In this document: piece by piece, positions 1 to 64,000 of the stretch | How positions within the stretch are numbered: the first letter of the stretch is position 1 | How the letters are laid out: each line of letters opens with the position of its first letter | NCBI RefSeq assembly: GCF_964204645.1 | Contig: NC_134026.1 | Span: 29,530,650-29,594,649 of the forward strand | Direction of reading: 5' to 3' | DNA length: 64,000 nt | Origin: Tubulanus polymorphus | Lineage: Eukaryota; Nemertea; Palaeonemertea; Tubulaniformes; Tubulanidae | Notes under the pieces: generated by a model | Databases searched by the model: none | What the model saw: only the letters and a program-made list of their open reading frames with translations | Told to the model about the DNA's origin: nothing | Program-made: the position numbers and the translations under genes

Positions 1-730
1 CCACCCCCCCAAAACCTACCACAAAACCTGTTCGAGTTAAAAGCGCCTCGTTAGTTAGATCTAGTCCATCGCCGCCACCCAGACCAATAAAGAGCGCAGG
101 GCCGAGTCGTTCTAGGGCCGCAGCAGTTGCGACTGAGCTTTCACGGCCTCAAGCTCCCACCCCAGGTCACCAAAAATCATGTCCATCTCCTAGAACATTG
201 CGTGCAAAGAGTGCCCCGGCTACTGGACGGTCGTTACCAACAAATCGTGAGAAAAAGCGTCCAACAACGGCGGCTTTAAAGATTAAACCATATTTGTCGA
301 CATACGATCTACAATTGAGTAAATATGGCTGGAGAATGGAAGTTCCGGCAGATCCATTAAATCTCAAGTGAGTTTATGTTCAAATCTTTACAACCAAATC
401 CTAGGAAAGACGTTCTGATCTTTCCTTGATATGTCTGTGTATTTAATGCAGAATTTTCAACGTGATATTTATTTTCGTTTCAGGCGTCCAATTATAGCAG
501 ATCGTCTCGCCTATGCGACCAAATGTACGGAACCGACTTTAGCCGGAGAACCACCGCGAGTTCATAAAGAATATTTCGACACGTTCTTTATGAATACGAT
601 ACCACGACGTAAAGCAACATTCACAATCAGCCCTGATTGGGCATCTGAAGTGCTTCATGCAAAACGAATAGAACTTCAAAAACGAGAAGGAATCAATTAT
701 AGATATAAAAACTTCTCATTTGCTTATTGA
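1..730 (+). CDS. 3' end of an uncharacterised protein (two exons seen)
   Basis: Two coding exons are visible: window start to 367 (frame from base 3) and 484-730, ending in TGA. The junction is a good GTGAGT donor and TTTCAG acceptor and rebuilds a Lys codon. The first exon encodes a Pro/Ser/Lys/Arg-rich, probably disordered stretch. It leads into a compact conserved-looking C-terminus of about 110 residues containing KYGWRMEVPADPLNL, RVHKEYFDT, ISPDWASE and a final NYRYKNFSFAY. I see no signal peptide, membrane segment or catalytic motif. I do not recognise the family; the basic Pro-rich tail plus short Tyr/Trp-rich motifs would suit a small axonemal or sperm microtubule-associated protein, but that is a guess. 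The N-terminus lies outside the window. Confidence 0.72.
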
Positions 731-1470
731 AATTAAACTATATATTCCTAGCGAATGAGGGAAGACCCCAATATACTGGCAAAAACGTTCCCAATAAGAT
801 GATTTCCACTTGGTTTAGTTGAGTACATAATGTTATATATAACTCACTTGGCGATCGAAAGAAATATTTTTCAAACTGCTATAAGATAAGTTATACAAGA
901 AATAAGGTGTGCATGGGGAATAGGTACGGGGTTTTACTCGTGTTTTTACCATTCGTCTGTGATAAACCTGGAACATACAGGCATTGGGATAATACGGGTT
1001 ATACTTAGAATCTTTTCAAATACTAAGATGTATTTTCTGGACTCTACTCGTTTTAGATTCTAACTAACTCCTTTTAACTTTCACGAAACCTTATCGGTAT
1101 CGCACACGGATCGTTATTTTTTATAGCCATTACGTATACATATCTTATTAAGAACGGATATCTATCAGAATTGTGTATGTATATTATATGATATTCTATT
1201 TACTGAGTTAAATAATAAAGATAATTGTTACCTACGAAATGGTTGTTACGCCAAGATATATGTAATTCACATAATTCGCAGGAAATTACGAAGTCAGTCT
1301 AATTCGAATTCTTAATCTTCCAGTGGTTTGAGATGACGGTTCCATTTCAAATTTATACATGAAATATTCGACAGATGGAAAGCGCAAATTGCACGCAAGG
1401 TGATAATTGCATTTCGAAGGTTAGTTAATTATTAACGCGTAGTTTCCGTAGCTTCCAAAATGCGATGTTT
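731..1470. other. 3' flank, no gene seen
   Basis: AT-rich sequence after the stop of the partial gene. An AATAAA at 1214-1219 could be its poly(A) signal but is about 480 bases downstream. No coding exon with splice sites is apparent on either strand. Confidence 0.4.
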
Positions 1471-2035
1471 AAGCCGAGATGCAACTTCAGAAGAAAAAGG
1501 TTGAGCGGATTTGAATTTATGAAGCTAGTTCAAAAATTTTGGAAAGAGCGTCTTCTTGAAAACATTTGGAAGAAATGCGATCAACACGTATTTTGACAAC
1601 GATGGACTAGAATTTATAGTAGAATAGTCACACTCAAATGTGGAGAAGAGGTGATATAACAAAAACCCAACATGTAAAAATTTAAAAGCAAAGTTTTTCA
1701 TCAAAGATTCCAAATCTAAGATCATCGCAAGCTGTTCATACTGTTGATAGGGACAAAAGCGTCACCGTCGCACAAGCAACTCAGTCTGTTCTTTCTGTAA
1801 TTAACCGAGTAGAGCGGAAAAACATTTTGGTGAGACAGAACGATAACCACACTCAAACGTGGTGAACGGATAATAAGATAAAAACCCACTATCTACAGAT
1901 TAAAAGACCTGACGATGATCTCTAGGGTGAGATCGAAACGTCGTGTATTCTATATATTTTAGATTGAATAAATAAATTCTTGTTTTTAAATACTTTTAAT
2001 CTGTAGATAGTGGGTTTTTATCTTATTATTTCGGT
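1470..2035 (+). repeat. Dispersed repeat with hammerhead-like motif and 35-bp hairpin arms
   Basis: A stretch at about 1620-1690 resembles 1845-1906: both have CACACTCAAA-TGTGG-like sequence followed by AACAAAAACCCA-like sequence, giving a degenerate direct repeat. Bases 1873-1906 (AAGATAAAAACCCACTATCT core) are repeated inverted and perfectly at 1993-2027, about 85 bp apart. The spacer carries the hammerhead-like core at 1909-1942 and an AATAAATAAATTC stretch. A second copy of the spacer plus right arm lies at 55538-55660 in an RTEL1 intron. Hammerhead motifs with direct repeats are known from Penelope-like elements and retrozymes. No reverse transcriptase is seen here, so this would be a non-autonomous remnant. 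Confidence 0.6.
1905..1948 (+). ncRNA. Hammerhead-ribozyme-like motif, copy 1
   Basis: CTGACGA (1909-1915) matches the CUGANGA core. It is followed by a 6-bp stem II, GATCTC 1917-1922 paired with GAGATC 1929-1934, then GAAACGTC (1935-1942). That gives GAAA, a two-base stem III (AC/GU) that could only close in a dimer, and a GUC cleavage triplet. One unpaired U between the core and stem II departs from the textbook consensus, and stem I pairing is weak (C-G, A-U, then a mismatch). Activity is therefore inferred, not shown. Confidence 0.45.
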
Positions 2036-5000
2036 GAGATAATCATGAAAGTTTTATTCTATACGCATTTATCTAATATGAAGCTATACATTATTCCTCT
2101 AAGTAGTATAATCGTCCTATTCTGTGTAGTTATCAAATGCTTTTATGGACGTAGACAATCACGACATTTCATCTATTCGTAATGATGCAAACCTTTTAAG
2201 AAACATAAACCGGTAATGCAGTATTCAGAGATGCTGTTTATGGTTCGGTATCAAAACCTAGCAACATATATTTTACGGTACGGTGTGAATTTATTATCGG
2301 CGATCTGATAAATATCGGCTAAAAATAACCACGAAACTGATCATCTCTAACAAAAGATCAGAATCGATTCATCCAGGTTGAGATTATCAGTGACTGATAG
2401 TTTGAAAAACAATGATAGGACAAAGCGACTACGTTTTTCAGCAACCGGCACTCGAACAATCAGAGTTACTCGTCTTAAGACAAGGTGGGATGGAGAGTGA
2501 CCGAGGGTGCACGTTAGAACTTAAGAATTGACGATAGGAGATTGAATGGCCTGGAACTGGTGACAAGAACATGCTACAGCATGAATTGATAGCTGGTGTT
2601 TTCTATTGCGCTGTGTTTTACGCATTCATCTTTCGTAATGTTTGGTGACATACGGAACACGTCAGATAAAAATTAAAACAAATTCCGCGAGCGTCAAACA
2701 ACCTCGGATTAGGCTATCATCTGGGATACCCATGTCTGTGAACATTGTTCGAAAGATAAAGCACGTCCGGTCGCGCTGTTTTACAACTAACAGCAATTTG
2801 TAAAACTAACGCCAATAAGCCCATAAGCCGCCATCCGACGCTGGAAATATTGACGTCAAATTAAAACCGTTATATCGGGATGAATGTGTGTTAGCAGTTT
2901 CCATCAGTGACAAACTACTGGTTATAATTAGCGCGGCGAATCTCGACCGATCTACGTAATCATTGGCGCCGAAATCGGTGTCACCACTGCGATTGGTCAT
3001 CAGTCATCATGACGTAGGTATCCGCAGTTACGGTTTACCTTATAAGCCGGGTCTGAAGCGTTCAGTAGATGATGATAGTTATAGAGATGATTACAAACTA
3101 ATGCTCATCGTGGCCAAATTAAACTGAATTTTTAGGATTGGGACACAACTTGGAAAGTAAGTGCTAGAATGGTTGTAAGAATGTTTATTTTGAGAATTTC
3201 TTGTTCTGATTTCTTCCCGTTATCTTGTTTTTAACAAAAATCTATGGTATGATGTATTTCGTTTTGTTTGTTTATTTTGAATGTTTTTTTTTAATATAAG
3301 GTAAATGACCAAATGATTCAAAGAAGCATTTTTGGATAATTTCCTTCTTCAATCATTTAATGTAGAAAATTGGTGTTATTTCAGTGTATCGATTTCGTAC
3401 CATCATCTGCCTAATAGTTTTTTAAGTAAAAATCAATCAACGAATAAAACAAACGACTGAAATAGAATATCCATAGAACAGATTTATACGAGTCGTTATA
3501 ATCGCTCATTTTTCTTTCCGTTCGAATTTTCGATCTCTCTAAATTCATGCCAGGACAGAATAAAAGTGTTTATAGAAGTAATAAGTTGTGTATTTGGCCG
3601 TTTGCGTTCTCGGCGTTAGGTCGTCAAGTATAGACGTCAATAATGAGTGAGAAAGCACTCTAAACTCCGTTCAAAACGGCTGCGATCAACTCGGATAACC
3701 ATTAGATCTGGACCTTAAAATGTTGTGACACTAACCCCTTGTTTCGCTCCCGGCAGGTGTGTGGTGGGTTTGTGAGAGACACAAAATCAAAGTATAAATC
3801 ACACTAAATCTATACCAATTAAATGAATAACAGGATCAATCCCTATTATAAGGGAGTGGTTTATACTTTCACGTATCTAGTTTTTTAGGACGTGGAGTTT
3901 CCGACTAAGTGGTCCACAATATTCGAGTTGTCAAGTTTGTCACTTGGACGCAGTTCAACTGCGATCTAATCCATTAGGTTAATGTTTTTACCAATACTGC
4001 TGTTACCACTATCAGAAATATCACGAAATGAACCTCTTTCAGTTCATGTGGTCGCCACGCTATGAATCTGTCCGTGCAATGTGTTACGTATTACAGGGAT
4101 TCGAATATCACAGATAATGAAATATACTGATGATATTGTATCGATTGCTGTATATCAAATTCGATGTTTGACATTTAGGGGACATCATTTGACAGCATGA
4201 ATCCATTGATAGATGATGATTGACTTCGTTTGATTGCTTTTAGGCGCCAAATCACGTCACAAAGTTACATCTCTAGATATAGAAACGTACGCTGTGACTA
4301 ATTATCATTATCATTATGACCTGATGACGTCAAAGTATGATCGATATGAATGATGATTACGTATACAGTGAAATATTCATTCAAAATCGATTCAAATAGA
4401 CAAATATATAATTCATTATAACTTGAAAAAATCTCGTTATATTATTATATGATACGATTTTTCTAACCCGAAGATTGCTGGGAATCCCGAATATTCAGTT
4501 ATTCTCACGCATTTCATTGAATGAGGTGAGTTGAAGCACCCGGATATTTTTCACATTGTTTATTAATCCACACACACATATGAGGACTCTTTCGGTAAAT
4601 GCATAGTCTAGAACTGTTTAATGATTTCAGAATAGCCAAATCGTCCCCGTCTCCGTTCTAACCTGGTCTAAAGCATATGAAAGACATCTCGTGTTTATTC
4701 GACCTTCGAATTCACAAAGTCTCACATCATTTAATAAGAACATTCATAATGTATTAATATCTACATATAGACTGGGGATGAATCATTTATAATAGCGAAT
4801 CGAGTAAAAGGTTGCCATATTTATGATCTATCATCGAAGGAATGGTCTTCTTTCCTTGGCTTCTAAATCAAATTCATTTCCGTAGACACAAATATATTGA
4901 CATTTCCTGTGTGAAGGTTTACATTGTTCTCAGAAAGTTGAATGTCAGCAGAATCTAAAGATCACACCCGGGACGCTTTGAAGTCTGCATCGAATATTTC

Positions 5001-7050
5001 TTTATATGGAAATCGATGAAATGAATGTATCTAATATATATCACGGTGGTTCTTATAGTTGTCACTTTTGAATTGCGATCAAAATGACACATTTCAAATT
5101 TCAGAATATGAAATATATGCGGTTATCTAAATGAAATAAACGGGGGAGAATCGTTATGGATTTTGTTGTGAATGCTTTAACTAAAGTTTAACTCCCTCGG
5201 GGTAAAATCCATGCGATATATGATCTTTAACATTAGCCGCCATTGGTCGTCAAGCCCAAGCTGCTAACTGAAGCAAAAATAGAGTCGAAAGCAACATTAC
5301 GGCCAACATGACGCAAGCGCTGTAAGTGTTTTCCCCACCGTCTCAGGTTTTTCATTGGTTCAGATTGATGCCATCTCGCGGTGGTCAGATTCACATTTTC
5401 AGAGGAAGCACACATCAGCTTGATTTATAAATGCGAACCTTTGCCCAACCCTGAGGTGTTGATTGTCTGTAGATTGGAAACAACGAGAGCAATAATTCCT
5501 GATTTGCCCAGTAATCAGAAACTAAACGTGACTGAACTCCAGTTGCCAACTTTCACGAATTACCAATTACAAACCAGTTTTCCGTCATCATAGACACAAT
5601 GACGAGCTATTTCCATCTTTTCGGGTGAACACGAGAACTTAAACAGCGACACGAGGTGTGATTTCCTAAGACAAGGTGTGAAATTGGCCTTTGGTAAGAC
5701 TATAGGATTTCAACTGCACAAACCTACGTCTAACCTTTCAGAAATTTTTGACTGTTACAAATATACAGAGTAAACATAAAATTGAGCAACTGAGCAAAGT
5801 GAAATTTTATTAAAAACTTTTCACAAATAGACTTTTAGATTTTGAGATCCGCCGTGGTAAAGCATTAACTGCATATTAATCACGTTACCGATTCTATCGC
5901 TCGTCGGGTTCAGCACTCATTTCATTTAGAGGAGTGATCATTGAAGAACTAGCAATCCGAATCAAAAGCACGCCTGAAGCGCGAAAAAAATCAGTGCATG
6001 ATTAGTTGTCTCATTGGTGAGCTGCTGGTGAAAATAAACATTGATGGAATCAGGAAGTTTTTAGCATTAATACCTTGGTTTCAATTATCTTCATGCCTCG
6101 TATAACGATTTATCTTGATATTGCCTGACGTTTAATTTGAAATGAAATTCTACCGCGTGAAACGAAACAAAATCGTTAATGGTCATTTTATATGAACCGA
6201 AAATCGAAAACCAGTGTGGCTGCTGTCGTCGGCAACTAGAGAATGAATGAGTAATGAGCCCGACTCGATCTAGACAGAGGTTTGTACATCTCAAATCAGA
6301 CAGTTTCTTGTCAAACAAAACGCCGTCAATTCTCTTGTCATTGTTGTTATTTCAAGAGGAAGAGATTTTCAGCGCGATGGTGAGTGTAGTTCCGCACTGT
6401 GTGATTCAGCTGTTTAGGAAATCAAGAAGTATTTGCGAATGTAATTTCATTTAATTGCCGGCAGGTATCATTCGAAAATTGAAACCCTACTAATTCCCGA
6501 TCAAATAAGCCACAGTCCCACGTATATTTCAACAAGATTTGTTTAGGAAAGGTACGTCATCAGGGAGAGAATATAATAGAACGTGCCGTATTGGAAGATA
6601 TGATCCAACCTGTATCGAATGTATAATGATTAATGCAGGAAACTCTCAATCGAATCTAACCTGGGTCTAGATTGGTTAAATGAGCAAACGTAAATCAAAG
6701 CTTTATCTTCAAATTAACATCGTTATTATTTTCTGAATACGAAGCACGTTTCATATTTACATATGGATACACACTGAGCCACGCGGTTCCAGATTCACCT
6801 CTAATTCTTGTTTCATAAAATATGACACAATCGGATATGAAGAATTGTTTGTGCTCTCCAGTTCCTTCATTTTCAAGGGTTTGCAAATCTACCCCACTAC
6901 TTACATATTCTACCAAATTCACTCCTGGCATATTCCATGTCTTATATTTTCAGACTTGGCATTTTCAGTACCTGGCATTTTCAGCATTCTCTTGTACCCC
7001 GAGCTGTAGTCGTATGTTTTTCACATGCATTATACCGCGTTAGTAGTTAA
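2036..7050. other. Long non-coding interval, possible intron/upstream region of the neuropeptide gene
   Basis: No exon with convincing codon structure was found. Short open frames (for example 5381-5593 + and 6091-6318 -) lack similarity and splice context. Perfect CRE palindromes TGACGTCA occur at 2851-2858 and 4325-4332. A TATA-like box lies at 3039-3046. If the donor at 3157 is real, most of this interval is the first intron of the neuropeptide gene. Confidence 0.4.
2851..3156 (+). promoter_or_regulatory. Candidate CRE/TATA promoter and 5' UTR exon
   Basis: The stretch has TGACGTCA at 2851-2858, a half-site TGACGTAG at 3010-3017, TATA-like CTTATAAG at 3039-3046 and an initiator-like TTCAGT at 3061-3066. 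About 90 bases later comes a strong splice donor, GTAAGTG, at 3157. The next acceptor before a start codon on this strand is the TTTCAG just before the neuropeptide ATG at 9624. CRE-rich TATA promoters with a remote untranslated first exon are common for neuropeptide genes. The link across 6.4 kb is inference. A competing TATATAAGG at 8681-8689 lies closer but lacks a good donor after it. Confidence 0.33.
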
Positions 7051-7053
7051 GTA

Positions 7054-7465
7054 CGGAAGCGATAAGGGGCCTCGAGATGTCGCGTTCCAACTCGACAAGT
7101 CGTCATATTTATGTCGACATACCGCGATATATCGCGTCAAGTGGACATGAATATGTCGATATATCGTGACGTTTGGACGACATATTTCGTTTTCACGACC
7201 ATTTTCCTCGCGACAAGTCGACATATTCATGACGACTTGAAACTCAGTCGTCATATCACTGGCGTCCTCGTCTTACATTTAGACGTGTCTTCAGATGACT
7301 TCTTGTCCCGTGGAAAATGGGCGAAAAAGTGAAATTTGTCGTGAAAACGTCACGATATATCGACATATTCATGTCGACGTGACGTGATATATCGCGATAT
7401 GTCGACATAAATATGGCGACTTGTCGAGTTGGAACGCGACATCTCGAGGCCCCTTATCGCTTCCG
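7054..7465. mobile_element. Long-armed MITE, TA-flanked
   Basis: The left arm (from CGGAAGCGATAAGGGGCC at 7054) and right arm (ending GGCCCCTTATCGCTTCCG at 7465) are near-identical inverted repeats of about 150 bp around a spacer of roughly 105 bp. TA dinucleotides at 7052-7053 and 7466-7467 look like a TA target duplication, as in Tc1/mariner-type insertions. The arms hold many short palindromes such as GTCGACAT and CGCGATATATCGCG. No transposase frame is present, so the element is non-autonomous. Confidence 0.8.
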
Positions 7466-7467
7466 TA

Positions 7468-9610
7468 GTTAGGGACCCCTAACTACCCGCGTATCATATG
7501 AAGACTAGATCAAACACAATGAAACCAACTAAAATAATCACTTATGTTTTGTGTAAATTGGAACATGTTACGTGCCGGTCGTTTCCTTCCGATTGTTTCA
7601 TGAATGGCCAACATCTAAAACGCCCATCCATTAGCTATGTTAGATCCAGTCTATCGAAGGATTTAATTTCACATTTTTATTGTATATCATTTTCATCGAA
7701 AAATCTTCAACCTCACATTTCAACGAGCTTTATTCTTCTTTGTTTGAATGTGTTAGTATGTGAAAAATATCTGCTTGTGTAAACAAATTGACGCATTTCG
7801 GCTTGTATTTGACTGGATATACGTGCACATACATAGCATCTCTAGGGGTGATCGGTAGGGCGCTAATATGCCGGTATGTAACGCAGGGATTGTCTGAGTG
7901 ATTGGATGAATGATACGGGATCAGCAACGTCTAATTCAAACTCATCTACGATCTTCCACATTTTGCGCAAAGCGAATGATTCTTCAATCTTAGATGTCAG
8001 CTCGTATACATCAGTAGTGTGATTGCAGACGCGGTGTGGTGATGTCCACAAGCTTCCATCGCTCTGACCGTTCCTTCATTCAACGACGCACAATCAGCTT
8101 TTTCCATAAACACCACAGAAACCGACGGGTTCCCAATTACAGTGAATCAAATCAATGCGCGAGAATAAGATATTTGTGAGGATGTAGAAAAAAGTATTCG
8201 TTTCCCTTTAAAAATAGAATGTCAAAAGCTGTAGCAGTTAAAGATAAATCCATCGTTCCACGCTTTCCGGAAAATAAAGTCATAATTTTTAGAAGATGCT
8301 ACTTTAGTCGTTTGGAGGAGCGTGATAATAAATTAGTCTCACGAGATTAATTGACCGTGTGATCTACACTGAAGAACTGTTTCTCCCTCAGTGACTACCT
8401 CACAACCGTACGAACGGAAGCGCGAGGAAAAGATAATTTGCTATCGTGCATTTTCTTCTGTAAAGCGAAATATAGATATTCAATTCATTAGTAATAACCA
8501 CACGAATCTGCGCATACAACAGATATACACATGTATTCTTTGAAGTTGAAGTAGGTAAAATGGTGTCATCACTTCTCCCAACGATCTAAAACGTTCTGTA
8601 CTTTGTTTGAGCTTAAGATGAGGATTACTTTAACAGAACTTTGCGAGAAATTTCTCCATTTCAAATGGAAGTTAAAGATCTATATAAGGCGCTTATAATG
8701 TACACACGTACTTCAATTTAGATTATGTTCGATGCAGAATCAAAACATTAGAATTCCTTAATCACTCAGGAGGATGTAGAAGATGTTATAAAGTTTTTAA
8801 ACTGGTCTAGCACTAAGACATTATCAATACGTGATATGCCTCTGGAAGAACCCTGTTCCCCTAAATCATTCATGCATGAGTTTATCTTTCATCCGAAGTT
8901 AGTCATGAATTAACCATATAATATTCGTTCGCTTATGGCGTTTAGACGACAAAATCTAAATACGCATATAAAGAGATAAAGAGAAGAAAAATTACTAGTT
9001 GATGGCGCTATCTGTTTGCAGTGGATTTGGCATAATTTTCTAATCTAGTTACACTGGGAAATTATACGATGCTCATTTTCTAGTCGCACACAAATATCCC
9101 CCAATGGGCAACACTGATCCAGACCATTATCACGTTCCCTGATATATGTGTATATGATATTTCATTAGACCCGAGGCTTCTCAATCCGGGACAGCTACGT
9201 ACGGCTATATTCTATAATTTGTATTAAAATTGACTGATATTTTTTAACGTTAATCTAGAAGATGTCATGAATTCGATTAACATGCAAATGCATGCATTTA
9301 TTCATAACCAACGAACGTGTACCAAAGAATTTTGTTAGTGAACTGGATAATTACATTTTGATTGATCTCATTAGAAAAACCTTTCACAGCTTTCACAAAC
9401 TGTCTTTTTCCGTCAAGCAGTTATATTTGGCTGTGTGCGAGACCCGGGTTCGAGCCCGGTTCGGTCCTGTAATTCGGTCACCATCACGCCTTGATACTCG
9501 TTACCCATAAAACCTCTATATTTTTCACCAAACGTAATTACAATTGAAGTTAAATTATGATGAAAATGGAAAGAGTCATTTTACTATCTCACTGATAAAA
9601 TAACGTTTTA
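7468..9610. other. Non-coding interval upstream of the neuropeptide start
   Basis: No exon recognised. It contains a TATATAAGG at 8681-8689 and a short tRNA-type B-box-like stretch (GGTTCGAGCCC) at about 9448-9458 with no acceptor or anticodon arms around it. An AG acceptor (TTTATTTCAG, ending about 9616) immediately precedes the neuropeptide start codon. Confidence 0.4.
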
Positions 9611-9623
9611 TTTCAGTTTAAAC

Positions 9624-10982
9624 ATGAGGTGTGAAGTATTGACATCCATTTTACTACTGACGACGTTAGAAGTGTTCCAGCCATACTCTATTTTAGCTAA
9701 AGGTAAGACACATAGTTAAAAACGTAGAATAGGTAACCATGATTTAGTGAATATGTTTCATAACTTATTTTTCTTGTGAAATTAGAAGATGAGAATATCA
9801 GTAAAAGACCATTTGGTCGCTTAAGTGGGCTGCGCAAAAGATTGGTGGATGAAATGGAAGAATCGAGTAGCGATGATGATAAAAGATCTAATCATTGGTA
9901 TCCTCAAGATGTGATAGATAGGTAAGTTCTGTAGGGATAAGACTGCAGTGATAACTAGAAATGTCTGTCAGTCGCTATGTAAAGTGTCGTGATTGCATTA
10001 CAGATTGTCTTACCGAATCATGTTGAAAAGAAATAATGCAGAGGAACAAAATGATGAAATTAACAAGCGGCCATTCGGTGGTATAACCAGAGGTTTTAAA
10101 AGAAATGATGAAAAAAGACCGTTTGGGCCGATCACCGATAAGCGACCATTTGGACCGATTACGGATAAGAGACCATTTGGACCGATCAGTTATGCTGATA
10201 AAAGGCCATTTGGACCGATCAGTTATGCCGATAAAAGGCCATTTGGGCCGATGACGAATAAGAGACCATTTGGACCGATCAGTTATGCTGATAAAAGACC
10301 ATTTGGGCCGTTTACAGATAAGAGACCATTTGGGCCGATCACGGATAAGAGACCATTTGGGCCGATCACGGATAAGAGACCATTCGGGCCGATTACGGAT
10401 AAGAGACCATTTGGGCCGATCACGGATAAGAGACCATTCGGGCCGATTACGGATAAGAGACCATTTGGGCCGATCACGGATAAGAGACCATTTGGGCCGA
10501 TCACGGATAAGAGACCATTTGGGCCGATCAGTTATGCTGATAAGAGACCATTTGGGCCGATCAGTTATGCTGATAAGAGACCATTTGGGTCGATCAGTTA
10601 TCCCGATAAGAGACCATTCGGACCGATCACAAGTCGTGCGAAGAAGCCCTTTGGACCAATTGGTCACGCAGCGAAGCGTCCATTTGGACCCATAACTGAT
10701 AGCAATAATAAACGGCCATTCGGTCCAATTTATGAAGCGAGTAAACGACCTTTCGGATCATTTTCGAGAAATCTAGCAAAACGATCTGGTTATGAAACTG
10801 GTCGCTTTAAGAGACCGTTTGGGTCGGTCACAAGAAGCAACGCGCAAAAACGACCGTTTGGATCTTCTACTAGACTCGATAAAAGACCATTTGCACCAAT
10901 AAATTACGCAGATAAAAGACCATTCGGTCCGATCACTAGGTGGCGCAAGAACGACGACATGAATAGTCCTTTATATTATTAA
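9624..10982 (+). CDS. Multi-copy PFG-type neuropeptide precursor (PFGPITD-like)
   Basis: Exons 9624-9702, 9786-9921 and 10004-10982 give 397 residues. The start is the first ATG after an acceptor; residues 1-24 or so form a signal peptide with a leucine-rich core. After cleavage the chain is almost entirely KR-separated units. I count 27 beginning PFG and one PFA: nine PFGPITD, five PFGPISYAD, and variants such as PFGPMTN, PFGPFTD, PFGSISYPD, PFGPIGHAA, PFGRLSGLR and a C-terminal PFGPITRWRK unit. One spacer peptide is SGYETGRF. None carries the Gly-Lys/Arg amidation signal, so the peptides should have free acids. This is the layout of a secreted neuropeptide or hormone precursor acting through a receptor not identifiable here. 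I cannot match PFGPITD to a named family. Poly(A) signal candidate at 11345-11350. Confidence 0.88.
10135..10640 (+). repeat. 27-bp coding tandem repeat in the precursor
   Basis: Units coding D-K-R-P-F-G-P-I-T are 27 bp long and nearly identical in DNA over about 10318-10525, where seven PFGPITD units follow each other. Variation is mostly silent (TTT/TTC, ATC/ATT). Units coding PFGPISYAD are 33 bp. Both flanks are more diverged, which fits expansion from the middle by unequal exchange. Confidence 0.85.
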
Positions 10983-11930
10983 AGATACGTTATACCGGTA
11001 TATACTGCAGGGCGGGTTTATGCCACGCGGCTCTCAACATAAGACAGATTGCAGTAAAATCGCATTTTAGAACATAAATTTGAAAATGCAATGGAATTCT
11101 AACGCATAAGTCGCCCACAGGATTATAAACTGATTTTGTTTGTTCATTTTTTTGAAGTTATCGTGAATGTAGTTGCAATTCATGAACATTTTATCGGCAA
11201 AATCAAGAATACATCTACATTTATTTAGGTTGAATGAGTGAATATAAGAGTGGACGAAAAGCTCGTTACAGGTCATCGAATAACCAACCTATAAAACATA
11301 TATGCCATTCGAATTGATGTGAGAATTTTATTTGCAGAAATGAAAATAAACGTGTTGATGAACAGAAACTACGATTTTATTTCCTACTATTACTGCAGGA
11401 AGGATCCCCGTTTAGTGTGTTCGCAATAAGTCACGAATTATACCTACCTCCAAGATATCGAATAGATACTGACCAGCTCCGTATCGCTAAATGAGTGAAT
11501 CTTAAGAAAATAATGAACCGGACAAAGAACGAAAAACAGCCGCATCGTCAGCGCAAAGCTCTGTGAAAGGGCATTCATACACGATTTCTTCATCATGAAT
11601 AAAAATATATTTCCGTTCGATAATAATTTTCTAATTTCAGAATATTTCCAGCTGCTAATATATCATAAACGACGCCGATCTGTGCTTATTATTAAATTAA
11701 CACATGCAGTTTTTATGTATAAAACATGTTCCAGCTACAACTGAGTTCTGGTTATACGCGCAACTGTGAAAATTCATTAATGTTAATATAGATGTTTTGC
11801 ACTGAATATCTCATCGTCCAATAAAAAAGCTCCATTGAATTTGGTGGTAACTGAATTCCACTGCTAATAATACTTCCGGGAATAGTATCAATCAACTCCT
11901 GTCGCGTTAACATCTTAATTAAAATTATGT
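10983..11930. other. Intergenic, neuropeptide to astacin
   Basis: 3' flank of the neuropeptide gene with a poly(A)-like AATAAA at 11345-11350, then AT-rich sequence up to the astacin promoter. No further gene or clear repeat was seen. Confidence 0.45.
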
Positions 11931-11933
11931 GTG

Positions 11934-11998
11934 TATAAAAGGAGCATCGAATCTAGAGTTTTTCAGAGTCGAGTGTTCGCATTCAACAGACTTTACAG
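11934..11998 (+). promoter_or_regulatory. TATA promoter and 5' UTR exon of the astacin gene
   Basis: TATAAAAGG at 11934-11942 is followed, 31 bases on, by an initiator TTCAGA (A at 11965). A short untranslated exon runs to about 11998, where CTTTACAG is followed by a GTAAGT donor at 11999. Spacing is canonical for a TATA/Inr promoter. The first acceptor after it is CAG at 12231-12233, 32 bases before the ATG. Confidence 0.68.
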
Positions 11999-12265
11999 GT
12001 AAGTGGCTGGCCGCGGTAAGTAGAGTGAAGTGAAAAGTTTGCTATTTGTGTCTGAGTACTTACTTATCTTGCTTCCGCGTATCCTGAAATTCTTCACCGG
12101 ATAGCACTGACAGGATACTTGGTGTAGATATCGAATTTCTCTAGGTGCGGCGTGTGGTCTTTCTGGCAAAAAATCGCACGCATTCGCAATATAACGCGTT
12201 TGTTTCATTCTGATTTTACAATATATATTTCAGTTTTTTTACATCGTAGGGTGTCAACAGCAACC

Positions 12266-14317
12266 ATGAAGATGTTAGCATTGATTTCGATGATGCTGGT
12301 AACAGCAGTCCACTCATTACCTATTCCACCTCCAGGCGGTTCCAACGGTATAATTAGCTTTATATATACCCACTTGTTAACTGAACATTGCCGATTTTAC
12401 TCGACATGTTTTGTGTGTTGTATCGTATCGTCTGCTCTTTTTTGCACACATATAGCTATCCGGTTGAGCCACCGCGAACCCAAATCACATTGATCGTGGA
12501 TGAATTAAACCAGTATCAATGACCGACCCCGGTACAATAAAAAGACTTCTTCCTTTTATACAGGGATCCACTAAGGTGTGTCATTGATACTGGTTTCTAT
12601 CCGTTCACTATCAAATGTGACAAGTATCTGTGGTTTGAACTGGTGCAAACGTTTAGTTGAAAACAATAACGTGGCCCCGAAAACAATCTGTTTACCAATC
12701 AGAAAAAAACGGAAGATATTAGACATAAACATGTTTTCTGGTCTCCTTGTAAAAAACAACTGGCAGTTTAAGAAGGCTAAGTGACATTCTTGTGATGGAG
12801 ATAGTAGACATACTCAAATGAAAGGAGTGAATCTAGAATGCGATTTCCATTCGTTTCAAGTAAAATCCCTTTTCAAATGCATATTATGTTTTGTAGTTGG
12901 ACTATCGGACCACATCTTGTCTTATATTTATGATCACACTTTTTTTCTGGAACGAATTCAGATGTAATTTATGTTGGCAGGTACCATCGAAAAACGGGCT
13001 GCTCTCTACACCGATCATCTAAATTGGACTCGATCAGATCTACCGATTAAAATATATTATTTGACTACATTAAGTACGTAGGTGTAATTCTGATATACAT
13101 GTTAAACCAATTTCACTACAACGATAATTTATACATAATTCTAGGTTACTTCACGAAAGATGATATACTTAACGCAGTCGCCGAATTTAATGCACAAATC
13201 GGATGCAAATACAACACCACAACCACAACAGGAAAGGGAAAACATCGAAAAACAGTTACAACAGAACATAGTTTGAACATATTGGACACAACACTAGAAC
13301 CAGCACCTCAATATGCATCTGACCTATCATGGCCTTCTATAATTGTATTTGCGCTCGACCAAACCGGGTAATTTACCAAACATGTAGACATTAAAACATA
13401 CGACGGTTTTTTATATGCATCTCAATCCATTCCAGAGAGTGCTCAGCGGGTATAGGAAAAGAAGACCAGACCGCAAACTTGCCCGCGACACCAATTTGGC
13501 TGTATCCGGATTGTTTAAATAATCAGACAACTCGAACTGGGACGATCTTCCACGAAATCATGCATGCACTAAGTATTGATCGAGTTTTCAATTTAGATCT
13601 ATGATATCGATTTTTGTGATTAACCATTATAAAATAGTCTTTTGAGTAAGGACAGGCCCTGATGTTTAAGCAGTTTGCTCAGAAATGAAGACTTACTGAT
13701 AAAACATTTTTGTATCTCGTTACGGGTTCTTTTTTCAAATAGATTTTGCCCACGAACATCAAAGAAGCGACCGTGATAACTATATTGAGTTCTTTAATAA
13801 GGACGACAACACTGTAGTAGATCGTAAGTAGAGGTTACGGCGAGAGTTCAGCATAATTAACGAAATCAAACCGTTATTATAATCAGACATCGTGTCGGAA
13901 ATGAGAAAATTCTGTTTATAACTTCAGCGAATATTTTTAATGACGCCGACAATGAAGCACTAGACACGATCAACTTTGGCAGTTACGATTATGATAGTAA
14001 TATGCACTATGATAATCTAGCGGGTTTCGGTATAAGACGAAAAGATGACCACAATTACCCTCTCGGTAGAAGAGGTGATTTAACAGACCTTGAAATCAGT
14101 GCTGTGCGACAATATTTCCAATGTAGTAAGTCCAGCAGAATAGATGAATTCATATTACATGTCATTTTAGACCTTGAACCAATTATATATTTCTCGCAAA
14201 ACTGATAAATTCTGCGCCCGAGTGAATGATTACCTTAATCGAGCCAATACGGATATTTATTTCACATTAAAAGATCGTATAAGAAATCGTCTTTTCTACT
14301 TTACAGATAGCGAGTAA
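12266..14317 (+). CDS. Secreted astacin-family zinc metalloprotease, minimal pro-region
   Basis: Exons 12266-12347, 12981-13073, 13145-13367, 13436-13572, 13743-13823, 13928-14125 and 14307-14317 encode 274 residues. Residues 1-17 are a signal peptide. A short Pro-rich segment ends in EKR (31-33), after which AALYTDHLNW looks like the mature start. The zinc site is HEIMH (172-176) with the third ligand at H182 (AHEHQRSDRD follows), and the Met-turn is SNMHY with M231. Four cysteines (in GCKYN, GECSAG, YPDCLN and near the C-terminus) fit the two core disulphides. It is a bare catalytic domain: no EGF, CUB or ShK module. Two oddities: residue 179, normally Gly in HExxHxxGxxH, reads Asn across the exon 4/5 junction, and no FxGD-type inhibitory propeptide motif is seen. 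Likely extracellular endopeptidase; substrate unknown. Poly(A) signal candidate 14414-14419. Confidence 0.87.
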
Positions 14318-15114
14318 TACAACAGACAACTGAATTCTTCATTCATTCGGAAACGACTTACGTAAAAACACTTTGTACAAAATAGGCCTATACATGTACT
14401 AGATAACGATACGAATAAAACATACCGGTATTAGAATAGAATACTATATGCGTACTTAAAGAGTCATGAATCTGGTGGAAATAATCAAATGAGGAAAATT
14501 CGCGGATCCAAAGCCGAGGAATTTCATTAATTTCAATGTGGATATAACATCAATCTTATAATTAGATAACGACGTTTTTGGCTCGAGATTAGCTTCATGA
14601 AATTCGCTAGTTTAGGTTCAGGGGCGGATCAAGGATGGAAGGGTGGCTCACCTCGTTTTGAAAATGTAGGTACATTTTCAAGCACTTACAGCGCATAATA
14701 ATAGGTCAAGATCAGTACAGAGGAAAAGAAGCTATCAAGCGGACTTTGAGGATGGCACTGGAGTCAGAAAAGGGGGATCCGTCACTGAGGTTGGAGAGAT
14801 ATGGATCATACAGCATGACAACTTCAGTTGTTCACAGTGGATACAAATAAAAAAGTTGTCAAAAAAGATTCCATAGCATTCCATCGGATTCGCATATCAA
14901 GACTGCAGGGAAAAACAATCTCCTTCTCTACTTTTCAAAATGACACATTTTTGTAGCACGATCTTTCGTCATTATCAAACCTTTTGGAAATACGCTGTTA
15001 TTGACTTCAAACACGTGTTAAATATGCTGAGATTGTGAGTTTATTCAACTTGTATTGAATCTTTTTTCTTTAGATTAAATCCACTTTATTATTACATTGA
15101 CGATTTCATTGCTG
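14318..15114. other. Intergenic between convergent astacin and GPN1
   Basis: Contains the astacin poly(A) signal (14414-14419) and, on the other strand, TTTATT at 15085-15090 and 15040-15045 as GPN1 poly(A) candidates. It also holds a probable MITE at 14631-14785. No gene seen. Confidence 0.45.
14631..14785. mobile_element. GGGGCGGATC-ended MITE, degenerate copy
   Basis: Starts GGGGCGGATCAAGGA and ends near GGGGGATCCGTCAC, an imperfect terminal inversion. A better copy with ends GGGCGGATCCAGGA and TCGATCCGCCCC lies at 42695-42878 in a stathmin intron, supporting a dispersed family. Confidence 0.45.
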
Positions 15115-18100
15115 TCACGTTTTCGATGTTGGAGTCTCCGATGTCTTTTTCGAATCTAGAAATCGTTGAAACGACTTTTCATCAGTTGGTTCTTCATCAT
15201 CTGTAAAAATATGATTAAACTAATGTTGAAACATTTAACATGCAAAAATATTGCAAAAATAGATGTCCAGACAAACGACTCGATCCAGATCAATTTGGAC
15301 TGATAAAATTAATCATGTTTGAGAAAATCCGAATTATACATTAATTATCAAACACTTTTGGATAGAAGATGGAGAATGAATAATGAATATATGGAGATTA
15401 AAGTGGGTTTAACTGTATTTGTTACCATCATTTAGATGTATCTCATCATCACTATCAGACTCATTAGCTGCGTTAGGGTTCAGAACTACACCGGATGGAA
15501 GATGTTCGCTATACATCTGTGACACTATTTCAAAGATACATAAATATGGATGAAAACAAATTCTGACAGATGCAGAGAACGGAACCGATGATAAATCCTT
15601 ACTGGACGGAGCGAGATTTTCACTGCCAACATCCAATTTCAAACGCTCTAACTGTTTTTCTTGTTCACGTAAAATTTCTTCGGCTTTTTCGCGTTTGAGT
15701 TGTTCATACTGTGGTCTATATTCGCTAGACAAAGACAAGAAAACAAATATTGAACAATCGTGGTAAATCGCAATCAGGGTTCCTACCCATCGGCTATCCA
15801 TGGATATAAGGAGTTTTCGGGGAAGTTTTACAGGAGAAAATTAAATATTTCTAGGAAGTGACTGCATCACTTTCATATTGAATTACTGTACTCCTTCTAA
15901 ATCAATACTGCTTATTTTGATAAACCGTTAATTCGGTGGTTTTCTATAAAGAAATCTTTATCGTTTACACATCGAAACATGGTTTATAATTTGGTCACCG
16001 CCTAATTGCATAAAGAATCGATTTAGTTGTAGTAGTTTACCATACAACTACAAACATTTCTAATTGCCTATTTCTCAAAAAAAGAGTTTTAAAGGAGTTT
16101 TGGGTATTCTACTCTAAGTAAAGGAGTTAAGAGCTCAGAATAGAATGCATTTTCTGTTTGGCAGTAGTTTTTAAGGAATGAAGGAGTCGTAGGGAGCTTG
16201 TCAATTCAAACAGAACGATTACGAAAAATACATACGTTTCATATTCGCGGGCGGCATCATCAATTGCTTGGAAAAATTCCGGCAAACCATCTCCCGTTAT
16301 AGCTGAAACACCGACCGTCTAAAAGCATCACCACAAAACTTTCTTTATCATTTCTAGTCATTGATATGAACGTAATATATCATCCTGGGTCCTGTAGCTC
16401 AAAAGTTGGTTAGAGTTTACCAGTGGATAGTTGATATAGTGACAATTGAAAGTTCATTGTTACGACGGTATTTGGTATTTATCCCCCGGTTAATATTGAA
16501 CCAACTTTTGAGCAACTGCCGCCCTGTGTTCGTGTATGAAATACTTACTCGGAGATTTTCATAGAATTCGTCAAGAACTAGACTCATCGAACGAGTTAAA
16601 TTTGATACGTATGACGTTTCATGTTGCAGCGCATCTTGAAACGCTTCGAAATCATTCATCCATTCAACAGCAAAACTATGATCAACGATATCAGTCTGTA
16701 AAATACAATAATCATCAAAATCTATAGGATTAAACTAGTAAATCTAAGAAGAGAATAGTCATGTCTCTAAAGCATGGCACACAAACTGGTAGGTCTCTTT
16801 CTCTTTTGTTTATCGCAAAATGATTAGCATTAAAAAATTGTTCTTTTCGATTATTACATTTGACACTGAAAAAAGTTCAATCTTACCTTATTTAAAACAA
16901 TAATAAAAGGCAATTTGGCTTTGTAAAGAATACTACAGGCGTATAACATATTCGACATGAAGGTGACTGGGTTAACACTTCGAGGCGTATCCATTACATA
17001 CACAATAACCGTCGGGAAGGTTGATGCCTGAACAAAAACACAGCAAAATCTAGTTAAATAACTATTACTAAACAAGACTTAATACACTCTTTATGGAAGC
17101 AAACGTTTGTTGATTTTCAACCTCACTTCTACATGAGTGAGAAGTGGCAATTCATTACCCGCCACATTCTTAAAACCAAGGATAACTGTGCACTTGATGA
17201 ATGGCTCCTAAATAGAACCAACGAATAATTCAATACTCACCAACGTTTCGGTGATAATGCTTCCAGAAGCTGACCACGTGAAAACTTCAATCTGTCCAGG
17301 GGTATCCAGTATAACATATCTGTATCACAATATGAAATCTGTTGTATCATCTATTGCATGGAATAGTACACTTAACAAAACAACTTACTTGCATTCGCGA
17401 GACCGCTTCTCCAGAAAACTCAAAACCTGATACCATATGAAACAAGAAAATCGTTAGAAAAAGAAAAACAAATTTTACAGTTAAAGTGAGTTTCACAGAT
17501 GCACGATTAAGAAAACCTGATCAAATCTTGTAGCGAATAAATTGAGAGATGTAACAATTCCTCCATTAGGTCCAAGTGAATATCTATTACAGGTTAAGAA
17601 ATGATAAAATGTATTGCTACATATTTGTAATATCTATTTCCAAAACAAGCAGCACATCCTGAAGGCTGCAATAGAAGCACAATCTTTAATGAGTTTTTGT
17701 TTGTTTTGATGAAAACTTAATATGCCAGGAGTACATAATTAAAAAAAACGTGGCTGTGATATTTTGACAATCATAGTTTTAATCCATCATTGACTGGTCT
17801 ATTTTGACAAGGATACTGTTTCATGACTTCTTTGTAATTAACAGTATCTCTTATATCTGAAAAAGAATAAAATTAATAAGAAAAAAGAGACAAATTTTGT
17901 CGCCAAACATACTAATATTAGGATCAAAAGTTATTGTATTCACCCAACATCAGGTAAACTGATGATTAAATACTGTGCATACCTACCAATATTAGCAGGA
18001 AATGGCACCTCGTGAACTGCTGGGTCTAAGTTGATGACATAAGGTGGAGTCTTCTTAGCATGAAGATGCGCAGTTAATCTCTGAATGTGAAAAAGTTTCA

Positions 18101-18439
18101 AAAAGCTGGTTTTCATAAAGATTCGGTGCTCCCTACTAGGAGTGCCGAATTAGCGAATGATGAAACCGACAGGATGTAGAGTAAGTACACTTCATTATCA
18201 TTATTGTCATGTACAGAAGGCCTACCACAAAATTCTTTAATTTTTACGGGATTAACTCTGTCTGGAGAGGAGACTGGAGTAGGCCTACTGACCTGAACGA
18301 AAGAAGTTTTCCCTGACCCAGCCATCCCCAAAACTATAAAACAGGTTGGCTTCGTTTTTGAAGAACTAGCAGTCGTTGAATCATCACTTTTTTCACAATC
18401 ATCTCCAGTCAGATTTTGGTTTTTCATGGAGGCCGCCAT
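15115..18439 (-). CDS. GPN1: GPN-loop GTPase 1 (RNA polymerase II assembly/import factor)
   Basis: Minus-strand exons 18439-18293, 18080-17987, 17856-17817, 17583-17517, 17426-17389, 17319-17241, 17027-16887, 16695-16549, 16318-16236, 15724-15426 and 15200-15115 give 406 residues (human about 374). The P-loop GMAGSGKT is at residues 38-45, the diagnostic GPN triplet at 98-100, then DTPGQIE and NKTD nucleotide motifs. A coiled, Glu-rich segment follows, and an acidic tail containing DSDDE and a final [10 protein letters not shown]-like end matches the family. GPN1 pairs with GPN3 and is needed for assembly and nuclear import of RNA polymerase II. The start is the first ATG of ATGGCGGCCTCCATG; the second in-frame ATG is possible. 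Exon 10 reads through an unusual hydrophobic stretch ([11 protein letters not shown] onward) that may be an in-frame intron. Head-to-head with STK36. Confidence 0.95.
15790..16205. repeat. Dispersed repeat with GGAGTTTT motifs (GPN1 intron)
   Basis: Contains ATATAAGGAGTTTTC and several AAGGAGTT blocks. Related sequence occurs at 31969-32110 (beginning GGTCCCTACA) in an STK36 intron and at 59815-60060 (beginning GGGTCCCTACAGATCA) near UBE2L3. The shared order of motifs suggests an old non-autonomous element; ends are not clear. Confidence 0.4.
16384..16525. mobile_element. Inverted-repeat element with tRNA-like A-box sequence
   Basis: GCTCAAAAGTTGGTT at 16397-16411 is repeated inverted at 16499-16513. 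The left end (CCTGTAGCTCAAAAGTTGGTTAG) resembles a tRNA A-box region, but no matching anticodon, T-arm or acceptor stem follows. A related sequence lies at about 30625-30870 in an STK36 intron. It sits inside GPN1 intron 8. Confidence 0.5.
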
Positions 18440-18594
18440 TATGAATACCAGTGGTCCGGATCCGGCGATTATTCCGGCGATTATTCCAGAGGAGCGATCC
18501 GCTTTTTTCTCCTTCCTGCGTTCGGGTGAGCATGTACGAAATCCCTGGTTGATATTCGAATTTTTGAAGTTTTCACAAGTTTTTCGGTTGTTCG
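18440..18594. promoter_or_regulatory. Probable GPN1 proximal promoter/5' UTR
   Basis: The 155 bases between the GPN1 ATG and the edge of the foldback element are more GC-rich than the surroundings and contain a tandem GGCGATTATTCC. No TATA box. With the element removed, this would abut the STK36 5' flank (28211-28819), the arrangement expected of a compact bidirectional promoter. Confidence 0.4.
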
Positions 18595-18704
18595 GTGGTG
18601 TACCAGAACACCGTTTCAAGATGGCGGCTATGTAGAGGGCGCCATGGGACAATACAGTGAGAACAGGACCACCGCATACAACACGGGCCGAAAGCATCCG
18701 TAGC

Positions 18705-20705
18705 AACACTGGTATCAGTAGTATCATCGGTCTCTGAGAGGATCGGACAGTATCACTGGTAACAGTGGTATCGGGGTAGCAGTAGTATCACCGGTCTCCA
18801 GAAGGATCGGGCAGTATCACTGGTAACAGTGGTATCGGGGTAGCAGTAGTATCACCGGTCTCCAGAAGGATCGGGCAGTATCACTGGTATCAGTGGTATC
18901 GGGGTAGCAGTAGTATCACCGGTCTCCAGAAGGATCGGACAGTATCACTGGTAACAGTGGTATCGGGGTATCAGTAGTATCACCGGTCTCCAGAAGGATC
19001 GGACAATATCACTGGTAACAGTGGTATCGGGGTATCAGTAGTATCACCGGTCTTGGAGAGGATCGGGCAGTATCACTGGTAACAGTGGTATCGGGGTATC
19101 AGTTGTATCACCGGTCTCTGGAAGGATCGGGCAGTATCACTGGTAACAGTGGTATTGGGGTATCAGTAGTATCACCGGTCTTGGAGAGGATCGGGCAGTA
19201 TCACTGGTAACAGTGGTATCGGGGTATCAGTAGTATCACCGGTCTCCGAGAGGATCGGGCAGTATCACTGGTATCAGTGGTATCGGGGTATCAGTAGTAT
19301 CACCGGTCTCGGAGAGGATCGGGCAGTATCACTGGTAACAGTGGTATCGGGGTAGCAGTAGTATCATCGGTCTCTGAGAGGATCGGACAGTATCACTGGT
19401 ATCAGTGGTATCGGGGTAGCAGTAGTATCACCGGTCTCCTGAAGGATCGGGCAGTATCACTGGTATCAGTGGTATCGGGGTAGCAGTAGTATCACCGGTC
19501 TCCGAGAGGATCGGACAGTATCACTGGTAACAGTGGTATCGGGGTAGCAGTAGTATCACCGGTCTCCGAGAGGATCGGGCAGTATCACTGGTAACAGTGG
19601 TATCGGGGTATCAGTAGTATCACCGGTCTCCGAGAGGATCGGGCAGTATCACTGGTATCAGTGGTATCGGGGTAGCAGTAGTATCACCGGTCTCCTGAAG
19701 GATCGGACAGTATCACTGGTAACAGTGGTATCGGGGTAGCAGTAGTATCACCGGTCTCCAGAAGGATCGGGCAGTATCACTGGTAACAGTGGTATCGGGG
19801 TAGCAGTAGTATCACCGGTCTCCAGAAGGATCGGACAGTATCACTGGTAACAGTGGTATCGGGGTATCAGTAGTATCACCGGTCTCGGAGAGGATCGGGC
19901 AGTATCACTGGTAACAGTGGTATCGGGGTATCAGTAGTATCACCGGTCTCCAGAAGGATCGGACAATATCACTGGTAACAGTGGTATCGGGGTATCAGTA
20001 GTATCACCGGTCTCGGAGAGGATCGGGCAGTATCACTGGTAACAGTGGTATCGGGGTAGCAGTAGTATCACCGGTCTCCTGAAGGATCGGACAGTATCAC
20101 TGGTAACAGTGGTATCGGGGTAGCAGTAGTATCACCGGTCTCGGAGAGGATCGGGCAGTATCACTGGTAACAGTGGTATCGGGGTAGCAGTAGTATCACC
20201 GGTCTCCTGAAGGATCGGACAGTATCACTGGTAACAGTGGTATCGGGGTAGCAGTAGTATCACCGGTCTCGGAGAGGATCGGGCAGTATCACTGGTAACA
20301 GTGGTATCGGGGTAGCAGTAGTATCACCGGTCTCCTGAAGGATCGGACAGTATCACTGGTAACAGTGGTATCGGGGTAGCAGTAGTATCACCGGTCTCTG
20401 AGAGGATCGGGCAGTATCACTGGTAACAGTGGTATCGGGGTAGCAGTAGTATCACCGGTCTCCAGAAGGATCGGGCAGTATCACTGGTAACAGTGGTATC
20501 GGGGTAGCAGTAGTATCATCGGTCTCTGAGAGGATCGGACAGTATCACTGGTATCAGTGGTATCGGGGTAGCAGTAGTATCACCGGTCTCCTGAAGGATC
20601 GGGCAGTATCACTGGTATCAGTGGTATTGGGGTAGCAGTAGTATCACCGGTCTGGGAGAGGATCGGGCAGTATCACTGGTAACAGTGGTATCGGGGTAGC
20701 AGTAG
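18705..20705 (+). repeat. 64-bp satellite array, left arm (about 31 units)
   Basis: Unit 64 bp, beginning GTATCACTGGTAACAGTG. Each unit has three sub-blocks starting GTATC (18, 17 and 29 bp), so it may derive from a shorter repeat. Units vary at a few fixed positions: GTAAC/GTATC, GGTAGC/GGTATC, the linker (CCAGAAGG, CCGAGAGG, CTGAAGG, GGAGAGG types) and GGACA/GGGCA. Variants are interspersed, indicating ongoing exchange. Confidence 0.97.
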
Positions 20706-21944
20706 ACTTTTTTGCGCCGGACACGTTTGATTAAACCGATATTTCGTTATAAAAGATCTCGTTGTAGCGAGGTTTGACTAGTATTACAGTGGAATTTTTA
20801 TCGGTGGTACATGTATTTATTTTCCAGAGTTGCAAAATTTGGTTTCATTTTTTGGTGCGCCGTATCCACTGCCTGGTAATACTCTCTGTACTAAGTTTTT
20901 TTGACTTTGAATAGTACATAGCAGCTAAGGATCGGGGGCCAGTTGCACAGTTTGTGACTTAAGTCCAAAAGTGGTCTTAAATCTTAAGACTGGTCTCAAG
21001 TTGTTTGATTGGCTATAGAACTAAGTTGGTCTTAGACTGGTCTTAAGTTTAAGCCATAACTATGCAACTGGCCCCTGGAAGATTTGTTGAAGGCGTATCA
21101 AATTATCTAACTTTATCGGGTAATCTCAAACTCAAGCGGGTACAGATCAGTCGTCAGGAAAGATATTCAAAAAAATATTCAACGCAGGCTTAAACTGCAA
21201 ATAACCCTCTTTAAACTCTGTAAAAATTGGAAATATAGCTTTAAGAGATACTTAGATATTTTGAAATTAATGAATGTTGCGATTTCTTTTACGCGCGGTT
21301 AAGATATGCGGTCCTTGGGGTCACATCGTCAGTGTTCTCAATTGTTGCGTTCAAAAATTCCAAGAAACGCCAGCAAATATCTGCATTTCGTTTCCTTAAA
21401 AATGGTGTATAAATTAATTTCGTCGAGCAAGGGACTGCAGAACTATATGATATTCAATCTAAACTTATGTTTTAAAAATGAGTGCAAATTATCGCAACAA
21501 TGGGGACCTCGAGGGACCGCCACAAAATGGCGCCTAGAAACTGGAAACTTCTTTATTTAAAAAAAATTAGTTAAGTCACAAGTCACTCACTAATTAGTGT
21601 TTCTCAATTTTAAACAGCCTAATTAAGTATATTGTAAACAAACATATGCATCAATAAACCAATATCAAGATTGCAGATTAAGACTATGGAGAATAAATCA
21701 TTGCTATTATGTACAATATATGATACAATAAAATGTAAAGTAAAATGTAAATGATACCTGAGAAATATAATCACCAATGAAGTCATACAACACAAAAATA
21801 TCAAAAGCATACAACGCAGTAATGTATCAGATCATCACAGTTTTTATAACATTGAATGAACTACCATTGACCACAACTCAGCCTTAGTAGCATTGGTATT
21901 GAAAATATTTCACCAATTGACTATCGGCTGTGTAAATGAATGCG
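20706..21944. other. Foldback interior, left part
   Basis: No gene seen; the open frame at 21306-21560 has no similarity I recognise. It contains a small MITE at 20935-21075. Confidence 0.5.
20935..21075. mobile_element. Short MITE with GGGGCCAGTTGCA ends
   Basis: Ends GGGGCCAGTTGCACAG and CTATGCAACTGGCCCC are inverted copies. The interior is rich in GGTCTTAAG and CTTAAG palindromes. About 141 bp and non-coding, nested in the large foldback. Confidence 0.72.
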
Positions 21945-21950
21945 GGTCAT

Positions 21951-22677
21951 AATACCTCCGCCCAAAATACCTCCACCCAAATATCCCACACCCAGAATCC
22001 CTCCACCCAGAATACCCTCATATGTGTCCAAAATACCTCCAGGCCCTAGATCTAATGGGTTTATGCCTGAAGGACAAAAATTTGAACCTATTAGAAATAT
22101 AATTTTTTAGAATGAATATTTTGTCCCCCCCCCCCCCAAGTTTTAATTTACAGGCAATACTCAAATAAACCAAAGTTCTATAGTTTAAAAGTAGTTAATT
22201 GAGCAAAACAAAGTATAATGTTAATTTCAGTGATCATAGTTGCACTTAAATGGAAATGAACTGAATTCAGTGTGTAAAGCGAAATGTAGTACATTGTTTT
22301 CTTAGATTATAGGACTAATAAATATTCTATAATCTAAATATTGAATAGTTCCCAGAGAAATCTAGCATAAGATTAAAGACATGAGATAAACTAATTAATA
22401 TTCCCAGCCAAAACTAATTGCAAGTGAACATTGTCATTAATTGTTATTCAATTATTATTCAGTAGGTTTATATATACCGTAATACATTATATATGATCCT
22501 ATACATGTATAATAGTCAATATTGGTGGTACTTTAAACATCTAAATAATATAATTATAGTATTTTTTTTAAATTCTGGGTGGAGGTATTTTGGACACATA
22601 TGAGGGTATTCTGGGTGGAGGGATTCTGGGTGTGGGATTTTGGACGGAGGCATTTTGGGCGGAGGTATTATGGGCGT
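21951..22677. mobile_element. Nested foldback A, arms of short GGAGGTATTTTGG-type repeats
   Basis: Left arm 21951 to about 22040 (ATAATACCTCCGCCCAAAAT onward) and right arm about 22574-22677 (ending ATTTTGGGCGGAGGTATTAT) are inverted copies. Each is built of four to six degenerate 12-15-bp units (CCTCCACCCAGAAT-like). The spacer is about 530 bp and non-coding. Confidence 0.72.
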
Positions 22678-22995
22678 ATCCCGTGTAAATAGAAGGTCCA
22701 TCAAAATACCTATTTGTAAAATTCAACAACTTAAGTGTCATACTAAGTTGACCAGCACTGAGTAAGGCGGACGCAACTGTACACATATGGATGAAGAGTA
22801 TAATTTGGTAACAGGTAAAAATCCCTCCTAGGTAAAAAAAACCCCAAAATCCCCCCAAATTTGATTTCACAGCAAAAGTCAATGAAATACTGTAATATTC
22901 TTTAGTTGAAAAACTTTAATAGTTTTGCAAAAATTTCCAATTTTCCCTGGTGTTTTTCACAATCACCTCGGATAATCTGTGTCTTTTACCGTGCA

Positions 22996-23667
22996 GTAAA
23001 AATCCCCTTGGTAAAAATCCCCAATTCTTCAAAGTAGGTAAAAATCCCCCTCCTTCTGAATGTAGTTTAAGTAGATACAATCTTAAGGTCAATTAATTCA
23101 TATTTACCGGTATTTCATATTTATGATACACATATCCTATTTATTATTGTGGAACATCATAAGGATATCATGAGTATACAAACTATTGCATATACTACTT
23201 GAATTCAAACATGCTACAAATCAAAAATTCATTAATACTAAATTAGTACTCAAAAGTTATCACACAGCTTAATGAAAGGGTTCTTAGCACTTGTCAAATA
23301 TATTACACTAGTTTGAAACTAAAATATCTAGAATTAAAAGTTCGTTATTGCTCATAATTCATTGCATCGCGCAGCTCAAATATACCACAAGTTAACAAGA
23401 GTTCACAGGTCAAAGATATTCCGGTTCGAATTTAAAGGTATTACAAATAAAAGTGTATTATTCTTATTAATTCTAACAATTTATTGAAATCTAAGAGTTT
23501 ACTTAAGAATTTATCACAACGAAAGATTTCATTGCACAGTCCAAACATATTTCAGTCTCATCGCAAATTAATAAAATTGGAGTATCATTTTGCTTTGAAA
23601 TGGTCTTGAAAATCACCAAGTGGGGATTTTTACCTACTTTGAATATTTGGGGATTTCTACCTAGAAG
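22996..23667. mobile_element. Nested foldback B, arms of GGTAAAAATCCCC repeats
   Basis: GGTAAAAATCCCC units at 22996-23050 (with CAAAGTAGGTAAAAATCCCC) recur inverted at about 23618-23667 (GGGGATTTTTACCTACTTTG). More GTAAAAATCCC-like units precede at about 22815-22860. The body after the left arm (TCTGAATGTAGTTTAAGTAGATACA onward) is repeated at 25190-25460. Confidence 0.62.
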
Positions 23668-23760
23668 TTTTTTACCATAGTGTACACATGATTGTATGCT
23701 GTTCTACTGGACTTGGAGTACTCGCGGCTATACTTATTATTATTCCAAGACTGGACGCAA

Positions 23761-24440
23761 GTCGTGCTTTCGACGGGTCCATACCTATGTTCCTCGGGTC
23801 CTATGTTCCCCCAAGGGAGATTAAACATAAAAGGGGTTCTATATTCCCCGGATCCGATATTCCTGGAAGATTATGGAAAATGTATAAAAAGGTCCTTTGT
23901 TCCCATGGCCACATACACTCAATTTCGGCGCCGGGAATTCAGAGCATGATAACGCGTCAGGCTGCCAATTAGTTGATGTTGAAAATCGGCACTACATGTA
24001 TCTTTATCTTTATCTTTATTCTATTAAATGAAAATTAACGACATGAATCACAATTAAAAATCTCCCGGGCAAGTTTCAAAGCCTTTTTACAGTGTGACGT
24101 AACTACTGAATAAATTACCTGATCGATCGATTAATTGTCATCTCGAATTTCTCTCGTTAAGTTCTGGCGTTTGCAAAAAATAAAAGCACCTTGTCTGTAT
24201 CAAATTTATAGTATCTAGCAAATACATGACATGATTGATGGACTATTATTAAAAAGCATAGGTATGGACACCGGTCAACGTTTTTATTATTTGGAGAATA
24301 TATGGAACCCTCGTTGTATTATTTCCTTTGGGAGAATATAGAACCCGGGGAATATAGGACCCGGGGAACATGGAACCCGGGGAATATAGGGCCCGGGGAA
24401 CATAGAACCTGGGGAATCTAGGGATGACCCCCCTTTCGAC
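23761..24440. mobile_element. Nested foldback C, arms of GGGGAACATAGAACCC repeats
   Basis: The left arm (23761-23910) has units such as GGGTCCTATGTTCCCC and GGTTCTATATTCCCCGG. The right arm (about 24290-24440) has the inverse, GGGGAATATAGGACCC and GGGGAACATGGAACCC. Spacer about 380 bp. It shares the design of foldbacks A and B but not their sequence. Confidence 0.65.
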
Positions 24441-25154
24441 CGTATTCATTACTCATTACTTTTCAAATCATTACTGAAACGAAGAAAATTTTAATTGATT
24501 TTTATTTCATATGGAAATATGCCGGTTACATGAAACCGGAATTTTTCATTGGATTAAAACAAGGGCCGGGGCTTATTTCTTCTTTGTTTTTCACCGCTTG
24601 CATCGATAGCTTACATAGTTTTGGTAGTCACATAGCCAGATCTTGGAGCGTTAAAATATGCAGGTGGTTTAATTTTACTTGAGCCCATTACAGGATCGAT
24701 AATTCAAATGTAGAACATTTGCGAACAATTTGCGGAAGCGTGTAATATTTCATTTTAAAGAAGTAAATCACATTTTGCATTTTCCTGGATACGTCCTCGT
24801 CAAGTTTTATTACTATTATATTTTCATCACTTGAATTAATTATTTTGTTTTGTAATACAGTCAACCCCCGATATACCATCCACATCGGTGAAGAAAATTT
24901 TGACGGTATAGAGAGTATGACGGTATATATCGTGGGTATTTTACTATGTATTTGTTAAGAGATGTACATTGCCCACAATTTAAATTTTTCATCAAATTTC
25001 GCAAATATCTGCTCAGGGTAAAGAAACGTTCTGTTAATTCTGCTGTTCGCGGTAATCTGGGACAGTTCCCTCTACTTATAATTTTCTTGCCACTTATGGT
25101 CAAATAGTGGCTGTGCATCTGTAAAATAGACAGTTCGACGATGGTATATAAAGC

Positions 25155-25470
25155 GGCTAGTGGTAAAAATCCTCAGGGTTAAATTCCCCTAAAATCCAAA
25201 AATTCCTAAATTCCTCAAAGTAGGTAAAAATCGCCCTCCTTCTGAATTTAGTGTAAGTAGATACAATCTTAAGGTCAATTAATTCATATTTATGATACAT
25301 ATATCTAATTTATTATTGTGGAACATCTTAAGGATATCATGATCATACAAACTTTGAATTAAAACATTACTACAAATTAACACAGTTCATCGCACATTTC
25401 AAATATACTACACTAGCTTGAATCTTAAATATCTAGAATTAAAAGTTCACTATTGCTTATAACTTCATGG
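25155..25470. repeat. Truncated second copy of foldback B
   Basis: GGTAAAAATCCTCAGGG at 25161 onward and the body from TCCTTCTGAATTTAGTG to about 25460 align with 22996-23350, missing the right arm. It abuts the 64-bp array directly. Confidence 0.62.
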
Positions 25471-25473
25471 CAT

Positions 25474-28092
25474 ACTGCCCGATCCTCTCCCAGACCGGTG
25501 ATCCTACTGCTACCCCAATACCACTGATACCAGTGATACTGTCCGATCCGTCAGGAGACCGGTGATACTACTGCTACCCCGATACCACTGTTACCAGTGA
25601 TACTGTCCGATCCTTCTGGAGACCGGTGATACTACTGATACCCCGATACCACTGATACCAGTGATACTGCCCGATCCTTCTGGAGACCGGTGATACTACT
25701 GCTACCCCGATACCACTGTTACCAGTGATACTGCCCGATCCTTCTGGAGACCGGTGATACTACTGCTACCCCGATACCACTGTTACCAGTGATACTGTCC
25801 GATCCTCTCCGAGACCGGTGATACTACTGCTACCCCGATACCACTGATACCAGTGATACTGCCCGATCCTTCAGGAGACCGGTGATACTACTGCTACCCC
25901 GATACCACTGTTACCAGTGATACTGTCCGATCCTTCTGGAGACCGGTGATACTACTGCTATCCCGAAACCACTGTTACTAGTGATACTGTCCGATCCTTC
26001 AGGAGACCGGTGATACTACTGCTACCCCGATACCACTGATACCAGTGATACTGCCTGATCCTCTCCGAGACCGGTGATACTACTGCTACCCCGATACCAC
26101 TGTTACCAGTGATACTGTCCGATCCTTCAGGAGACCGGTGTTACTACTGCTACCCCGATACCACTGATACCAGTGATACTGCCCGATCCTCTCCGAGACC
26201 GGTGATACTACTGCTACCCCGATACCACTGTTACCAGTGATACTGTCCGATCCTTCAGGAGACCGGTGATACTACTGCTACCCCGATACCACTGTTACCA
26301 GTGATACTGCCCGATCCTTCTGGAGACCGGTGATACTACTGCTACCCCAATACCACTGATACCAGTGATACTGCCCGATCCTTCAGGAGACCGGTGATAC
26401 TACTGCTACCCCGATACCACTGTTACCAGTGATACTGTCCGATCCTTCTGGAGACCGGTGATACTACTGCTACCCCAATACCACTGATACCAGTGATACT
26501 GCCCGATCCTTCAGGAGACCGATGATACTACTGCTACCCCGATACCACTGTTACCAGTGATACTGTCCGATCCTCTCAGAGACCGATGATACTACTGCTA
26601 CCCCGATACCACTGTTACCAGTGATACTGTCCGATCCTCTCCGAGACCGGTGATACTACTGCTACCCCGATACCACTGATACCAGTGATACTGCCCGATC
26701 CTTCAGGAGACCGGTGATACTACTGCTACCCCAATACCACTGATACCAGTGATACTGCCCGATCCTTCAGGAGACCGATGATACTACTGCTACCCCGATA
26801 CCACTGTTACCAGTGATACTGTCCGATTCTCTCAGAGACCGATGATACTACTGCTACCCCGATACCACTGTTACCAGTGATACTGTCCGATCCTCTCCGA
26901 GACCGGTGATACTACTGCTACCCCGATACCACTGATACCAGTGATACTGCCCGATCCTTCTGGAGACCGGTGATACTACTGCTACCCCGATACCACTGAT
27001 ACCAGTGATACTGCCCGATCCTTCTGGAGACCGGTGATACTACTGCTACCCCGATACCACTGTTACCAGTGATACTGCCCGATCCTTCTGGAGACCGGTG
27101 ATACTACTGCTACCCCTATACCACTGTTACCAGTGATACTGTCCGATCCTCTCCGAGACCGGTGATACTACTGCTACCCCGATACCACTGATACCAGTGA
27201 TACTGCCCGATCCTTCAGGAGACCGGTGATACTACTGCTACCCCGATACCACTGTTACCAGTGATACTGTCCGATCCTTCTGGAGACCGGTGATACTACT
27301 GCTACCCCGATACCACTGTTACCAGTGATACTGTCCGATCCTTCTGGAGACCGGTGATACTACTGCTACCCCGATACCACTGATACCAGTGATACTGCCC
27401 GATCCTTCAGGAGACCGATGATACTACTGCTACCCCGATACCACTGTTACCAGTGATACTGTCCGATCCTCTCCGAGACCGGTGATACTACTGCTACCCC
27501 GATACCACTGATACCAGTGATACTGTCCGATCCTTCTGGAGACCGGTGATATACTGCTACCCCGATAGCACTGATACCAGTGATACTGCCCGATCCTTCT
27601 GGAGACCGGTGATATACTGCTACCCCGATAGCACTGATACCAGTGATACTGCCCGATCCTTCTGGAGACCGGTGATACTACTGCTACCCCGATACCACTG
27701 TTACCAGTGTTACTGCTCGATCCTTCTGGAGACCGGTGATACTACTGATACCCCGATACCACTGTTACCAGTGATACTGTCCGATCCTCTCGGAGACCGG
27801 TGATACTACTGCTACCCCGATACCACTGATACCAGTGATACTGTCCGATCCTTCAGGAGACCGGTGATACTACTGCTACCCCGATACCACTGTTACCAGT
27901 GATACTGCCCGATCCTCTCCGAGACCGGTGATACTACTGCTACCCCGATACCACTGTTACCAGTGATACTGTCCGATCCTCTCCGAGACCGGTGATACTA
28001 GTGATTCCACGATACCACTGATACCAGCGATACTGTCTGATCCTCTCCGAGACCGGTGATACTACTGATACCCCGATACCACTGATACCAGT
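25474..28092 (-). repeat. 64-bp satellite array, right arm (about 41 units)
   Basis: The same 64-bp unit as the left array, in reverse orientation (GATACCACTGTTACCAGTGATAC and so on). Units 27541-27660 carry a shared 3-bp deletion (GATATACTG for GATACTACTG) in two consecutive copies, showing local duplication. The last units before 28092 are more diverged (for example GTGATTCCACGATACC). Confidence 0.97.
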
Positions 28093-28210
28093 ATTGCTAC
28101 GGATGCTTTCGGCCCGTGTTGTATGCGGTGGTAATGTCCTGTTCTCACTGTATTGTCCCATGGCGCCCTCTACATAGCCGCCATCTTGAAACGGTGTTCT
28201 GGTACACCAC

Positions 28211-28819
28211 TGACTAACCAGTTTTTCTGGGTTTTTTTTTTAGGCCATATAGGTACGTAGGCATTTTTATGTACGTATGCTTTTTGTAAGTTCTAATTGT
28301 ACAGTTGTGTAAAATGTTTGATAAGTTGCCAAATTATATGTAATCATACACTTTAGATTATTTATCTCCGGACGGGCGCTTACACATCTCATCAATTCCT
28401 TAAAGATAGACTGTGGACCCGTCTTATTACTAGGCCTACTACTTCACTATATTGTCTATTTCAACTTTGGGGTAACTTAGTTCAACCCCATTTAATGAAG
28501 ATTTTTTGTAACCCTTCGATACAGTGTAAAATTGGATTGCCAGTTCAAGTTCTGCCAGTTTGATTCTGGTTGTCCTGACCCAATCACCTGAATGAATCGT
28601 TCAGGGGGCTGGTATCTGTAGCACTCCCCTAGACTCTTGAAACCTTGTTAAGTTTTAACAAAAATAAGTAAAAGATTAAGAATCAAACCATTTGCATTGT
28701 TTCATTGTCTGTCATAGAATTTCGGTATTTTCAAGGTGGTGACACTGGCAACAGCATCGACTCGCTTCCTACTTCATCGAGGAGAAAATATTAACACAAA
28801 TTAGACTGACACCGATACA
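28211..28819. other. STK36 5' flank
   Basis: About 610 bases between the foldback element and the STK36 ATG, presumably promoter and 5' UTR. No TATA box at a sensible distance. No other gene. Confidence 0.4.
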
Positions 28820-31800
28820 ATGGACAAATATCATGTGCTGGACCTTATTGGAGAAGGTTCTTTTGGACGTGTTTACAAAGGTCGAAAGAAATTAAGTGGA
28901 CAGGTAAATAAATAGATAAAGTCAACTCAGTTAAAGTCGTCATTGGATGTGTCGTCACAATCATCTCTATTTTTGAGTCCCAATTCAACAGTTGGAGAAT
29001 TAGTAGATTCAATAAAAGTAACTCGTAATATGGATGAGAAATAGAATTAATGGTCATCTCAACTACGATAAAGCTACAATAGTGAATTAGTAGCATACAC
29101 ACACCTCTGTACATCTATTTTAAATACATTATACCTGAGGCTCTATGGCGTTTAAGCCCACAGTGGAAATAAACAATTAATTAGAATATAAGAATTTACA
29201 CCGATGGGTATGACAGTATCGCATTTAGAATATATTGAGGGTGTATGCGGCACCATGTGAGTTTAGTTTAAGTTGGCGTGATTTTATGGTCCAAAAAAGA
29301 ATAATGATGGGTTGTAGTTAATTTACTGATGAATGATCATGAATTGTGGAAGATAAATTATGATGCTCCTCTAGCCAATGCTTAAATATCTTTTGGTTTT
29401 TCCAATAAAAGTTAAGTTTGTATCATGAAAACATGAGAATTTATAGACAATTACAATGACTTGCAAGTTTTTAGATGTATTATGTTTGAAAGTTGATATC
29501 TACAATGATCCGTTGTTTGTATTGTTTGTATTTCATACACAGGTTGTTGCTTTGAAATTCATTGCTAAAACCGGACGTTCGGAAAAAGATCTGAAAAACT
29601 TACGTCGCGAAATCGAGATAATGCAAGGTCTACATAATGATAATATCATTCAAATGTTGGATAGTTTCGAGACGGATAAAGAAGTGGTAGCTGTGACTGA
29701 TTACGCTGAGGGTGAATTGTTTCAAATACTTGAAGATGATGGCAGTTTACCCGAGGAACAGGTATCACATCATTCATTCTGCCGCCTGTACCCACCATAA
29801 CCTAAAATATTCACTATTTGACCGGTGAAGTCTAGAAGATCTGATTTTAATATTTCTTAACTTTGGGTGTCATCAGGTGGCCACCCTTTTTATTTGTACA
29901 TCTCCCCTCAGCCACTACCTGTTAAAATATCTGCTGCCCCTCTACACATTAAGTTGATGTCAATGAGCAATTTCTATTGATGAGTTCATCCCTGAGTAGG
30001 ATGGTGATGGCAGCAGATTCAGCATAATTATGTACTGTTTTCTTTTTTTAGAAAACCCCCAAACCACTAGCAAAGCTTGCATCCACAATGTTACTTGATA
30101 GTGAATGTGGCCCCTCTTAAAATTCTTAAAATATGGACAATTCAATTATATTATGATAGACAGAGGTGTATGGTCATCCCTATTACGTACGGTATTACGA
30201 GTTATTAGCGAATGTACTGTGTATTTATTGTATAGGTTCAAGCGATCGCGTGTCAACTCGTATCAGCGTTATATTATTTACACAGTCATCGAATTCTACA
30301 TCGAGATATGAAACCTCAGAATATATTACTTGGTAAAGGAGGAGTCGTAAAACTGTGTGATTTCGGTTTCGCGCGCTCTATGAGTATGAATACATTAGTT
30401 CTTACTTCTATCAAGGTAAATTACGATCGTTCTCATTCTTTCAATACAAATGAATTCGCATCAATTCTGATATTTATTTTGTTAATTACAATTCGTTTTA
30501 GGGAACGCCGTTGTATATGTCGCCTGAACTGGTTGAAGAACAACCGTATGATCATACAGCAGATCTCTGGTAGATATGTTAAAATTCTTTTAAAATATTC
30601 TTCATCAACTCAAGGGATCTGGATTGAGTTGCTCAAAAGTTGATTAAAGATAGCCATCACTTTAGATACCGCCGTAAAGAACTTTTAATTGTCAATGTCA
30701 ATTACCCACAGCTGCGACTAACTTTTAAGCATACGACATAAACTGACCCCAATTGTTGAAGAGTTGGTTCAAGTTAACCATCAAAAAGATACTATAGTGT
30801 CAATGCAATTATAGTTGTTACTATGTCAGTTATTTCCACAGGTTGCAATAACTGGCGGCCCTTAGTGTTTTGTAATGTTTTATGATTGTGATCCTTGATT
30901 CCTTTTCAATATTTACTACTTTTATTACATTGTATTAAGGAATGTGTTAAAACCCATTTATTTCTAGGGCTCTCGGTTGTATTCTGTACGAGTTGTTTAC
31001 CGGAACGCCACCATTTTACACGAATAGTATATTTCAATTGGTCAGTTTGATCATCAAAGATCCTGTTAAATGGCCCAAAAATATGTCTCCAGTTTTCAAA
31101 GATTTTCTGCAAGGATTGTTAACGAAAAACCCAAGAAATCGTTTACAGTGGCCCGACCTTTATCAACATCAGTTTGTAGCAGATGGAGTTAAAGGTATTT
31201 AGAATTTTGCGATAATCAAATTTCGTGTGAAAGCAAAAGGTTTTCTTAACTTTTTTGATTAAAGTTTCTGAGGAAGATAAGAATTTGTTGAGTCCATTTA
31301 CGACACCTCCGACAGCATCAGTTGTATTAGCTAAAGAAAAACAAACTAAAGAGAAAGCTCATCCTCCCGGAACATCGAAAATTCTTAGCAAAGCAAGACG
31401 TAAAGCCGCAGAGGAAGATGCTAAAAGGGTATGTAGTAACACGCCTTACTTCTGAGTTAGAATAAAGCTTGAAATTTTTTCAAATATTCGATGGTTTAAA
31501 AAATCTTTTTAAAGACAAAAACAAGAAAAGTTGAATCGGCTGGAAAAGAACGAAATGATGAGAAACAACATCCAGCAACAACAGCAGCAGCAGCGGCAGT
31601 AGCAGTAGTGCCCCCTCAGCCACAATCCGAGAAAGTGACGACTGATTGGACTAAAACTGGTGTCAGTCAGGTAGGATTTTATCATTCTAGAATTCAATCA
31701 GTAGATCTCGTGGTTGATAGGTGTAAATTGTATGTTTATATATTGCTATGTATTTGTATAGGCTGTAAACCCGACCCCGCGTCCTGATAGAATCAGTAAA

Positions 31801-34800
31801 GACTACGCACAGGAATGTCCGAGCATCGAAATAGAAAGTAGGAAAGTCATAAAAAAATCTTCAAAAGACCATCAGAAAACTATCGAGAATGTGAAGTTAG
31901 ACGGTGAGGTAGGTTTATTGGGTTTCTTTCAATTTCAGATGAAATTCTGTTTAGAACATGTAAACAAGGTCCCTACAACTCCTTGATTCCTCAATAACTC
32001 CTTCTAAACAGAAAATGCTTTTAGGTGCTTGAAACTCTAACTTTACGGTAATTTGAGCAGAATATCAGAAATTCCTTTAAAACTTCAATTTTGAGAAATA
32101 GGAATTGGAAATGTTTGGAGTTGCACAGTACTCTATGCCTAAGTCGGTATAGTTGGTACCAGGATTTTTTTTACCCAATAAGGCAGTATTAGAAACTGAG
32201 ATTAGGTAGTGTAAAGGATAAAAATTAATTTGCTTACAAAACCACTGAATTACCGCGTTACCAAGATAAACAGTACTGATTCAGGAGGAGTCTCTTATGA
32301 TTCGGATATGAAAGTGATGCAGACCCGAAATATGAAATTTTGTGCTTGAAAACTCAAGGTGGTTAAGTGTTTAGTTGTGTTTGTTGTTTGAAGGATGTTG
32401 ATTCAGATGATGAATGGCAGGGTTACGTAGATCTGACCGACGTAGCGAATGAACCTGATCCATCAATGGCTTTAATGGACGATCAGAAATTTGTTAATCG
32501 TCTCCAAACTCGTTTGAATAAAGTATCGGCGCAGGTTCTTGAAGGGATGCTAGATGGCGCTTCGAAACTGCGTCCAATGTCGAAAATCATCACTAATCTT
32601 ATAACGCTAAAATGGTGGGTATTCTAGTGCATTAAACTCTGCCTTATTTGGTTAGTGCAGAGACTAAATATTTCACTTGAGAGTTGAGAACTGTCGGAAT
32701 AGACGGTTCAGAGTGAAATTCAGTAGATTACAAATTAATTGGTCATACCGAATAAGGTGGAGTCAACTGTTGTAAATATAGTTTGCAATAAGCTTTTATA
32801 AGATATGTGTCATGAAACATCTGATAATGAAACTTAACTCAGATTACTGACTGTACCAAACACATGCTGGTAATAAATAATCTCTTTATAGCGATCTCAA
32901 TATTTTGACTAAGTTCATGAAGTGTATTGATATTCCTGGTCTACCATACCGTCTACTCAGCCAAATACTCGATAGCGCCAAGGTTAAACAGGTAAATGTT
33001 TAAATAAATCTGGTGATTTATTGAAACTAAGCAACTTTGATATACTGTTTTGATTTACAATCACTGATCATTATTTCACAGCAACCGTGGTGTCAACAGA
33101 TCCTACTCGACCAAGTCATAACTTTAAACGCTTATTTCGCCAGTGAAATAGTATGGAATGAAAGCGCTGATAAAGCGTGGTAAAAGAAATGGAAATATAT
33201 CTTCATATAAACACTGAGTGGTGCTTGGTTTGTATCATGATTGAATCTCTTATTATTTCAGTCTGCAGGCGTATTATGACATGGCTATAAAGTTTTTACA
33301 GCTATGTCCTAAACTGCTTGGCCAGAAATTAGATGAGGATTTGAAACTCCAGGAGCAAACGATACTCGTGAGTTTTCACACAACAATTACTAGAGCTACA
33401 GTTGTGTTCAATTTCATCGCATGAATTGTATGATATTTTGTCGTTTTAGTGTATAATATATCTATGTGAGACGCTAGAAAGAAGTCATTCTCGATCAGAT
33501 ACAGCGAATAAATTCTTCAGTTCAATCGCTTCAAAAGCAGGAAATGCGTTAGAAGCGATTTTGAATTGTACAATGGCTGACAGTTCAAAACTGAAAAAAC
33601 TGGAAGGTAAACATTATATTGTTGTACAGTACTCTGCCTTATTCAGCAGCATTGGGACTGCTATACCTAACAGAGTTGAGAATCGAGGAAATAGAAAATG
33701 AATTTGAGTAAAATTCACTGAATTTCCCGGGTAACTAAGTAAGGCAGAGTTGACTGTTTTATTCATTGCTATCGAGTGATGTTTTCCTGCTATTTATCAT
33801 AGAATTTCAATTACTGTTTGTTTGCAGAAATAGCGGGTAATTCAGAGCTGGCGAACAACAGATTGAATGACATGACATCTCTAGCAATCGCGGGCCTCGC
33901 ATCATTGTGTCACTTCCCGCATGAGGCTGATATTGGTTTACAAGGTAAACGCAAGGTGGCGCTCTATGTGGGTGAATTACTCAGCGAGAAACGCTTGTTG
34001 AAAATCACGGATTGCTATCTGAATCTGATCAGTAGAGAGGATACGTGTAGTTCGGTATTAAAGGTCGTCTATTCCGCTTGTCAGATGTCAAGTAAATTCT
34101 GTCAATTCATCTGCAATAAACGAGAAATCATGCAGAAGATCATTGATATTCTGCTCGGGAAGGTGAGTTATCGAATAGTGCGTTGATCAGTCAAAAATCA
34201 CAGATATTATTTGACTTATTGCTGTATTTGATATTCTTTCTAGTTGGAGATCGCTGATATGGAATTGAATACAATACTAGAGATGGTTCTTCATATACTC
34301 AGTACTGTAGTTGTACAATTACAACTGGTCCCTACAGTGTAAGGACTGAATTCATGAACACCCAGTGAAATAAACCAAAAATACCCAAAAATTACAGCTC
34401 AGTCAGTGTTTTTATTTGATTTTTTGTAGGCTCGCTGAAAATGCCGGATTGATAGTTTCAATATTCCTGGAATCGCAGATCGCTAGTCACACAGTAAGAT
34501 ACATGAATCTAAAATTTGAATCTGAAACAAACAGCAATCGGTTTGACTTAACTACTATTTGTTTTTATAGGCTGCGTCAGCTTTGTTATTTAGTCAACTG
34601 ATTTATTGCGGTTGCGCGGTTGAAGTTCAACCAGAGGAAATGTTGATGGCTGCATTATCAAGTTTTACTGATTTAACCCAGGTATGCGCTCATATAGTAC
34701 TTAAATACAACATGTTATCAGCGAATATTGAACTTTTTTACCGGTGATTTGTATTTTATAGATTCTTGTACGTTGTCCATTTGACTATGGAATATTTGAT

Positions 34801-37800
34801 GGTGTTTTGCTGCTTATGTGTCAACTGTTGATGCAGGTATTATGCTTAACTCAATCCCGTTGAATTCACCAGCTTAGTTTCCCTCACTAGGCCTTGTTTT
34901 TCAAACCGGGTTATACAGTTCATATATATCCAGTAAATGAAAACAATTTGTACTCAGTCCACGAAGTATTATTATGATAAGAGGCCGTTCAAAAAGTATG
35001 CACAATTTCATGCATTTTATAACAAAGGATGAAGTGGCCAACCTTGACATTTTCCAGGGAAGTAACCTTGCTACTGTGTTGTGATCTATTCCAGGCAGAA
35101 GGTCCGATAGCTCGTGCTATATTAGACTGCGGATTATGGACGATACTGTGGCATCGTCTTGTACAAATGTTACAAGTTCGAAATCCGGATACGAATAAAC
35201 CGATACACGATATAGAAGCAGACGAACAGATCGATGTAACGTGTATGCCTGACTGGGGTTTAATATCACCTCAGGGATTGTTAGCTTCTTTACAGTTAGC
35301 AGTTAGTGTTTTCACTAAGGTAAATGATTTATTCCGTTATCAGTTCTGCGTTACCGGTACCGGATGTGATATGTGTTTTTGTGACGCTGTGAATATTTTT
35401 GTAGGAATCGCATCATTGTGTACCAGCTATGGCTAAATCTGATTCTATAGTTACTCTTACTCTCATGTATCTCATGTCCAAGGAATTTCTGGATCTTTTA
35501 TGTAAAAGGTAAACCCGATGCTTATGCATTTATTGAATTCTGTCTCTATTGTCCCTAACTCTGAAATTCATATTTTCAGTCCTGTAACGGCGGATAATGG
35601 CAAACAGTTAGCTAATGATATACTACTAGAAGCTTGTCAACTGATTTGTTTCCCATTTGCTATTGACATCGAGGATGAGTTACTAATGGAAGTTTACAGG
35701 TATTCTCAATTCTCAGACATTGATTAATCATCGTTTATGAATAGATAATGATAATTTTCATACTCGATTCTTGTTTCAGTGCATTGTATAAGTGTAATTT
35801 TGTGCCGAAGTTACTTCAATCATGTCAGAACTATGTGAAAACTGAACAGTTAGAGATGCCGATAGGAATCATAGCTCGTTTGGTGCTCGGCGATATAGCG
35901 TTTGTTGATCAATTCGCCAGTTCAGTTCAAACGCTGAATGTAAGTTGAAATACATCCGCAACCGTTTAACACGGCCAGAATTCAGCCAGAGTTTAATAAA
36001 ATATTCACTTGACTCGTTTTTTAGGCGACGGAATACTTCTTAGATATAGTAGGTGGTAATTCAGTAATATCAGTTATCAGTGATTTGGTGTCGATCTTCA
36101 GCCATCTCTGTCGGTGTTCACCTCAACACGCTGATCTTGTTATAACCATCGTTCAAGGAAATAAAGGTATTTCCAATCAGTCACTTCTTACTAAAGAAAC
36201 TGCTGTTCGGGTCGCCTGATTTCCAACATGCTCTTGTTTTACAATTTTAGGTGATTTTTTCCCGTTGTTGATTTTAATGCAGCACAAATCAGCGGTGATT
36301 CGATCGAGGATGTTTAATATGATTGGAAACATAATGAAACATTCAGACAGTTTCTATACTGTACTACGTGACCGGTAGGTTCAACCGAAACCACCAATGT
36401 TTACGGCTGATTCAAGACATTTGATTCGAGACTCATGTTTTTGTATTACTTTCAGCGAAAGAATCAGATATTTTCTGTTGACGAGTCTCGATGACGAGGA
36501 TGTCACAATACGCAAGGTAAAATTAGAAATTTTTATTCCCCATCTGATGTCTTCACATGAGCGCTTAAACCTTTCCTATTCAAATTATTTTACAACCTGT
36601 AACAACTCAGCCAATGCGCCGGTGAATATTGGTCACGATGAAATAGGTTGCAGTTAGTTACTTATTGTTATAATAATTCGAATCGAAAAATTGTTTAAAT
36701 TTATTCATTCTCCATGTTTACTGTTAATGATTCTATTTCATTTACACAGAGTGGTGTATACGCCATGGGAAATGCTTGTTTTCACAATGATACGTTGTAC
36801 TCACATTTACAACCAATGATTCCTAAACTTGTTAAAATGCTTCACGATCACAACAGTAAAATCAGATGTCATTCAGCGAGTAAGTATTGGTACCTTCACT
36901 CTGAACTCAGTTTTAAATCGATTTATTTCTACGTTCATGCGATGCTGGGACGAATCCAGGCCGGAAGAAAGGGGGTTCACCTCATATGAAAAGTGTTCTT
37001 AATAGTCGTGGCAGGTGTGAAATGCTTGCAGGGGTCATCCCTAAGAAAAACTGAAAGTTTTTGGTGCATCTATATGCAATTTTAGTTCATGTTAAATCAG
37101 GATCAATACAGTAGATTATATGAAGTGGATTTTCAAAAGGGCACTCAGTCAGAAAATGGGCAGTGGGTTCAAACCCCCCTGAAAGATCCTGTGGATCCAC
37201 CGTGTAGAATCAACCCCCGCTAAACTGATGAAGGACCATACTCTCACCGCCGAAATCCTCAATCACTGATGTAGGCGATTTATCAGGGCCAAGATTTTAT
37301 GTTAACTCTTAAGCCTAATGGTATTTCTGACACGTTCTTGCATTTTCTTTATCTACCACAATACTAATGCTATTTATTTGTTTCAGGTGCCCTTGGTAAT
37401 CTGGGAATGCATTCAAATAAGTTATCCGAATCATTGATCAAACACAAGGTTCCCAATAGGTATATTTAATTTTCATACTCACAGTCCAGTCTCTCGTCTA
37501 ATCGATGTCATGTTCATTTATCTTGTTTCTGCTTTTGAAGTTTGCTCGAGAAATGTTGTCATGACAATAGTTCAGAGGTACAGGAATGCTGTCTCACCGC
37601 TTTACGCACTTTATCGGATATTCCTGAAATACGTCAGGTAAGAGCCCTCTATCCATTATTTAATGAACTACAATGGAACCCCAATACCCAATATACTGCC
37701 CACGTTTGTGATAAAGGATTTTGCCCGTATAGAGTAGTGGTATAGTATGCCGATATATCAGGGTTTATTTCAATTAGTTCAAAGACAAAACACTTATGTT

Positions 37801-38057
37801 TCATTCCCAGGAAAAACCTGGTAGTTATCAAGTTTGGTATATGAGGGGTTGACTGTATGTCTCTGGTATCTTCACGCCTTTTGTTGGTTTGCTTGTAGGC
37901 ATTAAACCGAATTGGAGCTCAGGATAAATTATCGCAACTTGTCCATACGTCAACTCCACGTCCATCCACTGGAGGGAGCCACCGTTCAGTTTCGGCATCT
38001 GCTATACCACAACACTGTGGACGTCTTATTCAACAACTGAAAGCCATTCGAACTTAA
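28820..38057 (+). CDS. STK36: Serine/threonine kinase 36 (Fused homologue)
   Basis: 29 exons: 28820-28903, 29543-29761, 30236-30415, 30502-30569, 30968-31194, 31265-31428, 31515-31670, 31762-31908, 32394-32614, 32892-32991, 33082-33179, 33262-33367, 33450-33606, 33828-34162, 34244-34338, 34430-34493, 34571-34681, 34762-34836, 35095-35319, 35405-35508, 35580-35699, 35780-35939, 36025-36166, 36251-36374, 36456-36516, 36750-36879, 37387-37459, 37541-37637, 37899-38057. They sum to 1333 residues (human about 1315). The kinase domain is N-terminal and looks active: GEGSFG 11-16, K33, HRDMKPQN with D125, DFG at 143-145, SPE. A Lys/Ala-rich linker, an acidic DSDDEW motif and a long armadillo-like helical region with GNAC and ALGNLG turns follow. 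The protein acts in Hedgehog signalling and in assembly of motile-cilia central apparatus. Poly(A) signal candidate 38534-38539. Confidence 0.96.
30617..30870. repeat. Related inverted-repeat element in STK36 intron 4
   Basis: TTGCTCAAAAGTTGATTAAAG at about 30631 and GTTGCAATAACTGGCGGCCC near 30841 resemble the arms of the element at 16384-16525. Internal CAACTTTTAA and AAGTTAACC stretches are diverged. Confidence 0.35.
32126..32310. mobile_element. Diverged pogo-like MITE (STK36 intron 8)
   Basis: Begins CACAGTACTCTATGCCTAAG and ends near AACAGTACTG, with internal ACCCAATAAGGCAGTATT. It resembles the clearer copies at 32634-32770 and 33627-33756, but its ends are poor. Confidence 0.35.
32634..32770. 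mobile_element. Pogo-like MITE (STK36 intron 9)
   Basis: ACTCTGCCTTATTTGG at the left and CCGAATAAGGTGGAGTCAACTG at the right are inverted, with shared interior words (GAGTTGAGAA, AAATTCAGTAGA) with the copy at 33627-33756. Confidence 0.55.
33627..33756. mobile_element. Pogo-like MITE (STK36 intron 13)
   Basis: Ends CAGTACTCTGCCTTATTCAG and CTAAGTAAGGCAGAGTTGACTG are inverted repeats beginning with the CAGT typical of pogo/Tigger-type termini. A TA dinucleotide sits at the left edge. 130 bp, non-coding. Confidence 0.65.
36930..37215. other. STK36 intron 26, possible old transposon remnant
   Basis: GATGCTGGGACGAATCCAGG at the left and TCCTGTGGATCCACCG at the right recall the GGGGCGGATCCAGGA family, but the inversion is weak. 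Otherwise nothing coding in this 507-base intron. Confidence 0.25.
37671..37855. mobile_element. Pogo-like MITE (STK36 intron 28)
   Basis: Left CAATGGAACCCCAATACCCAA and right TATGAGGGGTTGACTG are imperfect inverted ends flanked by TA. The right end resembles the CAGTCAACCCCCGATATACC stretch at 24860, so more than one copy exists in the window. Confidence 0.5.
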
Positions 38058-38837
38058 ATTGATTATTATTCTGATTCATGGCCCTGTTCAGTAGTTAGTC
38101 CTTGGTAAAAACATTAAAATGGATTAATTTTAACTTATGAAGTCACATTTAACTGTAGAACTCGGTCCTGATGTATAAGAATATGTTGCATTTATCATCA
38201 GTTTTGTATTGTATTAATGTGTGACCTGCAGTGAATGATTTTATTATGTTATATGTAGTTCTCTGTAGTTAGTGTAGTTGCCCCTGTCATGGTTGGTCAG
38301 ATCTATGTTCAAACTGCTGCCTGGAATTGAACTGTGTTAAGATATGTTAACCTGCTGTGCGGTGTTTGTACTTAACTTTCCGTCCATGAAACACATTCCA
38401 TCGCTTAAAAACTTTCCAGTTATTCCCTTCCAGTTTTCAAGAATATCAAAACTTTGGGGAAATCTCTGCAAATATTTGAGCAGAATTATTTTCTGTGTTA
38501 TTTTGATTATTTGTATTGTAGTGCTGGTCACAAAATAAACATGTAGGTAAACTTTACCACCAATAATTCAATTTGTAGATTTATTTCTTCGATTTTTGGA
38601 GGTGTGGTGATTAACATGAGTTAGTACTGATGCATTATTTCTTCAAAAAACTGCAGCTAAGCTTCCAGGATAGGAAGGACTTAGGGCTTAACAATAATGA
38701 AAAGAATATCAATGTTGTCGAGCATTACATTTAGCATGACTTGGCATCCTCTGGGATTCGATCGGCTGGCATCAAGACTACCACATGTTGGTACCACCGT
38801 ACTGTCACGGGGAAATTCGCAAACCGATAGAAAACTA
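38058..38837. other. STK36 3' UTR and flank
   Basis: Stop at 38055-38057; AATAAA at 38534-38539 is the best poly(A) signal. After it comes unique sequence with CTCTGGGATTCGATCGGC (about 38750), faintly like a tRNA B-box, leading into the minisatellite. No gene. Confidence 0.4.
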
Positions 38838-39350
38838 CCGGATAATATGGGCTTAATTCCTTTTAGAAAGATATCCACAAGAAAACTACAACAACCGGAT
38901 AATATGGGCTTAATTCCTTTTTGAAAGATATCCACAAGAAAACTACAACAACCGGATAATATGGGCTTAATTCCTTTTAGATAGATATCCACAAGAAAAC
39001 TACAACAACCGGATAATATGGGCTTAATTCCTTTTTGAAAGATATCCACAAGAAAACTACAACAACCGGATAATATGGGCTTAATTCCTTTTAGATAGAT
39101 ATCCACAAGAAAACTACAACAACCGGATAATATGGGCTTAATTTCTTTTAGAAAGATATCCACAAGAAAACTACAACAACCGGATAATATGGGCTTAATT
39201 CCTTTTTGAAAGATATCCACAAGAAACTACAACAACCGGATAATATGGGCTTAATTCCTTTTAGAAAGATATCCACAAGAAAACTACAACAACCGGATAA
39301 TATGGGCTTAATTCCTTTTAGAAAGATATCCACAAGAAAACTACAACAAT
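38838..39350. repeat. 57-bp minisatellite, 9 units
   Basis: The unit starts GGATAATATGGGCTTAATTC and ends CAAGAAAACTACAACAACC, 57 bp, about nine copies with a few variants (TTTTAGAAAG, TTTTTGAAAG, TTTTAGATAG). One unit lacks a single A near 39224. Because 57 is a multiple of three, the minus strand stays open and would encode 19-residue repeats. That frame has no start context, splice sites or known similarity, so I treat it as non-coding. Confidence 0.93.
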
Positions 39351-40485
39351 TGTCAATAATACCATGCAAAATGATTTTATTGAATTTTCAAACAAGGCAT
39401 CGTCCAAATTTTACAACCACGCATTTTTCGTAAACTAGAAAAATTGAAGCTATCCATGGAAAGAAATTATGAATTTATGCGGAACCAATTTATTTAGCAG
39501 AATTGGAAATGAAGACGGAATGTTTATTCTAAAGATATGAACACACGAGGCATTTTAAAATGACATTGTCCTTGAATCGAGTCCAGACAGCCACTGTGAC
39601 CCCTAAAACAGTTTCATGTCCGAATGACACGGCGACAAAGATATAGAAGCAACAATTGCAAAGTTCTCAATACCAATTTTGATTACACGTATTTACAAAA
39701 ATTTGTCATAGAAAAAATAAAAAGTCGAATAAAGCACAAAACGCATCGTGAACAAACGGAAAACGGGCCGTTCCGGTTAATCTCGCACTCAGAAGATGGC
39801 GTTCTTTTGCATAAATACTTAAATCCAGCAGTTTTTAGTCGATAATTCTTCAAAGATTAGAAGCTTTCGTTGCCTAAGCTACGTACAATCGATCGGAGAT
39901 TCTAGTTGCTAAGTGATAGATGATCGAATACAACAATAGTAGAGCAAAGTATTTCTAATTCGATTTTATAAACCGGTTTGCATTTCATGCTGGCTACATT
40001 TTCGTCCGGAAGCTGTTGAAAATATTTATGGCTTTGAACGCTATAAATTATGTATAAATCATACAAAACCTTTACTTAAACACATCAATTACAATATTAT
40101 GTACAAATTGAATGTTTTGTACAGAGAGAGAGAGAGAAAGGATTCTCTTCATTACTATTATGTTTTTTCATTTGACATCTATTTTATAGTGATACAAGAC
40201 GACATTAATGCGGGAATGAGACAGGTATCCCCACCTGGTGGGAGGAAAATGAATCAATCGAGATTCAAGCTAACGACTATAATGAGACAAGGGCAGCGTC
40301 ACCAGCGCGACAACACGATGCGCACGCCATCTTGTGACAAGCACTAGAATAACTATATAAATTCAGCACAAAATATCCGATTATTAAACAAACTGTCTAT
40401 AAATTTTAAACAGCGCGATAACAATATTACAATCCGAGCTGGATCAATCTGCTCTTCATCCGTAGTAGCGACGAACGACGGATGT
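39351..40485. other. Intergenic STK36-stathmin (stathmin 3' side)
   Basis: Probably the stathmin 3' UTR and flank. A (GA)n tract lies at about 40122-40138. The frame at 39624-39845 (+) is Lys/Arg-rich but without homology or splice context. No gene supported. Confidence 0.4.
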
Positions 40486-43272
40486 TTAACTACTAGCGGT
40501 AGCAGCTGAAACTTCCATGGCTTCGACATCGCCGCTGTGACGATTCTGACGTACTTCTTCCACATGACGATCCTAAAATCATCCGAGAAATATTACTTGA
40601 ATTTAATTTACACGATACTAATACATGTACGTTACATGCTGAAACTTGCTCGAGAGGCCCATAGCATGGGGATGAGGGGGGATGAGGGGGTGGATGATTC
40701 AAATGAACCCCCGCAATAAGTTCAATTCCACTCGTTTTTGATCAAAAGGAATTATCAAGTTGAAACGTATCGAACTAACAACTATTACATGTATATCAAA
40801 AATGATTATTTATGTAGACCTTCCTCACCAAATCTGAGCATAAAATTTTCAAAGTTTTTCCAGGGGAGTTCCAGTTACACAAGAAATGTCTCATGCTACA
40901 GGCAGGCACATCACTTATTTTTGAGTATCAATTTGGATGTGTAAGTTGTTAGAGGATAATAATAGGAGTTTCGCTGTATTCATTTATATCGTCAAATAAT
41001 CATGATAAATGCTCACATGTTCCTTCAGTTTCTCGACTAAAGCGTTTATTTGGTCCTCTTTCTTTTTCAACACACGTTCCATGCTTGCAACTATTGTTTT
41101 CTCCAACTCCTTATTTTTGTTCGCGCTTGAAGTGCGAACGTCTTCAATATGTTTTTCCTAAAAAAAAAAAAAATAACCATTAGAGATTTTAGGAAATAAG
41201 AGGAATATTAAGAGAAAGCTCTAACAGGAATCATAGTTAAAATGCCATTCAGTACAGTATTTATTACGGTACGATGTACTTACATGTTCACGTAGACGCT
41301 GCTGTAAAGATGTCAGGATCGCGTCTCTTTTCGCCTGTTTCTCAGTAATTTTCGTGTCGATTCTATTCTTCAATTCGGCAGCCCATTTTTCGTTACTCTG
41401 ACGAACTTCGAATACTTTCTTTTCCTTTAAAAAGAATCAATCAAATAGACGATAAACTCGAACAGCGCAGTAGGAGTTACAAGTTGATAAGACATACATG
41501 TTCTCTAATTTTCTCCTGAATCTGTTTAAGCATCGCTTCTCTCCTCTCAGCCGCTGCCGTTATGTCCGATTGCACTTTTTGTTTAATCTCTTCCGCTTTC
41601 TTTTCGATTTTCATTTCTCCGGACAGACGAACTTCTTTACGTTTTCGTTCCTATTCATGTTCGAATAACGATGAATTATTGATAATTGCGGAAACAACTC
41701 ACCAAATAAGGGCCATTCATGAAGTATGCATCGATGCGAGAGGGAAAAAAGTCAACTTCCTTCATGATGCTTACAAATCGGCAAAATCTTGTGTATGACC
41801 CCCCCCCCCCCCCTAACAAGAAGTATTTACCACAAAATCCCCTGGTTTCCTGCTAACCCACCTTCCCCTGTGTAGAGGCATGGCATTTTTTAACTATCCC
41901 TAATATCTAGTCTTTTTTAAATCAGGCAATTGAAAGGGGGGGGGGTCATTTTTACCTCTTCTTTAAGAGACTCTAGTTTCTGCTGCTCCTTTTTCTGAAT
42001 GAAAAATAAAATAATACATCGATGTATTTTTACGTAGACGAACGAATGAAATTCAGCTCCCCTTTTTACTGAATATCTCACGTACAATTCTTCGTTCCGT
42101 CGCTTCTTTCTGTTTACGTTCAATTTCTTCCGCTGATAACACAATCGGTTCTTTAGGCGGTGATGGTGGACGAGGACTGTCTGTAGTCGCTGGTTTTAAG
42201 ATGACGTCGTAAGCGACACCTCCGGTCTTCTGTTTGGTCGTTTCTACCGAGATACAATCGTTAATCGTTCAGTTTCATTTAAAAACTCGTTCAACGAAAA
42301 CTTAAAAACATTGAACAGCGTTCTTAAAGATCAGGGAATCCAATTCTCCGATAAAATTATAAGATATCCCGGAGAATCTTCTCAAATGGTTCTTTGTGCC
42401 ATTCATGACTAGCATTCATTTCCCTGATTTTCTAGGAAAAGAGTCAGAATTTCCCAATCTGTAAGATCTCTGATTTTACTGTAAGTGAAAATGTGTTTAT
42501 CAGGACTTAGGAGAAAATGTGAGCCCAAGTTTTGTGTACAATCAAACCGAGAAAATATAGGCCTAATTTAATGGGATGAGAGAAAAGGATTTTAAGTCGG
42601 TAAAAAGAAACTCAATCGATCGGATGCAAAATTGTTTTCCTCTAAAAAAGATCGATTTTCAAAAGATCTTTATTTCTTCAAAAAGTCAGTGTCAGGGCGG
42701 ATCCAGGAGCAACATATAAGGATATCACAAATGGAAAAGGGCATCCTGGCAGCAGCCTTTTCATCAGAAATTCCTACTAACAGTTTCCTGACATGATCGC
42801 ATCCTTTTTGAAAATACGCCTTTTCATAAAGTTGCAGTCAATATTTTGATGATCTCATATCGACCCTCGATCCGCCCCAGTTGTTTCCTATTGACTATTT
42901 CATAACTCATCGAAAAACATTTTCTACTTTTGTTCTGAAAGCAAATAAATAAGTGTCGAGTATAGAAGAGAAATTTCTACGGCTATCTACGAAAGAGTGA
43001 GTAAAAAAGAAGACTGAGAAATTTTCGGAGGAAAAAAATATAATCATGTGTTGACGACACGACATCGACGAAATAGAAAATAAACGACAACGAAAGCTGA
43101 AAAATAATCGTCACATTAACGGATTTAAAACAAATGACGACGTGCAGCGATATTCCACGCGTTGATGATCAATACCTCTCCATACAATAACAGCATCGTA
43201 AAGATGAGCCTCGGCTGGATGAAGTTTAGAACCACTTATACTCGATTTACCGCAACAAATCCGGAAACTCAT
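40486..43272 (-). CDS. Stathmin-family tubulin-binding protein with expanded helix
   Basis: Exons on the minus strand: 43272-43176, 42243-42086, 41994-41956, 41650-41498, 41424-41284, 41157-41017, 40572-40486; 271 residues. The N-terminus MSFRICCGKSS has two adjacent Cys like the palmitoylated membrane anchors of neuronal stathmins. A Pro-rich stretch follows (TTDSPRPPSPPKEP, with Ser-Pro sites that could be phosphorylated), then one long Glu/Lys helix. Three consecutive exon boundaries each fall after an (R/K)EH and the next exon starts EKKVFEVR, EKHIEDVR or DRHVEEVR, so the tubulin-binding repeat is present about three times against two in human stathmin-1. Stathmins sequester tubulin and destabilise microtubules. 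The ATG chosen is the first in frame; an AG acceptor 10 bases upstream of the open stretch leaves a further upstream exon possible. Confidence 0.9.
41707..41945. repeat. Poly-C/poly-G flanked insertion in stathmin intron 3
   Basis: GGGCCATTCATGAAGTATGCAT at the left is followed by a run of about 17 C at 41798-41814, and a run of G sits at 41937-41945. GGCC(A/G)TTCA-(A/T)GAAGTA-like words also occur at 34983. It resembles half of a MITE family with C/G-rich arms, but a full terminal inversion is not visible. Confidence 0.35.
42695..42878. mobile_element. GGGCGGATC-ended MITE (stathmin intron 1)
   Basis: Ends GGGCGGATCCAGGA and TCGATCCGCCCC are inverted. Interior about 160 bp, non-coding. Same family as 14631-14785. 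Confidence 0.6.
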
Positions 43273-46200
43273 AAACCATTCGCACACTGAAATACGACAT
43301 TTTCATTCAACAGTTTTTCGCATTAGTTTTTCGACAGTGATTCTAATCGCGTTGAACGGAAATCACCTAAATTGATCAGTTCAATGATTAATTCGCTTTT
43401 TAAAACTTTAGGAAAGTTTATTCCATAAGTCGATTGCTAAGAGAGAGTTACTTCAGTAAGTACCATTGTAAAAACAGTTACCACCGAGTATTACGAGGCA
43501 AAGTAAATCACTGATAACCTTTCATCATTGACAGCCACCATGCATTTTCCCTGCCCTTTAATTGTATCAGAATTTTTGAATTTTGCAAGAACAACTGCCA
43601 ACAGGTATCGAGTAGATATTTAAGTAAAAGAAAATGAGTGAAATGATTCTAGTTTCTACTTAACGTTACTTACATTGAAATGAGTATGACTTCTTTTGTA
43701 CCAAATTAAAACTGTAGCCAACTGTTTGTAAGCATGCAGCGCAACAGGAGAAAAAAATATCCATTTTTATAGAAAATAATTGAAAGTGGCAACAATCGGC
43801 AATCGGGGAAAATGCATGATTATCATCATCAAAAATACATCAACTATTCATAAACCATCTTAATCATCAAATTATTGACCTCATTATTGTTGCAAACCAG
43901 ACATTTTCTTCAGAAAACGGAAACAAAAAATATTGAAGAGATCTGACCAAATTTACTCGCAGTATTCGTACACATGCGCATTAGATCTAATGCAGTTACT
44001 GAAATTATGACATTAAGAAGTAAAATGTAATAAATAAACAGCACCACCGACTACAGATTCAACAATCATATAAAATCCAATAATATACAAGAAAAAAATC
44101 TGAAATGTTTCCATGAGCCAATATCTTATTCAACGTTTCCACTTTATTCTTATAGTCATCCTCAGGAAAACTAAACTTCAAATTGCAAGATATATGCAAT
44201 CCAGAATAAAGACACTAATTAAGAAGAATAATTTAGTTGTAAAAATCTTATTTCTGTATAGGGCCGGGCCTAGTCAAACATTAAATAAGATTCGCTCGAG
44301 GAAATGTTTTCCATGGTATTATGTGATTTTATATTATCATTATAACACGGACCGTATTTCAACTCGCTTCATACAGCTCAATCAATATATAACGAACTTG
44401 ATATAGAAAAAATGTATCTATAGACAAAAACCATTAACAAATCAACATTGATTTATCCTACAGACATAGGCTATACAGAGTAGAACATGAACATCTGCTG
44501 TTTTATTCAAACCTTCTTAAAAATTAACATTTATACGTATTATGCAATGTATTGTTATATACTAGTAGTAGATCGCGCTGATGAATGTATTAGTCATGAA
44601 CTATAATATATTTTTCCCCTACAAAACCATGGACTAGTTAAAACTTGTAAATACGTCCATGACGAAACAGTAGAGAAATGTTCAATGTTTCATCTTCTCT
44701 TTTAGTAATTACAGTGACTTTAACAAAAACTGTTTTTCTGATAACCTATGTTCTATGCCACAACAGAAAAAACCCTTTTTCCTCTGTTTTACTTCATTCG
44801 GAATATAATAGCGATTCTTACCTGAAGCCATTCCGCGTCCGTTCCTTTAAACACTCAAGCTCAACAAAAACCTACAAAGTACAAAGACCTCCGAAGATTA
44901 GCACAGTTTTTCTTCTAGGCCCCGAAACAAAGAAAGAAAATGTGTTTGTACGATGAAATGCAGTTCAACTCGTAGATACAGTACAGTAGACCCCTCCTAA
45001 TTCAAATCAGTTGGAACCAGTTGATTTTTGTTTTGAGTTGGACAATGGAATATAAATCACATTCTGTTGCGATGACCCTAAGATTTTTGTTCGAGTTTAA
45101 CCTGAAAAACATTCGAGTTAAGAAGAGTCTACTGTATTATGCTAATCGCCTCTACCCTGTGTTCTCCACACCTATGCAAGAAAGATTCAGATTCTATAAA
45201 TCCTGTTTTTACACAATACAAGTTCCTCCGATACTCCTCTATACACAGGCAGCTGTGCTGACTATATGCACCACTGTGTTATAGTCTACGCCAGGTTCTG
45301 GGGCTCTCGAACATGTTTTACAATTGTAGGTCAAGTGATACCTGATGGAAAAATTCCAGACCATGTTTATTGAATTAATGCCTGGTTCAATGGATAGGGT
45401 TTACGTTATCACACAACAAACCACTGAGTTTATTCATGTAGGCCACAATCGCATGACAGAAGACAAATTTAATTTTCAGATCTGAAAAAATCAACTTCAA
45501 ATAAAGGCATTTTGCCAGTCCTCGGCCTCTCCTCATAGCCCTACATCACGTCGTTATATGCCTTTTAAAGATTACTCAGCGTCGAGATCGAGATCACAGA
45601 TTCCATAAAAACTCATGTGTGTACATGAATCCCAAATATAGTGGAACCTTGTTTATATTGCAATTGGATTAGAAACAAACAATGTATCATCAATCAGAAA
45701 TTAGATACACAGGCAGGGAATGAAAGGCTACCAACTAATTGCTATAGAGAGTAAGATTTTTTTGATAAAAACTATTATATGCACATATATCACCATTTCA
45801 TAGAGACTAACAACAAGCTACAACAGTCATTGACGGTGTACTATTAAACCATCACCAGTTTAGGCAGTTACACTGAAAATGCTGCGGTCCTTCTCAAAGT
45901 CTCAAGTCCTTGGTCGCCACCACATGGTCGAACCTCCCGCTCTCAACTTACTGTCAAATATTCATCACGATGGAACGATAAACTTCTTTATAATCGGAAA
46001 AATTTGGAAAATTGCTGCACATTGATTTAATATTGAAGTGGGAAGGTAATTTACTGTGTTTAATTAGCTCACTTTACTTTATCTGTTTATATACTGGGAT
46101 ACTGGTGTAATCCATCTACTAGGTCTATCAAATTGTGACAAGCTGGTCACCCACTAAAAATACCCAAAATTTCCGCCCTTCAATTACTTATAACTTTTGA

Positions 46201-47122
46201 ACCGCTTGGCCGATTTTGATTCTGTATGTTTATATTACCCCCTTCTTTCATTTAAGCTATTAAAAATACACATAGGACACATATAAATTTTCAACCTGAA
46301 ATCCCTACCACTAGCTAGCTGGCGTAATAAATCACATTTGGAATTTGGAAGTGCGCTCAATTTTTTCACTTGACTTGTCTTTTGTATGTATCATACATTT
46401 TCGATTCTATCCATATGTGAACCTATTTTAATTCATTAAAAAGTATTCTATATGAGCTATGAGTTAAAACTCATTCAAATCAGATAAAACAAGCTTCACA
46501 GACCTTTTTAAATGAAAACCACTTTTACACAGCGACCCGACCACTGACTGCCTGGACCAGTTAACTTCAGCGCCACCAGGTCACGTGCTACGAGCAGTTT
46601 AAATGGTTGCCGGCAAAATTCGCTCAAGTGTGAAATAACGGTGACTTACGACCGGGTTCGAATCCCGATTAATTAAACCCTACACTGGCACGCGAGTATT
46701 TAGAAACGGTTGTTCCGCTGTCGCTGTAATCATTTCATTTCCGGGTTATGGCGCTTCCGGGTTCCAAATTCAAACATATTTTCTGCGATCTACACGTCGT
46801 ACTTCGACTCGAGTAGAGTCAGGTGTGGTCAGTATGATATTGAAAATCTAAACCTAATCTAATGAGCTTCATTTTAAAGCGCAATCGGTATAAATGGGCA
46901 TTTCTCTTTCCTCTAGAACTAGAACAGAAGACAGAGGAGTGAGTCTGACTCCTCACTGCTGGAGTGCTGTGACAGACAGTAATAGTGAGTAGCCGGCGTT
47001 GTTGTTCGCGGAGGTTTAAACCCAATAATTCGGCTAAAAGTTTAGTTGGAATTAGACTCAATTCAGTCACACCGCTCTTAGTCAGGGCTTTCTATCTACA
47101 AACAACAGGAACATAAGACGAG
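43273..47122. other. Intergenic between divergent stathmin and RTEL1
   Basis: 3.85 kb with no recognised exon. It contains a pogo-like MITE at 44984-45134 and an isolated tRNA B-box-like GGTTCGAATCC at about 46654. The last few hundred bases before 47123 are presumably the RTEL1 promoter; no TATA box stands out. Confidence 0.4.
44984..45134. mobile_element. Pogo-like MITE, TA-flanked
   Basis: CAGTAGACCCCTCCTAATTC at the left and GTTAAGAAGAGTCTACTG at the right are inverted ends flanked by TA at 44982-44983 and 45135-45136. 151 bp, non-coding. Confidence 0.7.
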
Positions 47123-50100
47123 ATGCCAAACGTAAACGTTCTTGGTGTGAATATAGAATTTCCATTTGATCCCTATCCATGTCAGGTGGACTATATGACG
47201 AAAGTTATACAGTGTTTACAGAAGGTGAGAATGAATTAAAAAATGTTGCTCTTTCCATCCTCGAGTTCGGGTAATATATTCATTTTGCATTGATATTTCA
47301 GGGTGACAATGGCATTCTTGAAAGTCCGACGGGAACTGGTAAAACGCTGTGTCTATTGTGCGCGTCTTTAGCTTGGCTGTCGAGTAAAAAAGCCGAAATT
47401 GTTGCCAGAAAAGGTATTTCATGGACGGATTATGATGATCCTGAACAGATAACTGGTGGCGCTGCTTTGTTGAAAGGACTTTCTGAAGCAACTGGAGGCT
47501 GGGATGGAAAAGGTAATTCATTCATTCAGCTAATAATCAAAATTTAGATTTGTTTGAAACATTTTATTTTTCCTAAATTCATTCATTGTAATATATATAT
47601 ATATAATCTCTGAAGAAGTATTTTATCCAAAAGGCATCAGTTAAACAGATTTTTCACAGTTCATCGTCAATAGTGCAGGTTTTTTATTCACTGCCTATTA
47701 AAAATTGCAATCATTTACTCATAGGATTTCTGTTAATCTTAAAAGATCTTATGATTTTTAGCACAACCGAAAATAATCTATGCCTCACGTACCCATACGC
47801 AACTGAGTCAAGCGATGCAGGAATTAAAGCGTACTGCTTATAACACGTAAATATCAATGTTCTCGACAACAGTCTCAGTGAAATTTCGTTCTGATTCCGT
47901 GTTTTGTAGTAAAGGATTTCGATTTCAGGTTTAAAGCTTGCGTTATCGGATCAAGAGAACAATTATGCATTAATCCTACGGTTCGCCAGGAGCAAAGTAA
48001 CACCGCTAAGGTAATAATCAATATCATTGACAGAGGGGGACATAGGGGGGTCTAATGAGACTTTCGTAACACCTTCAAATATTGAGTGCCCCTTTCATCT
48101 ACAGGTATTTTACAGTTAACCCCTGAAATATGGATGTTCCATCTCAAAAAAAAAACCTGATGTTAGGCGGGTTTGGTAGTATTTCAGGGTTTGTTATCAA
48201 TGAAAACCTGAAAAGGCCAGTTTCTGCAAAACAAAGGCATTTTGTCAAAAATTTGGGAAAAATGATATTTTTTCAGTCAAAATGGCACTGTCATTTGCTC
48301 TAAAAATTTGGTAGACCATCCAGATCTTGCCCCGGATGATTGACCCATCTGTAAGAATTTCTAAATCTCTCGTTTATGGAAGCTTGTAATATATGTATAG
48401 ATTGTGGCAGCATTTGATGTACATATAAGGCTTGCTTTTGGCGGAGTTCCATTAGATGCAGCGCTGCCTGCAGCTGCGGTAGGATGATGATAATGTGATG
48501 TGAATCATGAATCTGTTGAATGCTGAAACAGAATGAGTCATCGAGGAGACCTTGGATCGAGCAGTAATCTGTCCCTGCGAGCAGCGACGATCAGCTCTCC
48601 CAAATCACTCAATATTCAACCTGTTAACTGTGTTTATATGACAGCCCTGGGAATTCATTTAAATATGTATTTAAGGGCCATCAATCCTATTATAATCGCT
48701 ATCGTAGTTCAGTTGTCCAGGGAATGGTTGCTGATGACTGTTGAGGGTTAAATCCATTAAAAGATTACACACTTTAACCATTCAATATGTTAATCAAAAA
48801 AGTCTTGATATATTTTCATATTCAAAAATGTGTGGTGCATTTGTACATTTAAAGTAGCAAGATTTTCTTCATTTTGTCATAAAAGCAGATCTTGTATTTA
48901 CTCACACCCAACAGGTCAAGCGTGATTCACAAGGTTGAACATTGCATGGACTGTTGTAGAATACATTATCACTCAATCTTCAAATTAATTACTCAGAAAG
49001 TGTGGTCCAACAATGATCCCCTCTCTGAGTCATAGATTATAGATTGAAATGCATGAATATCAATAGTAGTCAGTCTTAAGTACTTGATAGTAAAACTATG
49101 ATTTTCTGAAACTGATCACTGAATGAAAATGAAATTTGAAGTCAATTCGGGTCCGAGTCATTTTGACCTTAAATTCAACTCTTTCGAGCCAATAATCGAG
49201 AAGTGTTACTCGGAGTTCAGAGCTCAGTATATCGGGTCGTGTCACGCAGACTTGACTCAGACATTCCGCTGAAACCTGTTGCCACGGTGATACATCATTA
49301 ACCCAATGTTTGATGATTTATATCTGAAGAAAAGGCGAAATCAATTCTTATCATAATCTTTAAATCAAACATTGTTGTTTTAATACTTTTGAATTTGTAG
49401 TGATTTATATAATTCTATAAAAACTATATTCACTAAATTCTGCGACAATCAAACATTATATTGAAATACCCTGAAAAGGTTTTTTCATTGAGAATTTCAA
49501 AATATTGCATTGAATAGGCTGTCATTTGGTTTAAGAATTATTTTTGGAGATGTGTTATATCAGAGAGTGAATAGCATGAGGATTTGATAGTGATGTATGG
49601 AGTGCACTTAACAGGGGAACCATCAGTTTCTTATTACATCGGTCACTAGAGACCACTACATGCAGTGACTCTACGTCTGACTCATATGTATCTGATAGAG
49701 ATTTGACTGTTCTGAAAGTGAGAAATACCACGTGATATTCTCTCAGGAGCTGCTTGTAGTTATCACTCTCTCAAAAATGTGTTCGCCCGTTTTTACATGA
49801 CGCGCAAGATCCCTGTTTCATCGTAACCATGGTGACCGGAATAAGAATGATCACCGGAGCAACAGTTTGTGTTCATTGGATGATGACGGGCGGATGATTG
49901 TGTGTCTGGAGCAATCCCTCACTGACTAACTGACTACTAATACTGATTAACCGTTGTTTTAATCCAATAGCTCATTCATTCATTCACTGATAAATGTCAT
50001 CATTAAAAGCTATCGCATCACTGTATTTTACTAGCAGGACTTGTGACTTGTATAGACTGGACCATTCATTTTACTTTGCACGTCGTCCTATAAATGTGAT

Positions 50101-53100
50101 GAGGGCAGGATATGAATTGTTTTCCAGTTTTATCAATTTGACAAGATATTTTTATATGATATTTATCACAGTATCAACATTCTGGCCTCCATTGTGCAGC
50201 AATCACAACGACTCAACCAAAAATGTTTTTAATCATTCTAGCCCTTTTATCTTAAAATAAGGAATTACCCTTATAAAACACAAACACACCACTCAGGCTG
50301 GGTACGAAACAGGGTTTTTTTTCGATTAGAACCAAAATTCATGTTACACATATATATCAAATTTGATTTGATTTTTACTGTCATGAAAATATTCTACTGA
50401 ATTCGAATTGAATAAAAATGTGTTCCTCATCTGGATACACCCTTGTTTGTTTGTTAAGCGCAGTCTAATTCATGGTTACTTCATAACAATAAACCGTCAT
50501 TTTATTGTCAGAGACATGGTCATAAAATTCGGTAATTGTTCCGACTGATGCTAATTGTTGTTAACCGATGCAGACTAACTACACCCCACCCCCAGACAGA
50601 CTGATACAATCGACTTCTTTGCGCCATTATCGACGATATCTAATCCCCATCCGTTCCTTTCAAATGCACTACTATAATTTTTGCTTAAGCCAAAACTACC
50701 GTTAAGATGAGTAGATTTTAGAATCTGATTTACCGGTAAACAAAAGAAAGCAAAGAATTTGATTTCAATACATTATCTAAGCCGCCCATCCCATCAACCC
50801 ATCTGTTACCTGAAATCAAAATACAGCTTTGTTTTTTTTCGTGCAATAAAAAAACGATTGAAAATTAGCAACACAAAACTGTATGATTTATATACAAATC
50901 TATTTACCTGTCAATGTCTTATATTCATTCCGTGTTAAAATCCTACAAGCACAGAGTGAACACGCCTCTCTCCTCTCTCTCTGAATGTCTAGACAGTAAA
51001 AGAGTGTGTGCACTGGCTGTATCAGAACTCTACTGGCTCTCTCACACTCGCTCTCTGACTAATCCATTATTCCTTCATACATAATTAGTTATTCGATTCC
51101 CGATCATATCTGCCTCTTTCGCCTGAATTTCTGGTCAAATTTCTTTCAAAATTCATCCCTTATTTTTATGCATATTCATATATAGATATTGAATGCGATA
51201 TATTTGTCATTATTCACGGATAAAAGATGTTTATGTATTTTTTTAAGGTGCACATGTGTAGAGCGAAGGTAGCAGCTCGAACGTGTTTCTTCTATAACAC
51301 AGTCGAAAGTAAGCATTCGTTTATTTTCTTTGGAAATTTGACGGAATCATAGTACAGTAGAACCCGCTTAATTCTGATCATTTGGGACAAACAAAATTCG
51401 TCAGGTTTAGGGGAAAACCGGATTAAAATTCATTTTGTTGTAGGCCTATATCGATGAACAAATGGACTGCAAATAATTTCCGGATAAGACCAAAATCGGG
51501 ATGAAGTCGGTCCGAATTAAGTGGGTTTGTTTGTATGAAGATAAATGGTTATACGTTATTTTTAAATGAATTCAATATAATGTATAATGCTTCTATAGAA
51601 TGGGTGACTATGATCATTCATTCGCAGATATTCATTCGTAAAAAAAATGTGTACTCAATAACTGCTGACTCAACCATTGATTGATGAGAAATCAATGATT
51701 TTATGATGTCATTCGCTATTGAATTTGAGCACGAACTTTAATGAAGAATATGTTCACCCAGACCATCGGTATACTGTGAATGAGGTGCATCAATTTGTCT
51801 ATTTTGCCATCGACAAATTTGCCAATAAATGATGCTTATAAACTGCTGTTTAAGATATACAGTCTGCTTCAGATGCAGTCAATGTCTGTAATATTTTATG
51901 TCTCAATAATAACATATGTTTATAGCCGTCATCTCTCGTGGGACAAATCTTCCTTTTCAGAAGCTAAAGATAATTTCACCGATAAAGTAATGGATATTGA
52001 GGATTTGGTGAAGGCCGGTGAAAGACACAAGTATGAAAAGAATTTCAATTCACTGATGATGTTTTTTCCGCAGAAATTTTCCGCTTCTTTTATACAATGA
52101 AATCTGATTTACGAATTGCAGGACCTGTCCGTATTACATGACTCGCGAATTGAAAGCCGATGCTGAAATACTGTTCATGCCGTACAATTATCTACTCGAT
52201 CCTAAAGCTAGAAGAGCTCATAATATAGAACTACAAGATAACATCATCATATTTGACGAGGCTCATAATTTGGTGAGTTTTAACTGAAGATGCGTACCGA
52301 GATACCGCTGTATTCTTAGTGATGTCATTAATGAAAGATAGTCAATGATATATCGTTACATTGTATTGGGTGATAATTCATATAAATGTCCTAAGTCTTG
52401 ACACTTTATGGATTGCGTTTAAATGATCTTTCTTACTGTGCTGTCTGATTATAGGAAAAGATTTGCGAGGACAGCGTATCATTCGATATGAAGTCATACG
52501 ATCTCGCTAGCGCTATAGAAGAGATTGGAGAACTTTGTAATAAGCTTTATGATGAAAAAGAATCGGGAACAACTGTAGAATACAGTTCAGATGATGCAGT
52601 CAGTAAGTGTCAGTGCCAGTCATTTATCCAGATGTCTCCACTACCTAGTCACCTTTTATATTGACAGCTTGATCTTTTAATTCAGTGCCTGATCTAGAAC
52701 TTGAGGAATGTCTCCGTTTAAAAAGTAAGTTGAAAATGAATATTTGTGGTTAGTATCAAATGAAATGAAACACGTATAACTGCTGTCGTCATGTATTTCA
52801 GGTATTTTCATGGATCTGGAGAAGGTCTTGGATGCGGTTAATGTTCCTGCTAGAACTGGTTTAACTAAACCTGGAAAGTAGGTTTGATAACAATTATATT
52901 CGGATCTTATTTACAAAAATGCATGTAATTCATCAAATACCTTTCTATATTTGCAGTTATATTTTTGAATTATTTGCTCAAGTTGGAATCACGTACTCAA
53001 CGAAAAACTCAACTATTGAACTTCTTGATAAAATATTAACTTACATGACTAGTGAAAGTATGTCTAATCAAATCTTCAATGTTTGTATGTTGATCTTCAT

Positions 53101-56100
53101 CAGGAATATAATGTTGATATTTTACTTATAGCAAATCATGGATTTCACAGGAAAGGTGTTGGATTATCGAAAATATGTGAAGTATTGAGAATAGTTTTTG
53201 TTCGTGAACCGGGAGAGAGCATATCTGTTGATAGGCATCAGCTCGAAGTATCGCGACCATACAGGGTATGTTTCATTTGGAGAATAACCAGAAAATGAGG
53301 CTTATAAATATCCGATATCTTAACAATTCTGGTGTTAAATTCTGGTAGGTACATATAGCTTTAGAGGAAAAGAATTATAAAAAGAAGAAAGATATAGTTG
53401 ATATATGGGCTTCATCTTCTAACAAACCTACTGATAAACAAGGTAAATATATCTTAGTTTCTGTGATTAGATATCAGACATCATACATGATCAACTGAGA
53501 ATAATTCTTGATTTTTTTTTCAGGACGGACATTGAGTTATTGGTGCTTTAGCCCTGGTCACAGTATGGATGATTTAAAATCACATGGTGTTAAATGTATT
53601 ATTTTGACAAGTGGCACTTTATCGCCAATGGACTCATTCAGTAAAGAGATGGGAATGTACGCAGTGTATTCACCATCTAATTTTATAGTTTTTCTGTTTT
53701 TCAGAGATTTATGAAAAATCTCCATAATTTACCGAATTTTTCAGACCATTTCCAATACAATTAGAGAACCCACATGTAATAGAATCGCATCAGACCTCGA
53801 TATCAGTGATCAGTAAAGGTCCAGATGGTACGAAACTCAATTCATCTTATGATAATAGAAGTAATGAAAAATATCAACAATCTTTAGGAAATGCGTTGGG
53901 TAAGTGCGATATATCTCTGAGTTTTCCATCAAAGATCTCCGCTGTGATTTGTTGAGATTTAGAATTTTTAATTTTTAGTGAATTTCGCTCGACTAGTACC
54001 CAATGGTTTGCTGGTTTTCTTTCCATCCTACATCGTTATGGCCACAAATATTGAGAACTGGCAGGTAAAGTAAACTCGTAGACAGATAATCTTATAGAAG
54101 CAAACTAGTTCTTATTTCTAACGATGGTCTTAACGTCTTATATCAGAAATCCAATATATGGAATCGGATCGTTCAATATAAGCCGGTATTTGTTGAACCA
54201 AAGGGGAAAAGTGACTTCCAACAGGTATGTATACTATGAGTCATTCAATAAAAATTCAGTAAAATATGATAAAATACTGATTTAAGATTTAAGTAGTGGA
54301 AAATTATTTCATAGGCAATGGAATCATTCTATGAGAAAATCAATGACCAATCTTTAAATGGTGCTATATTCATGGCTGTATGTCGAGGCAAGGTAATGTA
54401 TCATCATCTTCTAAACAATGGATACTGGTATTTCATAATCACAATCATGAAAGGAGTTTGTCTGTAGGTGAGCGAAGGTTTAGATTTTGCGGATATAAAC
54501 GGCCGCGCTGTAGTTATCACTGGGCTTCCCTTTCCACCGCGTATGGACCCAAAAGTTGTGCTGAAAATGAAATTTTTGGATGAAAATAAACAACAAACTA
54601 GGGTAGACAAAATACAGGTCAGTAAAAGTAATATTCAACTCGAATCGAATTAAGTTTCCTGATGTAATATTTTGTTGGTTGTTTATTTTTAGCGTTTAAG
54701 CGGTCAGGAGTGGTACAGACAACAGGCAACGCGTGCTGTTAACCAGGCAATCGGTCGAGTTATTAGACATAAACAAGATTATGGAGCTATTTTACTCTGC
54801 GACGAAAGGTTTGAGATGATTGTAATTCTGAATCCAATTCCATTGTACTTCTTGGTTAGAATTTGATGGAAAATTGGCAATGAACTTAAAAGAAAGCTAT
54901 GGAACTGGCTTCTGAGTATACAATTCAGTATGAGGTAAATATGAATGTCCGGATAACTATATTTATTCTAGGTTCGGAGGTAATCAATCACGTTCTCAGT
55001 TACCTGCCTGGATACGACCCTCTCTCAAAGTTTATGATTCATTTGGAAGTATATTACGCGACGTTGCCACATTTTTCAAAAATGCGGAGCAAACGGTTAG
55101 TGAAAAAAAAGTGATCAATTTTGCCTGGGATGCGTGAGTCGCTTTTGTTCTTAATTGTCTTTCATGATTAGCTTCCAGCACCAAACCCAAAGAAGAAAAA
55201 ACCAACAGGTTCACAGTCTGGGTTCTTCATGGTTAGTGAGACGTACAATAAACCGCGGACATGCAGCTCTTCAATAACTGCTAGTTCTGTTGAGGATCAT
55301 GTATCCAGCCTCAGACAGGTACACACTAAAGGTAGGAATTATTTTCATCCAATGATCGCTATAAACGTTTTCACTGAAATATGATAAGAAGAGCTTTAGA
55401 GGAGCTGTGTCAAATCAGTAAACTTAAAAACTGGTAGTATTTTTTAGGTTAACTGAGAATTAGCCATGCATTAGTAGTGAATGTTCGTATTGAAAAAAAA
55501 ATCACGTTAGCCTACAAAGTACACTACCAATCTTCGTCCTGACGATGATCTCTAGTGTGAGATCGAAACATCGTGTTCTTATATTTTAGATTGTTTCAAT
55601 AAATAAATTCTCGATTTTAGATTTCTTTTAATTTTCAAATAGTGGGTTTTTATCTTACCGATGCTACCAATCTTCGTGTTTACGAAATCATGATATGAAA
55701 CGTACAATTTACAGAAAATATTCCATATCATTTGGCTGAAGAAGATCGTATGGCAAGATTAGCTATCGAGTATGAAAGAACGACCCAATCTAAAAATGAA
55801 CCTATTGGAAAAGGTTTATTAAATGCCCTCGAAGCCCACAATGTAAATATGAATGATGATCTTTATACAGAAATATCTGACAATTCGCGCCAATTATACA
55901 CGCTGTAGATTCCTACATTTTCTTGTTTCATTTAGTCACCACCGATATGTAACCCTGATGAACCTTGCTGCAGTACTAGTTCTGTAGCTGTAAGTACTGT
56001 TTTATATTCTAAACGATAGATACCCAGTCGTCAAACAGGAATGAAATCGTTCTGATCACTTGAATTGTAGATGTCATCAGATCAAGCTGCCCTTGAAAAA

Positions 56101-57795
56101 CGAATGGAGGATAGGAAGAGAAACAAGAAAATAAAAATCATCAAGGTAGAATAGATCGCAGGGGCATCACTAGGATTGATACAAGAGGAACTATTGCCTT
56201 CAGCACTCAGCGGATACAATGTAAAGTATGGCATATTATATGCCATCCTTTGCGCCGTATCTGCTGAAATGAGCATTCAATCCTTGAAATTGCTTGCATG
56301 TTCTTAATTTTTGAAATTCGAAGCTTGAGATGGACGTTTTCCAAGGCAAAATTTTTACGAAATATCCAGAATGTGAAAAAACAAAATTTGGATCAAACAT
56401 GGATTTAAAAAGGGGGTTGCCTAGTTGCCTTGTCTATCTGTTGCCTAGTTTTATCGGTTGCCTAATTTTATCTGGTTTTTGTTACAAATGTGATTATGGC
56501 TTGTATGTTTCAGAAAGGAGCGTTTGATGCAGTAGAGTCTTTACCTGCGGAGTCTGAGAAACAAAATCTTCCAAACCAAACAGATTCACAGCCTGTTGAA
56601 CCATCGAGTTCACTTCATCAAACAATAGCCTCTTATTCTACTCAGGTTTGTTTCTCGTTGTTGGAAACAATTTCAAAATTCTTTCTCTGAATTGATCCTT
56701 TTAATTTCCCAATTTTTCAGGTTAAACAAACGCTGAATCCTGAAGCTCACAAAATATTCATAAAGGCCACGAGGGATTATACAAAAACCAGTCAACTTTC
56801 TCCATTGATTATTGTACTGAGGAAAGTGTTCGTGGATGCAAACCAACCTCAGCTATTTAAAGGTACCGGTTTACATTGAGTTGAAAAACTAATCTTAAAG
56901 AATACAAGTTAATTGTGATTAATTTACTTTTTCTAGCATTCTATTGTTTTGTGAAGACAAAAGATCGCCAAGAATTCGCGAGATATTGTTTCAAGTTGAC
57001 AGGTCTGGACTGCGGTTATAAACCAGAGCATAGTTTATCAAAAAGAAAATTACAGTCCCTGTCAGAGAGTATGTACAATGTGTAGCTGTTTCTTAAGTTT
57101 TTACTTTTCTCATTTCAACCTGACCCCGCTACATTTTCTATGAATTGCAGCTAAAGAGGAAAAACGACAAAAGTTAGATCCCATAAACCAAATGAATTCC
57201 GGTACTAAGTCTACAATTTCTAGTCAACTCGACAATCAAACCCATTTAAACAAAGGAATTTCAACATCAGTGACGAGTGATAAACAAGTTGCTGACGATC
57301 AACAACAAACCGGTAAGAATTAGTCCAACTACACTTCTTGTGCTGAAATCTGATTAATGATTACATCTATGTGTACGTTACTTTCAGGGTATGTGTGTTG
57401 TAAATGTCAATCAGTTACTGACATTCCATTGAAAGCAACTTGTGATCACATCTGCTGTTTGCCGTGTTGGAAAATTATTTGTAAGGTAATGCCCACTTCA
57501 AATCTTTAAATCCATAATGCTTAAAATTGTGTAAAATCAGCTGAATTTCACACTCTCAATCCACAGATATCTCAAACAAAATACAAGATTTGATTATTAA
57601 TGAAGTTGTATTGCTTTGTAGAATGATAGACAGTGTCCGACCTGTGGATTTAAAGTGACCAGAAAAAAGTTGCAACGTCTGTTATTCAGTAAGGATTCAC
57701 AGAATTCAGTAGAAATGAAATCATCCGGATCACAGTCATCGGACAATATTCAAACATCTCAATCTTCAGACATTTCTTCAACCGGTGCAGAATAA
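47123..57795 (+). CDS. RTEL1: Regulator of telomere elongation helicase 1
   Basis: 31 exons: 47123-47224, 47302-47512, 47762-47846, 47929-48010, 51248-51308, 51961-52030, 52122-52272, 52455-52602, 52686-52724, 52802-52877, 52957-53057, 53132-53265, 53349-53442, 53524-53656, 53745-53899, 53979-54064, 54147-54224, 54315-54392, 54468-54617, 54693-54808, 54972-55095, 55172-55331, 55715-55842, 55936-55989, 56071-56145, 56514-56645, 56721-56862, 56937-57068, 57151-57312, 57388-57485, 57622-57795; 1176 residues. Motifs: Walker [10 protein letters not shown] with K48; four cysteines in the iron-sulphur domain (REQLC, HMC, RTC, TCPYY); FDEAHN; SEGLDF and QAIGRVIRH. The C-terminus has one harmonin-like helical domain ending [10 protein letters not shown] and a C4C4-type RING ([20 protein letters not shown]). 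The XPD-like 5'-3' DNA helicase unwinds D-loops, T-loops and G-quadruplexes. Poly(A) signal candidate 57837-57842. Confidence 0.96.
48011..51247 (+). other. RTEL1 intron 4 (3.2 kb)
   Basis: The largest intron of the gene. I see no exon of another gene on either strand; short open frames at 48533-48751 and 49994-50260 have no splice context. A CT-rich tract occurs at about 50971-51060. Confidence 0.5.
51355..51533. mobile_element. Pogo-like MITE, TA-flanked (RTEL1 intron 5)
   Basis: CAGTAGAACCCGCTTAATTC and GAATTAAGTGGGTTTGTTTG are inverted ends, flanked by TA at 51353-51354 and 51534-51535. The wording of the left end is that of the widespread pogo/Tigger-derived MITEs. 179 bp, non-coding. 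Confidence 0.75.
55535..55578 (+). ncRNA. Hammerhead-ribozyme-like motif, copy 2
   Basis: CTGACGA at 55539-55545, stem II GATCTC 55547-55552 with GAGATC 55559-55564, then GAAACATC 55565-55572. Loop and one stem III base differ from copy 1 while the core and stem II are unchanged. The stem III change (A for G) would break the two-base pairing, so this copy is more likely inactive. Confidence 0.4.
55535..55660 (+). repeat. Second copy of the hammerhead-bearing repeat (RTEL1 intron 22)
   Basis: Aligns with 1905-2028: hammerhead-like core, TATATTTTAGATTG, AATAAATAAATTCT and the right hairpin arm AGTGGGTTTTTATCTTA. The left arm is absent here, so this copy cannot form the long hairpin. Confidence 0.65.
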
Positions 57796-59549
57796 TCCTC
57801 TATCCTTTATGCGCGTTTTGTGTTTAACTTTTTCATAATAAATTCTTTATATGGAACTATTAACCGGTTTAATGTGTATCAGAATGATCAGCAATCCATC
57901 TTCACGACACATATAAGATCCAGTGCTCCGTTTTATTAATTTTAACTCATTAATTTTCAATCGAGTCAGGGGCCGTTTCTTATCAAGAGCTTCCTTGTGC
58001 CACAACAAGACATGAAAAATTCAATAATTCACTGATTATCCCTACAGGGAAAAAATAAATCCAGGATTCCCTGATCCGTAAGAACCTGAGGACCTCAATA
58101 GCTCAGACAACAACCGTAACAAAGAGATGATGTACTTTAATCACATAGCCAACATGTATTTCACTTGAAGATGACAATTCTTAAAAAAACACCACCAGTT
58201 TACAATGTATATCAATGTTTCGGTAATAATTCCTTTCTCGGAGGTTGCGTTTTTAGAAAATCTGTGAGCAGATGAAAGGTAAGGTAGAATTTGTAATGCA
58301 ACCTCAGTGACAGGAACATAGTGTTTTCAATTGTCTCGAAAACCCACTGAACTACAGTCTGACATACGTTCTATTATATAATCAATGTATCGTTTGACAA
58401 AACTAAATTATTATCAGTTTTTAGTGATGAAGAGCGAAGAGTAAATCAAAACTAAATTCGCTCTTCATCATATTAATTAAGAAAGTAAGGCATCATATTC
58501 AAATGCCTGCAATTTGTGGGTAAAGCAAAATCAAGTTTTTAAGCACACTTACAGAGTAGTTTGAAATACACAAAATACAAATGTCTAAATAATCTTGTTC
58601 AACATTTTCGATGGATATTCTAGTGTAAAGTTAAACTAATCTGTTATCGACAGGGCCCAGTTTCACAAAAAAGTTAAACTGGAATTTGTGTTGTAATCGC
58701 TATTAGTTACTTCACATTTTCAATGAGGACAACAATTCAAACTTAACCGTTTTAGGCTTAAACTTGTTCGTGAAACTGGGCCCTGGTCACAAAATAAGAT
58801 TTAAATCATACACTACACAGAAGTTTTATACACATCTATCTGAATTCAGTCTCTATACAACCTCACTTGCCAAGGCTGCTGATGAAAATGTAATTCAAGA
58901 CTACAGTTAACTATGCCCAAGTCAGATGTTTTGGGACCAGGTGAAAATATCAGACTAGCTTCGGAAAATTGGATTTTTCAATTGAATCAAAATCTACAAC
59001 TTGAACAATTGGAAACACGTATTCCATACAATGAAGCATAATAAATCAATAAAAGCAGCACGTCGATCGACAGCGTTTGTGCACGCCGACTGCAGCAAGG
59101 GAAGGAAAACTATTGATTGTACATAACCAAAAATTATCTACTTGAAAACATCTCTGGGTTAGCATTGGAAAACCCAAGATCTGAACCATGTAAGGCTAGA
59201 TAAATAAAACAAAGCCCGACTTGAGCGTCTACCCGACTAACGAGTCCTACTTAGGCATAGTTTACAGTACCTCGTAAATCATACAAAAAATGTTAACTGA
59301 ATATACAGTAATTGATGAAATCAATGGTGAATTTTCCTAGAGAAGACAGGCATATTAATTTAATATACCCCGATAAATGATTCAAGATAGTATTATTATT
59401 ATTATTATCAGTAGATCTCTGGCTACTTTAACGAGGAATGTGAATGACTCAAAATCCTTGGCAAGCAGCGATATCGGTAAACAATTAGAAATACACATCA
59501 TCAGTTTGAAGCTTCTTATAAACAAAGATCACATAGTTTGTATAAGGAA
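57796..59549. other. Intergenic between convergent RTEL1 and UBE2L3
   Basis: RTEL1 poly(A) signal at 57837-57842, a MITE at 58651-58785, and a short hairpin GATGAAGAGCGAA/TTCGCTCTTCATC at about 58429-58470. The rest, nearer UBE2L3, is probably its 3' UTR. No other gene. Confidence 0.42.
58651..58785. mobile_element. MITE with CAGGGCCCAGTTTCAC ends
   Basis: CAGGGCCCAGTTTCACAAAAA and GTTCGTGAAACTGGGCCCTG are inverted terminal repeats; 135 bp, non-coding. CAGGG ends are frequent in hAT-type MITEs, but no clear 8-bp target duplication is visible. Confidence 0.68.
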
Positions 59550-60860
59550 TTATGGTCGTCTTTCTCCGTATTTTTTTGTGTACTCTTCGGCATTTTTCAT
59601 AAACTTTTTCCGATCTTTAGTGTATTCATCAGCTATATCACCGCGCAGCGGATGTTCCGGCTCTGGGTCGTTTACTAACGCGACCAATGCTTGAATAACT
59701 GAAATAAACGATAATACTAATAAAATAAGATCCCACGATGATAATGAAAACTAGAATATGAAATGTTTCCTCGAGCAAATAGCTTAATTTCGATGTTATG
59801 ACTATATGCTAATACAGGGTCCCTACAGATCAGTCATTCCTAGATATAAGGAGTTTTCAAGGAGAAAATTTCATACTTGAAGCGTTTGCATCACCTTTAT
59901 ATCACAATTACAGTAGAACAGACATTCCCCCCCCCCCCCACTTAATGAGACAACTGGCTGCAGCATAAGATTTAGCTTAATATTCTCTTAAATGTCCTTA
60001 AAGTGCCTGAAAACTATATGAAAATGCGCTGAAATTTCAAAATTTTCCAGACCCTTGTTTAGGCTTCATGGATACTTTTTACTTGCGCATTTTCAGTACA
60101 TAGGTCCTACACCCTTTTTATTTCTTTGTGCTTCTGTCAAAGTCTGCCCCTGGCTTCACCCATGTCAAGTATATCAACCAGGCATCCATCACAAAACAAC
60201 CCATTAATTAATAATTCATCTTTTTACCTTGATCAGTTTTTGTGGCAGGTTTCCAATTTTCAGGACTAATTATCGGTAAACAAACTTGTCCTTTTTCGTC
60301 GATATTTGGATGATAAATCTTTGTTTTGAATGTTATTTTTGGAGGCTTAAATGGATATTCCGCAGGAAATACAATCTCGATTTTGAACGATCCCTTGTTG
60401 TAAGGTGGATGATCCTATAAGATGAATTATCTCACAATTAATCAGAACAGAAATGTAAAATAGTGAAAATGACCTGCCCTAGGGCTAGGCCTCTAGCCAA
60501 AAAAGATACTCACTGGAACAATAAGGCCTTGCCAGTTTAGCACATTAGATTCATCCACTATGATATCCCTAAAAACCTGATTTGCCGTCTTCCTGAGTTC
60601 TTCTAGTTCCTGAAAAATAACGGTTTATTCTTTTTCTTTATTAGAGGCGTATCTGTCGAGCGGATTATTAACAGACTACTAGCCCGAGTGACTGACTAAT
60701 TTTGATAGTTTGAGTCAAAGTCGCTGCTGCACTGCTTTCTTTCAAAGTTATCAACCCATTGCGGAGTTTATCATCAATTTCAAAAATTATTCTATCAGCA
60801 ATATTTACTCTTTACTATAGTAAAGCGGCCTACCTTATTCAAGCGCCTCGTAGCTGCCAT
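59550..60860 (-). CDS. UBE2L3: Ubiquitin-conjugating enzyme E2 L3 (UbcH7 type)
   Basis: Minus-strand exons 60860-60834, 60609-60514, 60414-60228 and 59698-59550 encode 152 residues, near the family's usual 154. The UBC fold is complete: [19 protein letters not shown] and the active-site Cys86 in GQVCLP, followed by [12 protein letters not shown] and a C-terminal [11 protein letters not shown]2L3 passes ubiquitin to HECT and RBR ligases (parkin, HHARI, HOIP) rather than to plain RING ligases. The start MAATRRLNK matches the expected N-terminus. Very conserved, so the call is firm. Confidence 0.97.
59815..60060. repeat. Dispersed GGGTCCCTACA repeat (UBE2L3 intron)
   Basis: GGGTCCCTACAGATCAGTCA at the left, ATATAAGGAGTTTTCAAGGA next, and CCAGACCCTTG near the right end. 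A homopolymer run of C lies at about 59926-59939. Related to 15790-16205 and 31969-32110. Confidence 0.42.
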
Positions 60861-61893
60861 TTCGACGGTATTTCGACACGGCGCTGCACTTTGACAGCGC
60901 CACCTACGGTTCACTCCAGACGGTGGGCTCTAAAATGTGGATTTGGTCTTCACGGATGACAATTCAATTCAAAAATTTATTTCATCCGTATAACGACAAA
61001 ATTACATAGGACAGACACGGCAATAAAATATTAATACAAAGAGACACTGACAAATGATAACATAACATAAAAGGAGAGAAAGAAAAAAAAAAAAAAATTT
61101 CCTCTGTGAAGCTGGCTCCCGGTTCCCGGTTCCTTATTCGGCTCCCGATTCAAAATGCTTTTGAACCGGGAGCCGAATCGGGAACCGGGAACCGGGAGCC
61201 GGCTACTGGTTCAGCTCCCGATTCAAAAACATTTTGAATCGGGAGTCGAATCGGGAACCGGGAACCGGGAGCCAGCTTCACAGGGGTAAAAAATTTACGA
61301 GCTATTTACAAAGAACCCCACTCCCCGCCGGTCGCTTTTTAAACTTGAAAATACAATCTACAGTGCATAGGTCAAACTGTTATTTCAAACGACGATGCCT
61401 ACCTCAACCCAGACTCAGGAGGATATCGAGTGGCAGCCAAAACCGATCGGGCAAGGCCACCCGATATACACCCAAGTCACAGTGAAGCAGATGACAGTCA
61501 CCCTAGGGAAAATGTGATTGTCTATCGAATCGAGCAGTTAGGCTTGGGCCGCCCTTGGTTCAACCATGGATTGTGAAACGAACTCCATGGTTCAATATTC
61601 AACGTGTAATTGTGATTGTCTGTAGCCGGTAGTTTTTTTTTCAATTTTGCTCCGAGTCACGGCAGTATTCAATAAAGTGTTCGAATCGAAGAGCGAGCGC
61701 TTGATTTTATCACAAAACAAAAAAAAAATATTTAAATGGCGTTTAACCATGGTCGATCGCAACGAACCGAAAAAAAGCAACAAAGAATAAAACAAAAACA
61801 CTTAGTTTCATTTATTTCATAGTTTCATATTTTTTCTATAAAAGGTTATAAAATTCTAACTAGATGCAGGTTTTTCTTGCACATCCGGCCGGT
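60861..61893. other. Intergenic UBE2L3 to GRB2-like gene
   Basis: UBE2L3 promoter side, then the palindromic cluster at 61104-61285, then the 3' flank of the GRB2-like gene with TTTATT (AATAAA on the minus strand) at 61811-61816. A hairpin TTGGTTCAACCATGGA/TCCATGGTTCAA lies at about 61556-61594. No gene. Confidence 0.4.
61104..61285. repeat. Palindromic cluster of GGGAACCGGGAGCC units
   Basis: TGTGAAGCTGGCTCCCGGTT at 61108 is repeated inverted at the right end (AACCGGGAGCCAGCTTCACA to 61282). Between them lie several inverted and direct copies of GAACCGGGAGCC and CGATTCAAAA. The whole can fold as one hairpin or as two adjacent ones. Confidence 0.75.
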
Positions 61894-63834
<1,941 letters not shown>

Positions 63835-63988
63835 TCATTGCAAGAGTACCTTTTCTTCGTTGTGACTAAGAGACGATTCACGATAAAAGGCAACAAGTTT
63901 ATTGAGCGAATTGAAGCTCATGACTCCAAAAATATAATTTCCATAACTGTCTCTCGTTATATCAAATTGCAGTACGCCATTGCTGCGT
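63835..63988 (-). CDS. Last coding exon of a second, diverged GRB2-like SH2 gene (partial)
   Basis: A single exon on the minus strand after a TTTCAG acceptor. Its phase and length match the last exon of the neighbouring GRB2-like gene. It encodes the C-terminal half of an SH2 domain (GVLQFDITRD, FNSLNKLVAFYRESSLS) and ends VLLQ-stop at 63835. Against GRB2 numbering, H107 is Gln, K109 is Asp, L111 is Thr and W121 is Gly, so the specificity pocket has changed. A strong donor, GTAAGT, follows the stop by 4 bases, perhaps a relic of the exon that once led to a C-terminal SH3, or a 3' UTR intron. Upstream exons are outside the window. Confidence 0.78.
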
Positions 63989-64000
63989 CTGAAACAAGGT

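Follow-up and report, generated by a model that had tools for sequence, protein, structure and literature searches.

In the nemertean Tubulanus polymorphus, the start codons of two head-to-head genes, GPN1 and an STK36-like kinase gene, are separated by a 9.6-kb inverted-repeat element. Very probably this is a foldback-type DNA transposon, itself non-autonomous, that was recently inserted by cut-and-paste into a space of 738 bp. The insertion is real, recent, and well bounded, and the element is of a known type and ordinary in kind. Positions given below without a prefix refer to the window, that is, the whole stretch of 64,000 nucleotides that was analysed (contig NC_134026.1, positions 29,530,650 to 29,594,649).

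Boundaries and architecture of the element

The inserted element occupies positions 18586-28219 (9634 bp) and is bordered by two perfectly matching 8-bp copies of AGTTTTTC, at 18578-18585 and 28220-28227. Because this is the scar of a target-site duplication, the two flanks must once have been joined. In a self-BLAST comparison, 18586-20705 pairs in inverted orientation with 28219-26080 at 92.6% identity, and the match runs outward beyond both arrays of 64-bp units, ending exactly at 18586 and 28219. Each end consists of a tip of about 125 bp followed by an array. The left tip (18586-18710, plus strand) begins with GGTTGTTCGGTGGTGTACCAGAACACC, and the right tip (28093-28219, minus strand) is its inverted counterpart (GGTTAGTCAGTGGTGTACC...), with a 5-bp insert that is absent from the left. 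The two tips are nearly identical yet asymmetric, the left beginning with GGTTGTTCG and the right with GGTTAGTCA. The left array (18711-20705, plus strand) contains 31 units of 64 bp and the inverted right array (25472-28092, minus strand) contains 41, both as assembled, so that their lengths could be inexact.

A preliminary description of this DNA had proposed a 9.6-kb, satellite-armed element inserted between the two genes. Its size and its inverted-repeat structure are borne out by these boundaries, and its mobile origin by the duplication and by the family of copies described below. The term “satellite-armed” holds for the 64-bp arrays in both arms, but not for the outermost 125 bp or so of each end, which are non-satellite DNA. 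When the two flanks were joined and compared with the assembly, they matched only both flanks of the window site, and no empty site was found there. A search of Rfam found no RNA family in the region 18000-29000.

The flanking genes and other features of the window

The start codon of GPN1 is at 18439 on the minus strand and that of the kinase gene at 28820 on the plus strand. The identity of the former, already proposed in the preliminary description, is supported by Pfam (PF03029) and by a PDB match (9t5j, GPN-loop GTPase 1, E=1.8e-33). For the latter, the kinase domain is confirmed (Pkinase in Pfam, 7.9e-46), but its PDB matches are other kinases, not STK36; the name is based on its N-terminus, which we take to read like that of vertebrate STK36. 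Native DNA is present on both sides of the element, namely 138 bp of GPN1 5' flank (18440-18577) and 592 bp of kinase 5' flank (28228-28819), both single copy in the genome. With the duplication included, the element lies 146 bp from the GPN1 start and 600 bp from the kinase start, close to the earlier estimates of about 155 and 610 bases. Once the element and one copy of the duplication are removed, the start codons are 738 bp apart (less than 0.8 kb, as had been estimated), a distance no longer than is usual for divergent promoters. In humans, GPN1 and STK36 presumably have other divergent partners.

Elsewhere in the window, a 329-aa frame (9993-10979, plus strand) contains about 25 tandem KRPFGPI(TDK/SYAD) units between dibasic sites, with an in-frame, signal-peptide-like stretch upstream, near 9.65 kb. 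It looks like a multi-copy neuropeptide precursor, and its only Pfam match is a weak, Mucin-like one below the cut-off. There are also two imperfect palindromes, at 7048-7471 (424 bp, 82%) and 61098-61289 (192 bp, 84%), and a tandem array at 38833-39349, with nine units of 57 bp that are 96% alike and open in one minus-strand frame.

A young family of copies

A search of the 267.8-Mb genome with the first 128 bp of the element gave 38 matches in all, and these 128 bp are present at 100% identity at ten loci, including the window copy. Pairing of the ends yielded, besides the window copy, eight other near-full-length copies (5.4-11.9 kb) and one 594-bp derivative. Every intact copy tested (10/10, again including that in the window) has a perfect, site-specific 8-bp duplication. 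The interior and its array junctions are constant across the copies, except that the copy on C8 has a single large deletion. The pairwise differences in the interior amount to 1-21 per 3.1-4.75 kb (about 0.02-0.54%). In the extreme case, C9:8128485 and C2:26913644, which are on different chromosomes and have different duplications (AACGGAAT and GTTTATAC), differ at one base in 9151. The window copy has nine private substitutions in 4766 bp, which sets an upper bound of about 0.2% divergence on its age. Older, broken copies are also present. We class the family as a terminal-inverted-repeat DNA transposon of the foldback type that is non-autonomous and very young.

The number of 64-bp units varies between copies, from 4 to 59 in the left array and from 27 to 52 in the right. 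Read as strings of unit variants, the arrays are conserved at their edges and contain repeated segments farther in (the copy at C2:5330567 is an example), a pattern that would be expected from slippage or unequal exchange. Among the matches listed, the unit is located only inside copies of this element, and therefore no free satellite was seen among them.

The 4766-bp interior (20706-25471, plus strand), common to nine copies at 99.5-99.98% identity, is a patchwork of fragments from other repeats. One of these, at 21111-21557, is a 447-bp piece with a single end from a different, abundant inverted-repeat family. A small foldback, whose 94-bp arms consist of repeats of about 15 bp, is nested at 21948-22672, and a second nested foldback with 54-bp arms was detected by self-BLAST at 22996-23675; the segment 23013-23367 recurs (69%) at 25199-25473. 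Because the 447-bp fragment and the nested foldbacks are common to all copies, they are older than the burst. The family of the 447-bp fragment has about 2,500 first-look candidates genome-wide, many of which form inverted pairs with a spacing of about 1.3 kb. No transposase-like open reading frame was found in the element, whose longest non-satellite frame is 115 aa, and no copy has a plausible transposase.

A sibling family has related tips: at C4:8846799-8846990 it is represented by a 192-bp near-perfect palindrome, and at C7:8517444 this tip recurs, there adjoining a satellite-like repeat of another kind.

Class membership and mobilisation

The element has the hallmarks of the foldback class, with long inverted tandem-repeat arms around a middle domain, a duplication fixed at 8 bp in all ten intact copies, and an arm length that differs between copies by unit number. 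The sea urchin TU foldbacks similarly have long inverted repeats, a tandem-repeat outer domain, and 8-bp duplications, with 15-bp repeats, unlike the 64-bp units here. Judged by structure, the closest published relatives appear to be Tetris, Tm1, Galileo, and FB. Complete copies of Tetris, a foldback of Drosophila virilis, have 8-9 bp duplications, and no autonomous partner has been found for it (PMC4079207), as for our element; its repeat, however, is a 220-bp A+T-rich sequence that has escaped into long satellite arrays, whereas the 64-bp unit is 52% G+C. Tm1 of Meloidogyne, a Mutator/Phantom foldback, has asymmetric outer motifs, unequal tandem repeat numbers per arm, and short host duplications (PMC3169594), all of which are seen in the window element, but its duplications are mostly of 9 bp, its repeat is of 13-15 bp, and a transposase-encoding member is known. 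Galileo, of the P superfamily, shares the very long, internally repetitive arms and has extra transposase sites within the repeats (PMC3688188). It differs in encoding a P-type transposase, and the P copies in the present genome have other tips (CAGGG...).

No autonomous partner was found in searches with the tip DNA, the tip pattern with three mismatches, the subterminal interior DNA, and five transposase families. Merlin, P, MULE, KDZ, and hAT transposases are all present in the genome, with suitable or possible duplication lengths, and none of the matches listed lies inside or near a tip-bounded element. The MULE transposase gave 56 matches, none near a tip. Duplications in the Mutator (MULE) superfamily are of 8-11 bp (PMC6446971), a range that includes the 8 bp of our element without being specific to it; together with the asymmetry of the ends and the foldback architecture, this duplication makes a MULE affinity plausible. 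Membership of the P superfamily found no support, with 20 transposase matches, none near the tips, and two intact P copies that begin with CAGGGAAGTG. Nor did that of hAT, with 79 matches, none in a tip-bounded element; the usual hAT ends are CAG/TAG, and the tips of our element begin with GG. For the Merlin (IS1595-type) transposase there were 43 matches, and no tip lies within 10 kb of any of them.

Some longer copies were considered as transposase carriers and rejected: the extra length is other retroelements in C4:11492414 and C1:11752885, and host and unrelated repeat DNA in C2:8888634. By eye, the older copy C4:11492414 has a nested Gypsy-type retroelement with an additional long open reading frame after the integrase, and the older copy C1:11752885 has nested Penelope-like and BEL-like frames. 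For solo tips with 27-bp matches, no partner end carrying an identical duplication was found up to about 4 kb away. A 36-kb pair of ends, C1:18812563-18848573, has near-matching flanks (CAAAAAGT and CAAAATGT).

We infer that a transposase made elsewhere acts on the element in trans. It would recognise the outer 27 bp or so of the tips, probably together with sites in the 125-bp tips and possibly also in the arrays. The tips would then be joined to target DNA with an 8-bp stagger, the fill-in of which would give the duplication, in what was presumably a cut-and-paste reaction.

The tip motif and the target sites

Both tips contain the core CAAGATGGCGGC, at 18617-18628 in the left tip (plus strand) and at 28177-28188 in the right tip (minus strand; GCCGCCATCTTG on the plus strand), in each case reading into the element. 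The core is found in the tips and not in the satellite arms, is perfect and 31 bp from either end in all nine near-full-length copies, and is kept in most sibling-family tips though the remaining tip sequence differs. We take CAAGATGGCGGC to be a YY1 core, which also appears to fit the TISU translation-start motif. The lancelet transposon ProtoRAG has the YY1 motif GCCATCTTG (= CAAGATGGC) near each end, the same nine bases as here; it encodes a RAG-like recombinase, however, whereas the window element lacks a recombinase, is built as a foldback, and differs in its tip (PMC7481187 for ProtoRAG).

Several other insertions are also close to coding sequence. The 11.9-kb copy at C2:5330567-5342489 lies inside an apparent first coding exon (ATGGCGAACTACGGC...; MANYGRDYDDRPSY/SDRDG, then GT) and is probably a disrupting allele, possibly a heterozygous one. 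The copy at C7:10765638 abuts GCCGCCATTTCT, and that at C1:23729471 is within about 0.9 kb of the exons of a CDP-alcohol phosphatidyltransferase gene. A bias of insertions to gene starts is possible, on counts that are small and partly post hoc. In an exploratory test, partly chosen after seeing the data, ATGGCGGC on either strand was found within 200 bp of three of the ten young insertion sites and in one of 24 flanks of older or sibling copies, compared with none at greater distances in these flanks and two further occurrences elsewhere in the window. It is conceivable, though we consider it distinctly improbable, that the tips are portable YY1-dependent promoter/anchor modules, that gene starts of the YY1/TISU type attract the family or are where its copies persist best, and that young insertions rewire housekeeping promoters.

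Alternative explanations and possible effects on the genes

Inverted arrays of near-identical units are readily misassembled, and the arms might on that ground be an assembly artefact of tandem arrays. With ten copies that each have unique flanks and their own 8-bp duplication, and with unique tips and interior junctions constant across them, misassembly has practically no chance of being correct; the site-specific duplications of independent copies at unique sites exclude it. Scarcely more credible is an old, fixed, domesticated regulatory element between the genes: its location in a divergent promoter gap would fit, but only nine private substitutions in 4766 bp, the intact duplication, and eight near-identical copies elsewhere all count against it.

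Since no native intergenic DNA is missing, each gene has most likely retained a proximal promoter of its own. Of the two, it is GPN1 that is at risk, its start codon being 146 bp away from the insertion. Should promoter sequence come from the element, the tip of about 125 bp, which contains the YY1/TISU-like core, is a better candidate than the satellite arms, which the preliminary description had suggested. The YY1 motif in the ProtoRAG ends binds YY1, and these ends drive transcription both ways (PMC7481187); the ends of placozoan Mutator elements sit in promoters and loop anchors and mark promoter hubs (PMC12221973). Because of these precedents, promoter activity of the tips would be a fair hypothesis, although the motifs face inward here. 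A functional rewiring of one gene or of both by the insertion, with the tips acting as promoters or chromatin anchors through the YY1-like core, or with a formerly shared promoter split, as the preliminary description had also put forward, is nevertheless unlikely. The same precedents, the core that is perfect in each of the nine near-full-length copies and retained in most sibling tips, and the closeness of the GPN1 start codon speak for such rewiring, but both cores point into the element and away from the genes, no native DNA has been lost, and the insertion is of recent date and perhaps present in one allele only.

A recent foldback insertion of this kind is datable, has a known pre-insertion state, and separates a divergent gene pair, so that a comparison of alleles would directly test how a foldback element affects a compact promoter; because the family is so young, other individuals probably lack the insertion. 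If the tips were indeed portable YY1-dependent modules, the gap between GPN1 and the kinase gene would offer a before/after experiment made by nature. In addition, the family shows how satellite-like arrays grow and shrink within an element that moves, and copies differing by as little as one base serve as time points.
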